Notes under the pieces: model-generated
Databases searched by the model: none
Told to the model about the DNA's origin: nothing
Seen by the model: only the letters and a program-made list of their open reading frames with translations
Program-made: the position numbers and the translations under genes
Shown: positions 1 through 64,000 of the stretch, in pieces
How the letters are laid out: each line of letters opens with the position of its first letter
How positions within the stretch are numbered: position 1 is the first letter of the stretch
DNA from: Streptomyces formicae
GTDB lineage: Bacteria; Actinomycetota; Actinomycetes; Streptomycetales; Streptomycetaceae
Assembly (NCBI RefSeq): GCF_002556545.1
Contig: NZ_CP022685.1
Location: forward strand, 8,348,001 to 8,412,000
Length of the DNA stretch: 64,000 nt
Direction: 5' to 3'

Positions 1-189
1 CACACGTGCTCGTCCATCCCTGACGATCGGGGTTCCGTCCGGCCGCCCGGCCCCTCGACACGGGCGGCCGGGGCCGGATAGATAAGGATCAAGCTCCGCC
101 GCCCACCGGCATCCGTGAGCCAAGGACTCCGCACCACCGGCACCCGCACCACCGGCACCCGCAACACCGGCACAAGCGAAGGAAGTTCC

Positions 190-1374
190 ATGACCGACCT
201 CCGTCTCGGCGTTCTCGGCTACGGGCTGCGCGGCTCGCTGGCCCGTACCGCCCACCGGCCGGGAGAGGGCTCCCGCGTCACCGCCCTGGCCGACCACGAC
301 GCCACCGCACGGGCCGGGGCCGCCGTGGCCTTTCCCGGCGCGCTGATATCCAGCGACCACCGCAAGGTCGTCGAGGACCCGGACGTCGACGCGATCGTCG
401 TCCTGACCCCCGACCACACCCACGCGGAGCTCGCCTGCGAGGCGCTGCGCGAAGGCAAGCCCGTCTTCGTCGAGAAGCCGCTGGAGACGAGCGTCGAGGC
501 GTGCGACCGGATCCTGCACACCGCGTACGAGACGGGCACGCGCCTGTACGTCGGACACAACATGCGGCACATGCCCGTGGTCCGGCTGATGCGCGACGTC
601 ATCGAGCGCGGCGAGATCGGCGCGGTCAAGACCGTCTGGGTGCGGCACTTCGTCGGCTACGGCGGGGACTGGTACTTCAAGGACTGGCACGCCGAACGGC
701 AGTACACCACGGGCCTGTTGCTGCAGAAGGCCGCCCACGACATCGACGTCCTGCACTGGCTGGCGAACGGCTACACGAGCCGGGTGCAGGCCCTCGGCGA
801 CCTCATGGTCTACGGCGACAACCCGCACCGCCGCGCGCCGGGCGAGCCCAAGACGGACGACTGGTACACCAAGGAAGGGCACTGGCCGCCGCACACCCAG
901 CGCGACCTGAACCCCGTCATCGACGTCGAGGACGTGTCCCTGGTCAACATGCGCCTGGACAACGGGGTGCTCGCGGCCTACCAGCAGTGCCACTTCACGC
1001 CCGACTACTGGCGCAACTACACCGTCATCGGCGACGCGGGGCGCCTGGAGAACTTCGGTGACGGACCCGGGGGAGTGGTCAAGGTGTGGAACTCCCGCCG
1101 GTCCTCCTACCGGGGCGACGCGGACGCCGAGTATCCGGTGCCGGACGCGCAGGACGACGGCGGGCACGGCGGTGCCGATCCGCTGCTCGTCGACGAGTTC
1201 GTCCGCTTCGTCCGCGCGGGCGGGCGCACCGACACCTCGCCCGTCGCGGCGCGGATGGCCGTGGCGGCGGGCGTACGGGCCACCGAGTCGCTGCGGGACG
1301 GCGGGACGCCGCGCGAGGTGCCCGCGCTCGACCCGGAGCTGATCGCCTATTTCGAACGCGGGCAGCTCCGCTGA
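190..1374 (+). CDS. Gfo/Idh/MocA family oxidoreductase
   Basis: NAD(P)-dependent sugar-type dehydrogenase of 394 aa. The N-terminal Rossmann fold shows the glycine motif GVLGYGLRG at residues 7-15, and the family EKP signature (VFVEKP) ends at residue 97. The C-terminal half carries the alpha/beta substrate domain with HDIDVLHWL, which supplies the usual catalytic histidine. The ATG at 190 is chosen over an in-frame GTG at 115 because GAAGGAAG precedes it and the extra residues form a low-complexity TTGTR repeat that no family member needs. It stands alone; the next gene starts 132 bp on. The substrate (inositol, a ketosugar or an amino sugar) cannot be read from the sequence. Confidence 0.88.
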   Translation: MTDLRLGVLGYGLRGSLARTAHRPGEGSRVTALADHDATARAGAAVAFPGALISSDHRKVVEDPDVDAIVVLTPDHTHAELACEALREGKPVFVEKPLETSVEACDRILHTAYETGTRLYVGHNMRHMPVVRLMRDVIERGEIGAVKTVWVRHFVGYGGDWYFKDWHAERQYTTGLLLQKAAHDIDVLHWLANGYTSRVQALGDLMVYGDNPHRRAPGEPKTDDWYTKEGHWPPHTQRDLNPVIDVEDVSLVNMRLDNGVLAAYQQCHFTPDYWRNYTVIGDAGRLENFGDGPGGVVKVWNSRRSSYRGDADAEYPVPDAQDDGGHGGADPLLVDEFVRFVRAGGRTDTSPVAARMAVAAGVRATESLRDGGTPREVPALDPELIAYFERGQLR

Positions 1375-1506
1375 TGCGCCGTTCTGGCGCGGGGGCCTGA
1401 AGGAAAGCTGCGGCGGCGCTTAAGAAATCCTCGATGGACCGGGGCGCCGCCGTAGGGAAGATTCCTGTGTCGTCGGAGCAAGAATCGACGGACGACGACA
1501 GGAGCC

Positions 1507-2541
1507 GTGGCGTTGAAGGCGCTGGTCAAGGAGAAGGCGGAGCCGGGACTCCGGCTGATGGACGTACCGGAGCCGGAGATCGGCCACGGAGACGTCCTGA
1601 TCAAGGTGCTCCGCACCGGGATCTGCGGCACCGATCTGCACATCAGGGCCTGGGACGGCTGGGCGCAGCAGACGATCGCCGCGCCGCTGGTCGTCGGGCA
1701 CGAGTTCGTCGGAGAGGTCGTCGAGACCGGCCGTGACGTCGCGGACATCAAGAGCGGCGACCTGGTCAGCGGCGAGGGCCACCTGGTCTGCGGCAAGTGC
1801 CGCAACTGTCTGGCCGGGCGGCGCCACCTGTGCCGCGCCACCGTCGGACTCGGCGTCGGCAGGGACGGCGCCTTCGCGGAGTACGTCGCGCTGCCCGCGA
1901 CCAACGTCTGGGTGCACCGCGTCCCGGTGGACCTGGACGTGGCCGCGATCTTCGACCCGTTCGGCAACGCCGTGCACACCGCCCTCTCCTTCCCCCTGGT
2001 CGGCGAGGACGTGCTGATCACAGGGGCGGGGCCGATCGGCCTGATGGCGGCGGCCGTCGCTCGACACGCGGGCGCCCGCAACATCATGATCACCGACGTC
2101 AGCGAGGAGCGCCTCGAGCTGGCCCGCAAGACCGGCGTCACGCTCGCGCTCAACGTCGCGGAGTCCACGATCGCCGACGGACAGCGCACCCTCGGGCTCC
2201 GCGAGGGCTTCGACATCGGCCTGGAGATGTCCGGCAACCCGCGCGCGATGCGCGACATGGTCGCCAACATGACCCACGGCGGCAGGATCGCCATGCTCGG
2301 CCTGCCGTCCGAGGAGTTCGCGGTCGACTGGTCCAGGATCGTCACCTCGATGATCACGATCAAGGGGATCTACGGCCGCGAGATGTTCGAGACCTGGTAC
2401 GCGATGTCCGTGCTGCTCGAAGGGGGGCTCGACCTGGCCCCCGTGATCACCGGCCGGTACGGCCACCGCGACTTCGAGGCCGCCTTCGACGACGCGGCGA
2501 GCGGCCGCGGCGGCAAGGTCATCCTCGACTGGACCTCGTGA
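1507..2541 (+). CDS. tdh: L-threonine 3-dehydrogenase
   Basis: Zinc-dependent medium-chain dehydrogenase (344 aa) that oxidises L-threonine to 2-amino-3-oxobutyrate with NAD+. Visible features are the catalytic zinc site start GICGTDLH, the [12 protein letters not shown] segment, the four-cysteine structural zinc lobe ([15 protein letters not shown]) and the nucleotide-binding [13 protein letters not shown]. The GTG at 1507 follows ACAGGAG. kbl lies 57 bp downstream and uses its product, so the pair forms the threonine-to-glycine plus acetyl-CoA route. Its pairing with kbl makes the assignment strong; a sorbitol-type dehydrogenase is the only real alternative. Confidence 0.93.
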
Positions 2542-2598
2542 CCTCGTGACCTCCTGACCCCAGGCCGCAGACCTCCGAACACCCCTAAGGAATCAAGC

Positions 2599-3798
2599 AT
2601 GTTCGACTCCGTACGCGAAGACCTCCAGGCCACCCTCGACGAGATCGTCGCCGCGGGACTGCACAAGCCCGAGCGCGTCATCGGCACCCCGCAGTCCGCC
2701 ACGGTCGCCGTCACCGCGGGAGGCCGCCCCGGTGAGGTTCTCAACTTCTGCGCGAACAACTACCTCGGTCTCGCCGACCACCCCGACGTCGTCGCCGCGG
2801 CCCACGACGCGCTCGACCGGTGGGGCTACGGCATGGCGTCCGTCCGCTTCATCTGCGGTACGCAGGAGGTGCACAAGGAGCTGGAGGCGCGCCTTTCCGC
2901 CTTCCTCGGCCAGGAGGACACGATCCTCTACTCCTCGTGCTTCGACGCCAACGGCGGTGTCTTCGAGACGCTGCTCGGCGCCGAGGACGCGGTGATCTCC
3001 GACGCGCTCAACCACGCGTCGATCATCGACGGCATCCGCCTCTCCAAGGCCCGCCGCTTCCGCTACGCCAACCGCGACATGGGCGACCTGGAGAAGCAGC
3101 TCAAGGAGGCCACCGAGGGCGGCGCCCGGCGCAAGCTGATCGTCACCGACGGCGTCTTCTCCATGGACGGCTACGTCGCCCCGCTCTCCGACATCTGCGA
3201 CCTCGCCGAGCGCTACGACGCGATGGTCATGGTCGACGACTCGCACGCCGTCGGCTTCGTGGGCCCCGGCGGGCGCGGCACCCCCGAGCTGCACGGCGTC
3301 ATGGACCGCGTCGACATCATCACGGGCACGCTGGGCAAGGCGCTCGGCGGCGCGTCCGGCGGCTATGTCGCGGCCCGCGCGGAGATCGTCGCGCTGCTGC
3401 GCCAGCGCTCGCGCCCCTACCTCTTCTCGAACACCCTCGCCCCGGTGATCGCCGCGGCCTCGCTCAAGGTCATCGACCTCCTTGAGTCGGCCGGTGACCT
3501 GCGCGAACAGCTCGCCGCCAACACGGCTCTGTTCCGCTCGCGGATGACCGAGGAGGGCTTCGACATCCTGCCCGGCGACCACGCCATCGCCCCCGTCATG
3601 ATCGGCGACGCGTCGGTGGCCGGCCGCATGGCCGAGCTGCTCCTGGAGCGCGGCGTGTACGTGATCGGCTTCTCGTACCCCGTGGTGCCGAAGGGCGCGG
3701 CGCGGATCCGCGTGCAGCTGTCCGCCGCGCACTCGACGGAGGACGTCAACCGCGCGGTGGAGGCGTTCGTCGCCGCGCGGGCCGAGCTGGACGGCTAG
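2599..3798 (+). CDS. kbl: glycine C-acetyltransferase (2-amino-3-ketobutyrate CoA ligase)
   Basis: PLP-dependent alpha-oxoamine synthase, 399 aa, the usual length for the family. It splits 2-amino-3-oxobutyrate with CoA into glycine and acetyl-CoA. The PLP lysine lies in [14 protein letters not shown] (about residue 247), the substrate-side motif [11 protein letters not shown] precedes it, and [14 protein letters not shown] near the N-terminus is the family's opening signature. The start follows TAAGGAAT. It forms an operon with tdh just upstream. Confidence 0.95.
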
Positions 3799-3835
3799 GG
3801 GCGAGCCCCGAAGGGGCGCGGGGAACTGCGCGCCC
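3799..3835. repeat. Streptomyces-type intergenic GC-rich repeat, possible terminator
   Basis: The bases right after the kbl stop read GAGCCCCGAAGGGGCGCGGG followed by GAACTGCGCG, with GCCCC/GGGGC able to pair. This phrase is a very common intergenic repeat in Streptomyces genomes. A role as the tdh-kbl transcription terminator is inferred. Confidence 0.5.
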
Positions 3836-3891
3836 AGCTCCCACCGGCCCGCGGTGACGGATGGGTCTCCCGGTAAGGGAGAATCGTTCGC

Positions 3892-4791
3892 ATGATCGAG
3901 GCGCGGCGGCTGCACATCCTCCGTGCGGTGGCTGACCACCGCACGGTCACGGCCGCTGCCGCGGCCCTCTACCTCACGCCGTCCGCGGTGTCCCAGCAGC
4001 TCACCGCCCTGGAGCAGGAGACGGGCCACCGCCTCGTCGAGCGCTCGGCGCGCGGCGTGCGCCTGACCGCGGCGGGGGAGATCCTGCTGACGCACACCAA
4101 CGCGGTCCTCGCCCAGCTGGAGCGCGCCGAGGCGGAGCTCGCCGCGTACAGCTCGGGCGCGGCGGGGACCGTGACCGTGGCGTCCTTCGCCACCGGCATC
4201 GGCCTGGTCGTCGGCCCCGCGCTCGCCCGCCTCGCGGACTCCGCGCCCGGCATCAGGGTCAGGGTCCAGGACGCGGAGGGCGACGCGAGCCTGCCGATGG
4301 TGCTCGACCGGCAGGTGGACGTGGCCGTCGCCGTGGAGTACCGGGGAGCGCCCGGCGCCGACGACCCGCGGCTCACCCGCGTCCCGCTCTACGCCGAGCC
4401 CTTCGACGCGGTGCTCCCGGTCGGCCACCGGCTCGCGGCGGCGGACCGCGTCGCGCTCGCCGAGCTGGCCAAGGACGCGTGGATCGGCCCCTTCGCGGGC
4501 AACCCCTGCCACGACGTCGTGGTCCTCGCCTGCGAGCAGGCCGGGTTCCAGCCGCTGCTCGAGCATTGGTCGGACGACTTCCGCGCGGTGGTGGCGCTCG
4601 CGTCGGCAGGCGCGGGCGTCGCCCTCGTGCCCCGCTCGGCGCTGCGGGGCATGGAGGTGCCCGGCGTGGTCGTACGCCCCGTCGAGGGCGCGGCTCCCAC
4701 GCGCCGGGTGTTCGCCGCGGTGCGCTGCGGCGCGGAGGAGCATCCGCTGATCCGCCCGGTGCTCGACGCGCTGGGGGAAGCGGCGGGCTAG
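3892..4791 (+). CDS. LysR family transcriptional regulator
   Basis: 299-aa LysR-type regulator. The N-terminal winged helix-turn-helix covers about residues 1-60 (ILRAVADHRTVTAAAAALYL, then SAVSQQLTALEQE), and a periplasmic-binding-like effector domain follows from about residue 90 (VTVASFATGIGLVVGPALAR). It starts 93 bp after kbl on the same strand, so control of tdh-kbl is possible, but LysR genes more often regulate a divergent neighbour and none is present. The stop lies in a long inverted repeat that probably terminates this gene and the convergent one. Confidence 0.88.
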   Translation: MIEARRLHILRAVADHRTVTAAAAALYLTPSAVSQQLTALEQETGHRLVERSARGVRLTAAGEILLTHTNAVLAQLERAEAELAAYSSGAAGTVTVASFATGIGLVVGPALARLADSAPGIRVRVQDAEGDASLPMVLDRQVDVAVAVEYRGAPGADDPRLTRVPLYAEPFDAVLPVGHRLAAADRVALAELAKDAWIGPFAGNPCHDVVVLACEQAGFQPLLEHWSDDFRAVVALASAGAGVALVPRSALRGMEVPGVVVRPVEGAAPTRRVFAAVRCGAEEHPLIRPVLDALGEAAG

Positions 4792-4848
4792 GCCCTGTCA
4801 TCAAACTCCCGTCGTCGCGGGGCAGACGGGAGTGTGACGACAGGGCCT
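4790..4848. terminator. bidirectional terminator between convergent genes
   Basis: AGGCCCTGTC at 4790-4799 pairs with GACAGGGCCT at 4839-4848, and inside it ACTCCCGTC (4805-4813) pairs with GACGGGAGT (4825-4833). The nested stem lies between the stops of two convergent genes, the expected place for a bidirectional terminator. Confidence 0.7.
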
Positions 4849-4866
4849 GGGCCGCCCGCGCGGACG

Positions 4867-5568
4867 TCAGGGGAGCGGTCGGCCCGGCGGCGGTATTCGG
4901 GGCAGCAGCTCCCACAGGGGGCGCGAGCCCGAGGCCCAGGCGGTCAGGGTCCGGCGGTCCACCAGATGGAGTTGCTGGGAACGCGCGAGCGGCGCGCACT
5001 TCGCCGAGAACCTGCCGTTCGTCACCAGGACCACCACGTCGGCGCCGTGCAGTTGGCGGGCCGTCCCGTTCAGGACGTGCAGATCCGGTGTGCCGACCGC
5101 CGAACCCTCCGCGCCGCGCCTGCGGTGCTTGCACTGGATGACCCAGCGGCGGCCCGAGGGGTCGGTGGCCTTCACGTCCGCCCCGTTGTCGTTCGCCCCG
5201 CCGACCTGCGCCGCGTCCCGGCAGCCGTCCCGCCGCATCAAGTCGCGGACGGCGTACTCGAAATCCCGGTGGTGCAGGGCGTCCAACTGCCCTATCGCGA
5301 ACCGCAGGCCCTGCGCGCGGACCCGGTCCCACCGGGCGCGCTCGGACTTCCGGTACAGCCACAGCCCACCCGCCCCGGCGGCCGCCGCGCCCGCGACGAG
5401 CAGCAACCACCAGTGCGCGAGCAGCCAGTTCACCGCCACCACGACCAGGCCGACCGCCGCCACGGCGGCCACGCACACCATGAGGACCTCGGCGTCCCTG
5501 CCGCGCCGCGCCCGCCGCGTGCGACGCGGATACCGCGTGCGCCGCCTCGCGGGCGGCCGCCGCGTCAT
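4867..5568 (-). CDS. membrane-anchored restriction-endonuclease-like (Mrr_cat) protein
   Basis: 233 aa. A very basic N-terminus (residues 1-25) is followed by two hydrophobic segments (about 29-47 and 50-70), then a soluble Mrr-type nuclease domain. The catalytic pattern is visible as GGANDNGADVKATD followed by VIQCKH, i.e. the D...QxK variant of the PD-(D/E)xK core, and LDALHHRDFEYAVRDLMRR is the characteristic opening helix. Such proteins are common in actinobacteria and are usually annotated 'restriction endonuclease'; their target is unknown. No methyltransferase is adjacent, so it is not a classical restriction-modification pair. It is convergent with the LysR gene. Confidence 0.8.
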   Translation of the reverse strand: MTRRPPARRRTRYPRRTRRARRGRDAEVLMVCVAAVAAVGLVVVAVNWLLAHWWLLLVAGAAAAGAGGLWLYRKSERARWDRVRAQGLRFAIGQLDALHHRDFEYAVRDLMRRDGCRDAAQVGGANDNGADVKATDPSGRRWVIQCKHRRRGAEGSAVGTPDLHVLNGTARQLHGADVVVLVTNGRFSAKCAPLARSQQLHLVDRRTLTAWASGSRPLWELLPRIPPPGRPLP

Positions 5569-5908
5569 GACCGGTCCCGTCCGTACGCCTTGTTCCCCGG
5601 CATGTCGCCCCCCATTCAGCCGCTGTCCCCGCCCGACAACCCATGCTGGCAGCCGCCACTGACAACGGGGCAGACGAAATCGGGGCTCGGCGGCCCGGGC
5701 AGGCCCGGCCCGGAAACTCAGGTCCGACCTATTGACCCTGCTGTGAGCCAGTCATTAGCGTGGCCGACAGCCTGCCAGAAAGCGCTTTCTGGACACGTTT
5801 CTCCGTCGCCCCTCCGCCGCCTCTCCGCCGCTTCCTCCGCACTTGCGCACCTGCCGCCGAAGTTCGCCGAAGCCCGTTGAAGCCCGTCGAATGTCAGGGG
5901 AGTTCCTC
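5569..5908. other. 340-bp divergent intergenic region
   Basis: This gap separates the divergent nuclease-like gene and the ABC operon. Its one clear feature is the 18-bp palindrome at 5775-5792, annotated separately. No convincing open frame is seen. Confidence 0.5.
5775..5792. promoter_or_regulatory. LacI-type operator, perfect 18-bp palindrome
   Basis: CCAGAAAGCGCTTTCTGG is a perfect palindrome 117 bp upstream of the ABC permease start. The central CG and GAAAGCGCTTTC core are typical of LacI-family operators. The same 12-bp core appears at 14491-14502 upstream of the ThuA gene, suggesting one regulator for both loci. No LacI gene lies in the window. Confidence 0.7.
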
Positions 5909-6769
5909 GTGAGCCAGCGCGTACTGTCCCCAACGCCCGGCAAGGCGGCGGGTGTTGTCGAGCGGGAGCGTCCCGGCGTCCGGCAGCGCGTGGCCGACGC
6001 GGTCGAACGCGGCTGGCGTCCGCTCGCCCTGCTGCTCGTCTGCTTCGGCGCCTGGTGGCTGATCGCCGCCACCGCCATGGTGGAGCCCTATCTGGTCCCC
6101 TCGCCGGGCGCGACCTTCGACGTCATCGTCGACAAGCCCGACTACCTCTGGCAGCACAGCTGGGTCACCACGTACGAGACGCTGATCGGCTTCGTCATCG
6201 CGGTCGGCGTCGGGATCGTCTCCGCCGTCCTGATGGTCGCGTCGACCACCGTCGAGAAGACCCTCTATCCGATCCTGCTCTTCGCCCAGGTCGTACCGAA
6301 GATCGCCATCGCCCCGCTGTTCGTCGTCTGGCTGGGCTTCGGCATCGCGCCCAAGATCCTCATCGCCGTCCTCATCGCCTTCTTCCCCGTCGTCATCTCG
6401 ATGGTCACCGGGCTCAAGGCCGTGGACCCCGAGATGCTGCAGCTCTCCGCGACGATGGGCGCACGCCCCTGGCAGACCTTCCTCAAGATCCGCTTCCCGG
6501 CCTCGCTTCCGCATCTCTTCTCCGGGCTCAAGGTGGCCGTCACGCTCGCCGTGACCGGTGCCGTCGTGGGGGAGTTCGTCGGCGCGAACGAAGGGCTCGG
6601 CTACGTGATCCTCCAGGCCAACGGCAACCTCGACACCCCGATGCTCTTCGCGGGACTGCTCGTGATGTCGCTGATCGGGGTGGTCCTCTTCGTCCTCGTC
6701 GAGATCGCCGAGAAGCTCCTGCTCCCGTGGCACGCCAGCCGCAGGGGCGCGGCCGCCACCACGTACTGA
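5909..6769 (+). CDS. ABC transporter permease (SsuC/TauC/ThiX type)
   Basis: Inner-membrane subunit (286 aa) of a small-molecule importer, with about six hydrophobic segments and the cytoplasmic loop that docks the ATPase (about MGARPWQTFLKIRFPASLPH). The GTG at 5909 is preferred to an in-frame ATG at 5891 because CAGGGGAG sits seven bases before it. The binding protein and ATPase follow, so all three parts of the importer are here. The fold belongs to the nitrate/taurine/alkanesulfonate/pyrimidine permease family. The LacI-type operator upstream implies inducible expression. Confidence 0.87.
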   Translation: MSQRVLSPTPGKAAGVVERERPGVRQRVADAVERGWRPLALLLVCFGAWWLIAATAMVEPYLVPSPGATFDVIVDKPDYLWQHSWVTTYETLIGFVIAVGVGIVSAVLMVASTTVEKTLYPILLFAQVVPKIAIAPLFVVWLGFGIAPKILIAVLIAFFPVVISMVTGLKAVDPEMLQLSATMGARPWQTFLKIRFPASLPHLFSGLKVAVTLAVTGAVVGEFVGANEGLGYVILQANGNLDTPMLFAGLLVMSLIGVVLFVLVEIAEKLLLPWHASRRGAAATTY

Positions 6770-6853
6770 CCGCTCCTCCATCGGCACGCTCCTGCCGTCC
6801 CCACGCTCCTCCCATCGCCACGCACCGACTCCCGTACGCGAGAAGGGCCGCTC

Positions 6854-7927
6854 ATGCACGCGCGCAGACTCCTCACAGGACTCGTCCCGCTGGCGCTCGT
6901 CGCGGTGACCGCGACGGCCTGCGGTGGCGACGACGCCAGGACGAGCACCAGCGACTCCGGCAAGAAGCTCGACAGGGTGACGCTGACGCTCAACTGGTAT
7001 CCGTACGGCGAGCACGCGCCGTTCTACCTCGGCAAGCAGCAGAAGATCTTCGAGAAGCACGGCATCGACCTGGAGATCAGGGCGGGCCAGGGTTCGCAGA
7101 AGACCGTGCAGGCCACCGGCGCGGGACAGACCGACTTCGGCTGGGCCGACACCCCCGCCGTGCTCGCCGGTGTCGATCAGGGCGTCAAGGTGAAGAGCCT
7201 CGGAGTGTTCCTGCAGACGACGCCCGCCTCGGTGCAGTACTTCGACACGGAGGGCATCACGTCGCCCGCGGGGCTCAAGGGAAAGACGATCGCGGGGACG
7301 GCAGGAGACGCGCTCACCAAGACCTTCCCGATCTTCCTGGCGAAGAACGGCATGGAGCTGTCGGACGTCAAGATCCAGAACACCGACCCGGCGGGGAAGA
7401 TCGCCGCGGTGATCTCCGGCAAGACCGACGCGCTGCTCGGCTACGCGAGCGACCAGGGCCCGACGATGCGGAACAAGGCGGCGAAGGACGTCTCCTACCT
7501 GCGCTTCTCCGAGCACGGCCTGAACTTCTACTCCAACGGGCTCATCGCGGGTCCCAAGACGCTGCAGGGCAGGGGCGATCTGGCCCAGCGGATGACGGCG
7601 GCCGTCAGCGAGGCGTGGTCGTCGGCGCAGCGCAGTCCCGGGCCCGCGGTCGCCGCGATGGAGGGCGCGTCCGAGCAACTGCCGCCGAAGAAGGTGCTGT
7701 CGGAGCAGTTCAGGACGACGCTGACCCTGCTGCACACGGATGCCACCGAGGGCAAGGCGCCGGGGGTCAACACCGCGGCCGACTGGAAGCAGACCATCGA
7801 GGTCTTCGCCGAGGCGGGCCTGATCGAGGAGCCCAAGTCCGTGTCGGAGTACTGGGATTCGGCGAAGAGCGTCAAGGCAGCCAAGGCAGCCAAGGCAGCC
7901 AAGGCAGCCAAGGGGGTCAAGGGGTGA
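6854..7927 (+). CDS. ABC transporter substrate-binding lipoprotein (NMT1/ThiY-like)
   Basis: 357-aa lipoprotein. The signal peptide ends at a lipobox (TATAC, Cys about residue 23) and the mature protein opens with LTLNWYPYGEHAPFYLG, the motif of NMT1/THI5-like proteins that bind thiamine-pyrimidine precursors or related nitrogen compounds. GQTDFGWADTPAVLAG is also typical. The C-terminus ends in an AAK repeat coded by a nine-base tandem repeat (about 7877-7910), which looks like replication slippage outside the fold. The stop overlaps the ATPase start. A pyrimidine-type ligand is the likeliest guess. Confidence 0.85.
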   Translation: MHARRLLTGLVPLALVAVTATACGGDDARTSTSDSGKKLDRVTLTLNWYPYGEHAPFYLGKQQKIFEKHGIDLEIRAGQGSQKTVQATGAGQTDFGWADTPAVLAGVDQGVKVKSLGVFLQTTPASVQYFDTEGITSPAGLKGKTIAGTAGDALTKTFPIFLAKNGMELSDVKIQNTDPAGKIAAVISGKTDALLGYASDQGPTMRNKAAKDVSYLRFSEHGLNFYSNGLIAGPKTLQGRGDLAQRMTAAVSEAWSSAQRSPGPAVAAMEGASEQLPPKKVLSEQFRTTLTLLHTDATEGKAPGVNTAADWKQTIEVFAEAGLIEEPKSVSEYWDSAKSVKAAKAAKAAKAAKGVKG

Positions 7928-8787
7928 GCGCGCCCAAGCACGCCACGCTCGCGACACAGGGCCTCGTGACGGGGAAGGGCGGGGAGGGCATGGAAGGCAT
8001 GGAGGGCATGACCACGCGGCCCGCCGTGCGTCTCGGTGCCGTCGCCGTCCGCTTCCGTACGAAGAGGAAGGACGTCACCGCGTTGCGGGACGTCTCGCTC
8101 GACGTCGGCTCCGGCGAGTTCGTGGCGATCGTCGGCCCTTCGGGATGCGGCAAGTCCACACTGCTCAAACTGGTCGCCGGGCTCCTCGCGCCGTCCTCGG
8201 GAGAGGTGCTCCTCGGCGGCGAGCGGGTGCGCGGACCGAGGCGCGACATCGGCTACGTCTTCCAGCGCGCCGCCCTTCTCGACTGGCGCTCGGCGCGGCG
8301 CAACATCCTGCTCCAGGCGGAGATGCGCAAGATCCCCGCCGCGCGGGCACGCGCGCGTGCCGACGAGTTGATCCGCATGACCGGGCTCGACGGCTTCGAG
8401 GACGCCTATCCGCACGAGCTGTCGGGCGGCATGCAGCAGCGGGTCGCGCTCTGCCGCGCCCTGCTGCACGAGCCGCCCGTGCTACTTATGGATGAGCCGT
8501 TCGGGGCGCTGGACGCGCTGACGCGCGAGCAGATGAACGTGGAGCTGAACCGCATCTGGCGCGAGACCGGCACCACGGTCCTCCTGGTGACGCACTCCAT
8601 CCCGGAGGCGGTCTACCTCGCCGACCGGGTCGTCGTGATGAGCCCGCGCCCCGGCACGGTCACGGAGGTGATCGACGTAGGGCTTCCGCCGGAACGGGAG
8701 TACGCCGCCACGCTCGTGTCCCCCGAGTTCCGCACGGCGACGGGCCGGATCAGGGAGCTGCTCGGGGCGGTGTCCGCGCACGACTGA
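7924..8787 (+). CDS. ABC transporter ATP-binding protein (SsuB/TauB/ThiZ type)
   Basis: ATPase subunit of the importer. Walker A is GPSGCGKSTLLK, the Q-loop YVFQRAALLDW, the signature LSGGMQQRVAL, Walker B VLLMDEPFGALD and the switch histidine lies in VTHSI. The GTG at 7924 overlaps the binding-protein stop (GTGA) and gives 287 aa; ATGs at 7990, 7999 and 8008 are alternatives, because the first 30 residues contain a GMEG repeat and no conserved sequence. It is translationally coupled to the upstream gene. Confidence 0.9.
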   Translation: MSAPKHATLATQGLVTGKGGEGMEGMEGMTTRPAVRLGAVAVRFRTKRKDVTALRDVSLDVGSGEFVAIVGPSGCGKSTLLKLVAGLLAPSSGEVLLGGERVRGPRRDIGYVFQRAALLDWRSARRNILLQAEMRKIPAARARARADELIRMTGLDGFEDAYPHELSGGMQQRVALCRALLHEPPVLLMDEPFGALDALTREQMNVELNRIWRETGTTVLLVTHSIPEAVYLADRVVVMSPRPGTVTEVIDVGLPPEREYAATLVSPEFRTATGRIRELLGAVSAHD

Positions 8788-8849
8788 CGCGTGGTCCGCG
8801 GGGGACCCGCGCTTGCCGGATATCCCAGAAACGGGATAACGTACCGAAT

Positions 8850-9413
8850 ATGGAACACGATGGAGTCGACGCGCGCCTTGCCGCGCGGCTGGCCGAACTG
8901 CGTGCGGAACGCGGCTGGTCCCTGGGCGAGTTGGCGGAGCTGAGCGGGATCAGCCGCTCGACCCTGTCCCGCGCCGAGCGCGCGGAGATCAGCCCCACCG
9001 CGGCCCTCCTGAACCGGCTCTGCGCGGTCTACGAGCGGACGATGTCGCAGCTCCTGAGCGAGGTCGAGGCCGAGCCCGCGCAGTTGGTGCGCGCCGTCGA
9101 CCAGGCCGTCTGGACGGACGACGACGCGGGCTTCATGCGCTGGTCGGTCTCGCCGCCGAGCACCGGCATGCGCGGCGAGCTGGTCGAGGGCCGACTGCAG
9201 CCGGGCGCCGACATCGCCTACGACCGCCCGGCCGTGCCGGGTCTGGAACAGCACATCTGGGTGCTCGAAGGGGCCCTGGAGGTCACGGTCCACGGGGAGG
9301 CGCACCTGCTGCGTACCGGGGACTGTCTGCGCTTTCGCCTGTGGGGCGCGTCGCGGTTCCGCTGTGAGGGCGAGACAGCCGTGCGGTACGCGCTGGTCGT
9401 GGTGACGCCGTGA
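8850..9413 (+). CDS. XRE family regulator with cupin domain
   Basis: 187-aa two-domain regulator. Residues about 6-65 form an XRE helix-turn-helix (WSLGELAELSGISRSTLSRA) and about 110-185 a cupin sensor domain (ELVEGRLQPGADIAYDRP, then HIWVLEGALEVTVHGE). It starts 62 bp after the ABC ATPase on the same strand and overlaps the next acetyltransferase gene by four bases, so those two are co-translated. Members of this family repress small detoxification or transport operons. Confidence 0.88.
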   Translation: MEHDGVDARLAARLAELRAERGWSLGELAELSGISRSTLSRAERAEISPTAALLNRLCAVYERTMSQLLSEVEAEPAQLVRAVDQAVWTDDDAGFMRWSVSPPSTGMRGELVEGRLQPGADIAYDRPAVPGLEQHIWVLEGALEVTVHGEAHLLRTGDCLRFRLWGASRFRCEGETAVRYALVVVTP

Positions 9414-10036
9414 CCGGAACGTCCACCGTCGCCCGGCTCACCGCCCGTCAACTCCTGGACTGCGCGGACGGCTTGGCGGAGTTGCTGGTCGAGACGGTCC
9501 GGAGCGGCGCCTCGCTCGGCTTCCTCGCCGATCTCGAAGGGCCCGCGGCGACCGCCTGGTGGCGCGGGCTCGCCCCCGTGGTCGCCGAGGGGCGACTCGC
9601 CCTCTGGGCCGCCCGCGACGCCGAGCGCGTCACCGGGACCGTCGGTGTCGCCTTCGTGGACAAGCCCAACGGCCGCCACCGCGCCGAGATCACCAAGCTG
9701 ATGGTGCACCCGGGCGCGCGCGGACAGGGCCTCGCCCGCGCGCTCCTGTCCGCCGCCGAAGAGACGGCGGCGGAGGCGGGCGTGACCCTGCTCGTGCTGG
9801 ACACCGAGACCCACAGCCCCGCCGAGACCCTCTACGAGAAGGCGGGCTGGACCCGGGCCGGAACCATCCCGGACTACGCGACGGACCCGGCGGGCGGCCT
9901 CCACGCGACGACGCTCTTCTACAAGAGGGTCGGCAAGGAAGTCGGAAAGGAAGTCGACAAGAAGGCCCCGCCGAGCATGCCGGAGCTCAGTAGCGCAGCG
10001 CCGAGAGATACGCGTAACTGTTGCGCGCCGTACTGA
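9410..10036 (+). CDS. GNAT family N-acetyltransferase
   Basis: 208-aa acetyl-CoA-dependent acetyltransferase with the CoA-binding loop HPGARGQGLARALL in the middle of the fold and LYEKAGWTRAG near its end. The GTG at 9410 overlaps the regulator stop (GTGA), so the pair is coupled. The last 30 residues (after FYKRVGKEVGK) are charged and unlike the family, and the 3' end overlaps the convergent isomerase gene by 50 bp, so the stop may have drifted. The substrate is not evident. Confidence 0.85.
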   Translation: MTGTSTVARLTARQLLDCADGLAELLVETVRSGASLGFLADLEGPAATAWWRGLAPVVAEGRLALWAARDAERVTGTVGVAFVDKPNGRHRAEITKLMVHPGARGQGLARALLSAAEETAAEAGVTLLVLDTETHSPAETLYEKAGWTRAGTIPDYATDPAGGLHATTLFYKRVGKEVGKEVDKKAPPSMPELSSAAPRDTRNCCAPY

Positions 10037-10892
10037 AGGGGTCGGCCGGAGTGTCGTGCTCGACCAGCCACTGCCGTACGCCGCCCACGCGCGCGTGGGC
10101 GAACATCGCGGCGAAGTCGAGCGTCCCCGAGCCGACGTCGGCGAAGCCCCCGTCCGGCGCCATGTCCTTCACATGGAGGGCGGGGAAGCGGTGCGGATGG
10201 CGACGGAAGTACGTGGCCGGGTCGGCGCCGCCCTTCACCGCCCAGTAGACGTCCAGTTCGAAGGCGACCAGAGCGGGATCGGTCTCGGCGAGGAGGACGT
10301 CGTACAGGTTCACGCCGTCGACCACCACATGGTCCGTGCCGTGGTTGTGGAACAGGACGGGCCCCAGGCCCGCCTCGCGCGAGGCGAGCCCGATCCGGTT
10401 GAACTGCCGTGCCGCCTCGCGGAACCCGTCCGGCGTGTGCAACGCCCCCGGCAGGCTCGGCACCACGGGCCACCAGGCGCCCAGGGTGTGCAGATCGTCC
10501 AGCGCCCGGGCCAGCCCGCCGCCGGTGAGCGTGGTGTACGCGACGTGTTCGAGCACCGCCCGCAGGCCCGTCGCGTCGAGCATCGCGCGGATGTCCCCCG
10601 CGCCGTACCCGTGCCGACCGCTGACGCCCACGGTCGCGTACCCGATTCCGGCGAGCCGCTCCAGGGTGCCCGCGAAGTCCCCGGCGAGGACGTCGCGCAT
10701 CGTGTAGAGGTGCATCCCGATGCCGCCGTGCGGAACGCGCCGCCGGTGTCCGTGCTCCGCCGCCCGCGCGGGCGACGCCCCGCCGACGGCTGCGGCGAGC
10801 CCGAGGGACGTACCGACCGACGTACCGACGGCCGTACGGAGGAAGGCGCGTCGCGTGCCGCCCGGGGGAGAGGCGCTCGCTGATCCGTTCAT
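9987..10892 (-). CDS. Tat-exported sugar phosphate isomerase/epimerase-like protein
   Basis: 301-aa AP-endonuclease-2-type TIM barrel. A twin-arginine signal (TRRAFLRT, then a hydrophobic stretch and ASPARA) marks export, unusual for this family. The barrel runs from IGMHLYTMRDVLAG to LDFAAMFAHARVGG, with metal-ligand candidates in FELDVYWAVKGG and FHNHG. The ATG at 10892 has GAGG six bases upstream; a GTG at 10904 overlapping the upstream stop is the alternative. It lies nine bases after the secreted ThuA/dehydrogenase gene, so both act outside the cell, probably on the same carbohydrate. Confidence 0.82.
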   Translation of the reverse strand: MNGSASASPPGGTRRAFLRTAVGTSVGTSLGLAAAVGGASPARAAEHGHRRRVPHGGIGMHLYTMRDVLAGDFAGTLERLAGIGYATVGVSGRHGYGAGDIRAMLDATGLRAVLEHVAYTTLTGGGLARALDDLHTLGAWWPVVPSLPGALHTPDGFREAARQFNRIGLASREAGLGPVLFHNHGTDHVVVDGVNLYDVLLAETDPALVAFELDVYWAVKGGADPATYFRRHPHRFPALHVKDMAPDGGFADVGSGTLDFAAMFAHARVGGVRQWLVEHDTPADPFSTARNSYAYLSALRY

Positions 10893-10900
10893 GCTCGTCC

Positions 10901-13900
10901 TCACTTCGCCGTGATCCGGACGGCGCCGGTCGTCGTGTCGCCCTTGTCGTCGGTCACCGTCAGGTGCGCGGTGTACGCCCCCGCGCGCGCGTACGCGTGG
11001 TCGGCCGTCGGGCCCTCCGCGCCGCCGGACGGCTTCGTGTTGTCGCCGAAGTCCCAGTGGTAGGAGGCGGCGGTGCGGCCCGGGGGCAGCTTCACCTTGC
11101 CCGTGAGCTTCACCGCGAGCGGCGGCGCGCCGCTGTCGGGCGCGGCGGTCACCGTCACCTTCGCCCCCGCGGACTTCTCGACGCCCGGCCCGTTGAAGCG
11201 CAGCCAGTCGACCGTGAGCAGGTCGGGCCCTTCGGCCGTCCAGCGCGGGTTGGTGAAGACCGCGTACAGCGTCGTCGTGCCGTCGTGGTCGGCGAGTTCG
11301 GTCGTCGGCGAGACGAAGTTGCCCCACGCTCCGGTGCTTGGCACGGTCACCTTGCCGAGCAGCTCGCCCGTGGGCGATCCCGCGCGGAACTCGATGTCCC
11401 CGCCGAGCCCGCCCGACGCCGCCCCCACGGTCACGGAGTCGACCCCCTTGAGGTGCACGGGGTCGAAGGAGACCCAGTCGCCGTCCTCGATCTCGATGAG
11501 CCGCTTGCCGCCCGACGCCTCCGCCCGGTCACCGGTCTCGGCCCCGCCGTGCGCGCCACCCGTCGCGGTGCGGTGCTCGGCCTCGCGGAACGACGTCCGC
11601 AGCGTCAGCGAGGCGGACCCGGTCAGCGCGGGCACGCCGTCCGCGCCCCTGTCCTCGTACTGGGCGGTGATCCCGTAGTACAGGTTCTGTCCCGGACCGT
11701 GGCTGTCCCCGGCGTCCGTCACGATCTCACCCGAGCAGCCGGTGTAGTTGTCCAGCGGATGCAGATGGCTGTCGTGCCCCAACTGGGACTGGACGACCAC
11801 CTTGCCGCAGTCGATCGGCCCGTCCTCCCTGTCCGTCACCCTGACCTTGAACGGGATGGTGTCGCCGAAGCTGAACGTCCCGCCGTTCGGCGGCTGTTGG
11901 ATCGTCACCACGGGACGCGTGTTGCCGACCGTGACGTCGCGTACGGCGAGCCCGCTGAGCTCCCCGGGGCCCGTGACCTTGAGGCGCGCGCTGAACTGGC
12001 CCTTCTTCGTGTACGTGTGGGTGGGGTTCGCCTCGGTCGAGTCGGTCGTGCCGTCGCCGTCGAAGTCCCACGCGTAGGTGACGGGCTTCCCGCCGGGCAG
12101 TCCGGAGCCCTCGCTGGAGAACTTCACGGTCAGGGGCGTCCGCCCGTTGTCCGGCGTCGCCGTGATCCGGGCGTCGGGCAGCCGTCCGTCCGCCACGTAG
12201 TCGATGCGGTAGATGCCCGCGCCCTCGTTGCTGCCGCCTCGGCCCGTGCCGCTGCCGAGCCCGAAGTCGATGACGTACAGAGCGCCGTCAGGACCGAAAT
12301 CGGCGTCGAAAGGCTGATTCCACTTCATGTCGGGGAAGACGGAATTGATGGACTGCAGATCGCCCTTCTTCGCCGGTTCGAAGCGCGGATCGGTGAACGT
12401 CTGGTCCTTCTCCTGGATCGAGAAGGTCTTGAACCACTGCCGGGTCAGCTCGTAGGCGAACCACTTCCCCTCGAAGTACTCGGGGAACTTCGTCTTGTAC
12501 GCGTTGGCGGCGTCGTAGTCATAGACGGGGCCGCTCATCGGTCCGCCGCCGCCCGTGCCGAGTTCGGGGAACTCCGGGGAATCGGAGTACGCGTACCAGA
12601 CGTTCGCGGCCTTCGCGGGCGGCAGGTCGCGCAGCCCCGTGTTGTTCGGTGAGTCGTTGACGACCTTCGCGCAGTCGAATTTCCCCTTCGGCGTCTTGGT
12701 CGCGAAGTCGTAGTCGTTGAAGGGGGTGTTGTCGCCGACGCAGTACGGCCAGCCGTAATTGCCCGCCTCGGTGATCCGGTCGAACTCCACGGTCCCCTCG
12801 GGGCCCCGGTCCGCGACGGCTTTCCTGGCGTCGGGCCCGTAGTCGGCGACCAGGAGCGCGCCGCTCAGCGGGTCCGTGGTGATCCTGAAGGGATTGCGCA
12901 GCCCCATCGCGTAGACCTCGGAGCGCGTCTTCTCCGTGCCCGCGGGGAAGAGGTTCCCCGGGGGAACGGCATACGTTCCGTCGTCCTTGGGCGTGATCCG
13001 CAGGATCTTTCCGCGCAGATCGTTCGTATTGCCCGCCGTGCCCTGCGCGTCCCAGGCGCGGCGGCCCTCGCGCTCGTCGATCGGGGTGAAGCCGTCAGAG
13101 GCGAACGGGTCGGTGTTGTCGCCCGTCGCGACATAGAGGTCGCCCTTCTTGTCGAAGGCGATCGAACCCGCCATGTGCGAATTCGCCCGGCCCTCGCCGC
13201 GCCACGTCGGAATCGTCAACAGACGCTTCTCGGAAGCCGGATCGATCTTTCCGCGCGCCTCGGTGAAGCGCGACAAGTTGATGCGTTTCTGGGTCTTGTC
13301 GGAGTGCAGGAGATACAGCCAGTGGTTGTCCTTGAACCCCGGATCGAGCGCGAGCCCGAGCAGTCCGTCCGACTGGCTCGTCATCTCCGGGGTGTACGCG
13401 AGGTCGAGTGCCGTGGAGACCTTCAGCGTCTCCTGATCGATGATCTTGAGCTTTCCGGTGCGCTGGATGAAGAAGACCCGGCGGTCGGGCGCCACGGCCA
13501 GCTCGAACGGATCGGCGAGATCCTCGGTGGCGAGGGGCGTGCGCTGGAAACCGCCCGTCTTCGTAGCGGTGCAGTCGCCCGGCTTGTCGCCTGCCGCCCA
13601 CTGGATGCCGCCGAGGACGTGGCGCAGGAAACCCTCTTCCTGGAAGGCCGCCTTGGCGTGCCCGCCCGCCGTGTACCAGGAGCGGCCGCCGTCGTACTTC
13701 TGGCACCAGGACCACGGCTGGTCGACGCCCTCGTCGAGGCCCGTGACGCCGTCGCGCACCTTGACCTGTGCGAGGGTGTGCACCTTCCCCGTGGGGTTGG
13801 CGCGCCAGTTGTACCACTCCTCCGTGCGCTCCCAGAGCTCGGGCAGCCCCTTCGTGGACGGGTGCGCGTGGTCGAGCACCTTCACCCGTCCCGTCTGTAC

Positions 13901-14368
13901 GGCGGGGTGCTTGTCGAAGATCGCGCCGACCAGGCCCTCGTACCACTGCCAGTCCCGCTCGCTCGCCGACGCCGCGTGCAGGCCGACCCAGCCGCCGCCC
14001 GCCCTGACGTACTTCTGGAAGGCGGCGCGCTGGGCGGCGTCGAGCAGATCGCCCTTCTCCGGAGTGGAGTTGGTGTTGTTGAACACGATCGCCTGGAAGC
14101 GGGCGAGGTTGGCGTCGGTGAACGCCGACGCGTCGTCGGTGGCCTCGACCTCGAACCCGTTCTCGCTGCCGAGCTTCTCGATCGCTTCGATGCCCGCGGG
14201 GATCGAGTCGTGGGCGTAGTTCGTGACCTTGGAGAAGACCAGGACACGGAAGGCCGGTGCGGCCTCGGCGCGGGGCGGGGCGCCGATGCCGAGGCCCACG
14301 ACGAGGGCGAGCAGGGCGATGAGGACGAGCAGGGGTCTTGGCGCACGCTGCGGTGCCGTGGAACTCAT
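10901..14368 (-). CDS. secreted ThuA / sugar dehydrogenase / PKD / CBM6 multidomain protein
   Basis: 1155-aa secreted protein. In order: signal peptide (about 1-37), ThuA-like amidotransferase-fold domain (about 40-265, starting FRVLVFSKVTNYAHDS), a glucose/sorbosone-dehydrogenase beta-propeller (about 275-720, with DPFELAVAPDRRVFFIQR and AMGLRNPFRIT), a PKD domain (YAWDFDGDGTTD), an Ig-like linker, a CBM6-like module (IEIEDGDWVSFD) and a last PKD domain (YHWDFGDNTKP). Proteins of this layout oxidise or process extracellular carbohydrates. A LacI-type core GAAAGCGCTTTC lies upstream, and the exported TIM-barrel gene follows in an apparent operon. The natural substrate is unknown. Confidence 0.88.
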   Translation of the reverse strand: MSSTAPQRAPRPLLVLIALLALVVGLGIGAPPRAEAAPAFRVLVFSKVTNYAHDSIPAGIEAIEKLGSENGFEVEATDDASAFTDANLARFQAIVFNNTNSTPEKGDLLDAAQRAAFQKYVRAGGGWVGLHAASASERDWQWYEGLVGAIFDKHPAVQTGRVKVLDHAHPSTKGLPELWERTEEWYNWRANPTGKVHTLAQVKVRDGVTGLDEGVDQPWSWCQKYDGGRSWYTAGGHAKAAFQEEGFLRHVLGGIQWAAGDKPGDCTATKTGGFQRTPLATEDLADPFELAVAPDRRVFFIQRTGKLKIIDQETLKVSTALDLAYTPEMTSQSDGLLGLALDPGFKDNHWLYLLHSDKTQKRINLSRFTEARGKIDPASEKRLLTIPTWRGEGRANSHMAGSIAFDKKGDLYVATGDNTDPFASDGFTPIDEREGRRAWDAQGTAGNTNDLRGKILRITPKDDGTYAVPPGNLFPAGTEKTRSEVYAMGLRNPFRITTDPLSGALLVADYGPDARKAVADRGPEGTVEFDRITEAGNYGWPYCVGDNTPFNDYDFATKTPKGKFDCAKVVNDSPNNTGLRDLPPAKAANVWYAYSDSPEFPELGTGGGGPMSGPVYDYDAANAYKTKFPEYFEGKWFAYELTRQWFKTFSIQEKDQTFTDPRFEPAKKGDLQSINSVFPDMKWNQPFDADFGPDGALYVIDFGLGSGTGRGGSNEGAGIYRIDYVADGRLPDARITATPDNGRTPLTVKFSSEGSGLPGGKPVTYAWDFDGDGTTDSTEANPTHTYTKKGQFSARLKVTGPGELSGLAVRDVTVGNTRPVVTIQQPPNGGTFSFGDTIPFKVRVTDREDGPIDCGKVVVQSQLGHDSHLHPLDNYTGCSGEIVTDAGDSHGPGQNLYYGITAQYEDRGADGVPALTGSASLTLRTSFREAEHRTATGGAHGGAETGDRAEASGGKRLIEIEDGDWVSFDPVHLKGVDSVTVGAASGGLGGDIEFRAGSPTGELLGKVTVPSTGAWGNFVSPTTELADHDGTTTLYAVFTNPRWTAEGPDLLTVDWLRFNGPGVEKSAGAKVTVTAAPDSGAPPLAVKLTGKVKLPPGRTAASYHWDFGDNTKPSGGAEGPTADHAYARAGAYTAHLTVTDDKGDTTTGAVRITAK

Positions 14369-14716
14369 GGCGCTCCCTGGGCTTGGCTGATGGGCGGCTG
14401 CCGGTCGCCGGGTGTGCGGTGAGTTGCGTCTGCGCTGCTGTTTGCCGCTGTGCTCGAGCGGGTGGGCAGCTCCTGGGGAGCCGCCCCCTAGAAAGCGCTT
14501 TCGTCACGCGAGGCTCAGCGTAGGTTCCGGTTCTGTGGAGGGTCAATGGGTCGGCTCGGGCCAGAAGGGGCTCGCGTGGGGTGGGAGTTGAAGCCGTGCG
14601 CCCCTCCGGGCGGAGCCCACCCGGGCGGAGCCGGCCCTCGTGATCCGCATGAGGTGGGGTACGCGGGGGAGGCTGAGCCGGAGGAATCCAGCCACCATCC
14701 CAGGGAGCCCGTTCCG
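14369..14716. other. 348-bp divergent intergenic region
   Basis: It separates the divergent ThuA and hydrolase genes and holds the LacI-type operator at 14491-14502. Nothing else that looks like a gene is visible. Confidence 0.5.
14491..14502. promoter_or_regulatory. LacI-type operator core
   Basis: GAAAGCGCTTTC, a perfect 12-bp palindrome 123 bp upstream of the ThuA-protein start. It is identical to the core of the operator at 5775-5792, so the secreted carbohydrate system and the ABC importer are likely controlled together. Confidence 0.65.
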
Positions 14717-15724
14717 ATGCCCGACCGAGACGACGCCCACGGCCCGACCACCACGCCCTTCACCGCGGGGCTGCTCAACGCGGCGGACGGCGTGCCCGTC
14801 GCCACGTACACCTGGCTGCCCGCCGACGGCAGGCCCCGCGCCTACGTCCAGATCGCGCACGGCGCCGCCGAACACGCCCTGCGCTACGACCGGTTCGCCC
14901 GCCACCTGACCGCGCGCGGCTACGGAGTGGTCGCCTCCGACCACCGAGGCCACGGCGCCACCGCGCAGGCCACGGGCGGCTTCGGCGTCACCTCAGGGGC
15001 CGACGGGGTGCAGGGGGCGACCGGCGCGCGTGGTGCGGACGGCGCCGACAGCTGGCGGGCCATCGTCGACGACCTCAAGGCGATCGGTGACCAGGTGCGC
15101 ACCCTGCACCCCGGGCTCCCCTTCTTCCTCCTGGGCCACAGCCTCGGCTCGATGCTCGCGCGGGACTACGCGCAGGAGTACGCCGACGGGCTCGCGGGAC
15201 TGATCCTCTCGGGCACGTTCCGTTCGCTGCCCGGCGCCGAGACGCAGGAGTCCATCGCCCGCCTCGAACGGGAGATCGCCGAGGGTGGCCGCGCTGCGCC
15301 TTCCTCGTTCGTCCCCGACCTCTTCGCCTCCTTCAACGACCCCTACCCGCACCGCACGGGCTTCGAGTGGCTCTCGCGCGACGAGGCCGAGGTCGACGCC
15401 TACGTCGCCGACGAGCGCTGCGGATTCCCGTTCTCCGCGGGCCTCTCGCTGGACTGGGTGCGCGCCGTACGCAAGATCAACGATCCGCGCAACCTCGCGC
15501 GCGTGCCCGCCGATCTGCCGATCCACCTCGCGGTCGGCGAGCAGGACCCGTGCAACCAGGGCATGACGCTGGTCCACGAGCTCCTGGAGGACTTCCGGTA
15601 CGTGGGCGTCGAGGACCTCACCTGGAAGGGCTACCCGGACGCCCGCCACGAGATCCTCAACGAGACCAACAGGGACGAGGTCCAGGACGACCTGACGGCC
15701 TGGCTGGACGAGCGGGTGCTGTGA
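14717..15724 (+). CDS. alpha/beta hydrolase, monoacylglycerol-lipase-like
   Basis: 335-aa alpha/beta hydrolase. The nucleophile elbow is GHSLGS (Ser about residue 142), the oxyanion region IAHGAAEHALRYDRFA and VASDHRGHG is typical of lysophospholipase / monoacylglycerol lipase, and PDARHEILNE supplies the catalytic histidine near the end. The ATG at 14717 has AGGGAG nine bases upstream; a longer frame reading back to 14546 adds a GAHPGG-type tail with no homology. A roughly 15-residue glycine/alanine-rich insert after the GHG motif is unusual. Confidence 0.87.
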   Translation: MPDRDDAHGPTTTPFTAGLLNAADGVPVATYTWLPADGRPRAYVQIAHGAAEHALRYDRFARHLTARGYGVVASDHRGHGATAQATGGFGVTSGADGVQGATGARGADGADSWRAIVDDLKAIGDQVRTLHPGLPFFLLGHSLGSMLARDYAQEYADGLAGLILSGTFRSLPGAETQESIARLEREIAEGGRAAPSSFVPDLFASFNDPYPHRTGFEWLSRDEAEVDAYVADERCGFPFSAGLSLDWVRAVRKINDPRNLARVPADLPIHLAVGEQDPCNQGMTLVHELLEDFRYVGVEDLTWKGYPDARHEILNETNRDEVQDDLTAWLDERVL

Positions 15725-15829
15725 GGCCCGCTCGGGGGCCGTCCCCGGGGGCGGGCCCCGGGGACGGGCGCGGGGGCGGGTGCGGCCGTCGGCGGGTGAG
15801 TGTCAGTGGCGTTGGCTACGGTTCATGCC

Positions 15830-16210
15830 ATGTCGAAGTCCAGATCCCGTGCCCGCGTCACCTCCGACGACGTGCGCCGCATCGCCCTCGCCCTGCCGGA
15901 CACGGTGGAGAAGATCGCGTGGAGCATGCCCACCTTCCGCGTGGCCGGAAAGATGTTCGTGACGGTGCCCGACGACGAGACGTCCTTCGCCGTGCGCTGT
16001 CCGAAAGTGGAGCGGGACGAGCTGGTCCTCGCCGAGCCCGACAAGTTCTGGGTCGCCGACCACGAGGCGGGCTCCGCCTGGGTGCGGGTGCGCCTCGCGG
16101 CGCTCGACGAGGAGGAGCTGACCGACATCCTCGAGGACTCCTGGCGACAGGCGGCCCCGCCCCGACTCCTCGAAGCGCACCCGGAGTTGGGGGTGCCGAC
16201 CACGGGCTGA
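15830..16210 (+). CDS. MmcQ/YjbR family protein
   Basis: 126-aa small protein of the MmcQ/YjbR (CyaY-like fold) family: RRIALALPDTVEKIAWSMP, FRVAGKMF and FWVADHEAGSAWVRVRL are the recognisable blocks. The in-vivo role of the family is uncertain; DNA binding has been proposed. The ATG at 15830 is preferred over a GTG at 15800 because the family begins near MSKSRSRARVTSDDV. It stands alone. Confidence 0.85.
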   Translation: MSKSRSRARVTSDDVRRIALALPDTVEKIAWSMPTFRVAGKMFVTVPDDETSFAVRCPKVERDELVLAEPDKFWVADHEAGSAWVRVRLAALDEEELTDILEDSWRQAAPPRLLEAHPELGVPTTG

Positions 16211-16258
16211 GCGGGGCCGACCACGGGCTGATCAGGGCTGGGCCGAGCAGAGCCGAGT

Positions 16259-16278
16259 GAAAGAGAGCGCTGTCTTTC
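16259..16278. promoter_or_regulatory. imperfect inverted repeat, candidate operator of the MFS gene
   Basis: GAAAGAGAGCGCTGTCTTTC is an inverted repeat with one mismatch per arm around AGCGCT, 44 bp upstream of the MFS start. It resembles the GAAAGCGCTTTC operators but is spread out, so it may be bound by a different regulator. Confidence 0.4.
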
Positions 16279-16321
16279 CGCCGTGGCATGATCCCCCCAG
16301 TGCCGTCGGGAGGGGATCGGG

Positions 16322-17794
16322 ATGGGGCCGGGGAAGCGGAGCGGTACGGCGCGCCACGGCGGCTGGAGGGCGCGCCGTCGCACCCGGTCGACGCGTCACG
16401 GGACCCGGGCGACGCGTCACGGCACCCGGGCGACGCGTCACACCATCTGGTCGCGGGACTTCGGACTGTTCTTCGCCGCCCGCGCCGTGGCCAAGCTCGG
16501 CGACACCATGCTGCCCGTCGCCCTCGCGGCGGGCCTCCTCGAACACGGTCACGGCGCGGGGGCCGTGGGCCTCGCGATGGCCGCGACGACCGTCTGTTTC
16601 GCGGGTCTCGTCATCTTCGGCGGGGTCTTCGCCGACCGGTTCAGCACCCGCCTGCTGATGATCGGCGCCGATGCCGTCCGGCTCGTCACCCAGGCGCTCG
16701 CGGCGGTTTTCTTCTTCACCGGCCACGTCGTCCTGTGGCAGATCTGCCTGATCGGCGCGGTCAACGGAGCGGCCGCCGCCCTCTTCCAGCCGGGCGTCGC
16801 GAGCACGGTCCCGCGGCTCGCCGCCGACGTCCAGAAGGCCAACGGCGCGATACGCGTGGCCGAGTCGACGGCGTCCCTCGCGGGCCCCGCCGTCGCCGGT
16901 GTCCTGGTGGGCCTCGCCTCGCCGGGCGCGGTCTTCGCCGCGCACGCGGGGACGTACGCGCTGAGCGCCCTCTGCCTCGTCCTGCTCCGGCTGCCGCCCG
17001 CGCTGCCGGGCTCGCTCCCGGACAGCGAGGGCTTCCGGGCCGATCTGGTGCAGGGCTGGCGGGAGTTCAGGGCCCGCACCTGGCTGTGGGGCGTGATCGC
17101 CATCTTCGGCGTACTGATGATCACGACCAGCGGACCGACCGTGCCGCTGGTGGCCACCCTCGTCGTCCAGGAGCACGGTTCGGGCGCGTACGGCCTGGTC
17201 AACTCGGCACTTGGCGCGGGCACCGTCGTCGGCGGCCTGATCGCCCTGCGGCTGCGCCCCCGCCGCATGCTGCGCGCCGGGTCCCTCGCCCTCTTCGGCT
17301 ACTGCGCCTTCCCGACGGCGGTCGGCGCCCGGCTCGGCGTCCCGCTGATGGCGCTCGGCGCGGCCGTCGCGGGCGCCGGGATCTCGTTCTGGGGCGTGAT
17401 GTGGGCGACGAGCGTGCAGACCCAGGTCCCGCCGGACGTCCTCAACCGCATCCACGCCTACGACGTGGCGGGCTCGCTCGCCCTGCTCCCGGTCGGCCAG
17501 GCACTCGCGGGTCCCGCCGCGAGTGCCTTCGGTGCCGAGCGGGTGCTGATCACGGGCGGCGTGATGGCGGGCGTGGTGTGCCTCGTACTGCTCTCGGTGC
17601 CCGCTATCCGCGGCCTGGTCCGCGTCGAGCCCGCCTACGGAGGACTGCCGGCGGGCGCGGCGGGCGCGGCGGGCGCGGCGGGTGCGGCGGGTGCGACAGG
17701 CGTGATGGGCGCGACAGACACGACGGGCGCGACGGGCGGTCCGGCCGCTACGACACCACCCCGGCCCGCGTCCGCTCGCCCAGGAAGCCGGTGA
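16322..17794 (+). CDS. MFS transporter (EntS-like exporter)
   Basis: 490-aa major-facilitator protein with about 12 membrane segments; FFAARAVAKLGDTMLPVALA opens the first and the loop GGVFADRFSTRLLM is the family's A-motif region. It fits the MFS_3 exporter group, which exports siderophores or drugs. The N-terminal 40 residues are coded by a 21-bp tandem repeat (16382-16441, protein THG/TRATRH) and the C-terminus by GA-rich repeats, both likely dispensable. Its end overlaps the convergent transketolase gene by 47 bp. Confidence 0.85.
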   Translation: MGPGKRSGTARHGGWRARRRTRSTRHGTRATRHGTRATRHTIWSRDFGLFFAARAVAKLGDTMLPVALAAGLLEHGHGAGAVGLAMAATTVCFAGLVIFGGVFADRFSTRLLMIGADAVRLVTQALAAVFFFTGHVVLWQICLIGAVNGAAAALFQPGVASTVPRLAADVQKANGAIRVAESTASLAGPAVAGVLVGLASPGAVFAAHAGTYALSALCLVLLRLPPALPGSLPDSEGFRADLVQGWREFRARTWLWGVIAIFGVLMITTSGPTVPLVATLVVQEHGSGAYGLVNSALGAGTVVGGLIALRLRPRRMLRAGSLALFGYCAFPTAVGARLGVPLMALGAAVAGAGISFWGVMWATSVQTQVPPDVLNRIHAYDVAGSLALLPVGQALAGPAASAFGAERVLITGGVMAGVVCLVLLSVPAIRGLVRVEPAYGGLPAGAAGAAGAAGAAGATGVMGATDTTGATGGPAATTPPRPASARPGSR

Positions 17795-18674
17795 TGCGCC
17801 CGCGCAGCGACGCCGCGTCGAGCCCGTGCGCGGCCGTGTGCTCCTCCACGGTCCCGTAGCGGCGCAGCTCGCGGCGGCCGACGCCCAGACCGAGCACCCG
17901 GTGCGGCAGATCCGCGAGCGCGTCGTTCACCGCGCTCGTCGAGGTGCCCGCGAGGTACGGCTCGACGATCACGACGTCGGCGGACGGCCCGGCCCCGACG
18001 GCGCGGCGCAGCGCCTCCTCGTCGAAGGGGCGCACGGTCGTCGCGTACAGCACGCTCACATCGAGCCCCTCGGTCGCGGCGAGCACCTGGTCGAGCATCG
18101 GCCCGACCGCGACGACCACGCCGGAGCGCCCCTCGCGCACGGGCAGGAAGCGCGCTCCGTCGACCGCGAGGGCCTGCTCGTTCGCCTGCACCGACAGACG
18201 TACGTACACCTTGTCGTCACCCGCGGCGACGGCGTGCCGCAGCAGCGCCTCGGCCTCGTCGGGGTGGCCGGGCACGTGCACGGTCCAGCCGTCGAGGGTG
18301 TCGAGCAGGGCCACGTCACCGGGCGACATGTGGGTGAAGCCGCCCGCGGGCCAGTCGTACGACGCCGCGGCGCTGACCAGGACCCCGCCCACGCCCTGGT
18401 GCCCGAAGTCGAGCTTGATCTGCTCGAACGGCCGCTCGACGAGGAAGCTGGCGAAGGTGTGCACGACGGGTCGCAGCCCGGCGAGCGCGAGCCCGGCGCC
18501 CGCCCCCACGAGCAGCTGCTCCCTGATGCCCACGTTGATCACCCGGTCCGGGTGGTCGCGCATCGCCTCGGTGAAGCCGTCCTTGCCGATCTCGGCCAGA
18601 ACGACGGCGACGCGGGGATCCTCGTCGAGCAGCCGGGTGAGAACGGGGGCGAGGCGGTCACGCATGGTGTCCAT
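17748..18674 (-). CDS. transketolase, C-terminal subunit
   Basis: 308-aa pyrimidine-binding plus C-terminal part of a split transketolase. VINVGIREQLLVGAGAGLALAGL carries the TPP-activating glutamate, FASFLVERPFEQIK the conserved phenylalanine pair, and the last third is the transketolase C-terminal domain. The N-terminal subunit is encoded 60 bp upstream on the same strand. Split transketolases like this occur in secondary-metabolite and sugar-recycling clusters; a DXS-type or general pentose-phosphate role cannot be separated by eye. Confidence 0.87.
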   Translation of the reverse strand: MDTMRDRLAPVLTRLLDEDPRVAVVLAEIGKDGFTEAMRDHPDRVINVGIREQLLVGAGAGLALAGLRPVVHTFASFLVERPFEQIKLDFGHQGVGGVLVSAAASYDWPAGGFTHMSPGDVALLDTLDGWTVHVPGHPDEAEALLRHAVAAGDDKVYVRLSVQANEQALAVDGARFLPVREGRSGVVVAVGPMLDQVLAATEGLDVSVLYATTVRPFDEEALRRAVGAGPSADVVIVEPYLAGTSTSAVNDALADLPHRVLGLGVGRRELRRYGTVEEHTAAHGLDAASLRGRITGFLGERTRAGVVS

Positions 18675-18734
18675 GACAGAACGGTCCTTCCGGTATGTGC
18701 GTACGCGGGGTGGTGGTGGAGGGGTGGTGTCGGC

Positions 18735-19457
18735 TCACGCGGACTTGGGCTCGCCCGCGTACTCCTTGGGCTCGACCCGGGCGACCACCACGCGCGGCCG
18801 CCCGGGATGCGGCGCGGTGAAGGCGGCGTACAGCGCCTCGTGGTCCCGCCCGTCGACGGTCTCGGCGGACCAGCCCGCCGCCTCGAACCTGGCGGCGATC
18901 CCGCCGGGCCGCGCGTAGCTGGCGGAGGCGTTGTCGATCACCAGGACGTGCAGTCGCTCGAGCCCGGCGGGCCCGGCGTAGGCCACGGCCTCGTGGTTGC
19001 TGCCCTCGTCCATCTCGGCGTCCCCGACGAGCACCCACACGCGGGCCTCGGACTGCCCGCGCGCCTTGAGCCCGAGCGCCGTCCCCACGGCGAGCGGCAG
19101 TCCGTGCCCCAGCGACCCGCTGCCGATCTCGGCCCCCGGCACGAGCACCCGGTCGGGGTGGTGCCCGAGCGGCGAGTCGTACGACCCGAAGTCCTCAAGC
19201 CACTCCACGGGCAGGAATCCCTTGGCCGCGAGCACCGCGTAGTACGCCATCGGCCCGTGCCCCTTGGAGAGCAGGAACCGGTCGCGCCCCGGGTCGTCCA
19301 TGCGCTCAGGTGTGACGTCGAGCACGCGGTCGTAGAGCACCCAGAGCGCGTCGAGCGTCGATGTGGCGGCGGGGCCGTGCTTCTCCGCCCCCGTCATCCG
19401 CCCCATGAGGCGGGGCAGATCTGCGTAGTCGTATGCGGGTTCCGTGGTCGTCGTCAT
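18735..19457 (-). CDS. transketolase, N-terminal subunit
   Basis: 240-aa TPP-binding half of a split transketolase. FLLSKGHGPMAYYAVLA, GSLGHGLPLAVGTALG and the TPP/Mg2+ motif VGDAEMDEGSNHEA are visible. The ATG at 19457 is chosen because MTTTTEPAYDYADL begins the conserved fold; the frame reads open further upstream but without family similarity. It precedes the C-terminal subunit, and the two proteins should form an alpha2beta2 enzyme. Confidence 0.87.
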   Translation of the reverse strand: MTTTTEPAYDYADLPRLMGRMTGAEKHGPAATSTLDALWVLYDRVLDVTPERMDDPGRDRFLLSKGHGPMAYYAVLAAKGFLPVEWLEDFGSYDSPLGHHPDRVLVPGAEIGSGSLGHGLPLAVGTALGLKARGQSEARVWVLVGDAEMDEGSNHEAVAYAGPAGLERLHVLVIDNASASYARPGGIAARFEAAGWSAETVDGRDHEALYAAFTAPHPGRPRVVVARVEPKEYAGEPKSA

Positions 19458-19462
19458 GCCGA

Positions 19463-19501
19463 GAAGCGTGCAACTTAAACCGCACTTGAGGTCAACAGGG
19501 A
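19463..19501 (-). promoter_or_regulatory. candidate promoter of the split transketolase operon
   Basis: On the minus strand TTGACC is followed by an imperfect dyad (CCTCAAG, then TTTAAGT) and ends about 13 bp before the ATG at 19457. A -35-like box with an overlapping dyad resembles a MerR-type promoter, but the dyad matches at only some positions. Confidence 0.3.
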
Positions 19502-19606
19502 CCCGCCCTGCGGCCGGCCGCCGAAAGGAGTGAGCGATCACGGTCCGGAGTGCGGTATTGTTTCGGTGCGCGTTCGGCCAGGGGAAAGCCCAGGTCAGAC
19601 GGGCAT

Positions 19607-19680
<74 letters not shown>

Positions 19681-19699
19681 CTGGTGACAGTCGCAGGTC

Positions 19700-19744
19700 A
19701 GGGCCGGTATCGGAGGTATCCGATACCGGCCCTTGATCGTTTTT
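19700..19744 (+). terminator. rho-independent terminator downstream of tRNA-Pro
   Basis: AGGGCCGGTATCGGA (19700-19714) and TCCGATACCGGCCCT (19719-19733) form a perfect 15-bp stem with loop GGTA, followed by a T-run (TGATCGTTTTT). It can end the tRNA transcript; the T-run is on the plus strand, so it serves the tRNA rather than the integrase. Confidence 0.85.
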
Positions 19745-19776
19745 GGGGACCAGTTGGGGACCAGTTGGGGACCAGT
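19745..19776. repeat. three tandem 11-bp repeats GGGGACCAGTT
   Basis: Three direct copies (the last ends GT-G) lie between the tRNA terminator and the integrase stop. Tandem repeats here are typical of arm-type binding sites for tyrosine integrases. One similar unit recurs at about 23652 in front of a universal stress gene. Function is inferred. Confidence 0.55.
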
Positions 19777-19803
19777 GAGGGGCCAAGAGTCCTTGACCCG
19801 GGG

Positions 19804-21021
19804 TCAGCGGGTCTTGACGATCGGGCTCGGCAGCGAGCGGGGTGCGCGCAGCACGTTGAGGTGTGCGGAGAGCGCTGCCCCGGCGGCCGTGATCTTGTGT
19901 ACGTCGGGGTGCAGGTAGCGCTGAGTGGTGATCAGGGACCCGTGGCCGGCGATGCGTCGCAGGACGTGGACCGGCACGCCTGCGTCGGCGAACCAGGTCA
20001 GCCCGGTATGCCGCAGGTCATGGCGGCGCAGGTGCTCGTAGCCGAGCTTGGTGACGACGTCGTCCCAGTGCGTGGCGTCGCGCAGGACGGCGGTGGAGAT
20101 GCGTCCGCCGCGCGGGCCGGTGAACAGGCGGGCATCGGGGTCGGGGTCGGCGGACAGGATGCGCTGGGCGACCAGGGGACGGATCTCCTCGATGATGGGG
20201 ACCTTGCGGGCTCGTTTGCCCTTGGTGCCCTTGTCGGTGAGCCCGCCCGGTGCGGGTGTGGTCTGGCGCCGCACGGTCCAGATCCACTGGTTGGTGTCGA
20301 TGTCCCCGACGCGGCAGCCTGAGACCTCGCCGATCCGTGCGGCGGTGCACGCGGCGAAGACGACCACGTCTCCCCAGCCGCGGTACTGGTCGTGGGAGGC
20401 AGTAACGAGCGCGTCGGCCAGCGCGACGAGGGTCTCCCAGTCGGGCAGCGCCAGTGCCCGTGGGTCGAGGAGTTCGTCCTCGGCCTGCTTGTAGAGCTTC
20501 TGCCAGCCGGTCACCCGGGCGGGGTTGACCTTGATGATGCCGTCGCGGACCGCCTGTTCCATGACGCGGACCAGGACGGCGATGGTGTTCTTCACCGTGG
20601 AGCGGCTGTGCTCGTCGGCGATCCAGTTCTGCACGGTGCGGTCGAGCGCACCGTTGGTGATCATCCGGACCGCGAGGTGACCCAGGGTGGGGACCACACG
20701 CACTCGCCACCCTGAGAGATAGGGGTCCAGCGTCTTCAACTCCAGCCCGCGCAGGGCGAGATCCATATTCGCTTCGCCGTATTCGGCGAGCTTTATGGTG
20801 GCCAGAGACGGGGACAAGCCGGCTTGCGCGGCCTCGATGACAGACTCGAGCCACTCCTGCGCTTCTTCCTCGCTGCTCTTCCCCTCCGACAGCGACTGGC
20901 GGCGTTTGCTGGCGGGATCGAACCACCGGACACGTGCCCGGTAAGGAGTGGGGCGATCTGGGCGGTGTTCGATGTCGGTGGAGATTCGCACGCCGACAGG
21001 CACGTTGGTCCTATCGGACAT
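19804..21021 (-). CDS. int: tyrosine-type site-specific integrase
   Basis: 405-aa phage/ICE-type tyrosine recombinase. The N-terminal SAM-like core-binding domain is followed by the catalytic part with the first arginine in TAARIGEVSG, then HDLRHTGLTWFADAGVP, IAGHGSLITTQRYLHPD, giving the R-HxxR-H-Y set. The gene runs toward tRNA-Pro and stops about 125 bp from it, the arrangement expected when the tRNA 3' end is the attachment site. The ATG at 21021 overlaps the excisionase stop by 11 bp. No replication or transfer genes follow, so the element looks decayed or small. Confidence 0.93.
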   Translation of the reverse strand: MSDRTNVPVGVRISTDIEHRPDRPTPYRARVRWFDPASKRRQSLSEGKSSEEEAQEWLESVIEAAQAGLSPSLATIKLAEYGEANMDLALRGLELKTLDPYLSGWRVRVVPTLGHLAVRMITNGALDRTVQNWIADEHSRSTVKNTIAVLVRVMEQAVRDGIIKVNPARVTGWQKLYKQAEDELLDPRALALPDWETLVALADALVTASHDQYRGWGDVVVFAACTAARIGEVSGCRVGDIDTNQWIWTVRRQTTPAPGGLTDKGTKGKRARKVPIIEEIRPLVAQRILSADPDPDARLFTGPRGGRISTAVLRDATHWDDVVTKLGYEHLRRHDLRHTGLTWFADAGVPVHVLRRIAGHGSLITTQRYLHPDVHKITAAGAALSAHLNVLRAPRSLPSPIVKTR

Positions 21022-21340
21022 TGAGCCCCTTGGTAGGGACGGTGCGCCGGCTGTGCAGCCATTCCTCGACATCGAGGGCGCTATACACGACGACGCGCTC
21101 TGAGACCGTGACGAAAGGCGGTCCCTGCGGAGGCCGCGCGGTGCGCCAGCGGCGCAGGGTTGAGGCGTCTACGTGCAGACGAGCGGCGAGGTGATTGGTG
21201 GAATACCAGTCGTTGTTGAGGAGGAACGTCTGGCTATCGGTAGCGATGGCACGGTGGTGGGGAGCTGCAGAGTGCGCTGCGACCTCCTTTTCGCGAAGTG
21301 GGTTGGTAGCGGCATTTGTTGCTGTCGACTTGTTGGGCAA
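21011..21340 (-). CDS. excisionase-like helix-turn-helix protein
   Basis: 109-aa MerR/AlpA-type DNA-binding protein: WYSTNHLAARLHVDASTLRR is the winged helix, followed by VYSALDVEEWL. It overlaps the integrase start by 11 bp, as Xis-Int pairs do in actinomycete integrative elements. No ATG or GTG fits the N-terminus; the best start is TTG at 21340, with GGAG about ten bases upstream. The first 40 residues are low-complexity. Confidence 0.8.
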   Translation of the reverse strand: MPNKSTATNAATNPLREKEVAAHSAAPHHRAIATDSQTFLLNNDWYSTNHLAARLHVDASTLRRWRTARPPQGPPFVTVSERVVVYSALDVEEWLHSRRTVPTKGLNVR

Positions 21341-21856
21341 GTGCGAGTGTTCTCCGGGGGGTACGGAACACTAGACGGACCTGTGGAAGAGTCCAGAGAC
21401 CAACGGCATAGTTCGCGAATGGGGAACGCGACGCTGCGGCTTCTGGGCTGGCAAGGGTGAAACGCCTTTACTGTCGCTTAGGTCCGTTGCTGTGCTCGGT
21501 AGTGGCCATTGGAGAAACAATGGTCCTCAGGATCACCGGTTTGGGTAACCGGCGATCACGAGCTATCATGGTCGGCTTTGACGGGGTGGGTCGGCAGACC
21601 TCAAGCGCCATCTGTCCGACTGGGCATAGGCGTCGACTGCTGCAGGCAGTCGTCTTCCCTGCAGGAACGCGTGCTTCGCGGACGGCTAGCGGCTGGTGGG
21701 AATCCTGCGTCTTAGCTGGGTAACCGGCGATCAGTCGCCGCCCTGCTTGAACGGACTTTGAGTGCCAGGCAGGCGGGTATGGAGGTCACCAAGGTCCCGG
21801 GAGTCTTGACGCTGCTATCACGCTCGTTCTGATTGGGCGTCAAGTGTGTTGTCACG
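21341..21856. other. non-coding stretch with a 16-bp direct repeat
   Basis: No credible gene is seen in these roughly 500 bases. GGGTAACCGGCGATCA occurs twice in direct orientation, at 21543-21558 and 21718-21733. The base composition is lower in GC than the chromosomal part. It is the control region of the integrative element or debris of a deleted one. Confidence 0.4.
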
Positions 21857-22430
21857 TCATTGCCTAATGAATGCCGGGTAGTTCCCAGATGCCGTGCACT
21901 GATAGGCCGAGCAGCACGCGGTGCTGCTTATCGGTGACCACGACACTGGCTCTGCAGCCGGAGACCGGAGCACCAGTACGGCCAGACCGTCGACATCGAA
22001 TCGATGGGGCGTGGTCCATCCGGCTGCGGCCAGAGCGAGTTCGTCCTCGACGGGGGTGATGTCGCGGCGGTCGGCGGGCACGGTGTCCGCGAGCGGCGTG
22101 ATGATGTAGATGGCGCCGTCGGGGCGCAGATACTCAGGCAGGCGGGGGGGAGGAGGACCCGGGGGCGGTTTCGCAGGAAGGCGTGGCTGAGGCGGGTGGC
22201 GATCAGGTCGTACGCGCCATGAGGGCGGTCGGCGAGGGAGCCGCTTCGTGGAGATCCGGTTCCAGGTGCCGTTGACGTACTCGAAGACCATGAGCGCCGT
22301 TCGGTCGAAGGCGCGAGCGTGCTCGGGTCGTTGTACTCCGAGGTCGTCGTGTTGACCATGAGGAAGCGTCCCGGCGAGGAGACCGCAAGCGCCGTGGGCT
22401 GGTGACCGTTGGGCCGCCGTAACCCGACCC
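21857..22430 (-). pseudogene. decayed class I SAM-dependent methyltransferase-like gene
   Basis: Reading the minus strand in two alternating frames gives one continuous-looking protein: GRFLMVNTTTSEYNDPS, then TALMVFEYVNGTWNR, then AYDLIATRLSHAFL and finally YLRPDGAIYIITPLADTVPA and DELALAAAGWTTPH. This suits the C-terminal half of a methyltransferase-like protein. At least three frameshifts separate the pieces, so it is not functional. The identification is by pattern only. Confidence 0.5.
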
Positions 22431-22445
22431 TCCAAGTCTTCCATC

Positions 22446-23373
22446 TTGACGCCGACCGATCATGGGGAGCACGTCTCCGCTGGCAGTTCGGGCCTGAAGC
22501 AGAGCAGGGCGGCCGCTCTCAGGCGCTGGCTATCACGATGGGACACAGCAGCACGACCACGTCTTCTGAACACCGCAGTCACGGTTCTGCAGCTCGAATT
22601 GGTTCTCCTGACCGGCACTGCGGCAGTCCTGACGGCTGGCGGCGTCGCCTGGCTCACCGGTGCCCGCGGTCTCGCCGACGTGTTCTGGGAGTTGGGCACC
22701 GTGGCTGCCGTCATCCCCGCGGTCGGATGGGTGCTGGCCGCACTGCGACGAGGACAGGCCGGTGTTGACCTCATCGCCGTATTCGCGCTTGGCGGCACCT
22801 TGGCCGCAGGTGAATACCTGGTCGGCGCGCTGATCGCGCTCATGCTCGCCACCGACCGCACCGTGGAAGCCGCCGCCCGACGGCGCGCCTCCCACGACCT
22901 CCGTGACCTGCTCGAACACGCCCCGCGCTCCGCACACCGACGCACGGACACCGGTATGGCCACCGTACCGCTGAGAGAAGTTGCCATCAGTGACCTGCTC
23001 GTCGTTTGCTCGGGGGGAGTCGTACCCGTCGACGGCCGGGTGGAAAGCGCCGCCGCCGTCCTCGACGAGTCGGGTGCTCACCGGTGAACCCTCCAGGTCA
23101 CACGGGGCCGGGACGAAGGGGTATGCAGCGGTGCGGTCAACGCCGGGGGCGCCTTCGAACTCCGCGCCATCGCCACTGAGCAGGACAGCACCTACGCCGG
23201 AATCGTCCGACTGGCCCAGCAGGCCGGTGCCGAGTGCGCACCGATCGTGCGGCTGGCCGACCGCTATGCGGCGTGGTTCCTTCCCTTGTCCCTCGTGGTG
23301 GCGGGGCTGACCAGCGGATCCGCGGTCCGAGCGGTCGCCGTTCTGGTCATCGCCACCCCTTGCCCCCTGCTGC
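22446..23373 (+). pseudogene. remnant of a heavy-metal-transporting P-type ATPase
   Basis: The first frame (22446-23087) gives an N-terminal membrane region and the actuator domain up to AAAVLDES. The DES-LTGEP motif is then split: LTGEPSRSH continues in a second frame, and VNAGGAFELRAIATEQDSTY to VLVIATPCPLL in a third. The TPC metal site is present, but the phosphorylation and ATP-binding domains are gone. The sequence ends at an abrupt junction with an acetyl-CoA synthetase fragment. Two frameshifts plus a deletion make it non-functional. Confidence 0.75.
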
Positions 23374-23640
23374 CCGGAGCTGTTCACGGTGGTGCTCGGC
23401 ACGCTCAAGAACGCGAGCGTGCTGTGCCCTCTGTTCTCCGCGTTCGGCCCCGACCCCGTGGCCCAGCGCATGGGCCTGGGAAACGCCAGGGTCCTGGTCG
23501 CCATCGAGGCTCTGTACCGGAGCAAGGTCGCACCGATCCGGGACCGGCTGGCCGACCTCGAACACGTGCTGGTCATCGACGAACGGCGGCACGAATTTCC
23601 CGGCGCCCAGCAGGCGTATTCGACGGGCGCCGGGCCCAAT
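23374..23640 (+). pseudogene. fragment of AMP-forming acetyl-CoA synthetase
   Basis: The frame reads PELFTVVLGTLKNASVLCPL, then FSAFGPDPVAQRMGLGNARV and LYRSKVAPIRDRLADLEHVL, an internal piece of the adenylate-forming domain of an acetate-CoA ligase. Both ends are missing. It joins the P-type ATPase remnant directly and ends just before the universal stress gene. An acetate-CoA ligase would fit the hypoxia island, so this is likely a lost member. Confidence 0.7.
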
Positions 23641-23652
23641 TGGACCTGACTG

Positions 23653-23667
23653 GGGACCAGTTGGCCC
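23653..23667. promoter_or_regulatory. DosR/OsdR-like box upstream of a universal stress gene
   Basis: GGGACCAGTTGGCCC, with half-sites GGGAC and GGCCC and a five-base spacer, 53 bp upstream of the start at 23720. The right half continues as GGCCCCTG, as in the other boxes of this island. It also contains the unit GGGGACCAGTTGG found tandemly at 19745, so an integrase-arm origin is an alternative reading. Confidence 0.4.
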
Positions 23668-23719
23668 CTGCGCGATTCCGGCGTGCGGCGTAAAGCTGGT
23701 GGCACAGGAGGTGGGAACG

Positions 23720-24625
23720 ATGCTTCAACCGATCGCGGTAGGAGTGGACGGCTCGCCGGAGAGTGTTGCCGCGGCCGACTGGGGGGCTCGTGAGGCGCTG
23801 CGCCGAGGCGCGCCGCTGCGACTCGTACATGCCTGGGAGGGGCTGCCCGCAGACGATTACCCCGTCACGCTGCCCGAGTTGAAAGTCCCGCAGTACTGGG
23901 CTCGGCGGGTGCTCCGTACGACGCGGGACCGGCTCGGCGAGCGCTATCCGCAGGTGTACACGAGCGCCGAACAGATCCGGAAGCCGCCGGTGCCCGCCCT
24001 GTTGGCCGTGGCCGAGACGGCTCAGCTACTCGTCCTCGGCCACGAAGGACTCGGTGGGATCAGCGGAGTCCTCGCCGGTTCCGTCGCCCGCTCGGTGGTC
24101 GACCGCGCACTGAACCCGGTGATCCTGATCCGCGCGGGCTACGGCACCCAGGACGAGCATGTGCCCGATGCCGACGGGCAGCCATCGGAAAGTGCTCCGT
24201 GTCGGCATGTCGTCGTGGCCCTCGACCTCGGCAACGACTGCGACGCACTCCTCGGGTTCGCCTTCGAAGCTGCTCAGAGCCGGAGCACGCCGCTGTGCGT
24301 CCTGCACGCCTGGAATCTGCACGATGGTGTGAAGAGCCTGTCCGACAGGGAACTTCCGGTCGGTTCCCCTGCCCAGCGCGAAGCCGAGTGGGCGCTGGCC
24401 GCGGTGCTCGAACCGTGGCGTGCCAAGTATCCAACGGTGGTCGTACGGTCCCGCGCGGAAGCCGCTCGCCCCGGGCACGCGGTCACCAGCGCAGCGCGGG
24501 GCGCGGGTCTGCTGGTGGTAGGGCGCCGGATCCGGCGCGGGGCGCTGGGAGCGCACTCGGGCCGCGTCACGCACCTCGCCATGCACCACGTGCGGTGCCC
24601 CGTCGCCGTGGTCGCGCACGACTGA
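23720..24625 (+). CDS. universal stress protein, two tandem USP domains
   Basis: 301 aa with two USP folds. The first opens PIAVGVDGSPESVAAADWG and carries the ATP-binding loop GHEGLGGISGVLAGS (G2xG9xGS). The second begins HVVVALDLGNDCDALLGFAF and ends HHVRCPVAVVAHD, with a degenerate loop (GRRIRRGALGAHSG). The ATG at 23720 follows AGGAGG closely. Tandem USPs are characteristic of the DosR regulon in mycobacteria and the OsdR-linked region of S. coelicolor, where they are induced under hypoxia. The flavodoxin gene follows. Confidence 0.93.
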   Translation: MLQPIAVGVDGSPESVAAADWGAREALRRGAPLRLVHAWEGLPADDYPVTLPELKVPQYWARRVLRTTRDRLGERYPQVYTSAEQIRKPPVPALLAVAETAQLLVLGHEGLGGISGVLAGSVARSVVDRALNPVILIRAGYGTQDEHVPDADGQPSESAPCRHVVVALDLGNDCDALLGFAFEAAQSRSTPLCVLHAWNLHDGVKSLSDRELPVGSPAQREAEWALAAVLEPWRAKYPTVVVRSRAEAARPGHAVTSAARGAGLLVVGRRIRRGALGAHSGRVTHLAMHHVRCPVAVVAHD

Positions 24626-24744
24626 CTCCGCCCAGATCGAGTTCTTCTGGCCTGCGCGAGTCGGCCAACATGCGAGTGCGGGCGCACGACTTGCAAGCAG
24701 GCAGGCACCGTGAAGGGCAACAGCGGCGCACAACGAGGTGGGAC

Positions 24745-25224
24745 ATGGACGTTCCGGTGGGATACGCCACCGCACACGGTTCGACCCGAGAGATCGCCGA
24801 GTATGTCGCGGTACGGATGGCGCGCACCGGGCTGAAAGCCGAAGCCCGGTCCATGGCGGACGTGGATGACCCCGGCGTGTACGGGGCGTACGTCCTCGGC
24901 AGCGCCGTTCACGGGCAGGCATGGCTGGAGCAGGCCAAGGAGTTTCTGCGTCTCAACGGCGACCTCCTCCAGACGCGGCCGGTGTGGGTCTTCAGCGTGG
25001 GGATGCCCGCCGCTCTGCGCGGGCCCTGGCGGAAATCGGCGGCGCGCAAGGAACGCGACGTGGTCGGGGCGGACCTTCCCGGCGACGTCCCATACCGGAG
25101 CCACCGGCTTCTGTCAGGAGTCATCCGCCCCGGCCACCTTCCCCTCACCGGCAGGCTGATCTTCCGTCTGATGGGCTGCCGGTACGGGGACTTCCGTGAG
25201 TGGCTGTTGTCTTTCCGGGCTTGA
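24745..25224 (+). CDS. flavodoxin-like protein, C-terminus cut by transposon insertion
   Basis: Flavodoxin fold (159 aa) with the FMN-phosphate loop YATAHGSTREIAEY at residues about 7-20 and the second loop VLGSAVHGQAWLEQA. The ATG at 24745 follows GAGGTGGGA. The natural end (GDFREW) is directly followed by codons supplied by the left terminal repeat of the transposon at 25199, which adds LLSFRA and the stop. The tail is thus shorter than that of the related gene at 56783, though the fold may survive. It sits after a USP gene, as in other hypoxia islands. Confidence 0.85.
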   Translation: MDVPVGYATAHGSTREIAEYVAVRMARTGLKAEARSMADVDDPGVYGAYVLGSAVHGQAWLEQAKEFLRLNGDLLQTRPVWVFSVGMPAALRGPWRKSAARKERDVVGADLPGDVPYRSHRLLSGVIRPGHLPLTGRLIFRLMGCRYGDFREWLLSFRA

Positions 25225-25283
25225 GGGCTGTGTTTTCGCTGTTCGGGCATGGGATCGGCGGTCTCGGGGAGTGGTGACGTGTC

Positions 25284-25856
25284 GTGTCGTCGCTCTGGTG
25301 GAGGTCGGGAATGCCGTCGGTCGTGGGGCTGCTGGAACAACGTGAGCTGACCGCCCGCCGTCGTGTGGACACGCTGCGGGAGGAGGCGGACCGTATCCAG
25401 GCCGAGCTGGTCGCGGCCGAGCGGGAGTGGAACGAGTGGGTCATCGCCCGCTCACGCGTCGGCGAGGTGCTTTCCCCGGGCGAAGAGAGCGTCACCGGTC
25501 CGAACGCCGCCGAGGAGCCGTCGGACCGTGGTGAACCGCCCGCGCTGCCTGCATCTTCGGAGGCGACGAAGCCGAAGTCGGTGGTGCCGATGTGGCGTGT
25601 GGGCCTGGCCTGGTCGGCACTGTCGGCGGACTACCAGCGCATCCTGCAGGCTCTCGCGGACCGGGGCCGGCTCGGTCAAGGCCCGCTGACCTGCAAGGAG
25701 ATGGCCAGCTGCTTCGGCCTGGACCCGGTGCCCGCGAAGATCGAGGCCCTACGGTCGAAGGCGAAGCGGCTGACAGCGCGCGGGTGGCTGGCCGAGCCGG
25801 CACCGGGACGGTTCACGCTCGCGAAGGCCGTCGCCGAGCCAGGCGCCGGGTCATGA
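25284..25856 (+). CDS. transposon passenger gene, coiled coil plus winged helix
   Basis: 190 aa. Residues about 12-55 are a charged coiled coil (LLEQRELTARRRVDTLREEA) and residues about 110-185 a helix-turn-helix-like domain (LSADYQRILQALADRGRLG, then RSKAKRLTARGWLAEP). It is transcribed from the left end and its stop overlaps the transposase end by 44 bp. The N-terminal half is retained in the deleted copy at 31126. Such genes accompany this element type; a role in target choice or repression of transposition is a guess. Confidence 0.65.
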   Translation: MSSLWWRSGMPSVVGLLEQRELTARRRVDTLREEADRIQAELVAAEREWNEWVIARSRVGEVLSPGEESVTGPNAAEEPSDRGEPPALPASSEATKPKSVVPMWRVGLAWSALSADYQRILQALADRGRLGQGPLTCKEMASCFGLDPVPAKIEALRSKAKRLTARGWLAEPAPGRFTLAKAVAEPGAGS

Positions 25857-26730
25857 GCATCGTCGCCGACCAGTAGACCATCGCCTCCGCGCTGCCGGTG
25901 GACCGCTCGAAGTCCCGCGCCAGGCGGCGACTTCGCATCAGGTGGGCGAAGAACCTCTCCACGATCCACCGCTTGGGCAGCACGACGAAGCCGCGCATGT
26001 CGTCACTGCGTTTCACGATCGCCAGGACCAGAGCGAGGGCGGCCAGGCAGTGCCCGACGAGGCTGCCGGTGTAGCCGTCGTCGGCCCAGACCAGCGCCAG
26101 CAGGTGGTGCGCTGCCGAGACCTGGGCGAGCAGAACCTGGGCGGCGACGCGGTCGCCGACGTCCGCGGCGGTGACCATCACTCCCAGCAGCAGGCCGAGG
26201 GTGTCGACCACGGCGTGCCGCTTGCGGCCGTTGATCAATTTCCCGCCGTCGAAGCCGCGGCTGTCGGCGCCGACGACGGCGTCCGCCTTGACGGACTGGG
26301 AGTCGATCACGCCCGCGCTCGGCTCCGTATCCCGACCGGCCCGCTCGCGGACCTTGCGGCGGAGCCGGTCGTGGAACTCCCGGACCAGACCGCGCTCGCG
26401 CCAGCGGCGGAAGAAGACGTAGACCCGGTCCCACGGCGGGAAGTCGGCCGGCATCGCCCGCCACTTCACTCCGTTGTCGACGAGGTAGCGGATCGCGTCC
26501 AACATCGCACGGTGGCAGTACGACTCCGGCTGCCCGCCCCGCCCGCGCAGCCAGCCCGGCACCGGCAGCAGCGGCCGCACCACCGCCCACTCCGCATCGG
26601 ACATGTCGGTGGGGTAGCGGCGCTCGCGCACGCCGTGGTCGGCGGCGTTCCCGAACCGGTGTGCCAGGCAGTCACACGCGAGAGTGACCGAAGTGGACCC
26701 CGCTTCCGCGATGCCGTAGAACTGCGACAA
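25813..26730 (-). CDS. IS5 family transposase
   Basis: 305-aa DDE transposase. RRYPTDMSDAEWAVVRPLLP is the family's N-terminal block. Catalytic residues fall in GVIDSQSVKA (first D), ALVWADDGYTG (second D) and IVERFFAHLMRSRRLARDFE (E). The start is TTG at 26730, with AGGAGG five bases upstream, and the first 16 codons are also kept in the deleted copy at 31041-31590. The frame appears intact, so the element may still move and mobilise its deletion derivative. Confidence 0.9.
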   Translation of the reverse strand: MSQFYGIAEAGSTSVTLACDCLAHRFGNAADHGVRERRYPTDMSDAEWAVVRPLLPVPGWLRGRGGQPESYCHRAMLDAIRYLVDNGVKWRAMPADFPPWDRVYVFFRRWRERGLVREFHDRLRRKVRERAGRDTEPSAGVIDSQSVKADAVVGADSRGFDGGKLINGRKRHAVVDTLGLLLGVMVTAADVGDRVAAQVLLAQVSAAHHLLALVWADDGYTGSLVGHCLAALALVLAIVKRSDDMRGFVVLPKRWIVERFFAHLMRSRRLARDFERSTGSAEAMVYWSATMLMTRRLARRRPSRA

Positions 26731-26984
26731 CAGGGCCTCCTGGATTGCTCTTTGGCGTAGACACCCTTCGAGCTACCAAGAGGCCCTGCTTTCATGCACG
26801 ACAGCCGCCGCACTCAGCCGAACGAGACTCCCGTTCGATTGGCGTCCCTCAAGATCGGAACGAGAACAGCCACTTGCGAGATGCCTTGTCGATTGTGCTG
26901 AGGGAGCGTAGAGGACTCACCTCATCGCGGGTCGCAAGGTATCTCTTCGCCCCCCGCACCGGAGATCAGCTGGTGGATTCGGGC

Positions 26985-28139
26985 TCAGCGAGCATCCAGC
27001 GGGCGGGGTACGGGCGGGTGCGAAGCCGTGACTTCGCCGGGGATGCTGATGGGCGCGATGAAGCCCCCGCGTTCGGGCCCGGCCCCCACCACGGAGAAGC
27101 AGGCGAGGTCGCCGTTGGTGATCTCCTTGTTGAGGACGTCGGCGTAGAAAAGGGTGGGGGTTGCTGCGGAAACGAGGTTTCCGAGCTGCCGGACATTGGT
27201 CGGCGCCTTTCCCGGAGGAAGGTCGGCGAGCCGGGCGAAGTCCTCCACCAGGGCCGGGCCTGCCTGGTGCGTGTAGATCCTGCGCACGACATTGGCGTAA
27301 TCGGGCAGGGTGCCGTTGAAGGCCTGGTGGTTGAGCATCATGCCCCCCGCGTAATAGCTGGCCAGGGCCTTGCCGTTTAGGCCGAAGGCGGACAGTTCCG
27401 CGGATCCGGGTCGGCCCGGCGGGTGGTCGATCCCCCCTCCGGGGTAGTGCACCAGGGGGTCGAGGAATCCCGGCTCCTCTCCGAAGGAGTGGGAGTCCCG
27501 GGAGTACAGGCAGATCCCCGGGCTGTCGCGGCGTCGTTCGAACACCATTGCGGTGCAGGCGTCGGAGAAGAGTGCGCCGGTACACCAGAGGGTGTTGGCG
27601 AAAGGGTGGTGGTTGTTCTCGACATAGGTCGTCAGCGGGCGGCCGTCGGCGTCAATGGCCCACGGGCTTCCCAGGTTGTAGCAGATGATGAGGGCGTTCT
27701 CGATGTTCATGCGGCCCAGCAGAGCAGCCGCCCGGCCGAGTCCGGCGCAGCCGGCTCCCAGTTGGAGCGGCGCCACCGAGTCGGGGACCCCGATCTCCCG
27801 GGCCAGCGTGAAGCCGTCCTGGTCCAGCATGATCTGGTGGGGCGAACAGGTGGAAATGACGATGTGCTCGACGGCGTCCGGTTCGAGGTGGGCCGACGCG
27901 AGTGCCTTGCGGGCCACCTCGACGATGGTCTCCATTCTCGCGAATCGCTGCTGCTCGGCATCCCAACTTTTTCCGTGCACTCCCAGGATTCGTTTGATGT
28001 CTTTTCCGCTGACATGTGATCCCTTGAGGTGCCGGTGCGGAATACGCGCCAGATCCGCCCATTCTTCGACAGTCATCACTTCGCCGATCTGGGCATGAAC
28101 CCCTGCGACCGCGTAGGGGAAAGGCGAGGTGCGGGTCAT
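26985..28139 (-). CDS. KAS III (FabH)-like beta-ketoacyl synthase
   Basis: 384-aa thiolase-fold condensing enzyme. The Cys-His-Asn triad is C131 in GAGCAGLG, H291 in IYTHQAG and N321 in QLGNLVSAA, matching FabH, which condenses an acyl-CoA with malonyl-ACP. It is longer than housekeeping FabH and has divergent loops, suggesting a dedicated starter. It diverges from the desaturase-ACP-KAS II operon, from which it is separated by 276 bp. The four genes lie between two copies of one transposon, so they form a cassette. Confidence 0.87.
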   Translation of the reverse strand: MTRTSPFPYAVAGVHAQIGEVMTVEEWADLARIPHRHLKGSHVSGKDIKRILGVHGKSWDAEQQRFARMETIVEVARKALASAHLEPDAVEHIVISTCSPHQIMLDQDGFTLAREIGVPDSVAPLQLGAGCAGLGRAAALLGRMNIENALIICYNLGSPWAIDADGRPLTTYVENNHHPFANTLWCTGALFSDACTAMVFERRRDSPGICLYSRDSHSFGEEPGFLDPLVHYPGGGIDHPPGRPGSAELSAFGLNGKALASYYAGGMMLNHQAFNGTLPDYANVVRRIYTHQAGPALVEDFARLADLPPGKAPTNVRQLGNLVSAATPTLFYADVLNKEITNGDLACFSVVGAGPERGGFIAPISIPGEVTASHPPVPRPLDAR

Positions 28140-28415
28140 GAAGAAATACCTTCCGGATGGCCGCCGGACCTAACTCGACCGGAGCGCGCGGGACGTTCGC
28201 GACGATTCTGGCCGCTGGATCAGGGCGCCGTCCACCGGCAGCAGGCAAAACGAAGAAGGATCACTCGAACTACTGAAGCCATTTACCTCGACGTAACAAA
28301 TGTATGGAAACTGCCCGTTGCACCTATCGAGTGGTAGATCGTTTCCTGCACTCCGAACGCGCGTTGTCCCCACGGGGAAAAGGTTCAGGCTCATTGAGAC
28401 AGAGAGGGGAGTGAG

Positions 28416-29378
28416 GTGCGTCTCGCGGAGGAGGAGGGTGTACTGCGGGAGCTGGAGCCGTCGGTCGAGCGGCTCCTGGAGCGTCACCTGAGCGTGGCGC
28501 GCGACTGGCTGCCGCACCAGTACGTGCCGTGGAGCGCGGCACGGGACTTCGACGGCCCACTGGAAGGATCGGCCTGGGCGCCGGAGCAGTCGGCGCTGCC
28601 GCAGGCGGTGCAGGACGCGCTCCTCATCAATCTGCTCACCGAGGACAACCTGCCGAGCTACCACTTCGAAATCGCCTCGCGTTTCGGGCGGGACGGCGCC
28701 TGGGGCACGTGGGTGCACCGGTGGACCGCCGAGGAGGGTCGGCACGCAGATGTGATGCGGGCCTACGTCCATGCGCGTCGCGCGGTGGATCCCGTGGTCC
28801 TGGAGGAGCTGCGGATGCGCCACGTGGGGACCGGCTACAGCAGTGACCTGCCGACACTCCTGCATGCGCTGGCGTACGTCACCGTCCAGGAGCTGGCCAC
28901 CCGGCAGGCCCACCGCAATGTCGCGGCGGCCTGCGGAGACCGGGTGGGCGAGCAGTTGATGGCCAGGATCGCGGCGGACGAGAACCTGCACATGCTGTTC
29001 TACCGGGAGTTGTACGCCGAGGCGCTCGCCCTGTACCCGGACGCCGGGCTGGTCGCCCTCGCGGATGTGCTGTGCGACTTCCAGATGCCCGGAGCCACCA
29101 TTCCGGGCTTCCGAGCGCGAGCCGTGCGGGTCGCGGCCTCGGGAATCTTCAATCTGGACGTCCACCACGAGCACGTGGTGCAGCCACTCCTGCGTGCGCT
29201 GGGCGTGATGGCGCTGCCCCGGCTCGGCCCGGCCGGCGCCCAAGCGCAGGAACGAATCGGACTGCACCTGGAACGGCTCACCGCGCAGGCATCCCGCGCC
29301 CGCGAGCTCTACGCACGCATGAAGGCGGGCGGCAGCCCGCTTCCCGTCGACATCACAGACCGGAGGACCCTGACATGA
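28416..29378 (+). CDS. soluble acyl-ACP desaturase
   Basis: 320-aa diiron protein of the stearoyl-ACP desaturase (DesA) family. The iron ligands are recognisable: E76 in LLTEDNLP, E106 and H110 in EEGRH, E159 in VTVQELAT, E189 and H192 in DENLH. It introduces a double bond into an ACP-bound chain using O2 and reduced ferredoxin or flavodoxin. The GTG at 28416 follows AGAGAGGGGAG. Its stop overlaps the ACP start (ATGA), so the ACP is its probable carrier. O2 dependence is notable in a hypoxia island. Confidence 0.92.
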   Translation: MRLAEEEGVLRELEPSVERLLERHLSVARDWLPHQYVPWSAARDFDGPLEGSAWAPEQSALPQAVQDALLINLLTEDNLPSYHFEIASRFGRDGAWGTWVHRWTAEEGRHADVMRAYVHARRAVDPVVLEELRMRHVGTGYSSDLPTLLHALAYVTVQELATRQAHRNVAAACGDRVGEQLMARIAADENLHMLFYRELYAEALALYPDAGLVALADVLCDFQMPGATIPGFRARAVRVAASGIFNLDVHHEHVVQPLLRALGVMALPRLGPAGAQAQERIGLHLERLTAQASRARELYARMKAGGSPLPVDITDRRTLT

Positions 29379-29644
29379 CACAGGCACAGAAACCGACAGC
29401 GCAGCCCGAACTGTCCGAACGCTTCGTCACCCTGCTGACCAGCATCCTCGACAGGGAACCGGAGCCGGGCGAGCTCTCCCCCCACACGACGTTCGAGAGC
29501 CTCGACATGGACTCCCTGTACCTTATGGAGCTGGTGGTGGCCGCGGAGCAGGAGTTCGGGATCGTCCTCCCGGACGACGCGATGGATCTCTCCCCTTCCT
29601 CCACCCTCGCCGACGCCACCCGGGTGTTCCAGCGTGCGACCTGA
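29375..29644 (+). CDS. acyl carrier protein
   Basis: 89-aa ACP. The phosphopantetheine serine is S47 in LDMDSLYLMEL, in the DSL context of type II carriers. It overlaps the desaturase by four bases and the KAS II gene by 11 bp, so all three are co-translated in fixed ratio. It differs from a housekeeping AcpP, so it is a dedicated carrier of the cassette. Confidence 0.92.
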   Translation: MTQAQKPTAQPELSERFVTLLTSILDREPEPGELSPHTTFESLDMDSLYLMELVVAAEQEFGIVLPDDAMDLSPSSTLADATRVFQRAT

Positions 29645-30857
29645 GATCGCCGTCACCGGCCTGGGCCTGGTGACTCCGGCAGGAAACACGGCGGAGGAGA
29701 ACTGGGCGGCCCTGTGCCGGGGCCGCTCGCTGGCCGCCCGCGACCCCGAACTGGACGGGCTGCCAGTCGACTTCTCCTGCCAGGTCACCGGATTCGACGC
29801 AGTCGGCGAACTCGGCCGGTCGCAGGCCCGACGCACGGACCGCTTCGTCCAGTTCGCCATGGTCGCCGCGCGCCGCGCCGTCGGCAACGCCGGCCTCGAT
29901 CCAAGTACCTGGCGGGGCGAACGGGTCGGCGTCGTCCTGGGCGTCGGCTCGAACAGCCTGAGCACGTACGTCACCGAGTTCTGCCATCTCGGTGCCGGAC
30001 AGCCGGAGCGGGTCTCGCCGCTGGCGCTGCCGCGCAGCGTGCCGAACATGGCCGCGGGCGAGGTGGCGATCGACCTGGATGCCCGGGGCCCCAACTTCAC
30101 CACGGCCAGCGCGTGCGCGTCCGGGGCGACCGCGATCGGCGTCGCACGGGACCTGTTGCGGTCGGGCACCTGCGACATCGTCCTGACCGGGGGGAGCGAG
30201 TCGGCGCGGTCCCGGATGACGGCCACCTGTTTCACCCGGATGCGAGCCCTGTCCCGGCGCGGCGCGGAACCCCACCTGGCCAGTCGGCCGTTCGACGCGG
30301 CGCGCGACGGCTTCGTCCTCGGCGAGGGCGCGGCCGTCCTCGTCCTCGAACGCCTCTCGCACGCCCGCGCCCGGCAAGCACCCGTGATGGCCCTGCTGCG
30401 CGGCTACGGAGCCGGAAGCGACGCACACCATCCCGTCGCCCCGCACCCCGACGGCGAGGGCGCCGCCAGGTCGATCGGCGCAGCCCTGCAGGACGCGGGA
30501 TGCGCGCCCCGCGACATCGGCCTGGTCAACGCCCACGGCACCTCCACCCCGCTGAACGATGCCGCCGAGGCTGCCGCGCTCACCCGCGTCTTCGGCCTCG
30601 ACGTCCCACCGGTCACCGCCTCCAAGGGCGTGATCGGCCACGCCCTGGGAGCCGCCGGCGCCATCCAGGCGGCGTACACGGTCCTCGCCCTGCGCCATCA
30701 GATGGTCCCGCCCACCGCGAACTTCCAAGGGCAGGACGGGGAGCACAAGCTGGACGTAGTGGCCGGCGCTCCCCGCCCGACGGTCAAGGACGCGGCGATC
30801 AGCTGCTCCTTCGGATTCGGCGGGCAGAACGCGGTGCTGCTGTTCACCGGACCCTGA
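29634..30857 (+). CDS. KAS II (FabF)-like beta-ketoacyl-ACP synthase
   Basis: 407-aa elongating condensing enzyme. The active-site triad is C161 in TASACASGAT, H301 in VNAHGTSTPLND and H336 in VIGHALGAAG. The GTG at 29634 lies inside the end of the ACP gene. No chain-length-factor partner, ketoreductase, dehydratase or thioesterase is present, so reductive steps must be borrowed from primary fatty-acid synthesis. With the KAS III-like gene it could make and extend an unsaturated chain. Confidence 0.92.
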   Translation: MRPEIAVTGLGLVTPAGNTAEENWAALCRGRSLAARDPELDGLPVDFSCQVTGFDAVGELGRSQARRTDRFVQFAMVAARRAVGNAGLDPSTWRGERVGVVLGVGSNSLSTYVTEFCHLGAGQPERVSPLALPRSVPNMAAGEVAIDLDARGPNFTTASACASGATAIGVARDLLRSGTCDIVLTGGSESARSRMTATCFTRMRALSRRGAEPHLASRPFDAARDGFVLGEGAAVLVLERLSHARARQAPVMALLRGYGAGSDAHHPVAPHPDGEGAARSIGAALQDAGCAPRDIGLVNAHGTSTPLNDAAEAAALTRVFGLDVPPVTASKGVIGHALGAAGAIQAAYTVLALRHQMVPPTANFQGQDGEHKLDVVAGAPRPTVKDAAISCSFGFGGQNAVLLFTGP

Positions 30858-30874
30858 GCTTGTTCAGCCGTGTC

Positions 30875-30898
30875 CGATGCACTTGAGGGGGTGCATCG
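30875..30898 (+). terminator. hairpin after the KAS II gene
   Basis: CGATGCAC (30875-30882) pairs with GTGCATCG (30891-30898) around an eight-base loop, 18 bp after the stop. No T-run follows; in Streptomyces such hairpins often terminate without one. Confidence 0.5.
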
Positions 30899-31040
30899 CT
30901 CGGCGGCCGTGACCAGCAGGGTGAATGGTCGTGTCGGCAGCGGGTGAAACGTGAAACGAGGACCACGGACGGCGAATCAACAGCGGCCCGCTCTGCGATC
31001 TCTTGATCATTCTGACTTCATGGGTCTGGAGTCAGGAGGA

Positions 31041-31590
31041 AGTGGCTGCTGTCTTTCCGGGCTTGAGGGCTGTGTTTTCGCTGTTCGGGCATGGGGTCGG
31101 TGGTCTCGGGGAGTGGTGACGTGTCGTGTCGTCGCTCATATGGAGGCCGGGTACGCCGTCGGCTGTGGGGCTGCTGGAACAGCGTGAGTTGACCGTCCAC
31201 CATCGTGTGGATGCGCTGCGGGAGCAGGCGGACCGCATCCAGGCCGAGCTGGTCGCGGCCGAACGGGAGTGGAACGAGTGGGTCATCGCCCGCTCATGCG
31301 TCGGCGAGGCGTTGTCCCCGAGCGAAGGAGACACCACCGGCCCGGCCGCCGACAAGGAGCCGTCGGATCGCGGCGAATCGCCCGCGCTGCCCGCGTCAAG
31401 CGACCGAAGTGGACCCCACTCCCGCGATGCCGTAGGACTGCGGCAACAGGGCCTCCTGGATCGCTCACTGGCGTAGACACCCTTCGCGCTACCAAGAGGC
31501 CCTGCTTTCATGCACGGCAGCCACGGCGCTCACCCAATTGAGACTCCCGTTCGACCGACGGCTCTCAAGATCGGAACGACAACAGTCACT
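31041..31590. mobile_element. internally deleted, non-autonomous copy of the IS5-type transposon
   Basis: The left 350 bases match the left part of the element at 25199, and the right 180 match its right end, joined at about 31405. Roughly 1.13 kb (passenger 3' half and most of the transposase) is missing. The terminal repeats AGTGGCTG and AGTCACT are kept, so the full copy's transposase could move it. It lies in the same orientation as the full copy, 4.2 kb away. Confidence 0.85.
31126..31476 (+). pseudogene. truncated passenger gene of the deleted transposon
   Basis: It matches the start of the passenger gene at 25284 (for example GLLEQRELTVHHRVDALREQ and REWNEWVIARSCVGEAL) and then reads into sequence antisense to the transposase N-terminus (DAVGLRQQGLLDRSLA). 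The helix-turn-helix domain is missing. Confidence 0.8.
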
Positions 31591-31650
31591 GACTGGGCGG
31601 CCATCGATGCCTGGGCGGACCACATCGCCGAGAAGTTGGCCCGTACGTGA
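31510..31650 (+). other. short open frame at the right end of the deleted transposon
   Basis: An ATG at 31510 opens a 46-codon frame ending LKIGTTTVTDWAAIDAWADH and IAEKLART, running out of the transposon into flanking DNA. The composition looks protein-like but I do not recognise it. It may be the cut end of a gene into which the element inserted. Confidence 0.3.
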
Positions 31651-31691
31651 GCTACTCAGGCCCACCTCTTCACCACGTGCCGATTCCGTGA

Positions 31692-31706
31692 GGGACGTTA
31701 GGGCCC
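31692..31706. promoter_or_regulatory. DosR/OsdR-like box upstream of a universal stress gene
   Basis: GGGACGTTAGGGCCC (half-sites GGGAC and GGCCC, five-base spacer), followed by a further CGGCCCCTGCGCG nearer the gene that matches the promoter-side sequence of the USP at 23720. It lies 90 bp upstream of the start at 31796. Confidence 0.4.
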
Positions 31707-31795
31707 TTCTTCGGCCCATCCGGCCCCTGCGCGTACCGGACGGCGTGGCCGACCGTGGATTCCGGGGCTCCTGCTCTGCGCGGAGGTGAACTGCT

Positions 31796-32635
31796 ATGGA
31801 GGTCAAGGTCGTTGTCGGAGTCGATGGATCGGCGCGCAGCCGCGCCGCCGCGGACTGGGCTGCACGGGAGGCCCTGTCGCGGAGGCTGCCGCTGCGGGTG
31901 GCCCACGTCTCTTCGTCGAGCGGGCGGGGACTGGTGGACAGCTGGCCCTACCGCCCCGAGACCGTGGCGGACAGCGTCGTGAGGGAGCTCGCCGCGCGGC
32001 ACCCGGCGCTGAAGGTCGAGGGTGTGTGGCTGACGGGGGCGCCCGTCCCCGCCCTGGCCGCCTGTGCCGCGGGTGCTGCGGTGACGGTGCTCGGCTCGCG
32101 CGGTGCGGGTGGCTTCGCCGGTCTGGCCCTGGGCACGGTTGCCCAGGGCGTCGCCGCGTCCGTCCAAGGCCCGGTCGTCCTGGTGCCGAGCGGACTTGTC
32201 TGCGAAGGACCTAGGAGGCGGCCGGACAAGGTCACGCTCGGCCTCGATGCCCGCCATCCTGCCGATGACGCCGTCGACTTCGCGCTGGACGTCGCGGCGC
32301 GCAGGGGGGCGCGGCTCCACGCACTGTATGCGTGGGAGCTTCCGCTGCCCGCCGCCGAGCTGCTGCCTCTACCCGTACCGGAGGCGGACCGTGCCGACTG
32401 GGAGGACCACGAGGTGCAGCTCCTGTCCGACGCGCTGCGGCCGTGGCGCGACAAGTATCCGCAGGTGCGGATTCTGGAAGACGTCGCGCTGTTCGATCCG
32501 GCCAAGGCATTGGCGCGTGCCTCGGGCAGTGCCCAGATGATGGTGGTGGGGCGAGGGCGAGGGGACGGCCTCGGCCCGGTCGTGGACGCTTTGGTGCGGC
32601 AGGCCAAGTGCCCGGTGGCCGTGGTCCCGTCGTGA
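31796..32635 (+). CDS. universal stress protein, two tandem USP domains
   Basis: 279 aa. The first USP domain opens KVVVGVDGSARSRAAADWAA and has the ATP loop GSRGAGGFAGLALGT; the second begins KVTLGLDARHPADDAVDFAL and ends KCPVAVVPS without the glycine loop. The ATG at 31796 is the first start in frame, after GGAGGTG. Expression is probably hypoxia-controlled through the box upstream. The nitroreductase relic follows at once, as USP and nitroreductase genes do in DosR-type regulons. Confidence 0.92.
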   Translation: MEVKVVVGVDGSARSRAAADWAAREALSRRLPLRVAHVSSSSGRGLVDSWPYRPETVADSVVRELAARHPALKVEGVWLTGAPVPALAACAAGAAVTVLGSRGAGGFAGLALGTVAQGVAASVQGPVVLVPSGLVCEGPRRRPDKVTLGLDARHPADDAVDFALDVAARRGARLHALYAWELPLPAAELLPLPVPEADRADWEDHEVQLLSDALRPWRDKYPQVRILEDVALFDPAKALARASGSAQMMVVGRGRGDGLGPVVDALVRQAKCPVAVVPS

Positions 32636-32747
32636 CGGGAGGCGGGGTGCCGCTGTGACGATCGAGCAACGGAACGAACCGAACGAAGAGAACGATCGGC
32701 TGGGGACGAGCTGCGGGGTTGGGCGCCACATTCGTGAGGAGGCTTCC

Positions 32748-33184
32748 ATGGGCAGTGTGCTTCTGGACGCGTCGACGTTGGAGCAACTGATCTCCGCGGC
32801 GATCGCGGCACCTTCCCTGTACAACACGCAGCCCTGGCGGTTCCGCCTGGCCCCGGACACTTCCACCGTCGAGATACACACCGTCGCCGAACGGGGCCTG
32901 CCGCACGTCGATCCGCATGGACGCGCCCTGCACCTGGCGGCCGGTGCCGCGGCCTTCAACCTGAGGGTCGCCATGGTCCCGACGTGCTGGTCACCGTACG
33001 CATCGCCGGTCTCGCGCGTCGTGGCATCGACGCCCCTCACCACGCGAAGCACACCCACGCTCCCACTGCAAGCCCCCAGCCGCTGTCAAAACTCAGCGAC
33101 AGAGCCACAGGAGGCGTGCTGGTACGACGATGGCACGACGCATGTCGTCGAGGCACAGCTCGGTGCGCGGTGAGTGGCCCGTGA
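32748..33184 (+). pseudogene. Acg-type nitroreductase remnant
   Basis: The N-terminal third of an Acg-family (Rv2032/Rv3131-like) nitroreductase: LDASTLEQLISAAIAAPSLY, then NTQPWRFRLAP and LHLAAGAAAFNLRVA, starting at an ATG with GAGGAGG before it. The frame then breaks, and the neighbouring frame continues VLVTVRIAGLARRG. The rest of the enzyme is absent. These nitroreductases are classic DosR-regulon members, so the relic documents the loss of one. Confidence 0.75.
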
Positions 33185-33379
33185 CCTGACGCTGGGGTGC
33201 ACGAACCGCTCGACCCTCGCGGGCGCACGTCGCCCTGGGTAACGTGTGCCAGGTGGAAGTCAGCGCACCGCGACGGCCTCACCGGCTTGGTCGGCACCGG
33301 CCGGTCGCGATGGCCGAAGGCCGGGAGCTGAGTCCGGCCGTGTCGCGTTGGGTCCTGCCAGTCGTGCAGGAGCGCGAGG

Positions 33380-33871
33380 TCAGGAGCCGATGGGTACGCG
33401 AAGGACCTGTCCGGGGGCGATCCTGTCGGGGTCAGTGATCTGGTCCGGGTTGGCGCGCACGATGAGCTGGTATCGGGATGCGTCGCCGTAGTAGGTCTTC
33501 GCCAGCGTGGACAGAGTGTCGCCCTTGACCACCTTGTGCTCGCGATAGCCGTGGTAGCCGGGCGTGATGCGCGGCCCGTAGAGGACGGGGACGGTGACGA
33601 CGTGGATCTCGCTGCCGTCCTTCGGGCTCACCTCGAAGACCTGGACGAGGAGCTGGTCGGACTTGAACGACGTTTGGCCGACGTTGACGGCGACGTGGAA
33701 CTGGCCTTGCTCACCGGTCCCGCCGCCGACCTCGAAGTGGCCGGTCACCTCGGCGTGGCCGTCACCGACGCGGTAGTGCAGGGTAGCCTCGTAACCGGTG
33801 CCGATGCCGCCCACGTGGATGGGGTTTCCCACTAGGTCGAGCTTGCGCGGTTGGTCGATGCGGTTGGACAT
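33380..33871 (-). CDS. Gmad2 plus LysM domain protein
   Basis: 163 aa. The N-terminal part (LDLVGNPIHVGGIGTGYEAT, then VTVPVLYGPRITPG) resembles the Gmad2 immunoglobulin-like domain of spore-germination proteins. The C-terminal 50 residues are a LysM peptidoglycan-binding domain (VVKGDTLSTLAKTYYGDASR, ending IAPGQVLRVPIGS). The ATG at 33871 follows AGGAGG; no signal peptide is seen, so secretion is not explained. It diverges from the secreted protein at 34118, with a GGGCC/GGCCC box between them. Confidence 0.8.
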   Translation of the reverse strand: MSNRIDQPRKLDLVGNPIHVGGIGTGYEATLHYRVGDGHAEVTGHFEVGGGTGEQGQFHVAVNVGQTSFKSDQLLVQVFEVSPKDGSEIHVVTVPVLYGPRITPGYHGYREHKVVKGDTLSTLAKTYYGDASRYQLIVRANPDQITDPDRIAPGQVLRVPIGS

Positions 33872-34028
33872 GAAGCCTCCTGACCATGAAGGGGCACTCT
33901 GCTCCCTCTCACTCAACTCCTGTTCTGGTAACGGGCAAGCCCACCTTTCGGACTTGACGATTCCCCAGCGCCTACCGTCGAGGTCGCGCACGGCCCGGGC
34001 GGCAGAAGGCCCACACAGGCCGAAAGTG

Positions 34029-34043
34029 GGGCCGAACAGGCCC
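34029..34043. promoter_or_regulatory. DosR/OsdR-like box in a divergent promoter region
   Basis: GGGCCGAACAGGCCC (five-base spacer), with flanks TG and TG. On the minus strand it reads into the LysM gene as GGGCCTGTTCGGCCC. It could serve either divergent gene. Confidence 0.35.
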
Positions 34044-34117
34044 TGTTCCAGAGCCACTTGACCTCTGTGGCAAACGTGCCGACGGCCCTGGAATGGCAGT
34101 GAAGAGGGAGGGAGCTC

Positions 34118-34621
34118 ATGACCGCATATCCGAAGGCCCGACGCCTTACGTCGGCCGCATCGGCACTCCTGCTCGCACTGGCCGTGCCGGTGGCGAGCGC
34201 GAGTTCCGTGGAGAGGGACTCGCTGTCCCGCGCGCCGGATACGGTTCCCACGCGGAGCGGAAGCCCTGCGTCAACCGTCGACCACGTTGCGAACTTCTAC
34301 GGTGCGTACATCGATGCCGTCCACGACACGGGCCGTGGTTCGCTGACGAAGAGCCTTCGCCACCACTACCTCACCGCGGGGCTGCGCAAGAGCCTGTCCG
34401 GCTGGGAGGCGGCACACCACCGCGACGGAGTCCTGCGGGCCAAGGGCGTTCCGAGTGCGTGGAAGGTGACGTACCAGGACAGCGGCATGGGCCACTGCTG
34501 GACGCGGGTCACCCTGACGTGGCACGACCGTCGGCACCGGGTCCACCACAGCTACCTGCTCGTTCAGTCGGACACCGCGACGATGGACATCTCGGGGATC
34601 CGGATGGATTCGGCGAGGTAG
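34118..34621 (+). CDS. secreted protein of unknown function
   Basis: 167 aa with a clear Sec signal peptide (basic start, hydrophobic SALLLALAVPVASAS, cleavage after ASA at about residue 28). The mature part contains VDHVANFYGAYIDAVHDTGR, SLTKSLRHHYLTAGLRKSL and WTRVTLTWHDRRHRVHHSYL; its fold resembles small extracellular proteins of actinobacteria, but I do not recognise a named family. The start follows GAGGGAGGG. It stands between the LysM gene and a USP gene. Confidence 0.7.
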   Translation: MTAYPKARRLTSAASALLLALAVPVASASSVERDSLSRAPDTVPTRSGSPASTVDHVANFYGAYIDAVHDTGRGSLTKSLRHHYLTAGLRKSLSGWEAAHHRDGVLRAKGVPSAWKVTYQDSGMGHCWTRVTLTWHDRRHRVHHSYLLVQSDTATMDISGIRMDSAR

Positions 34622-34696
34622 CCGTCCGCGCGTCATGGCCGAGGTGCGGCACTACCGCCCGCTGCTCGGCGCACAGGTTGAGAGGTGGTGGGGACA

Positions 34697-35578
34697 GTGG
34701 AGTTGCCCCTGATCGTAGGAGTGGACGGTTCGGAGTCGAGCCTCCTGGCGGTCGACTGGGCAGTGGACGAGGCGGACCGGCTGGGACTCCCCGTACGGCT
34801 GGTGCACGCTTGGCTCTGGGAGTTGTACGAGGGGGGAGCGTTCGCCTACGGCCTGCCTGGCCCTTCCCTCCACGTCAGCGGGGAGGAGGCGCGGCGCATC
34901 GTCGACCTCGCGGCCGAACGGGCCGGACGGCGCAGTGCGGCCGTGAAAATTTCCACGGAGGTACTGCCGGAGGACACCGAAGCCGCCCTCCTGCGAGCCT
35001 CGCGCAATGCCACTGCGCTGATCACCGGCTCTCGTGGGAGGGGCCCGATCGCCGGGCTGCTGCTCGGTTCGGTGAGCCTGGCGATGGCGTCCCGTGCGCT
35101 GTGTCCGGTCGTCGTGGTGCGGGGAAGCGAGGCGAGCCGCAACAGCGAGCACGGCCGCATCGTGATCGGGGTCGGCGACGCGACCAACGGCGTCGCGGCG
35201 ATCCGCTTCGCCTTCAGAGAAGCCGAAGCGCGGCACTGCACTCTCGATGCCGTACGCGCCTGGCGCCGCCCCGCCCACGAGACGACCGGCCTTCCGCTCG
35301 CCTCGGGAGAGTCGGCGCGCCACCACCGCGAACACGCGTCGGCTCTGCTCGAGGACGCGTTGCGCGTACCGGCACGTGACCACCCCTCTGTGCACGTGCG
35401 CGGTTCCGTTGTGGAGGGTCCCGCGCACAAGATCCTCGTCGATCGCACCGGCGCGGCGGATCTGCTCGTCCTCGGAGGGCGGCGCCACGGCCGTGTTGGT
35501 CCTCAACTCGGCAGGGTGGCACACGCGTTGCTACACCACGCCGATTGTCCTGTGGCTGTCGTTCCGCAACGAGGGTGA
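34697..35578 (+). CDS. universal stress protein, two tandem USP domains
   Basis: About 293 aa. The first domain opens PLIVGVDGSESSLLAVDWAV and has the ATP loop GSRGRGPIAGLLLGS; the second opens RIVIGVGDATNGVAAIRFAF and ends HADCPVAVVPQRG with a partial loop. GTG at 34697 and GTG at 34685 are both possible; the downstream one places GGTGGGG at a better distance. It is followed by a truncated USP copy, so the locus has undergone tandem duplication and loss. Confidence 0.9.
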   Translation: MELPLIVGVDGSESSLLAVDWAVDEADRLGLPVRLVHAWLWELYEGGAFAYGLPGPSLHVSGEEARRIVDLAAERAGRRSAAVKISTEVLPEDTEAALLRASRNATALITGSRGRGPIAGLLLGSVSLAMASRALCPVVVVRGSEASRNSEHGRIVIGVGDATNGVAAIRFAFREAEARHCTLDAVRAWRRPAHETTGLPLASGESARHHREHASALLEDALRVPARDHPSVHVRGSVVEGPAHKILVDRTGAADLLVLGGRRHGRVGPQLGRVAHALLHHADCPVAVVPQRG

Positions 35579-35628
35579 CGGGCGGCCGCGCGGGCTCTGG
35601 ACCTGACGGCGCGCTGGAGGTGTGGACC

Positions 35629-35903
35629 ATGGTGCGGCCCGTTGTCGCCGGAGTCGATGGAAGCGCCGCGAGCTTGGCTGCGGCTGGGTGACCGGCGAGG
35701 TCGAAGATGCTCGGTTTGCACAATATGGGAGCGGATCCCTGATCATGGTGCTGAAGTTGCGTGCCGCCGCGGGCGGGGCCGGACTGCTCGTCCTCGGTCA
35801 TCGACCGGCCAAGCGCCCGCACTTGGGCCCATGTATCGGCCTCATCGGCCAAACCGAGACGCAGTGTGCCCGCTGTCCTGTGGTCTTCCTCCCACACTCC
35901 TAG
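35629..35903 (+). pseudogene. universal stress protein relic
   Basis: It opens MVRPVVAGVDGSAASLAAAG, the first strand and loop of a USP, then stops. In another frame it continues LKLRAAAGGAGLLVLGHRPA and ends CARCPVVFLPHS, the last strands of the fold. The middle is missing. It lies 50 bp after an intact USP gene. Confidence 0.75.
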
Positions 35904-36388
35904 GCCCTGCTGAGAATTCGCTGGGGGGGGGGTGGGTTGTCTGTCCGGGAAAGTCACGGGCGGCCAACCAGATTGTGGGGCCGCGTTTGTTCAACACCGC
36001 GACCGAGGTGAACTAGGGGTGCCCGTAAGAACCGTGTTACCGATCCTGTGGTCTATTGTGTGGTGGCCTCGACGGTGTCCTCCGACTTGCGGTTCAGCTT
36101 CAACTTGAGGTCGTTGAACCTGTTCTTGACGTGCGGCGTGGCCTTTCGCGGCAACGATGCCCACCGCGCCTACGACTGCGGCCACCTTGATCACATTCCC
36201 AGCCGGGGAGAGCACGGCATGCGTGACAAGCCCTGGTCATCATCCCGTACGAGAGCGCTGCCCCCTGTACTCAACCGATACCCCGACGGCCGCCCACCAG
36301 GACCGACGATGCTCAGTGCACGCTCTGACACGGATGTCGGCCCCGAAACCCGTCGCGACCGGGCCATGGCGCTGCCACACTCGCGCTC
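35904..36388. other. 485-bp region with a decayed small gene
   Basis: No intact gene. The minus-strand relic at 36053-36215 is annotated separately; the rest shows no recognisable coding pattern. Confidence 0.4.
36053..36215 (-). pseudogene. frameshifted small hydrophobic protein gene
   Basis: The minus strand reads AGNVIKVAAVVGAVGIVAA in one frame and then, after a one-base shift near 36144, KATPHVKNRFNDLKLKLNRK and SEDTVEATTQ with a stop at 36053. The two parts together form a plausible membrane-tail protein of about 55 residues. No family is recognised. Confidence 0.4.
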
Positions 36389-37234
36389 ATGAGCGACGAC
36401 AGCGCCGAGAGCCTCGACGGAGTCATCGGCACCCACATCAATGCCATCAACTACGAAGTGATGGACTGGGCGACGGAGGCGCTGCCGGCACACGTGCCGG
36501 CGGACGACCTGAAGAAGCTGAAGCTGGCCGCGGGCGAGCATCTCGCGGCGATGCTGACGACTGCCTATCTCGGCATCGTGCCGGTCGCCGTAGACATCCA
36601 GGGCAGCGTGGATCTCGTCTACCGCGTGGCGGACTCCGACAGCGACGCACTGTCGTTGCTGCTCGGTCGCACCGGTGTCGAGTTCGCCGACTTCGAGGTG
36701 AAGTCGATACCTGGTGACTTCCGCGAGCACGATGCAGCGGCCTCCCGGGCATTGAAGCGAGGTGAGAAGCCAGGTACTCATTGGTCGACGTTCGTGTCAG
36801 CGAACGATGTCGTCGAGGCTGCCCAGTCGATGATCGCCAAGGCTGCAAAGCAGTTGCGGGACAAGTCCGCCCCCGACAGGGCGCGGGTGGTGTTTATCGT
36901 GTCCCACTTTTTCGACCGGCCCTACGTGGAATGTCTCGACCCGGTGATCGCGCACACCTTGTCGGCCCCGACGCTGCCCGACGAGATCGACGCCATGTGG
37001 GTGTTCTTCGCGCCCTCGCACCTCGTGGTGTGGTCGGTTGTCGAACAGCGCTGGACGCAGCTTCTCATCGGCAGTTTTAAGGAGGATATGACGGCCCCGG
37101 AGGTCGACTTCGACATGGAGCTGCTGCAGCACTACGAGGGGCTGTTCCTGGAGCGGGCGGGGCTCGACGGGCCCTCGCCCTTCTATTACGGCCTCGGCGC
37201 TGGTGAGCTCGCATCCGATTTTGACACAGAGTGA
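36389..37234 (+). CDS. uncharacterised protein with ExK motif next to a STAND locus
   Basis: 281 aa, unrecognised family. The sequence GVEFADFEVKSIPGDFRE (about residues 90-107) has the D...ExK shape of PD-(D/E)xK nucleases. The later segment ARVVFIVSHFFDRPYVECLD and DAMWVFFAPSHLVVWSVVEQ looks like an alpha/beta core. No signal peptide is seen. The start is ATG at 36389. It is isolated, flanked by USP relics and the IS1182 insertion, and its stop lies in the first arm of a 15-bp inverted repeat. A DNA-processing or defence role is possible but unproven. Confidence 0.6.
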   Translation: MSDDSAESLDGVIGTHINAINYEVMDWATEALPAHVPADDLKKLKLAAGEHLAAMLTTAYLGIVPVAVDIQGSVDLVYRVADSDSDALSLLLGRTGVEFADFEVKSIPGDFREHDAAASRALKRGEKPGTHWSTFVSANDVVEAAQSMIAKAAKQLRDKSAPDRARVVFIVSHFFDRPYVECLDPVIAHTLSAPTLPDEIDAMWVFFAPSHLVVWSVVEQRWTQLLIGSFKEDMTAPEVDFDMELLQHYEGLFLERAGLDGPSPFYYGLGAGELASDFDTE

Positions 37235-37288
37235 CGGCGGCTGGCATCCGTCAGCAATACGCGACACCTCAACATGCGAGCTCACCAG
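37200..37288. repeat. 15-bp inverted repeat with 59-bp spacer
   Basis: CTGGTGAGCTCGCAT (37200-37214) and ATGCGAGCTCACCAG (37274-37288) are perfectly complementary. The first arm lies inside the end of the upstream gene, the second next to the IS1182 transposase stop. It could be a terminator stem or mark the insertion end. Confidence 0.5.
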
Positions 37289-37306
37289 TCTCAGACCTCA
37301 ATTCGG

Positions 37307-38989
37307 TCACGCGGCGAGGGTGAGGTCGAGTCGAGCAAGGTGGCTGACGCGGGTGCGGTCGAGCGGCTGGCCGTTCCACCACGCATCAAGGCGGATGAGG
37401 TTAAGCGCGACGGCGGCGAAGACGTGCTCCAGGTGGGTCGTCTGGAGACCGAGGTAGCGGGCACGTCTTGTCCCGGAGACCGCGACGGCTTGGTGGATGG
37501 TTCCCTCCATGCTCGCGCGGGTTGCGTACTTGGCTCGCCATTGTTCGTCGCCCTGCTGGAGGCGGGCATGGTCGAGGACTTCCTGCACCTCGCGGGGCTG
37601 CAGGGAGAGCGTCCGACCGCCGGTCTTTGAGCGGGTGCACTGGTCGCGCAGCGGGCAGGGGCGACACGTCTCCTTGTTGACCTTGATGACGATGGCCTTG
37701 GTGCCGCGCAGGGTGGCGGGGCTCCACCAGGTACAGGTGTCACCTCGTGGGCAAGTGGCCTGCCGCTTGTCCCAGTCGATGGTGAAGGCGGTGCGGTCGA
37801 ACCCGGCACCGGCACGCGCCTGGGGTGAGCTTTTTAGCAGGACCGGGGTGACCAGGGTGGCCCCGAGGTTCTTTTTGATGCCCACGATCAACTCGGCAGA
37901 GGCGTAACCGGAGTCGAGGAAGTGCTCGGCGGGCAGGAGATCGCGGGCGGCGAGCGTGTGATGGACCGGTCCGGTCGTTTCCGCATCGGTCACTGTGGCG
38001 TCGGTTGTCGCGATGCCAGTGATCAAGCGCGGCGGCGGTCCGTCGGCTCCGACGATCAGCGCCTGGCCGTCGGTAGCCGAGTCCTGGGCATCGGCATCGT
38101 CGCAGGACTCACTGATATGGATCTTGTAACCGGTCCACCAGGAACCCTGTTTGCGGCCGTAGCGGGCGTCGGTGTCGTACGGGGAGGCCAGCCTCAGTCT
38201 GCCGGGCGGGAGGTCTTTGCTCTCCCGCCGCTTCACCTCCGCTCCGGCCTCGGACACGGTGCGGTGGTAGTTCTTCACCCACATCGTGCGCAGGACCTGC
38301 ACTGCCGGGAGCTCGCGCAGACAGATCAGCGCGTCAGGGGCATGCATCGCCTCCAGTAGCGCGAACCCGTCCCGGCCGTAGAGCCAGAGCATCTCCTCGC
38401 GCTTGCTCGTGGAAGCCGGCGGATGCCAGGAGTGAATCCGCGGACCATAGCGTTCCACCCATTCCCGAACGGGAACCGCGTCGGCCAGCCAGTCCGGGGC
38501 CGCGCAGGTCAGCGCCTCCAACGTGGCCCGCAGTGTCTCCCCCCCCGCCAGCTCCAGCCTGTTCAGGTCGCGTACCGCCGCCAGCACGCGGGTGGAGTCG
38601 GTGCGTTGCTTGCCTCCGGCCTTCGCCAGGCCCCGGTCCTTGAGGGCGGTCAGCAACAGGTCGAGCACCTTCTCCTCCATCCCGTGCTCGACCAGTCGCG
38701 TGCGGAACTCTGACAACACCGAGGAATCGAACCCGGGATCATCCAGCTCCATGCCGAGTGCGTAATTCAGGTCCATGCCGTGCCGCCCGCGATGCGTTGC
38801 CGCCCGGTCGGTGAGGTTCTCGGTGAACTGCAACACCGTTACGAGCGCCAGCTGGCCCGGTGACCAGCCAGGCTTCCCTCTAGTTCCGAACGCTTCGGCG
38901 AACTCGGCGTCCGCGAACAACTCGCTCAGTTCGTCGCGAACCCGCATCGCCAACGGATACGGGTCCCGTGCCGCCACCGCCCGCGCCAC
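37307..38989 (-). CDS. IS1182 family transposase
   Basis: 560-aa DDE transposase. RVRDELSELFADAEFAEAFG, QLALVTVLQFTENLTDRAAT and LGMELDDPGFDSSVLSEF are the family blocks. Catalytic residues lie in KQRTDSTRVLAAVR, EHFLDSGYAS and ASMEGTIHQAVAVSG. It has the zinc-like cysteines CRPCPLRDQC. The GTG at 38989 may trim a few N-terminal residues; no better start is in frame before a stop. Inverted termini were not found by eye. It separates the 281-aa gene from the STAND locus. Confidence 0.9.
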   Translation of the reverse strand: MARAVAARDPYPLAMRVRDELSELFADAEFAEAFGTRGKPGWSPGQLALVTVLQFTENLTDRAATHRGRHGMDLNYALGMELDDPGFDSSVLSEFRTRLVEHGMEEKVLDLLLTALKDRGLAKAGGKQRTDSTRVLAAVRDLNRLELAGGETLRATLEALTCAAPDWLADAVPVREWVERYGPRIHSWHPPASTSKREEMLWLYGRDGFALLEAMHAPDALICLRELPAVQVLRTMWVKNYHRTVSEAGAEVKRRESKDLPPGRLRLASPYDTDARYGRKQGSWWTGYKIHISESCDDADAQDSATDGQALIVGADGPPPRLITGIATTDATVTDAETTGPVHHTLAARDLLPAEHFLDSGYASAELIVGIKKNLGATLVTPVLLKSSPQARAGAGFDRTAFTIDWDKRQATCPRGDTCTWWSPATLRGTKAIVIKVNKETCRPCPLRDQCTRSKTGGRTLSLQPREVQEVLDHARLQQGDEQWRAKYATRASMEGTIHQAVAVSGTRRARYLGLQTTHLEHVFAAVALNLIRLDAWWNGQPLDRTRVSHLARLDLTLAA

Positions 38990-39310
38990 CTGCGCAGTCA
39001 GCTCGGGTACGTTCGGTCACGGCCTCGGCCGCATCGACATTTCACACCCCACCCGCGACCGGAACGCCAAGACGGACGCTGTTGCCCCGACCGACGAGCC
39101 GCCAGCCCAGCCAGGCACGGAATAAGCCAGCAGGATCGTCACCAGCCGCAAACTGCGAGGATCCTTTAGACGGCTGCGGAAACCCCAGGTGCCTTCCGGA
39201 ACAGGACTGTTCGGGCCGCGTTCGATGCCTATCGGCCCATGGCTCCGCAGTGCGGCACTGCGTCACGCTGGCCGTAGCCCATGAGGGCACGCGGGAGCGG
39301 AGGGGGCAGG

Positions 39311-39757
39311 ATGGACGAGATCGCGATGGCGGCGGCGTCGGCGTTGGTCGGGGTGATGGCCACCGACACCTGGAGGCAGGCCCGGGACGGTCTGGTGGCC
39401 CTGTGGCGCCGGGTGCGCCCGGAACGAGCCGAGGAGATCAGCAGCGAGCTGGAGACCCTGCACACCCAGGTCCTCAACGCCCATGCGGAGGCCGATTCGG
39501 CGGAGGTGTTGCAGGGCCTGGAGATGACGTGGCGCGGCCAGCTGCGGGCGCTGCTGCGGCACGATCCGCGGACGGCGGCCGAGCTGCGGCGGATCCTGGA
39601 GGAGGAACTGGCCCCGGCGCTGGAGCCCGGCGAGCGGGAAAGGCTGTACAAGGTCATTCAGACCGTGCACGGCGGCACTGGCCACAACGTCGCTGGCCAC
39701 ACCGTCAACGTCACCGACAACCGCGGCACGATCGGCCCCACCGACCCAAAAGCCTGA
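39311..39757 (+). CDS. small protein preceding the NB-ARC gene
   Basis: 148 aa, unrecognised. The N-terminus MDEIAMAAASALVGVMATDT is weakly hydrophobic, followed by charged helices (ARDGLVALWRRVRPERAEEI, LRRILEEELAPALEPGE) and a tail rich in G, N and T (HNVAGHTVNVTDNRGTIG). Proteins of this kind often stand directly before NB-ARC/TPR genes in Streptomyces. It may be an effector, adaptor or regulator of the STAND protein; it ends 72 bp before the next start. Confidence 0.7.
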   Translation: MDEIAMAAASALVGVMATDTWRQARDGLVALWRRVRPERAEEISSELETLHTQVLNAHAEADSAEVLQGLEMTWRGQLRALLRHDPRTAAELRRILEEELAPALEPGERERLYKVIQTVHGGTGHNVAGHTVNVTDNRGTIGPTDPKA

Positions 39758-39828
39758 CCCGGCCCGAACAGCCTGCGGAGGCACAGGTCGAGCAGAACGT
39801 GGAGGCTCCTGGACAGTCGCACATCACC

Positions 39829-42648
39829 ATGGCGGCCCGAGATGTGCACGAGACCATCGTGTACGAGGCGCAGCCACCGTCCCGGCCTCTGGTCACCCGT
39901 GGCCTGCCCCCGGACGTAATGGGATTCACCGGGCGGCAGCGTGAGCTGGAGCGGCTGCTGGCCGTCGCAGGGCCGGGGCGGGTGGTGAACATCCACACCG
40001 TGGACGGGATGCCGGGGGTGGGCAAGACCGCCTTGGCCACCCGTGCCGCGCACCTGCTGGCCGAGCACTTCCCGGACGGGCAGTTCTTCTACGACCTGCA
40101 TGCCCACACCCCCGAGGTGCTCACTGCCCAACCCGTCGACGTGCTGGCGGTGCTGCTGACCGACCTGGGCATCGACCCGACCCACCTGCCCTCCAGCCTG
40201 GAGGGCCGCTCGCATCTGTGGCGCGACCGGCTCGCGGGCAAGCGAGTCCTGCTGGTGCTCGACGACGCGGTCGGGCACGCGCAGATCCAGCCGCTGCTGG
40301 CGGCCAGCCCCGGCTGCCTGACCCTGATCACCAGCCGCCGACGGCTGATCGCCCTGGACGGGGCAGACCCCGTGTCCCTCGCCCCACTCACTCCGAGCGA
40401 GGCCGCCCAACTGTTCGTCAGGCGCGCCCGCCGTACCCCCACCGACAGCAGCGAGCGGGAAGCTGTCGCCGGGACGGTACGCCTGTGCGGGTATCTGCCA
40501 CTGGCGATCACCCTGCTCGCCGGCCGGCTCCGCCACAAGGACCCGGTCCTGTGGCCCCTTGCCCGTTTCGCCGCCGAGTTCGCCGACGCCCAGGAGGACC
40601 GTCTCGGCGAATTCGACGACGGCGACAACCGCGCCGTGTACACCGCCTTCACCCTCTCCTACCGAGACCTCCCCGCCGACCAGCAACGTCTCTTCCGGCG
40701 CATCGGGCTGCACCCCGGGCCTGACACCGACGCCTACGCCGCAGCCGCTCTCGACGGCACCTCCCCGGCCGCCACCCGCCGCCGCCTGGAAGCTCTCTAC
40801 ACCGACCACCTCCTCGACGAGACCGCCCCCGGCCGCTACCAACCCCACGACCTCCTGCGCGAGTACGCCTGCACCCTCACCCTCGAACACGACACACGCG
40901 ACGACCGCGCCCAGGCAGCCGGCCGTCTCCTGGACTACTACTTGCACGCCGCACAGATCGCCGACCAGCATCTGGCCCCTGTCACCCCCTACGCCAACTC
41001 CTCCACGGGCTCGCAGGTCACTACCCCTGGTCTTCCCGACCGGGCCGCCGCTCTGGCCTGGATGCGCATCGAACGTGACAACCTCCTCGCTTGCATCGGC
41101 ACCTCTACCATCGACCAAGCTCCCCACGCCGTCCGCCTGACTGCTTCCATCGCCGCCTTCCTCCTGCAGGACGGTCCATGGCCCCAGGCGGCCACCCTCC
41201 ACCAACGAGCCGCCCAAACGGCCCACCACAACAACGACCCTGTCGGCGAAGCCAACGCCCTTCGCGACCTGGGCCGCGTGCGATATATGACCGATGACTA
41301 CGAGCAGGCCACCGGCCTTCAGGAGCGGGCTCTGGCCCTGTTTAAAGAGCTCGGCGACTGGCGTGGGCAGGCCAACGCCCTCAATGACCTGGGCTGTGTG
41401 TATCGCATGATCGGCGACTACGAGCAGGCCACCGGTCTCCAGGAGCGCGCCCTGGGCTTGTTCGAAGAGCTCGGCATCCGGTCCGGGCAGGCCAACGTTC
41501 TCCATGAGTTGGGCCGCGTGCGGTGTATGACCGATGACTACGAGCAGGCCACCGGCCTTCAGGAGCGGGCTCTGGCTTTGTTCGAAGAGCTCGGCATCCG
41601 GTCCGGGCAGGCCGACGTTCTCCATGAGTTGGGCCGCCTGAGGTATATGACCGGCGACTACGAGCAGGCCACCGGCCTTCAGGAGCGGGCTCTGGCTTTG
41701 TTCGAAGAGCTCGGTACCCGGCTTGGGCAAGCCAACGCCCTCCACGACCTGGGCTGCGTGCGGTACCTGACCGATGACTACGAGCAGGCGACCGGCTTCC
41801 TGGAGCGCGCCTTGGCCTTGTACGAAGAGCTTGGTACCCGGCTCGGGCAGGCCAACGCCCTCCATGAGTTGGGCCGCGTACGGTATATGACTGGCGACAA
41901 TGAGCAGGCCACCGGCCTCCTGGAGCGCGTCCTGGCCTTGTACGTAGGGCTCGGCGACCGGCTTGGGCAGGCCAACGCACTCAGTGATCTGGGCCGTGTG
42001 TGTCGCCTGATCGGCGACTACGAGCAGGCGACTGGTCTCCTGGAGCGCGCTTTGGCCTTGTCCGTAGGGCTCGGCGACCGGCTTGGGCAGGCCAACGCAC
42101 TCAGTGATCTGGGCCGTGTGCGTTGCTTGATCGGCGACTACGAGCAGGCGACTGGTCTCCTGGAGCGCGCTTTGGCCTTGTACGTAGGGCTCGGTACCCG
42201 GCTTGGGCAGGCCAATGCCCTCAACGACCTGGGCTGTGTGTGTCGCCTGACCGACGACTACGAGCAGGCCACTCGCCTCCACGAGCAGGCCCTCACCTTG
42301 TTCAGGGAGATTGGTGACCGCCAGGGGGAGGCAGAAGTGTGGAACAACGTGGGCGCACTACTCGCCAAGTCCAACGGAGCACAAGAAGCCCTTAGGCCGT
42401 ACCGCAAGGCGCTGGAGCTCGCCCGTCAGATCCGCAGTCGGCGGGATGAGGCGTTGGCACTGGAAGGGATGGCTCACTGCCACGAGCGCCTTGGTGGCCG
42501 CAAGGTCGCGTTGGAGGAACTGCACGAAGCCCTGGCTATATACCGAAGCATCGAGGCCGCCGAAGCGGATCGCGCCACTCAATTCCTGTCCCGCTTGAAG
42601 GCCGAAGACGGCGGCGGTGATACGGGGGTTGAGGATTCGACCGATTGA
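39829..42648 (+). CDS. NB-ARC / TPR STAND NTPase
   Basis: 939 aa. Residues about 25-300 form an NB-ARC domain: Walker A DGMPGVGKTALATRA, Walker B RVLLVLDDAVG, sensor TLITSRRR, the GLPLA-like YLPLAITLLAGRL and the MHD-like PHDLLREYA in the winged helix. The C-terminal 400 residues are TPRs of about 40 aa. STAND proteins bind a ligand with the repeats, exchange ADP for ATP and oligomerise to activate an effector. No effector domain is fused, so the small protein upstream is the candidate. The start is uncertain: GTG at 39799 is also in frame. It may be a defence or regulatory protein. Confidence 0.85.
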   Translation: MAARDVHETIVYEAQPPSRPLVTRGLPPDVMGFTGRQRELERLLAVAGPGRVVNIHTVDGMPGVGKTALATRAAHLLAEHFPDGQFFYDLHAHTPEVLTAQPVDVLAVLLTDLGIDPTHLPSSLEGRSHLWRDRLAGKRVLLVLDDAVGHAQIQPLLAASPGCLTLITSRRRLIALDGADPVSLAPLTPSEAAQLFVRRARRTPTDSSEREAVAGTVRLCGYLPLAITLLAGRLRHKDPVLWPLARFAAEFADAQEDRLGEFDDGDNRAVYTAFTLSYRDLPADQQRLFRRIGLHPGPDTDAYAAAALDGTSPAATRRRLEALYTDHLLDETAPGRYQPHDLLREYACTLTLEHDTRDDRAQAAGRLLDYYLHAAQIADQHLAPVTPYANSSTGSQVTTPGLPDRAAALAWMRIERDNLLACIGTSTIDQAPHAVRLTASIAAFLLQDGPWPQAATLHQRAAQTAHHNNDPVGEANALRDLGRVRYMTDDYEQATGLQERALALFKELGDWRGQANALNDLGCVYRMIGDYEQATGLQERALGLFEELGIRSGQANVLHELGRVRCMTDDYEQATGLQERALALFEELGIRSGQADVLHELGRLRYMTGDYEQATGLQERALALFEELGTRLGQANALHDLGCVRYLTDDYEQATGFLERALALYEELGTRLGQANALHELGRVRYMTGDNEQATGLLERVLALYVGLGDRLGQANALSDLGRVCRLIGDYEQATGLLERALALSVGLGDRLGQANALSDLGRVRCLIGDYEQATGLLERALALYVGLGTRLGQANALNDLGCVCRLTDDYEQATRLHEQALTLFREIGDRQGEAEVWNNVGALLAKSNGAQEALRPYRKALELARQIRSRRDEALALEGMAHCHERLGGRKVALEELHEALAIYRSIEAAEADRATQFLSRLKAEDGGGDTGVEDSTD
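41281..42360 (+). repeat. nine tandem 120-bp repeats encoding TPR units
   Basis: Each 120-bp unit encodes GDYEQATGLLERALALY- and -GLGDRLGQANALSDLGRV-type motifs. Neighbouring units are nearly identical in DNA (for example 42001-42120 against 42121-42240), which points to recent expansion or gene conversion. The length is exact to the base, so the frame is kept. Confidence 0.9.
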
Positions 42649-42649
42649 T

Positions 42650-42932
42650 GATCAAAATCAGTAGGCGGCGACCCGCAGCCGGAGCGGCGCCGGATCATGC
42701 GCATGAAACGGGGCCGTTGCTCGACCGGCAGATCCACGTTCTCACTGAAGCAGGATGCATCCGAACGCAAGGATCTGTGAGAGGTTCTCGACTACCTGCG
42801 AGAGGTCGGCACCCTCGTCGTCCCGTCGATGGACCGGACGGCTGCTCCTTCCAGGATCTCATCGCGATTGCCTCCGGCCTGCGCGAGCAGGGCGTCGGCT
42901 TCACCTCACTCCAGGCTGGCGACCAGGCGTGA
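42650..42932 (+). pseudogene. serine resolvase/invertase remnant
   Basis: One frame reads VLDYLREVGTLVVPSMDR and the next SFQDLIAIASGLREQGVGF TSL, together the middle of a small serine recombinase. The N-terminal catalytic serine part is reduced to LLDRQIHVLTEAGCIR and the DNA-binding end is lost. It marks a former Tn3-type or related element between the STAND gene and PPK2. Confidence 0.65.
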
Positions 42933-43009
42933 TGAGGTTCCTGGTCGTTTTGACTGACGGGACATCAAGCACGAACCCGCAGGTGACCAACCTGCCGAAG
43001 AGGCACGCG

Positions 43010-43792
43010 CTAGTCCAGTCCTGCGGCGTGATCGGGAACGTAGGACTGGAGGTCGCGCGGTGGCCGTTCATAGCCCGTGTTCGGTGGGCGGGGCGGGAGG
43101 CTGAGCCGCGGGGGCGGCACATCGTGGTAGGGGATCGTCGAGAGAAGGTGGGCGATCATGTTCAGCCGCGCGCTGCGTTTGTCGTCGCTCTCGACGACGT
43201 ACCAAGGGGCCTCGGGGATGTCCGTGTGGACGAACATCTCGTCCTTGGCCCGCGAGTACGCCTCCCATCGTGTGATCGACTCCAGGTCCATGGCGGACAG
43301 TTTCCAGCGCCGGGTGGGGTCGTGAAGACGACGGCGGAAGCGCTGTTCCTGCACCGAGTCGCTCACCGAGAACCAGTACTTGCGCAGCAGTAGGCCGTCC
43401 TCCAGCAAGAGGCGTTCGTACAGGGGGCATTGGTGGAGGAAGCGCTGATGCTCGGCCTTGGTGCAGAACCCCATGACGTGCTCGACGCCCGCGCGGTTGT
43501 ACCAGCTGCGGTCGAAGAGGACGATCTCGCCCGCCGAGGGGAGATGCTCCGTGTAGCGCTGGAAGTACCACTGGGCGCGTTCGCGTTCCGTGGGCGCGGG
43601 CAGTGCGACGATGCGTGCGACGCGGGGATTGAGGTGCTCCGCCACGCGTTTGATGGTGCTGCCCTTGCCCGCCGCGTCGCGCCCCTCGAACACCACGACG
43701 AGCCGGGCCCCAGTGGCCCTCACCCACTCCTGCAGCTTCACCAGTTCCGTCTGCAGGCGGTACAGCTCGTGCTCATAGGTCTCCTTCTTCAT
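43010..43792 (-). CDS. ppk2: polyphosphate kinase 2
   Basis: 260-aa PPK2 family enzyme that transfers phosphate between polyphosphate and nucleoside mono- or diphosphates. Walker A is FEGRDAAGKGSTIKR, the lid/Walker B region VLFDRSWYNRAGVEHVMGF, and the C-terminal block SITRWEAYSRAKDEMFVHTD. The length fits class I. The ATG at 43792 has GGAGG upstream; an ATG at 43840 lacks a binding site. It diverges from the GAPDH operon with a DosR-like box between them and can supply ATP or ADP from polyphosphate in energy-starved cells. Confidence 0.92.
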   Translation of the reverse strand: MKKETYEHELYRLQTELVKLQEWVRATGARLVVVFEGRDAAGKGSTIKRVAEHLNPRVARIVALPAPTERERAQWYFQRYTEHLPSAGEIVLFDRSWYNRAGVEHVMGFCTKAEHQRFLHQCPLYERLLLEDGLLLRKYWFSVSDSVQEQRFRRRLHDPTRRWKLSAMDLESITRWEAYSRAKDEMFVHTDIPEAPWYVVESDDKRSARLNMIAHLLSTIPYHDVPPPRLSLPPRPPNTGYERPPRDLQSYVPDHAAGLD

Positions 43793-43892
43793 GGCCAAGC
43801 CCGCCTCCGGGATTCGCACGTTCCTGTCCCGCAATGACATTACGGAGGAATCCTGCGCCGGGAACCGGGCCGTGCGCGTCCTGGCGTGCTGT

Positions 43893-43906
43893 GGGCCGGA
43901 CGTCCC
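43893..43906. promoter_or_regulatory. DosR/OsdR-like box between ppk2 and the GAPDH operon
   Basis: GGGCCGGACGTCCC fits the pattern GGG(A/C)C-N4-G(T/G)CCC. It lies 101 bp before the ppk2 start and 133 bp before the GAPDH start, so one site can serve both divergent units. Confidence 0.5.
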
Positions 43907-44038
43907 TGGGAGTGCCCCGGTCGGCCCATGTCCCACGTGGCCAGGCGGTGGCAGCGTGACACGCAGTGCGCCCGGAGGCTTCGCGGTCGACGCGCGGGCC
44001 GTGGGGCGCAACCCGCCTGCCAGGAAAGGGAGTCGCTC

Positions 44039-45049
44039 ATGACCGTCCGTGTCGGGATCAATGGATTCGGCCGTATCGGCCGCAACTGCCTGCGTGCCGC
44101 GCTGGAGAGGTCCGGCGACGGCGCCGTCGACGTGGTCGCGGTCAACGACGTCGCGCCGACGGCGACTCTGGCGCATCTGCTGGAATACGACTCGACGTAC
44201 GGCAGGCTGCACCGCGACATCTCCCACGACGAGGCATCGATCACCGTGGACGGCAGGCGCATCGCCGTCTCGGCGGAGCGCGACCCCGCCGCCCTGGACT
44301 GGGGAGGACACCGAGTCGACATCGTGATCGAGTCCACCGGCCGCTTCCGTGACCGGGACGCCGCCGCGCTCCACATCAAGGGGGGCGCGCGCAAGGTGCT
44401 GCTCTCGGCGCCGGGCAAGGGCGCCGACGCGACCATCGTGATGGGCGTCAACCAGGACGTGTACGAACCGGACCGGCACCAGGTGGTCTCGGCCGCCTCC
44501 TGCACCACCAACTGCGTCGTGCCGATGGTGAGCGTCCTGCACGAGAGCTTCGGCATCACCAAGGGCCTCATGACCACCATCCACGGCTACACCAACGACC
44601 AGGCGCTCATCGATGGCCCGCACAAGGATCTGCGCCGGGCCCGCTCGGCGGCCCTCAGCATCATCCCGACCAGCACCGGCGCCGCCCGGGCCGTGGGGCT
44701 TGTCGTCCCCGAACTCGACGGGGCGCTGGACGGCTCGGCCCTCCGCGTGCCGGTGGAGGACGGTTCGCTCACCGACCTCACGGTGCTGCTTCGCCGTGAG
44801 GCCACTGCGGAGGAGGTCAACGCCGCGTTCGCGGAGGCGGCGGACGGTCGCCTGCGGGGCTTCCTGCGGGTGTCGCGTGCCCCGATCGTCTCCCGTGACG
44901 TCATCGGCGACCCGGCCTCCTGCGTCTTCGACCCGGCCCTCACCCAGTCGCACGGGGACCTGGTCAAGGTCTTCGGCTGGTACGACAACGAATGGGCCTA
45001 TTGCCAGCGGCTGTTGGACCTCACTGTTCACGTCGCGGGACGCCTGTGA
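44039..45049 (+). CDS. gap: glyceraldehyde-3-phosphate dehydrogenase
   Basis: 336-aa tetrameric NAD-type GAPDH. The cofactor loop is GINGFGRIGRNCLRAAL, the catalytic cysteine lies in SAASCTTNCV, and the phosphate sites include TSTGAARAVG and the C-terminal WYDNEWAYCQR. The ATG at 44039 follows AAAGGGAG. It overlaps the next gene by one base (TGATG). Its place in a sugar phosphorolysis operon suggests a stress-specific paralog that feeds lower glycolysis when oxygen is scarce. Confidence 0.95.
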   Translation: MTVRVGINGFGRIGRNCLRAALERSGDGAVDVVAVNDVAPTATLAHLLEYDSTYGRLHRDISHDEASITVDGRRIAVSAERDPAALDWGGHRVDIVIESTGRFRDRDAAALHIKGGARKVLLSAPGKGADATIVMGVNQDVYEPDRHQVVSAASCTTNCVVPMVSVLHESFGITKGLMTTIHGYTNDQALIDGPHKDLRRARSAALSIIPTSTGAARAVGLVVPELDGALDGSALRVPVEDGSLTDLTVLLRREATAEEVNAAFAEAADGRLRGFLRVSRAPIVSRDVIGDPASCVFDPALTQSHGDLVKVFGWYDNEWAYCQRLLDLTVHVAGRL

Positions 45050-45786
45050 TGATTCCCGCCGCTCTCGCCGGTGTGCGAGGCGTCGTGCTCGACACCGACG
45101 GGGTGATCACCGACTCGGCGCGGGTGCACGCCGAGGCGTGGAAGCGGGCCTTCGACGTCTTCCTCGCCGAGCATCCGCCCGAATCGCCCCGGCAGCGGCG
45201 GCCGTTCGACGTGCGCCAGGACTACTTGCGGTACGTCGACGGCAAATCGCGCCTCGACGGAGCCGCCTCTTTCCTCGCCTCGCGTGGGCTGCGGCCGGTC
45301 GTCCGGGACGTCGAGGCCGTGGCAGCCGAGAAGGAGCGGCTGTTCGCCGAGCGGCTGAGCAAGGGCGGCATCGACGCCTACCCCGGAACCGTGCGCCTCC
45401 TGAAGGCCCTGCGTGAACACGAAATCCCGCTGGCGGCGGCCTCCGCCTCCCGGCACGCCCGTGAAATCCTCACGAACGCGGGCGTGTTGGAGCTCTTCGA
45501 CGCTCTCGTGGACGGTGAGGTGGCGGCTCGCCTCGGCCTCGCGGGCAAGCCGGACCCCGCGCTCTTCCTGGAAGCGGCGCGGCGCCTTCGTGTGACGCCG
45601 ACGGAGGCTGCTGTCATCGAGGACGCGCTGGCGGGTGTCGAGGCGGGCCGGCGCGGTGGGTTCCGTGTCGTGATCGGCGTGGACAGGAACGCGACGGACA
45701 GCACGAGGGCGGCTCTGCTGCGACACGGCGCGGACACGGTGGTGGACGACCTCGGCGCGCTGCTGGCCGAAGGCGGAAGGCCATGA
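45049..45786 (+). CDS. beta-phosphoglucomutase, HAD superfamily
   Basis: 245-aa HAD enzyme converting beta-glucose 1-phosphate to glucose 6-phosphate. Motif I is VLDTDGVITD (D15, D17), motif II the serine in AAASASRHAR, and motif IV AVIEDALAGVEAG. The cap domain is the PGM type. It is translationally coupled to gap (TGATG) and to the GH65 gene (ATGA), the gene whose product it consumes. Confidence 0.92.
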   Translation: MIPAALAGVRGVVLDTDGVITDSARVHAEAWKRAFDVFLAEHPPESPRQRRPFDVRQDYLRYVDGKSRLDGAASFLASRGLRPVVRDVEAVAAEKERLFAERLSKGGIDAYPGTVRLLKALREHEIPLAAASASRHAREILTNAGVLELFDALVDGEVAARLGLAGKPDPALFLEAARRLRVTPTEAAVIEDALAGVEAGRRGGFRVVIGVDRNATDSTRAALLRHGADTVVDDLGALLAEGGRP

Positions 45787-48188
45787 AGGAGCGGATCGAC
45801 GACTGGACCTGGGAGTACGACGGCTTCGACCCGGCGGACGAACGGCTTCGGGAATCCCTGTGCACCCTGGGCAACGGATACTTCGCCACTCGGGGGGCCG
45901 CACCCGAGTGCCCGGCCGACGACGTGCACTATCCGGGGACGTACGCGGCGGGCTGCTACAACCGGCTGACCTCACACATCGCGGACCGGCAGGTGGAGAA
46001 CGAGGACGTGGTCAACCTGCCCGACTGGCTGCCCCTGCGCTACCGGCTGAAAGAAGGGCAAGAGGAAGGCGAAGGGCAGTGGCTCACCCCGGACCGCGGC
46101 GCGCTCGTCGCCCTGCGGCAGTCCCTGGACCTGCGGTCCGGCATCCTGGAGCGCGATCTCCGGTACGAGGTCGGGCACGGGCGCGTGCTGCGGGTGCGCC
46201 AACTGCGTCTCGTGCACATGGCCGACCCTCATCTCGCGGCACTGCACACCCGCTTCAGCGTCGAGGGGCCGCCGGTCGTGCTGGAGGTCGAGGCGGCACT
46301 CGACGGGACCGTGACCAACGCGGGTGTGCCGCGCTACCGGCAACTGAACTCCACCCACCTCACCCACGTCCACACCGGAACCGGTGACGCGGCCGACACC
46401 GTGTGGCTGCGATGCCGCACCACGACGTCCGACGTCCGGGTGGGGCTGGCCGCCCGGACGACGGCGGGCTCCGCCCCGGCCGTGACGCGGCACGACGGGG
46501 GCCGGGCTGTCCAGCTCTTCGAAATCACCCTTGAAGCCGGGCGCACCGCCACCGTCGACAAGACCGTCGCCCTGCACACCTCCCGCGACCCGGCGATCAG
46601 TGACCCCCTGCGGGCCGCCGTCGACCGTGTCGCCGGGGCACCCGGGTTCGACGAGCTCCTCGACTCGCACATCACCGCGTGGGACCAGCTGTGGCGCAGG
46701 GCCGAACTCGACGTGCCCGGCGAGGCGGGCCGCATCCTGCGGCTGCACCACTTCCACGTCCTGCAGACGCTGTCGCCGCACACCGCCGATCTCGACGTCG
46801 GCGTGCCCGCTCGCGGGCTGCACGGAGAGGCGTACCGAGGCCATGTCTTCTGGGACGAACTCTTCGTCCTGCCCTACCTCAATCTGCATTTTCCCGAGGT
46901 GTCCCGGGCGCTTCTCACCTACCGCCACCGCCGTCTGGAGCGGGCGTGCGCGGCGGCCCGCGACGTGGGCAGGGCGGGTGCGATGTACCCGTGGCAGAGC
47001 GGTAGCGACGGACGGGAGGAGACCCAGGAGCTCCATCTCAACCCGCGCTCGGGGCGCTGGCTGCAGGACCACTCCCGTCTCCAGCGTCATGTGGGATCGG
47101 CTGTCGCGTACAACGTGTGGCGGTACTGCGAGGCCAGTGGTGACGCCGAGTTCCTGCACACCAAGGGCGCTGAGATGCTCCTGCAGATCGCCCGCTTCTG
47201 GGCCGACTCGGCGACGTACGACGAGAGCCTCGGTCGGCATCGCATCCGCGGCGTCGTCGGGCCCGACGAGTACCACGACGCCTACCCGGGAGCCGTGGCT
47301 CCAGGGCTTGACGACAACGCCTACACGAACGTCACGGCGGCCTGGGTGCTCGCCCGCGCCCTGGACGTCCTGCGGACCCTGCCCGAACCGCGCAGGCGGG
47401 AGCTGGTGGAACGGATCGGTCTCGACGGCGGAGAGGTCGAAGCGTGGGAGGACGTCTCCCACACCCTTCACGTGCCGTTCCACGACGGGGTGATCAGCCA
47501 GTTCGAGGGATACGGAGACCTCGCGGAACTGGACTGGGACGGCTATCGCGCCCGCTACGGTGACATCCGCCGTCTGGACCGGATCCTGGAGGCCGAAAAC
47601 GACACGGTCAATCGCTATCAGGCGTCCAAGCAGGCCGATGCCCTGATGCTCGGCTACCTCTTCTCCCCGGCCGAACTGGGCGGCCTCTTCGCCCGGTTGG
47701 GCTACTCGCTTGACGCGGACACCTGGCAGCGCACCGTCGACCACTATCTGCGCCGCACCAGCCACGGCTCCACGCTCAGTGGTCTCGTGCACGGCTGGGT
47801 CCTGGCCAGAGTGCGGCGCGCGGGAGCCTGGAAGTTCGTGCGGGAGGCGCTGGAGGGAGACATCGCCGACCTGCAAGGCGGCACCACGGGGGAGGGCATC
47901 CACCTCGGCGCCATGGCAGGGACGCTCGACCTCGTGCAACGGGGCCTCACCGGCCTGGAGACCCGGGGCGGCGCACTGTGGCTCGACCCGGTGCCGCTGC
48001 CGGAACTCTCCGAGTACGGTTTCGCCCTTCGCTACCGGGGGCACTGGGGCGTACGGCTCCGGATGCGGCCCGGCATGCTGCACATCGGCGTCCCCTCGTC
48101 GGACCGCTCGCCGATCGGCATCGAGCTGCCCGGCAGGGCCGTTTCCGTCGAGCCGGGGGAGTCGTGTGATCTGACGCTGCCCGAGTGA
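45783..48188 (+). CDS. GH65 disaccharide phosphorylase (trehalose/maltose/kojibiose type)
   Basis: 801-aa glycoside hydrolase family 65 phosphorylase. It splits a glucosyl disaccharide with phosphate to beta-glucose 1-phosphate and glucose. Three family parts are visible: an N-terminal beta-sandwich (YDGFDPADERLRESLCTLGN), an (alpha/alpha)6 barrel with the catalytic acid E496 in VVGPDEYHD and QASKQADALMLGYLF, and a C-terminal sandwich. The phosphate site includes RRTSHGSTLS. Trehalose is the most plausible substrate in Streptomyces, but kojibiose or maltose cannot be excluded. The product is passed to the neighbouring mutase. Confidence 0.93.
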   Translation: MKERIDDWTWEYDGFDPADERLRESLCTLGNGYFATRGAAPECPADDVHYPGTYAAGCYNRLTSHIADRQVENEDVVNLPDWLPLRYRLKEGQEEGEGQWLTPDRGALVALRQSLDLRSGILERDLRYEVGHGRVLRVRQLRLVHMADPHLAALHTRFSVEGPPVVLEVEAALDGTVTNAGVPRYRQLNSTHLTHVHTGTGDAADTVWLRCRTTTSDVRVGLAARTTAGSAPAVTRHDGGRAVQLFEITLEAGRTATVDKTVALHTSRDPAISDPLRAAVDRVAGAPGFDELLDSHITAWDQLWRRAELDVPGEAGRILRLHHFHVLQTLSPHTADLDVGVPARGLHGEAYRGHVFWDELFVLPYLNLHFPEVSRALLTYRHRRLERACAAARDVGRAGAMYPWQSGSDGREETQELHLNPRSGRWLQDHSRLQRHVGSAVAYNVWRYCEASGDAEFLHTKGAEMLLQIARFWADSATYDESLGRHRIRGVVGPDEYHDAYPGAVAPGLDDNAYTNVTAAWVLARALDVLRTLPEPRRRELVERIGLDGGEVEAWEDVSHTLHVPFHDGVISQFEGYGDLAELDWDGYRARYGDIRRLDRILEAENDTVNRYQASKQADALMLGYLFSPAELGGLFARLGYSLDADTWQRTVDHYLRRTSHGSTLSGLVHGWVLARVRRAGAWKFVREALEGDIADLQGGTTGEGIHLGAMAGTLDLVQRGLTGLETRGGALWLDPVPLPELSEYGFALRYRGHWGVRLRMRPGMLHIGVPSSDRSPIGIELPGRAVSVEPGESCDLTLPE

Positions 48189-48193
48189 CGGGG

Positions 48194-48210
48194 CGAGGAA
48201 CGGTTCCTCG
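48194..48210. promoter_or_regulatory. 17-bp perfect inverted repeat before the Hsp20 gene
   Basis: CGAGGAAC-G-GTTCCTCG lies six bases after the GH65 stop. The single centre base makes an RNA hairpin unlikely, so a protein-binding site is possible; it is 190 bp upstream of the Hsp20 start. Confidence 0.35.
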
Positions 48211-48399
48211 GGGAAGCGGCGTCGATTCCGGTGTCCGTGGCGGAGCGGGCTTCTTCTCTCTTGCCCCGGTGCTGGTCGTGCCCCTCGCCGGGCAGGGCCG
48301 ACCGGGCAAGAGGGGGACCCGGACGGCCCTCGCCGGTGCCGCGTGGCGGCGCGATGCTGGGAATTGAGGAAGCGGGGAGATGGGACGAGGGAGGGTGAG

Positions 48400-48825
48400 A
48401 TGAGCAGCATGATCAACAGGCTCCCGAACTGGCCGCAGGGGCTGCCGGACGTGTTCGGCTGGATCGAGGGCGGCATTCCGGGGCTTCACCCGACACCCGG
48501 GGTGCATGGGATTCGGATCGAGGAGTCGTGCACGGACGGGGTGTACTCGCTGCGTGCCGAACTTCCCGGTGTCGACCCCGACAAGGACATCGACATCACG
48601 GTGACGGAAGGCGTCCTGACGCTGTGCGCCGAGCGCAGCGCCGGAACAGCGGGCGACCGCCACTCGGAGTTCCGCTACGGCACCTTCGCGCGCGCCGTCC
48701 GGCTGCCCTCCGGCGCACGCGGAGACGAGGCGACCGCAGAGTACGAGGGCGGCGTCCTGACCATCACGGTCCCGGTGCCGGAAGGGAAGCACGCCACCAG
48801 GACTATCCCGGTGCGGCACACCTGA
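48400..48825 (+). CDS. Hsp20 / alpha-crystallin small heat-shock protein
   Basis: 141-aa small heat-shock protein with an alpha-crystallin domain at about residues 38-128 (IRIEESCTDGVYSLRAELPG, then EFRYGTFARAVRLPSG and YEGGVLTITVPVPEG). It is an ATP-independent holdase. It resembles HspX/Acr, the hallmark of the DosR regulon in Mycobacterium tuberculosis. The ATG at 48400 follows GAGGGTGAG. It is convergent with a USP gene. The upstream 200 bp contain GC-rich dyads but no well-spaced box. Confidence 0.92.
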   Translation: MSSMINRLPNWPQGLPDVFGWIEGGIPGLHPTPGVHGIRIEESCTDGVYSLRAELPGVDPDKDIDITVTEGVLTLCAERSAGTAGDRHSEFRYGTFARAVRLPSGARGDEATAEYEGGVLTITVPVPEGKHATRTIPVRHT

Positions 48826-48923
48826 GCGCGATACGCGCCGGCCGCACACGCCCGCGCGACCCAGTCGGGCAGGTCGCGCGGGCCTTCCACGCGTGCACGT
48901 CGCCTTCGGCGTGGTGGGGCCCG

Positions 48924-49772
48924 TCAGTTGTGCGGAACGATCGCGACCGGGCACCCGGCGCGGTGGATCGCCGCGTGCGCGGTCGATCCGAGATGCTCCC
49001 CGGCAGGGACACGGCGGCCGACGACGAGCAGGTCGGCATCCTTGGCGGCCTGCAACACGTGGTGGCCCGTGAGGCCGCGGACGAGGCGTTCAGTGACCTG
49101 TACCCCCGGGAACTTGTGTTTCCAGGGGGTGAGCGTGGCCGCGAGGAGCCGGGATTTCGCCACGGAGGGGTCGGTGGTGTCGGCGGTGGGGACCAGGGGG
49201 ATCGTCCACGTGTGCACGGCGTGCAGCGGTGCCTGACGGGTGGTTGCCGCGACGAAGGCGAATTCCAGGAGTTCGTCACAGGGACGATCGAGGTCGAGGC
49301 CGAGCACGACGGGGCGGGGGCGGTCCGGTGCCCGGCGCCTGTCGTCCGGGCGCTCGCCCGCCCGTACTAGGACGACCGGGCAGGTGGCCTGTGCCGCGAC
49401 CGCGAGGGCCACCGAGCCGACCAGTGCCCCGGTCAGCGCGCCGAAGCCGCGTGAGCCGAGCACGAGCAGGGCCGAGGATTCCGCCGCCGCCAGCAGGGCC
49501 CGCACCGGTGGTTCGATGACCTGCTCCTCGACGATTCCGAGGTCGGGGTGGATGTCGGAGAGGTGCAGGACCGCATGGTTGAGCGCGTCGCTCTCGCGGT
49601 GGAAGGGGACGTCGACCTCCGGGAGGCGGGTCTGCACCGACGGTTGGTCGTAGGCGTGAATGAGGTGCAGGGGCAGATCGCGCCGCAGTGCCTCGTAGCC
49701 CGCCCAAGCGGCGGCGGCCAGGCTCTCGGGAGAGCCGTCGATGCCTGCGGTGACGGTGAGCTGTTCGTTCAT
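48924..49772 (-). CDS. universal stress protein, two tandem USP domains
   Basis: 282 aa. Domain one opens TVTAGIDGSPESLAAAAWAG and has the ATP loop GSRGFGALTGALVGS; domain two opens RPVVLGLDLDRPCDELLEFA and ends HRAGCPVAIVPHN with a partial loop. It starts at ATG 49772 and reads toward the Hsp20 gene. A truncated USP relic lies just upstream. The hydrogenase maturation genes diverge about 375 bp away. Confidence 0.93.
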   Translation of the reverse strand: MNEQLTVTAGIDGSPESLAAAAWAGYEALRRDLPLHLIHAYDQPSVQTRLPEVDVPFHRESDALNHAVLHLSDIHPDLGIVEEQVIEPPVRALLAAAESSALLVLGSRGFGALTGALVGSVALAVAAQATCPVVLVRAGERPDDRRRAPDRPRPVVLGLDLDRPCDELLEFAFVAATTRQAPLHAVHTWTIPLVPTADTTDPSVAKSRLLAATLTPWKHKFPGVQVTERLVRGLTGHHVLQAAKDADLLVVGRRVPAGEHLGSTAHAAIHRAGCPVAIVPHN

Positions 49773-49892
49773 GGCGGGCTCCTCTGGGGCACGGTCGGTG
49801 AGGCGCCGTCAGCCGGTCCACGTCCAGTTGGCGACTTCCGGCAGGTCGGTGCCGTGGGCGGATCCAGGAGCGGTGGCGGGTGCGGGCGCCGG

Positions 49893-50030
49893 TCATCGTC
49901 TGGCGTACTGCACGGAGGGCTGGTTGATGCCGAAGAACGGTTCGTGCCCCTCGTGCCACTCCCACCTGGAGGCGTGCACGACACGCAGCGGCACTCCGTA
50001 CGCCGCGGCCTCGTCCTGGGACCGTTTCAT
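49893..50030 (-). pseudogene. universal stress protein relic
   Basis: 45 codons reading KRSQDEAAAYGVPLRVVHAS RWEWHE, the end of the first helix and the second strand of a USP, then a stop after QPSVQYARR. The nucleotide-binding loop and the rest are missing. Confidence 0.6.
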
Positions 50031-50070
50031 CGAGGAGGCCGTCGGGGGAGGGGCGAACCGGCCCCGGTGA

Positions 50071-50084
50071 GGGACATTCGGCCC
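50071..50084. promoter_or_regulatory. DosR/OsdR-like box upstream of the hydrogenase maturation genes
   Basis: GGGACATTCGGCCC fits GGG(A/C)C-N4-G(T/G)CCC and continues as GGCCCCTG. It lies 65 bp before the protease start at 50149, a normal position for an activator box. Confidence 0.55.
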
Positions 50085-50148
50085 CTGTCGCCGCCTCGAC
50101 GGCCCGCGCACAGTGGCGGCACGGCACGGCACGGCGGAAGGAGACGGA

Positions 50149-50658
50149 ATGCCCTCCCGGACGCGTATCGCGGTGATCGGTGTCGGTAACGAGTTCCGGC
50201 GGGACGACGGCGTCGGCTGGGCGGTGATCGCCCGGCTCCGTGAGCGGGCCGCCGACCGTCCGCTGCCGCCTGGGACGGTCCTTGCCACCTGCGACGGCGA
50301 CCCCGCCCGGCTGATCGGCTTGTGGGAGGGCACGCAACTGGCGGTGGTCGTGGACGCCGCGCACGCCCACCCCGGCCACCCGGGCCGTGTGCACCGGCTC
50401 ACGCTGGACGCCGACGCCCTGGAGCGGCCGCGTACGGCCAGTTCGCACGGGCTCGGGCTCGGGGAGGCCGTCGAACTCGCCCGGGTGCTTGGCAGGTTGC
50501 CGGGCCGACTGGTCGTGTACGCGGTCGAGGGCGCCGACACCGCGCTGGGCACCGGCCTTTCGGCGGGCGTCGAGGCAGTGGTGGCTCCGCTCGCCGCAGG
50601 CGTCGAGGACGAGATCGTGCGGCACCGGGACGCCGCCGCGCGCGGCAGAGAGGGGTAG
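50149..50658 (+). CDS. [NiFe]-hydrogenase maturation endopeptidase
   Basis: 169-aa HyaD/HycI-type protease that trims the C-terminus of the hydrogenase large subunit after nickel insertion. The metal-sensing residues lie in GVGNEFRRDDGVGWAV and AVVVDAAHAHPG, with a third histidine in TASSHGLGLGEAVELA. The ATG at 50149 follows GAAGGAGA. Its target should be the alpha subunit at 60873, which ends with a nine-residue extension after DPCISCSTH. It is two bases before hypF. Confidence 0.9.
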   Translation: MPSRTRIAVIGVGNEFRRDDGVGWAVIARLRERAADRPLPPGTVLATCDGDPARLIGLWEGTQLAVVVDAAHAHPGHPGRVHRLTLDADALERPRTASSHGLGLGEAVELARVLGRLPGRLVVYAVEGADTALGTGLSAGVEAVVAPLAAGVEDEIVRHRDAAARGREG

Positions 50659-50660
50659 CC

Positions 50661-52955
50661 ATGCCGGAGCGCAGCGCACTCCGCTTCGAAGTGTTCGGCA
50701 CTGTGCAGGGAGTGGGCTTCCGCCCCTTCGTGCACCGGCTCGCGTCCGGACTCGGCCTGGACGGGTGGGCCGCCAACACCGACGGCCATGTGGAGGGCGA
50801 GGTGGCCGGGACGCCGTACGCCGTCCGGGAGTTCACCGGCCGGTTGCGCTCCGGTGCGCCCGCCATGGCCCGGGTGCGGCAGGTGCGGTTGACCGCCGTG
50901 AACGGCCAACTCCCGCCCGTCGCTTCCGGATTCACCATCCGGAGCAGCGACGCCGGGCGTGCGGCGCCGCGAGGCCCCCGGGAGGTGCCGCCCGACGCCG
51001 CGATCTGTACCGCCTGCCTGAGTGAACTCCTGGACCCGGGCGACCGCCGCTTCCGCTACCCGTTCATCAACTGCACCGACTGCGGACCGCGCGCCACCGT
51101 CATCGAAGACCTTCCCTACGACCGGATCCGCACCACGATGAGGCGCTTCCCGCTCTGCGCCGCCTGCGCGGCCGAGTACGGCGACCCTGGCGACCGGCGT
51201 TTCCACGCCGAGCCGCTCGCCTGCCCCGCCTGCGGGCCGCGGCTCTCCTGGGACGCGCTGAGAGGGGAAGCCGCGCTGCGCGCCGCGGTCAAGACCGTGG
51301 AGAGCGGGGGCATCGTCGCGCTGAAGGGCCTCGGCGGCTATCAACTGGTGTGCGACGCCACCGACCCGACCGCGGTCGAGTCGCTGCGGGAGCGCAAGCG
51401 CCGCCCCGCCAAGCCGTTCGCCGTCATGGTCCAGGACCTGCAAGCGGCAGGGGAGTTGGCGCACATGTCGGGCACGGAGCGGGCCGTCCTGCTGTCGGTC
51501 ACACGTCCCGTGGTGCTGCTCGACGCCCACGGCCCTGGCCTCGCGCCCGCCGTTCATCCCGGCACCCACCGCATCGGCCTTTTCCTGCCCACGACCGGAC
51601 TGCACCACCTCCTGGCCCGTGAACTCGCCGGGCCGCTCGTCGTCACCAGCGGCAACCTCGCCGACTGCCCCATCGCCACCGACGACGCGGAGGCCCGCCG
51701 CACGCTGGGCACGGTCGCCGACGGTTTCCTCGTCCACGACCGGCCGATCCGTGCCCGCTACGACGACTCGGTCGTCCAGGTCACCGGCCGGTCCGTGCGC
51801 ACGCTCCGCAGGGCGCGCGGTCTGGCCCCGGCGCCGTTGCCGCTGGCCCCGGCCGCCCCCGAGCCACTGGTGGCGGTCGGCGCCCAGCTGAAGCACACCT
51901 TCACCCTCGGGGACCGGAGCGGCGCCCACCTCTCCCCGCACGGCGGTGACCTGTCGGACGCGACCGCGCTGGACGCCTTCACGCGTGCCTACGAGGATCT
52001 CGTCCGGCTCACCGGCATCGTCCCGGAGGTCGTCGCGCACGACCCGCATCCGGGCTACCGCTCCACCCAGTGGGCGCTGGCCCGGGCACTGCGCCGCATC
52101 GAGGTGCAGCACCACCACGCCCACGTCGCGGCGTGCGCGGCCGAGCACGGGCTGCGCACGCCGTTCATCGGAGTCGCCTACGACGGTCTGGGGCTCGGCG
52201 ACGACGGGACGCTGTGGGGCGGGGAGGTCCTCGTCGCTGATCTGACCGGCTACCGGCGTGTGGGACGTTTCGCGACCGCGCCGCTGCCGGGCGGTGAGGC
52301 AGCGGTCCGTCACCCGTACCGGATGGCGCTCGGCTACCTCCACGGCGCGGAGCTGCTCGGGAGCCCACGGCCGTACCCCTGGCTGACCAGGACCTTCACC
52401 GAGCGGCTCGATCCGTCCGAAGCCGCCGTGGTGCGCGCCATGGTGGCGCGGGGCATCAACTCCCCGCGCGCTTCGAGCGCCGGACGGCTCTTCGACGCCG
52501 TGGCGAGCCTGCTGGGCCTCGGAGACTCGGTGAGCTTCGAGGGTGAAGCCGCCGTGGCCCTGGAGGAGGCGGCGGGCACCGTGCCCGCCCTGCCCTTGGA
52601 CCACCGCCTGGCGCGGGTCGACGGGCTGTGGGTGTACGACCCGGCCCCGACCCTGATGGACCTCCTGGGCAGGCAGCACAGCGGCGAGGGCGTCCCCGCG
52701 CTCGCCGCGGCCTTCCACCTGACGCTCGCCCGCGTGACCGCCGAACTCGTCGCACACGCCGTCGAGGACGGCGCGCCGCGCACCGTCTGTCTCGCGGGCG
52801 GCTGTTTCCTCAATCGCCGACTGCTCACCGAGGTCACCGCGCGACTCCATGCTCAAGGACTGCGCGTGCTGGTCGGCGAGGCCGTACCGGTCGGCGACGG
52901 CGGCATCAGCTACGGGCAGGCGGCGGTCGCCGCCGCCCGGCTCGCGAAGGGGTGA
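50661..52955 (+). CDS. hypF: carbamoyltransferase HypF
   Basis: 764 aa, full length. It activates carbamoyl phosphate and passes the carbamoyl group to HypE for cyanide-ligand synthesis. Domains in order: acylphosphatase (FGTVQGVGFRPFVHRLA), two zinc fingers (CTACLSELLDPGDRRF with CTDCGPR, and CAACAAEYGDPGDRRF with CPACGPR), YrdC-like domain (GGIVALKGLGGYQLVCDA) and Kae1-like domain (HHHAHVAACAAEHG and GGCFLNRRLL). All catalytic blocks are visible. The start ATG at 50661 follows AGGGG. hypC follows at six bases. Confidence 0.96.
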   Translation: MPERSALRFEVFGTVQGVGFRPFVHRLASGLGLDGWAANTDGHVEGEVAGTPYAVREFTGRLRSGAPAMARVRQVRLTAVNGQLPPVASGFTIRSSDAGRAAPRGPREVPPDAAICTACLSELLDPGDRRFRYPFINCTDCGPRATVIEDLPYDRIRTTMRRFPLCAACAAEYGDPGDRRFHAEPLACPACGPRLSWDALRGEAALRAAVKTVESGGIVALKGLGGYQLVCDATDPTAVESLRERKRRPAKPFAVMVQDLQAAGELAHMSGTERAVLLSVTRPVVLLDAHGPGLAPAVHPGTHRIGLFLPTTGLHHLLARELAGPLVVTSGNLADCPIATDDAEARRTLGTVADGFLVHDRPIRARYDDSVVQVTGRSVRTLRRARGLAPAPLPLAPAAPEPLVAVGAQLKHTFTLGDRSGAHLSPHGGDLSDATALDAFTRAYEDLVRLTGIVPEVVAHDPHPGYRSTQWALARALRRIEVQHHHAHVAACAAEHGLRTPFIGVAYDGLGLGDDGTLWGGEVLVADLTGYRRVGRFATAPLPGGEAAVRHPYRMALGYLHGAELLGSPRPYPWLTRTFTERLDPSEAAVVRAMVARGINSPRASSAGRLFDAVASLLGLGDSVSFEGEAAVALEEAAGTVPALPLDHRLARVDGLWVYDPAPTLMDLLGRQHSGEGVPALAAAFHLTLARVTAELVAHAVEDGAPRTVCLAGGCFLNRRLLTEVTARLHAQGLRVLVGEAVPVGDGGISYGQAAVAAARLAKG

Positions 52956-52960
52956 GCGCG

Positions 52961-53230
52961 ATGTGTCTGGGAATCCCCGGTCGGGTCATCGAGGTCAGGG
53001 ACGACTCCGGTCTGCGCATGGCCACCGTCGACTTCGGCGGGGTACGCCGCGAGGTCTGCCTCGCCTACACGCCGAAGGCGTCGGTCGGCACGTACGTCGT
53101 CGTGCACGTCGGATTCGCCATCACCGAGGTCGACGAGGCCGAGGCCGAGCGGACCCTGGACGTCTTGCGGGCCATGGCAGGGGCAGTGGAGGCCGAACTC
53201 GGCGAGCCGCTGCCCGGCCCGAGCACATAG
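52961..53230 (+). CDS. hypC: hydrogenase assembly chaperone HypC
   Basis: 89-aa HypC/HupF chaperone. The N-terminal cysteine motif MCLGIPGRVIEV is intact (Cys2 is essential), so the ATG at 52961 is the true start; GTG at 52952 would bury it. The body has the OB-fold VDFGGVRREVCLAYTPKASV and GFAITEVDEAEA. It binds the large subunit precursor and HypD. Confidence 0.95.
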   Translation: MCLGIPGRVIEVRDDSGLRMATVDFGGVRREVCLAYTPKASVGTYVVVHVGFAITEVDEAEAERTLDVLRAMAGAVEAELGEPLPGPST

Positions 53231-53243
53231 GGCCGGTCGGCCC
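53230..53243. promoter_or_regulatory. DosR/OsdR-like box before the acyl-CoA synthetase
   Basis: GGGCCGGTCGGCCC fits GGG(A/C)C-N4-G(T/G)CCC and overlaps the hypC stop by one base, 85 bp before the start at 53328. Confidence 0.55.
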
Positions 53244-53327
53244 TGGTCGAGCACCCGGCCAGCCCCTGGGAGCGCACGGGCCCACGTCCGATGCTCAAAG
53301 GGCCAACCTGCCGACAGGAGGCTTGAG

Positions 53328-56021
53328 ATGACGAACGACGAGCGCAGCCGGCCACCGGTCCACGCCTTGCTCGCCGACGGGACGACCATCTGCATACGGA
53401 GCGCCCGGCCCGATGACCACGCACAACTGCGGTGCCTGTACGAGGAGATGTCACCGGAGAATCTCCGACTGAGGTTCTTCGTCGCGAGCCGTCGATCCGC
53501 CGAGCAGGCCGCCGACCGGGCCTGTGCGGCTCCGCGCGCCGGATATCTCGCGCTGCTGGCCGAGACCAAGGGCCAGATCATCGGCCTGGCCGAGTACGAG
53601 AGCGCGGACGATCCCGCTGATGCCGAGATCTCGCTCGCGGTCGCCGACGACCTCCACCACCGGGGGATCGGCACGCTGCTCCTTGAACATCTGGTCTCCG
53701 CCGCTCGCGCCGACGGCATCGCTACGTTCACCGCCGACGCGCTCGCCGAGAACCGCGAGGTGCTGAAGATCTTCGCCGACCTCGGACTGCGCACCGCGCG
53801 CCACTTCGAAGGACCCGAGCTGCGCTACAGCATCCAGTTGGCGGAGGATGAGACCTACCTGACCGCGGTCGAGGCGCGCGGCCTGACGGCGGACGTGGCG
53901 AGCCTGGAGCCGTTGCTGAGGCCCAGCTCGATCGCCGTGGTCGGAGCGGGCCGCAGGGCCGGTTCCGTCGGCCGCGCCGTGCTGCGCAATCTGCGCACCG
54001 GCGGCTTCACCCGGCAGCTCTTCGCCGTCAACCCGAACGTGTCCTCGCTGATGAGCGTGCCCGCCTACCCTTCGGTCTCCGCGTTGCCCAGGGTTCCCGA
54101 CCTCGCGGTCCTCGCGGTGCCCGCCGCAGTCCTGCCGGAGACGGCCGAGGAGTGCGGCAAAGCGGGCGTGCGCGCGCTCGTGGTGGTCACGGCCGGACTG
54201 GACGCCACGGAGGCCGGGGCCCTTTTGGCCACCTGCCGCAGGCACGGCATGCGGCTGGTCGGCCCGAACTGCCTCGGCATCGCCAACACCGACACGAAGC
54301 TGTCGCTGGACTCGACCTTCGCCGCCCGGCACCCGCGCCGCGGCACGACCGGTATCGCCGTGCAGTCCGGGGGAGTCGGGATCGCCCTGCTCGACGGCCT
54401 GACCCGGCTCGGTCTCGGCGTCTCCAGCTTCGTCTCGCTCGGCGACAAGTACGACGTCAGCGGCAACGACCTGCTCCAGTGGTGGGAGTCCGACGGCGTC
54501 ACCGACCTGGCCCTGCTGCACCTGGAGTCCTTCGGGAACCCACGGGCCTTCTCCCGCACCGCTCGGCGTGTGTCCCGGCGCATGCCGGTGCTCACCGTCG
54601 ACGCGGGGCGCACCGAGGCCGGTCGACGAGCGGCCGCCTCGCACACCTCCGCGGCCGCCACGCGGACCATGACCCGACAGGCCCTGTTCACCCAGGCGGG
54701 CATCACCGCGACCGGCTCCGTCGGTGAACTCCTCGCCGCGGCTGCCCTGTTGCACTCCCAGCCCCTGCCCGCCGGAAACCGGGTCGCCATCGTCACCAAC
54801 GCGGGTGGTGCGGGAGTCCTCGCGGCGGACGCGTGTGCCGAGGCCGGACTCGTCATGCCGTCGCTCCCGGCCGAAGTCATCGACGACCTGCTCGACCGGC
54901 TGCCCGAGGGCGCTTCGCCCGTCAACCCGGTCGATGCCACCGCCGCCGTCACCGAGGCACAGCTCAAGAGCTGTGTCGACCGGCTCGTGCGGCACGGGGG
55001 CATCGACGCCGTCCTGGTGGTGCTCGTGCCCACCGCGGTCGCCACGGCGACCGGCGAGGACCTCGTCAGGGCACTCACCGACATCCCGGGCCGCCGCCCG
55101 CGGACGGTCGCCGTGGTCCGCCTCGATCAGGCACTGCCCGTCCGACTGCTGCCGACCAAGGGCGACGGAACCATCCCTTCCTACGCCGATCCGCAGACAG
55201 CGGCGGGGGCTCTGGCCCATGCCGTGCGACGGGCCCGCTGGCTGGCTCGTCCCCCCGGCGCGGTCCAGAACCTGCCCGACGTGGAGACGCGACGCGCCCA
55301 CGAGGTGGCCGAAACCTGGCTGGCAGGACATCCCGAAGGCGGCTGGCTGGACCCGCGCGCCTGCGCCGAGCTGCTCGGCTGCTACGGCATCCCACAACTG
55401 CCGTGGGCCTGGGCCGAGTCCGAGGACGAGGCGGTCAGGGCCGCCGAGCTGCTGCGCGGCCCTGACGGCCGCGTCGTACTGAAAGCGCACTGGCCCGGCC
55501 TGCTGCACAAGAGCGAGCAGCACGCCATCCACCTCGACCTGCGCGGAGACAGCCAAGTACGCGCCGCCTTCCGGGACGTGGCAACCCGGTTCGCCGGACT
55601 GCTCACCGGAGTGGTGATCCAGCCGCTCGCCGAGCGCGGCACCGAACTGTTCGCGGGCGTCGTCCAGGACGAGGTCTTCGGGCCGCTGGTCCTTTTCGGG
55701 CTCGGCGGCACCGCCACGGAGGTGCTCGCGGACCACGCGGCCCGCCTGGCCCCCCTCACCGACCTCGACGTCCACGACCTGATCACCGCACCGCGCTGCG
55801 CACCGCTCCTCTTCGGACACGGCGGCAGCGGCCCGGTGGACCTCGAACGCCTGGAGCAACTCCTGCACAGGCTTTCCCGGATGGCCTGCGACCTGCCACA
55901 GCTCGCCGAGGCCGACTTCAACCCCGTCCTGGCACGGCCGGGCGGTATCACGGCGCTCGACGCGCGGGTGCGACTGCTGCCCCGGCCCGCCCAGGACCGG
56001 TACCTGCGCCGACTGCGCTGA
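53328..56021 (+). CDS. GNAT-fused ADP-forming acyl-CoA synthetase (Pat type II-like)
   Basis: 897 aa. Residues about 15-165 are a GNAT acetyltransferase (RSARPDDHAQLRCLYEEMSP, HHRGIGTLLLEHLV). Residues about 190-500 are the CoA-binding/ligase part (SSIAVVGAGRRAGSVGRAVL) and residues about 670-890 the ATP-grasp part. The phosphohistidine equivalent H439 in AASHTSAAA is kept, unlike Pat enzymes that lost it, so both ADP-forming acyl-CoA hydrolysis and protein acetylation are possible. N-terminal GNAT order is that of Streptomyces PatA. It can make ATP from acetyl-CoA in hypoxia or regulate enzymes by lysine acetylation. Confidence 0.9.
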   Translation: MTNDERSRPPVHALLADGTTICIRSARPDDHAQLRCLYEEMSPENLRLRFFVASRRSAEQAADRACAAPRAGYLALLAETKGQIIGLAEYESADDPADAEISLAVADDLHHRGIGTLLLEHLVSAARADGIATFTADALAENREVLKIFADLGLRTARHFEGPELRYSIQLAEDETYLTAVEARGLTADVASLEPLLRPSSIAVVGAGRRAGSVGRAVLRNLRTGGFTRQLFAVNPNVSSLMSVPAYPSVSALPRVPDLAVLAVPAAVLPETAEECGKAGVRALVVVTAGLDATEAGALLATCRRHGMRLVGPNCLGIANTDTKLSLDSTFAARHPRRGTTGIAVQSGGVGIALLDGLTRLGLGVSSFVSLGDKYDVSGNDLLQWWESDGVTDLALLHLESFGNPRAFSRTARRVSRRMPVLTVDAGRTEAGRRAAASHTSAAATRTMTRQALFTQAGITATGSVGELLAAAALLHSQPLPAGNRVAIVTNAGGAGVLAADACAEAGLVMPSLPAEVIDDLLDRLPEGASPVNPVDATAAVTEAQLKSCVDRLVRHGGIDAVLVVLVPTAVATATGEDLVRALTDIPGRRPRTVAVVRLDQALPVRLLPTKGDGTIPSYADPQTAAGALAHAVRRARWLARPPGAVQNLPDVETRRAHEVAETWLAGHPEGGWLDPRACAELLGCYGIPQLPWAWAESEDEAVRAAELLRGPDGRVVLKAHWPGLLHKSEQHAIHLDLRGDSQVRAAFRDVATRFAGLLTGVVIQPLAERGTELFAGVVQDEVFGPLVLFGLGGTATEVLADHAARLAPLTDLDVHDLITAPRCAPLLFGHGGSGPVDLERLEQLLHRLSRMACDLPQLAEADFNPVLARPGGITALDARVRLLPRPAQDRYLRRLR

Positions 56022-56034
56022 GGAGGAGACAGAG

Positions 56035-56766
56035 ATGAAGCACAGCAAGATCGGTTCCGTGATGACCAGTGAGGTGGTCAGCGCCCGGTACGGCACCCCG
56101 TTCAAGGAGGTGGCCAGGCTCCTGGACACGCACCGCATCAGCGGGCTGCCGGTGATCGACGCCGACGACAAGGTGATCGGGGTGGTCTCGGAGACGGACC
56201 TGCTGGTGCGCGAGGCCGAGGCTCCCGCCCCCGAGCAGCCGCCCCGTCGCTTCCGGCTCCGCAGGAAGCACCCCGTCGCGCGCAAGGACCGCTCCAAGGC
56301 CACGGCACGCACGGCAGGACAGCTGATGTCCCGGCCCCCGGTCTGTGTCCACTCAGGGAAGAGCATCGCAGAGGGGGCCCGCCGGATGGCCCAGCACCGG
56401 GTGGAGCGGCTGCCCGTCATCGACGACGAGGACCGCCTGGTCGGCATCGTCACCCGGCGCGACCTGCTCCAGGTCTTCCTGCGCCCGGACGACGGCATCC
56501 GTCACGAGGTGATCGAACAGGTCCTGGTCCAGGCCCTGTGGCTGGCACCACAGACCATTGACGTCCAGGTACGGGACGGCGTGGTGACCCTCGACGGGCA
56601 GGTGGAGCGCCGCAGCGAGGTGCCCATCGCGCTGCACATGACGCGTGAGATCGACGGGGTCGTCGCGGTGGTCGACAAGCTCACCTACCGCGTGGACGAC
56701 TCCCACCTCCAGCCGAGTGACCAGGCCCTGCGGGGCGTGGCCGACGACTGGCTGCGCAAACTCTGA
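56035..56766 (+). CDS. CBS-pair plus BON domain protein
   Basis: 243 aa. Two CBS motifs (MTSEVVSARYGTPFKEVARL with GLPVIDADDKVIGVVSETDL, and MSRPPVCVHSGKSIAEGARR with RLPVIDDEDRLVGIVTRRDL) are split by a basic linker (RRFRLRRKHPVARKDRSKAT). The C-terminal 70 residues are a BON domain (VRDGVVTLDGQVERRSEVPI). CBS pairs sense adenine nucleotides; BON domains bind membranes or partners. It follows the synthetase by 13 bp and precedes the flavodoxin. CBS proteins such as Hrp1 are DosR-regulon members. Confidence 0.9.
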   Translation: MKHSKIGSVMTSEVVSARYGTPFKEVARLLDTHRISGLPVIDADDKVIGVVSETDLLVREAEAPAPEQPPRRFRLRRKHPVARKDRSKATARTAGQLMSRPPVCVHSGKSIAEGARRMAQHRVERLPVIDDEDRLVGIVTRRDLLQVFLRPDDGIRHEVIEQVLVQALWLAPQTIDVQVRDGVVTLDGQVERRSEVPIALHMTREIDGVVAVVDKLTYRVDDSHLQPSDQALRGVADDWLRKL

Positions 56767-56782
56767 GGAGGGCTCGATCACC

Positions 56783-57301
56783 ATGACCATCAAGGTGCTC
56801 GTCGCCTACGCGACGAAGAACTGGTCCACGGCGGAGATCGCCCGCACCATCACGGAGGTCCTCCACAAGGAGGGCCTGGCCCCCGACATGCGGCTGGTCT
56901 CCGAAGTCGGAGACCTCCAGGCGTACGACGCCGTCGTGCTCGGCAGCCCGCTCTACGAGAACCGCTGGCACAAGAACGCCCGCCGGTTCCTCAACCGCAA
57001 TGCCCAGGCCCTGGCCGCACGGCCGGTGTGGCTGTTCAGCAGCGGGCCGCTCGACGCCTCGGCGAGCGAGCGCGACATCCCGCCGGTTCCCTTCGTGCGC
57101 AGGGCTCTCATCCGTGTCAACGCCAGGGAGCACGTCACCTTCGGCGGTTGCCTGGAGGAGGGTGCGAAGGGCCGTATCGCCCGAATGATCATCAAGTCCG
57201 GGAAGGGCGGCGACTACCGCGACTTCGCGCGGATCGCCGACTGGACGCGACACATCGGGGCCACGCTGAGGGACGAGTTCGCGGTGCGGGAGGGAACGTG
57301 A
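56783..57301 (+). CDS. flavodoxin domain protein
   Basis: 172-aa flavodoxin fold with the FMN loop VAYATKNWSTAEIARTI and second loop VVLGSPLYENRWHKNARRFL, similar to HemG-type flavodoxins and the gene at 24745. The full C-terminus (KGGDYRDFARIADWTRHIGA) shows what the other gene lost. It likely carries electrons or a protective flavin role in hypoxia. The ATG at 56783 lies 16 bp after the CBS gene and AGGAGGG precedes it. Confidence 0.9.
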   Translation: MTIKVLVAYATKNWSTAEIARTITEVLHKEGLAPDMRLVSEVGDLQAYDAVVLGSPLYENRWHKNARRFLNRNAQALAARPVWLFSSGPLDASASERDIPPVPFVRRALIRVNAREHVTFGGCLEEGAKGRIARMIIKSGKGGDYRDFARIADWTRHIGATLRDEFAVREGT

Positions 57302-57305
57302 CGTC

Positions 57306-57893
57306 ATGAACGCCCCGACGTGGCTCCGGGCTGTCGCGTGGCGATGGCGCAAGAGCCCCCTGCGTCGCCGCTGCGATGTCGTGGAGGCGTGGACCGTCCT
57401 ACTGCTGGGGGCCGCGATGGTGTTCGTCGCGCCCCTGGCCGGGGTGTTGGCCGGGGCCTTCGCCTACGACAGCGCGCATGCCGAGGCCGCACGGCAACGG
57501 GCCGACCGCCACGTCGTGCGCGCCACGCTCGTCGAGGACGCGCCACCGGCCGACAGCTTCGGCTCCCGGACCACTTACCCGGTCGAGGTGCGCTGGACCG
57601 GTCCCGGCGGCGCGGTGCACACGGCTGTCGCCCGGGTCGAGTCGGGCGCCACGGCGGGCAGCAGGACCGACGTCTGGCTCGACGCCCGCGGCAAGGGCAC
57701 CACTGCCCCGATGGGCGAGGACGTGCAGTGGGGCACCGCGATCGCCGTGGGAGGCGCGGGGAGCTTTGTGGTCTGGATGTCTGCCGGAGGCGTCTGGCTC
57801 ACCGTACGTGCGGTGACCCACCGGCGGCGGATGGCGGAGTGGGAGCGGGCATGGGCGCGAACGGGACCGCAGTGGACCGGGAGCCAGCGCTGA
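57306..57893 (+). CDS. Rv1733c-family membrane protein
   Basis: 195 aa. Two membrane segments (about residues 29-52 and 145-168) flank an extracellular loop with TYPVEVRWTGPGGAVHTAVA and RTDVWLDARGKGT. The basic N-terminus (WRWRKSPLRRRCDVVEAW) matches the Rv1733c family of the M. tuberculosis DosR regulon. The molecular role is unknown. It starts four bases after the flavodoxin stop and ends the block before the hydrogenase operon. Confidence 0.85.
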   Translation: MNAPTWLRAVAWRWRKSPLRRRCDVVEAWTVLLLGAAMVFVAPLAGVLAGAFAYDSAHAEAARQRADRHVVRATLVEDAPPADSFGSRTTYPVEVRWTGPGGAVHTAVARVESGATAGSRTDVWLDARGKGTTAPMGEDVQWGTAIAVGGAGSFVVWMSAGGVWLTVRAVTHRRRMAEWERAWARTGPQWTGSQR

Positions 57894-57922
57894 ACTGAAT
57901 TCGGTCCGGCAGGGCCCGAATA

Positions 57923-57936
57923 GGGCCGCTCGGCCC
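57923..57936. promoter_or_regulatory. DosR/OsdR-like box before the hydrogenase structural genes
   Basis: GGGCCGCTCGGCCC fits GGG(A/C)C-N4-G(T/G)CCC, perfect in both halves, and continues as GGCCCCTG. It lies 68 bp before the beta-subunit start at 58004. Confidence 0.6.
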
Positions 57937-58003
57937 CTGCCCCGCGGGCGGCGGTTCTTCGAGCCTGGTAGCAAGGCCCCACCCTCGATTCGGGAGGACG
58001 GAC

Positions 58004-59146
58004 ATGACGACCACCTCAGCCGCAGCAGTCCTCGACAGGAACGGCTTGAACGCACTCGTCGCCGCCCTGGTGGCCAGTGGCCGGACCGTCGTGGGACCGA
58101 CGGTCCGGGACGGTGCGATCGTCCTCGCCGCACTCGACTCGGCCGCCCAGCTTCCTTACGGATGGGGCGTGGAGCTGGATGCCGGTCACTACCGGCTGCG
58201 GCGCCGCGAGGACGGAGCGGCCTTCGCGCACTCGGCGGGCCCCCAGTCCTGGAAGAACTTCCTGCACCCGCAGCGCGAGAAGCTGTGGAGCGCCGACCGG
58301 TCGCCCGGAGGAAGCGTGGAGGTCAGTACGGAGACAGCGCCGCGGCCTTCGTACGCCTTCCTCGGGGTGCGGCCCTGTGACCTGCGGGCGATTGCCATCC
58401 AGGACCGGGTGCTGACGGGCGGCCACTACAAGGACAGCGGCTATCAGGAACGACGGAGGGGAGCCTTCCTGATAGCCGCCGAGTGCACCGAGCCGGGGGG
58501 GACCTGCTTCTGCGTGTCCATGGGGAGCGGCCCCGGTGCCGACGCGGGTTTCGACCTCGCGCTGACGGAAGTCGTCGACGACGCGGGACACCGCTTCTAC
58601 GTGCGGGTGGGCAGCGAGGCCGGCGGAGAACTGCTCGACGCGGTCCCGCATCGCGGGGCCGACGTCGTCACCAGTGACGCGGCAGCCGCCGCGGTCTCCG
58701 GGGCGGTCGACAAGATGGGCCGGGCCATGCCGCCGGTGAGCCTGCAGCGGCTGATGGGGGCGAGCCTGGACGCCGAGCGCTGGGACGACGTCGCCGGACG
58801 CTGCCTGACCTGCGGTAACTGCACGATGGTCTGCCCCACCTGCTTCTGCACCACGACCGAGGAGGTCACCGACCTCACCGGGGACCACGCGGAGCGCTGG
58901 CAGCGCTGGGACTCCTGCTTCGATCTTGACTTCTCCCACCTTCACGGCGGGCCGGTGCGCAAGTCACCGCGCAGCCGCTACCGCCAGTGGCTCACCCACA
59001 AACTGGGCACCTGGCACGACCAGTTCGACAGCTCGGGCTGTGTGGGCTGCGGACGATGCATCGTCTGGTGCCCGGTCGGGATCGACATCACCGAAGAAGT
59101 CGCGGCCCTCAGGGACGAGGCGGTCAAGAAGGAGACGGAGCGATGA
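58004..59146 (+). CDS. [NiFe]-hydrogenase beta subunit, 2x[4Fe-4S] protein
   Basis: 380-aa electron-transfer subunit of a group 3b-type hydrogenase (HydB/HyhB family). Two ferredoxin cysteine blocks are visible near the C-terminus: CLTCGNCTMVCPTCFC and CVGCGRCIVWCP. The N-terminal domain (FLGVRPCDLRAIAIQDRVL) is the family's sulfite-reductase-like part. It carries electrons between the delta subunit clusters and the flavin of the gamma subunit. Its stop overlaps the next start (ATGA). Start follows CGGGAGGACGG. Confidence 0.92.
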   Translation: MTTTSAAAVLDRNGLNALVAALVASGRTVVGPTVRDGAIVLAALDSAAQLPYGWGVELDAGHYRLRRREDGAAFAHSAGPQSWKNFLHPQREKLWSADRSPGGSVEVSTETAPRPSYAFLGVRPCDLRAIAIQDRVLTGGHYKDSGYQERRRGAFLIAAECTEPGGTCFCVSMGSGPGADAGFDLALTEVVDDAGHRFYVRVGSEAGGELLDAVPHRGADVVTSDAAAAAVSGAVDKMGRAMPPVSLQRLMGASLDAERWDDVAGRCLTCGNCTMVCPTCFCTTTEEVTDLTGDHAERWQRWDSCFDLDFSHLHGGPVRKSPRSRYRQWLTHKLGTWHDQFDSSGCVGCGRCIVWCPVGIDITEEVAALRDEAVKKETER

Positions 59147-59316
59147 GCAACGTCACGACCGTGCTGAGTGCCCTCCCCACCGAGCACCGCGACCGGCTGA
59201 TGCGGATCGCGCGCGAGGTGTCCTTCCCGGTCGGCACCCGGATCTTCGAGCAGGGCGGGCGCGCCGACCGGTTCTGGCTGTTCCCGCCCTGCGGCAGCGG
59301 GGGTGCGCGAGGATGA
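59143..59316 (+). pseudogene. relic of a cyclic-nucleotide-binding-domain gene
   Basis: 57 codons. The first 45 read VLSALPTEHRDRLMRIAREV and then FEQGGRADRFW, the start of a cNMP-binding domain common in group 3b operons. It then jumps to LFPPC and GSGGARG, apparently the later part and tail of the same protein. The start (ATGA) and stop (overlapping the gamma start) keep the operon's translational coupling. The remaining peptide cannot bind a nucleotide. Confidence 0.75.
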
Positions 59317-60119
59317 CCGGCGTTCCGGTTCTGTACCGGGTCGTCGCCCGCTGGGCGGAGACGCCGGACACAGCGACGCTCCGCCTGGAGGCGGTGGGAG
59401 AGCCGTTGCCCGCCTTTGTGCCGGGGCAGTTCGCGATGGTGTGGGCGTTCGGACGGGGCGAGATACCGCTGTCGGTCAGCGCGCTCCCTACCACGGGCGG
59501 GCTCGCGCACACGGTGCGCGGCGTCGGCGCGGTTTCCGACGGGTTGTACGCCGCCGAGGTCGGCGACGTCCTGGGACTGCGCGGCCCGTACGGAACCGGC
59601 TGGGAACTGGAGAAGGCCGTCGGACAGGACCTGTTGGTCGTGGCCGGGGGCATCGGGCTCGCCCCGCTCCGTCCCCTGATCCGCGACGCGGTCGCCTGCC
59701 CGAAACCGTACGGCCGCCTGAACGTCCTGGTGGGTGCGCGGACACCGGACGATCTCATGGCGAAGATCGAGACCCGGCAGTGGTCGACTGCGTTCACGGG
59801 TGTGACCGTCGACCGAACGGCCGCGGGCTGGGCGGGCCGCGTCGGCGTGGTCACCCAGCTGTTGGACGACGCCCGCTTCGCGCCGGACAACACCACGGCG
59901 TTCGTCTGCGGTCCCGAGCCGATGATCCGGGCGAGCGCCCGCGACCTGCTGCGTCGCGGCGTGCCCGGCGACCGGATCCGGGTCTCCCTGGAACGCAACA
60001 TGCGCTGTGCGACGGGGCACTGCGGACACTGCCAGCTCGGCCCGCTCCTGCTGTGCAGAGACGGCCCCGTCGTCACCTGGACCCAGGCGGAACCACTGCT
60101 CTACGTAAGGGAGTTGTGA
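59313..60119 (+). CDS. [NiFe]-hydrogenase gamma subunit, FAD/NAD(P)-binding
   Basis: 268-aa ferredoxin-reductase-type subunit. The FAD site is [14 protein letters not shown], the NAD(P) pocket [15 protein letters not shown] and [14 protein letters not shown], and the 2Fe-2S-type cysteines are in [17 protein letters not shown]. It moves electrons between the clusters and NAD(P). The ATG at 59313 overlaps the relic stop by four bases. Only one base separates its stop from the delta start. Confidence 0.93.
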
Positions 60120-60120
60120 G

Positions 60121-60876
60121 ATGTCCCCTCCGACGCTCGCCGTGTTCAAGCTCGCTTCCTGCGACGGCTGCCAGCTCACTCTGCTCGACTGCGAGGACGA
60201 GCTCCTCGGCCTCAGCGGCCAAGTGGAGATCGCCCACTTCCTGGAGGCGTCCAGCGCGGTCCGTCCCGGCCCCTACGACCTGACCCTCGTCGAGGGTTCC
60301 GTCACCACGCCCGCCGACGCCGAACGCGTCCACGAGATCCGGGCCGCCTCGCGCCACCTGGTGACCATCGGAGCGTGCGCGACGGCCGGAGGCATCCAGG
60401 CGCTGCGCGACTTCGCGGACGTCGAGGAGTTCAGCCGTACCGTCTACGCGCGCCCCGACTACATCGACACGCTCGCCACCTCCACCCCCGTCTCCGCCCA
60501 CGTGGACGTCGACTTCGAACTGCGCGGCTGCCCCGTCGACCGCCGTCAGCTCCTGGAGGTCATCACCGCGTATCTGGCAGGCCGCAAGCCCGACATCCCG
60601 AACAACAGCGTCTGCTTCGAGTGCAAGCGGCGCGGCACGGTCTGCGTCACCGTCGCCCACGGCACCCCCTGCCTCGGCCCCGTGACCCACGCCGGATGCG
60701 GGGCGATCTGCCCGGCGTACGGACGCGGCTGCTACGGCTGCTTCGGCCCGTCCGGGTCGGTCAACTTGCCCGCGCTGATTCCGGTGCTCCACCGCGACGG
60801 CATGGACGACCGCGACGCCGAACGCTTCCTGCACACCTTCAACACCGCGGCATTCGAGAAGGAGTTACGCCGATGA
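60121..60876 (+). CDS. [NiFe]-hydrogenase delta (small) subunit
   Basis: 251-aa small subunit carrying iron-sulfur clusters. The proximal cluster cysteines are in [16 protein letters not shown] and GACATAGG; further cysteines in [31 protein letters not shown] and [10 protein letters not shown] bind the outer clusters. No Tat signal, so the enzyme is cytoplasmic, as group 3 enzymes are. A TTA leucine codon is at 60865-60867, four codons before the stop counting the stop, suggesting bldA dependence. The stop overlaps the alpha start. Confidence 0.94.
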
Positions 60877-62204
60877 CGCACCGCGGCAGCCGTGTCCTGC
60901 ACGTCGGCTCGCTCGCCCGGGTCGAGGGCGAGGGGGCCCTGCACCTGAGCGTCCACGACGGAGCGGTCACCGACGCGCGGCTGCGGATCTACGAGCCGCC
61001 GCGGTTCTTCGAAGCGTTCCTGCGGGGACGGGTGTACACCGAGCCGCCCGACATCACCGCCCGGGTGTGCGGGATCTGCCCGGTCGCCTACCAGTTGAGT
61101 GCCTGCGCCGCCATAGAGGACGCCTGCCACGTCACCGTCGACCCGGCCCTGCGCGAGCTGCGACGGTTGCTCTACTGCGGCGAGTGGATCGAGAGCCAGA
61201 CCCTGCACATCTACCTCCTGCACGCACCCGACTTCCTCGGCTGCGACGGTGCCGTCGAGCTGGCCCGCACGGCCCGCGCACACGTCGAGAGGGGGCTGCG
61301 GCTCAAGCAGGCGGGCAACGCTGTCCTCGAACTCCTCGGCGGCCGCGCCATCCACCCGGTCAACGTCCGCCTGGGTGGCTTCCACCGCACCCCGACGCGG
61401 CACGAACTGAAGCCACTGGCCGAGCAGTTGAAGAGGGCGGCGGACGACGCCTGGCAGACCGTCAGCTGGGTGGCCGGGTTCGACTTCCCCGACGCCGAGA
61501 CCGACGCCGACCTGTTCGCGCTGGCCGCCCCGGGAACGTACGCCATCGAGACCGGCACCCCGGCCGTGCTGCGCGCCGACGGCACGCTGAGCACGTTCCC
61601 GCTGCACGCCTTCCTCGACCGGGTGCACGAGGAGCACCTCCCGCACTCCACCGCCCTGCACTCCACCCTCGACGGGCGCCGTCACCTCACCGGCTCGTTG
61701 GCCCGCTTCGCGATCAGTGGCCGGTGGCTGTCGCGCACCGCGGTCGAGGCCGCCCGTGCCGCCGGTCTCGGCGACCCGTACGAGGGCGTGGCCTGCCGCA
61801 ATCCGTTCCGATCGATCCTGGTCCGGGCCGTGGAGGTCGTGTACGCGGTCGACGAGGCGCTGCGGATCATCGACACGTACGAGCCTCCTCGGCATCCGCA
61901 CACCGAGGTCCCGCCCGTGGCGGGCACCGGACACGGTGCTACGGAGGCTCCTCGCGGGCTCCTCTACCACCGCTACCTCCTGGACTCCGAGGGCGCCGTC
62001 GCCGACGCCTGCCTCGTGCCGCCCACCGCGCAGAACCAGGGCGCCATCGAGGACGATCTGCGGCGCATCGCCCAGGCGGCGATCGACGAACACGACGCGA
62101 GTGACGAGGAGTTGACGCGCCTCTGTGAGCGGGCCATCCGCAATCACGACCCGTGCATCTCCTGCTCCACGCACTTCCTTGACCTCACCATCGAGCGCAC
62201 CTGA
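60873..62204 (+). CDS. [NiFe]-hydrogenase alpha (large) subunit
   Basis: 443-aa catalytic subunit. The Ni-Fe ligands are C66 and C69 in [10 protein letters not shown] and C428 and C431 in DPCISC. The C-terminal nine residues after CSTH (FLDLTIERT) are the peptide removed by the protease. With beta, gamma and delta it forms a cytoplasmic NAD(P)-linked bidirectional enzyme that can release excess reductant as H2 or use H2. It matches group 3b by gene order; M. smegmatis Hyd3 is a DosR-controlled example. Start ATG overlaps the delta stop. Confidence 0.95.
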
Positions 62205-62220
62205 CCCCGAGGAGGGCGCC

Positions 62221-62870
62221 GTGCTCCACACCCCGCGCACCGTGAGCGACGTGATGACCCACACCGTCATCGCCGTCGGCCGAGAGGCCCCCTTCAAGGA
62301 GATCGTCGCGCTGATGGAGCAGTGGAAGATCAGCGCGCTGCCCGTCCTGGCGGGCGAGGGCCGGGTCATCGGCGTGGTCTCCGAGGCGGACCTGCTGCCC
62401 AAGGAGGAGTTCCGCGACAGTGACCCCACCCACCTCGATCAGCGGCGCCGCCTCTCCGACCTGGCCAAGGCCGGAGGCGTGAGCGCGGGCGAGGTGATGA
62501 GCACTCCCGCCGTCACCGTCCACCCGGACACCACACTGCCACAGGCCGCCCGCGTCATGGCCCTGCGGCACGTCAAGCGCCTCCCGGTGACCGACGACCA
62601 CGGCCTGCTCCAGGGCGTCGTGAGCCGCAGCGACCTCCTGAAGGTGTTCCTGCGCACCGACGGAGAGCTGGCCGAGGAAGTGAACCGCACCGTGGTCGCC
62701 GTCCTTTTCCCCGACGGGGCCGTCACGGTGGCGGTCGAGGAGGGCGTGGTCACCCTCGGCGGCGCGATCCGCGACAGGTCCCTCGTCCCGGTCGCCGCCC
62801 GCCTGGCCAGGGCCGTCGAGGGTGTCGTCGACGTCCGCGTCGACCTGGCGGAGCCGGGCGAGAAGCCGCG

Positions 62871-62874
<4 letters not shown>
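62221..62874 (+). CDS. CBS-pair plus BON domain protein
   Basis: 217 aa, paralog of the gene at 56035. CBS motifs are [20 protein letters not shown] with [12 protein letters not shown], and [20 protein letters not shown] with [19 protein letters not shown]; the C-terminal BON part is [20 protein letters not shown]. The GTG at 62221 follows GAGGAGGG. It lies between the large subunit and hypD and overlaps hypD by four bases, so it may sense nucleotide status for the hydrogenase. Confidence 0.9.
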
Positions 62875-63964
<1,090 letters not shown>

Positions 63965-63968
<4 letters not shown>

Positions 63969-64000
63969 TGAACATCGACTGCCCCGTCCCATACAGCGAG
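63965..64000 (+). CDS. hypE: hydrogenase maturation protein HypE, 5' end only
   Basis: GTG at 63965 overlaps the hypD stop (GTGA), with ATG at 63968 also possible. The visible codons read [11 protein letters not shown], which agrees with the CPVP start seen in many HypE proteins. The window ends here. hypA and hypB, not seen in the window, may follow. Confidence 0.65.

Follow-up and report, generated by a model that had tools for sequence, protein, structure and literature searches.

The window, a 64,000-nucleotide stretch of the Streptomyces formicae chromosome, holds four matches to the palindrome GGGMC-N4-GKCCC, at the very positions given by a first-pass annotation. They precede gap, a protease/hypF/hypC operon, an acyl-CoA ligase gene and a [NiFe] hydrogenase operon (see table). 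The gap gene heads a series continued by a HAD phosphatase and a GH65 gene; ppk2 is present, as annotated, and lies on the minus strand, so that the 43893 box sits between divergent genes. The hydrogenase alpha-beta-gamma-delta set is complete and its best solved relative is Sulfhydrogenase 1 alpha, in line with the class that we take to be called group 3b, with NCBIfam ShyA/HydA-type matches that fall below the model cut-offs. From box end to start codon we count 132, 64, 84 and 67 bases, in agreement with the 65-133 bp claimed earlier, and three of the four boxes indeed continue as GGCCC(C)TG. All four are intergenic on the starts as read (44039, 50149, 53328 and 58004) and three by the gene-calling script, whose genic call for the 43892 box is due to a gap start placed too far upstream. 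The stop TAG of the hypC ORF overlaps the box of the ligase promoter.

Features in and beside the window. Scores in bits refer to the matrix of published OsdR sites; L001:1 is the base directly after window position 64000.
Feature	Position	Strand	Remarks
Two degenerate boxes, ~20 bp apart	23632..23668		upstream of USP gene (ATG 23720); partner 5.3 bits, main box -3.7; predicted -10 AAAGCT at 23692, at predicted offset, score 3.8
Tandem boxes AGGGACGTTAGGGCCC (31691) and CGGCCCATCCGGCCCC (31712), 21 bp apart	31691..31727		upstream of USP gene (31796); 11.2 and 7.7 bits; predicted -10 GACCGT at 31751, at predicted offset, score 5.6
ppk2 (PPK2-domain gene), divergent from gap	43118..43792	-	PF03976, E 1.1e-101
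OsdR-type box TGGGCCGGACGTCCCT, distal of pair	43892..43907		between ppk2 and gap; 15.3 bits
Weak proximal partner box TGCCCCGGTCGGCCCA	43913..43928		21 bp downstream; 5.3 bits, highest among second sites up to 60 bp away
Predicted -10 CAGCGT, gap promoter	43952..43957	+	best of all offsets at predicted place, score 3.2
gap, type I glyceraldehyde-3-phosphate dehydrogenase	44039..45049	+	Pfam and NCBIfam; ATG start chosen from family match
Tandem boxes 48294 and 48315, 21 bp apart	48294..48330		at Hsp20 gene; 7.6 and 8.7 bits; predicted -10 GATGCT at 48353, at predicted offset, score 6.9; in-frame ATGs downstream at 48400 and 48409
Distal partner box GGGGCGAACCGGCCCC	50050..50065		9.2 bits; main box 20 bp away
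OsdR-type box AGGGACATTCGGCCCC	50070..50085		before protease/hypF/hypC operon; 14.8 bits
Possible weak -10 CACAGT	50109..50114	+	offset expected for proximal box; second-best score, 0.2 (best 1.2, at offset 40)
Hydrogenase maturation protease, HycI/HybD-like	50149..50658	+
hypF	50322..52955	+	as listed ORF; TIGR00143; true start probably further in
ORF with hypC as C-terminal part	52628..53230	+	PF01455 at residues 112-180
OsdR-type box AGGGCCGGTCGGCCCT, distal, acyl-CoA ligase promoter	53229..53244		20.7 bits, best in 304 kb
Degenerate proximal partner GCACCCGGCCAGCCCC	53251..53266		downstream half kept; -2.2 bits, other neighbours score higher
Predicted -10 GATGCT, acyl-CoA ligase promoter	53290..53295	+	10.3, best of all offsets, +41 from distal box
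ADP-forming-type acyl/acetyl-CoA synthetase, N-terminal GNAT domain	53328..56021	+	NCBIfam matches below model cut-offs
OsdR-type box AGGGCCGCTCGGCCCC, proximal, before hydrogenase operon	57922..57937		14.5 bits
Predicted -10 GAGCCT, hydrogenase promoter	57961..57966	+	score 6.6 at +19, the highest of any offset
Group 3b-type [NiFe] hydrogenase operon	58004..62204	+	beta 58004-59146, gamma 58926-60119, delta 60121-60876, alpha 60873-62204
osdR box	L001:1029-1044		own promoter box of osdR
osdR	L001:1114-1800	+
osdK	L001:1812-3533	-

Counting palindromes proves nothing by itself, because at least four matches to the bare pattern (2.03 expected per window) are reached in 13 of 100 shuffles and the total in the 9.61 Mb genome, 245, lies below the 369 of a reversed control pattern. 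It is the finer sequence and the position that carry the evidence. With a scoring matrix built from 25 OsdR sites published for S. coelicolor, which themselves score 11.6-19.0 bits, the four boxes take ranks 1 to 4 in 304 kb (20.7, 15.3, 14.8 and 14.5 bits). They are 16-bp palindromes agreeing with AGGGCCGATCGGCCCT, as befits OsdR/DevR boxes. In 800 kb of control DNA sampled at even intervals, a single site reaches 14.4 bits or more (14.7, genic). The core of the DevR/DosR box is GGGAC-N4-GTCCC, and the likeness to it that had been pointed out gains support from agreement with the published, EMSA-tested OsdR site of S. coelicolor.

Strong lone boxes do occur elsewhere in the genome, at 5884319 (18.4 bits), 1958657 (17.2) and 387708 (15.5), all inside script-called ORFs and in stretches chosen for a strict-pattern match or nearness to one. 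Promoter enrichment is absent outside the island: in the 800 kb scanned, sites of at least 11 bits number 22 genic (702 kb) and 4 intergenic (98 kb), on calls by a simple GC-frame script with start errors that also served for the relatives' loci, and four-base spacers are there no more frequent than others. Orthologous promoters behave otherwise. At 13 bits or above, a box precedes 21 of 78 hydrogenase, 12 of 62 protease, 14 of 19 acyl-CoA ligase, 10 of 18 USP, 4 of 10 osdR and 3 of 39 CBS-BON orthologues, against none in the gene bodies of each set (0/62 for the protease); upstream of hypD, taken as operon-internal, it was found in 0 of 31, and likewise in no gene body. The remaining 57 of 78 hydrogenase orthologues have no box at this threshold. 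Rows with less than 200 bp upstream, a match starting past residue 15 or identity below 40% were dropped. Thus, of the refuting outcome named by the first-pass annotation, matches as common in genes as in promoters, the opposite holds for the island and for orthologous promoters, but the 800 kb elsewhere show no such concentration.

Among relatives, intergenic sites with a four-base spacer occur at 28.6 per 100 kb, against 2.1-6.7 for spacers other than four or five. Five-base sites are also enriched (34 intergenic, 10.4 per 100 kb), and we considered the five-base spacer as a second form; it was rejected, since 29 of the 34 are one-mismatch four-base boxes read one base off, that is, with a spacer that begins with C or ends with G, a rule satisfied by 24 of 45 genic five-base sites. 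The three five-base sites of the annotation (23653, 31692 and 34029) all exist, but two fit better as four-base boxes carrying a single mismatch. At 34029, neither partner box nor -10 was found, and lone weak sites of this kind may be chance matches.

Most sites appear from their sequences to be tandem pairs. In relatives, 49 of 91 sites have their best-scoring, weaker partner box 20-22 bp away (5.2 expected), compared with 1 of 35 and 0 of 8 in own-genome controls. Strong sites called genic in the relatives' loci also have such partners (22/62; 20/127 at a looser cut), and we provisionally read these as mis-called gene starts. Within the island, partners are very weak for the boxes at 53229 and 57922, and the box at 65029 has none. 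A half-site like GCACCCGGCCAGCCCC also occurs in the ligase promoters of relatives.

A -10-like [G/C]ANNNT motif follows the box at fixed spacing, with a log-likelihood of 121.5 against at most 47.9 in 12 shuffles, themselves run with fewer restarts. This places the CTG tail of the box where a -35 element belongs, so that the predicted layout combines a closely packed second site with -35 overlap. A model built from 14 hydrogenase promoters put the best match at a predicted offset in 21 of 25 other promoters (chance 17%), a test that is not fully blind in that its matrix is hydrogenase-only while the allowed offsets were drawn from a fit including the other promoters. Because relatives cannot be treated as independent samples, binomial p-values for partner spacing and -10 offset are too small, and the invariance of A and T (33/33 in the motif) is biased by the score filter. 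The -10 analysis covers promoters whose best box reaches 13 bits, whose start distance is in range and which are not near-duplicates (more than 65% identical). A simple TANNNT scan returned 2 matches in 50 promoters, since most motifs begin with G or C. Of 11 box-and-direction cases in or beside the window, three fail and two are weak (protease and osdR; offset 40, expected 19), which leaves six clear ones. For ppk2 and the minus-strand USP gene (49772), the best offsets lie away from the predicted places.

This geometry bears on two other explanations. The first is that GC-rich DNA simply yields a few matches, four of which happened to fall upstream of genes, as the shuffles, the genome total and the strong sites within ORFs might suggest. 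Independent-matrix ranking, the contrast between orthologous promoters and gene bodies, and the four-base spacer with its tandem and -10 geometry rule it out for the four sites taken together, and we find it barely credible. The second takes the boxes for terminator or attenuator hairpins with 5-bp GC stems and 4-nt loops: GGGCC-N4-GGCCC can fold, and three of the four boxes lie directly or 29 bp after the stop of a listed ORF (stops 50070, 53230 and 57893). However, of 101 strong intergenic sites in relatives, 96 are clear of the edges (5 are not); among these, 31 stand between divergent genes, neither of which needs a terminator, and only 4 between convergent ones; in 21 of the 96 the arms are unable to pair at the fourth base. 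Moreover, several relatives keep the ligase box about 100 bp before the start though their ligase does not stand behind hypF/hypC, and a -10 at fixed spacing has no place among hairpins. Gene orientation and non-pairing arms largely rule this explanation out; we give it very little credence. The four boxes are very probably real regulatory sites.

Which protein reads them? The two-component regulator predicted to lie outside the window was found 1.1-3.5 kb past its right end, as the pair osdR/osdK. The closest solved relative of OsdR is DevR (251 bits, against 154 for VraR), as expected of a NarL-family regulator, and OsdR keeps EKTVKN and the residues that align, counted along the alignment, with the DNA contacts K179, K182 and N183 of DosR. 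Among solved structures, OsdK comes closest to 2vzw, whose entry names a probable histidine kinase and which we take to be DosT, and to the DevS GAF domain; by the same counting its His139 and Tyr161 align with DevS His149, the haem ligand, and Tyr171, which also has a functional role. OsdK would thus be a GAF kinase with a haem-binding first GAF domain. A second osdR (227/228 residues) survives in a decayed duplicate locus at a distance of 0.46 Mb, and the box accompanies osdR there.

NarL/LuxR-family regulators share recognition helices, so another member with a similar site might read the boxes, with OsdR a mere neighbour. The genome carries a third GAF-GAF locus at 4.73 Mb, and OsdK is described as also partnering with SCO3818 by Urem et al. 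(PMC5069765). Against this, the box fits the OsdR consensus, which comes from the promoters of osdR itself, and precedes osdR both here and in the duplicate locus, and we think such a substitute unlikely.

To explain these results, we propose with considerable confidence that the palindromes are DevR/OsdR boxes serving the OsdR whose gene lies 1.1 kb past the window's end, and that they work as follows. Low oxygen would empty the haem in OsdK, a GAF kinase that would then phosphorylate OsdR. OsdR dimers would occupy the two boxes, which lie 20-22 bp apart on the same helix face. Of the two, the one downstream ends at position -35, with the [G/C]ANNNT -10 at fixed spacing, and OsdR, centred near -43.5 and -64.5, would recruit the housekeeping RNA polymerase to promoters with poor -35 and -10 elements. 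Sugar breakdown, GAPDH, the ATP-yielding acyl-CoA synthetase, the group 3b-type hydrogenase with its maturation, stress proteins and osdR would be switched on jointly, and the outcome could plausibly be survival without oxygen through H2 and acetate formation. That low oxygen is the signal here is our inference; Urem et al. (PMC5069765) describe the OsdR signal as still to be confirmed.

Under this proposal, the hydrogenase with its maturation genes and the ATP-yielding acyl-CoA synthetase would come under the low-oxygen switch governing mycobacterial dormancy. The docking site of OsdR was already known; what appears to be new is that it would serve these genes, and how the promoters are laid out in detail, with partner box and -10. 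An OsdR-hydrogenase link looks unreported in the literature searched, which lay mostly outside subscription journals. The tandem and -10 grammar also gives a more exact and testable way to tell which weak boxes are meaningful, a useful one given that single boxes show no promoter enrichment beyond the island. More tentatively, we envision the island as a self-contained, oxygen-switched fermentation module under one regulator in two near-identical copies, possibly joining the use of polyphosphate, the phosphorolysis of sugars, GAPDH, acetate formation with a yield of ATP and the release of H2. It might obey a rigid grammar (two OsdR boxes 20-22 bp apart, the second abutting the -35, then about 18 bp and [G/C]ANNNT) that would outpredict the box alone genome-wide. 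If so, the supposedly strictly aerobic Streptomyces could balance redox and energy without oxygen.

The S. coelicolor OsdKR system shares the consensus, the 16-bp palindrome, an osdR box at about -80 and the clustering of USP and stress genes round osdR (Urem et al. 2016, PMC5069765). Unlike here, the site table has no hydrogenase, hyp, acyl-CoA ligase or gap-GH65 promoters and osdR/osdK form an operon, whereas in S. formicae the two genes are convergent, and the genome carries two copies; in the paper the word 'tandem' does not occur, and the table has one pair 20 bp apart (SCO0517, -248/-268). S. lividans gap3 is reported to be co-expressed with OsdR. Work on M. tuberculosis DevR/DosR describes closely packed sites, a proximal box overlapping the -35 and strong sites aiding weak neighbours (PMC3029386), just as the layout suggests here; the S. 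formicae sites differ in their G+C-richer GGGCC arms, their [G/C]ANNNT -10 and their gene set. Twelve of 12 mycobacterial and rhodococcal hydrogenase loci (M. smegmatis not among them) have no such box within 300 bp upstream, even at one mismatch, and 1 of 12 gene bodies has one; the OsdR-hydrogenase link may therefore have a separate origin or other wiring. In M. smegmatis, the DosR regulon includes Hyd3, a low-oxygen-induced [NiFe] hydrogenase with a gene cluster beside devR, and two devR copies and H2 production in fermentation are reported for that species (PMC2799521, PMC5430705).

The palindromes of this island are very probably binding sites of OsdR, as predicted from their sequence. 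All four occurrences of GGG(A/C)C-N4-G(T/G)CCC named in the first-pass annotation are present exactly (43893, 50071, 53230 and 57923), and its caution about chance matches in GC-rich DNA was well placed: 2.03 are expected, at least four appeared in 13 of 100 shuffles, and the count by itself is unremarkable. Across the 9.61-Mb chromosome the pattern occurs 245 times vs 369 for the reversed control pattern; the stricter form DGGGMCGNNCGKCCCH occurs 13 times vs 14, three of the 13 falling within this 14-kb stretch and one in a duplicate locus. The OsdR site of Streptomyces is AGGGCCGATCGGCCCT, with binding shown by EMSA with mutants (Urem et al. 2016, PMC5069765). A matrix built from the 25 S. 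coelicolor sites in Table 1 of that paper places the four sites at ranks 1-4 across 304 kb that cover the window and its surroundings. Rank 5, at 2028 (14.4 bits), is intragenic, as is the one site of at least 14.4 bits in 800 kb of control DNA sampled at even intervals. In other stretches, chosen for pattern matches, boxes of 18.4, 17.2 and 15.5 bits lie within called ORFs, so a single strong box alone is not proof. The first two, inside or at the start of their ORFs, may reflect OsdR binding or a mis-called gene start.

Candidate OsdR boxes, genes and neighbouring features (window coordinates, extended past the window end; L001:1, first base after the window; L013 and L016, other stretches of the genome; G000:C1, chromosome)
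Feature	Position	Strand	Bits	Partner offset	Remarks
Box, gap	43892		15.3	+21	candidate targets gap, HAD phosphatase, GH65 enzyme
Box, protease	50070		14.8	-20	candidate targets maturation protease, hypF, hypC
Box, ligase	53229		20.7	+22, degenerate, not best-scoring neighbour	candidate target GNAT-fused ADP-forming-type acyl-CoA synthetase
Box, hydrogenase	57922		14.5	-20, very weak	candidate target four-subunit hydrogenase, nearest sulfhydrogenase I
Box, USP	23652			-20	candidate target
Box, USP	31691			+21	candidate target
Box, Hsp20	48294			+21	candidate target
Box, osdR, GGGGCCACTCGGCCCT	65029		10.6		85 bp upstream of osdR
osdR	65114-65800 (L001:1114-1800)	+			LuxR-type response regulator
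osdK	65812-67533 (L001:1812-3533)	-			GAF-GAF-histidine kinase
Duplicate locus	G000:C1:8870000-8876200 (L013:8382-14192)
Boxes in duplicate	L013:9341, 10344, 11759				counterparts of 50070, 57922, 65029
ORF-associated boxes	G000:C1:5884319; 1958657		18.4; 17.2
Third GAF-GAF locus	G000:C1:4728324-4729235	-
Phage-type integrase	19804-21072	-
IS transposases	25813-26730; 37307-38989
Desaturase region	26985-30857
172-residue ORF	32655-33173	+
NB-ARC/TPR protein	38968-42648	+
USP/TM_HPP pair	L016:9088-10875				divergent
Box between them	L016:10017		13.7

We retained 80 loci around orthologous hydrogenase large subunits, of 577 confirmed by scan, and compared the 300 bp upstream of each orthologue with an equal length of gene body at a cut-off of 13 bits. 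Boxes of at least this score lie upstream of the hydrogenase first gene in 21 of 78 cases, the maturation protease in 12/62, the acyl-CoA ligase in 14/19, USP in 10/18, osdR in 4/10 and the CBS-BON gene in 3/39, with none in the gene bodies; hypD, assumed to be operon-internal, has none upstream (0/31) or in the gene body. At 11 bits, gene bodies yield 1/78 (hydrogenase), 1/19 (ligase) and 0 for the remaining genes. At 13 bits, 57 of the 78 hydrogenase orthologues have no strong box in these 300 bp. Of 12 mycobacterial/rhodococcal hydrogenase loci, 0 show a box within 300 bp upstream, even with one mismatch allowed. The promoter placement expected of the matrix matches is borne out in orthologous promoters vs gene bodies, but not outside the island, where no promoter enrichment was found in the 800 kb of control DNA from the same genome.

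In the relatives' loci the N4 pattern reaches 28.6 per 100 kb intergenic vs 6.7 genic, other spacers except N5 reach 2.1-6.7 per 100 kb intergenic, and 37 of 94 intergenic N4 sites lie 75-100 bp upstream of the nearest start; N4 is not enriched in the own-genome control (3.3 vs 2.2). The five-base spacer is rejected as a separate form, because nearly all of the N5 excess in relatives (29/34) consists of N4 boxes that carry one mismatch and are read out of register. This holds for 23653 (spacer CAGTT) and 31692 (GTTAG) of the window; 34029 (GAACA) falls outside that class, and its box at 34028 has neither a partner at 20-22 bp nor a -10 motif.

Of 91 strong intergenic sites in relatives, 49 have their top-scoring neighbour within 60 bp at a distance of 20-22 bp (expected 5.2); such partners accompany 1/35 genic and 0/8 intergenic sites of the own-genome control. 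They also accompany 22 of 62 script-called genic strong sites in relatives, which probably reflects gene starts called too far upstream. One published S. coelicolor pair (SCO0517, -248 and -268; PMC5069765) has the same spacing. The 65029 box has no partner at this spacing, the best second site being sought within 60 bp.

A motif search over 55 bp downstream of the boxes found GGCGGACGCTGGAG with a log-likelihood of 121.5, vs at most 47.9 in 12 shuffles run with fewer restarts. Of 39 promoters, 25 carry the motif 17-20 bp downstream of the box and 11 carry it at 39-41 bp, the two classes being one tandem step apart. Among 33 promoters aligned on the motif and filtered by motif score, 73% have a T immediately downstream of the box, where a -35 TTG would fall, ~18 bp upstream of [G/C]ANNNT. 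When a matrix trained on 14 hydrogenase promoters was applied to 25 others, its best match took an allowed offset in 21 (ligase 7/8, USP 6/6, osdR 2/4, protease 6/7; chance 17%), these offsets themselves coming from the earlier motif search over all promoters. In or beside the window, 8 of 11 box-and-direction cases fit this -10 rule, six clearly and two weakly; control boxes follow it in 18/88, equal to chance. The weak fits, protease and osdR, show an offset of 40 where 19 is expected, and these misfits, with the strong ORF-internal boxes elsewhere, slightly lower our confidence in the OsdR sites. With [G/C]ANNNT as -10, dyad centres would lie near -43.5 and -64.5, a placement that would suit an activator contacting RNA polymerase. 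This layout accounts for the CGGCCC(C)TG continuation noted at first pass, because the box end abuts the predicted -35. Closely packed sites overlapping the -35 are likewise described for M. tuberculosis DevR promoters.

The regulator predicted to lie outside the window is there: response regulator and histidine kinase genes stand just past its end. The closest solved relative of OsdR is DevR (251 bits; VraR second, 154), and EKTVKN, which includes the counterparts of K179, K182 and N183, is unchanged. The nearest solved relatives of OsdK's first GAF domain are 2vzw, which we take to be DosT, and DevS; the aligned histidine and tyrosine, presumably proximal haem ligand and distal tyrosine, are kept (residue numbers counted along the alignment). 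Apart from the two OsdK copies, the genome holds one more GAF-GAF locus, comparable in size, with an open frame of 611 codons.

The second osdR (227/228 residues) and osdK (544/573 columns) lie at 8.87 Mb in a collinear but gutted copy of the island; published accounts of M. smegmatis also give two devR copies. There osdRK spans 2448 bp at 99.1% and the remaining scattered pieces are mostly at 87-96%; identity so far above the other pieces suggests gene conversion or selection. About 0.19 kb remains of the hydrogenase operon, from its interior, the structural genes being largely lost; over the 50 kb compared, the ligase and most of hypF have no DNA match.

The USP/hydrogenase region is bordered on its left by a phage-type integrase and contains IS transposases, which points to an island that is mobile or has been patched. 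The island also holds a 1226-residue NB-ARC/TPR protein of STAND-type architecture, a fatty-acid desaturase between two ketoacyl-synthase-type genes (no box of at least 9 bits among the matrix matches listed), and an ORF with a short, sub-threshold nitroreductase match, perhaps a nitroreductase remnant.

Published tables for S. lividans list gap3 and USP genes as co-expressed with OsdR; the M. smegmatis DosR regulon is described as including Hyd3, said to produce H2 in fermentation. We infer a fermentative role for this island's genes. Near the opposite chromosome end (genome 141-143 kb), the box between a divergent USP gene and TM_HPP gene is likely an OsdR target far from the island.
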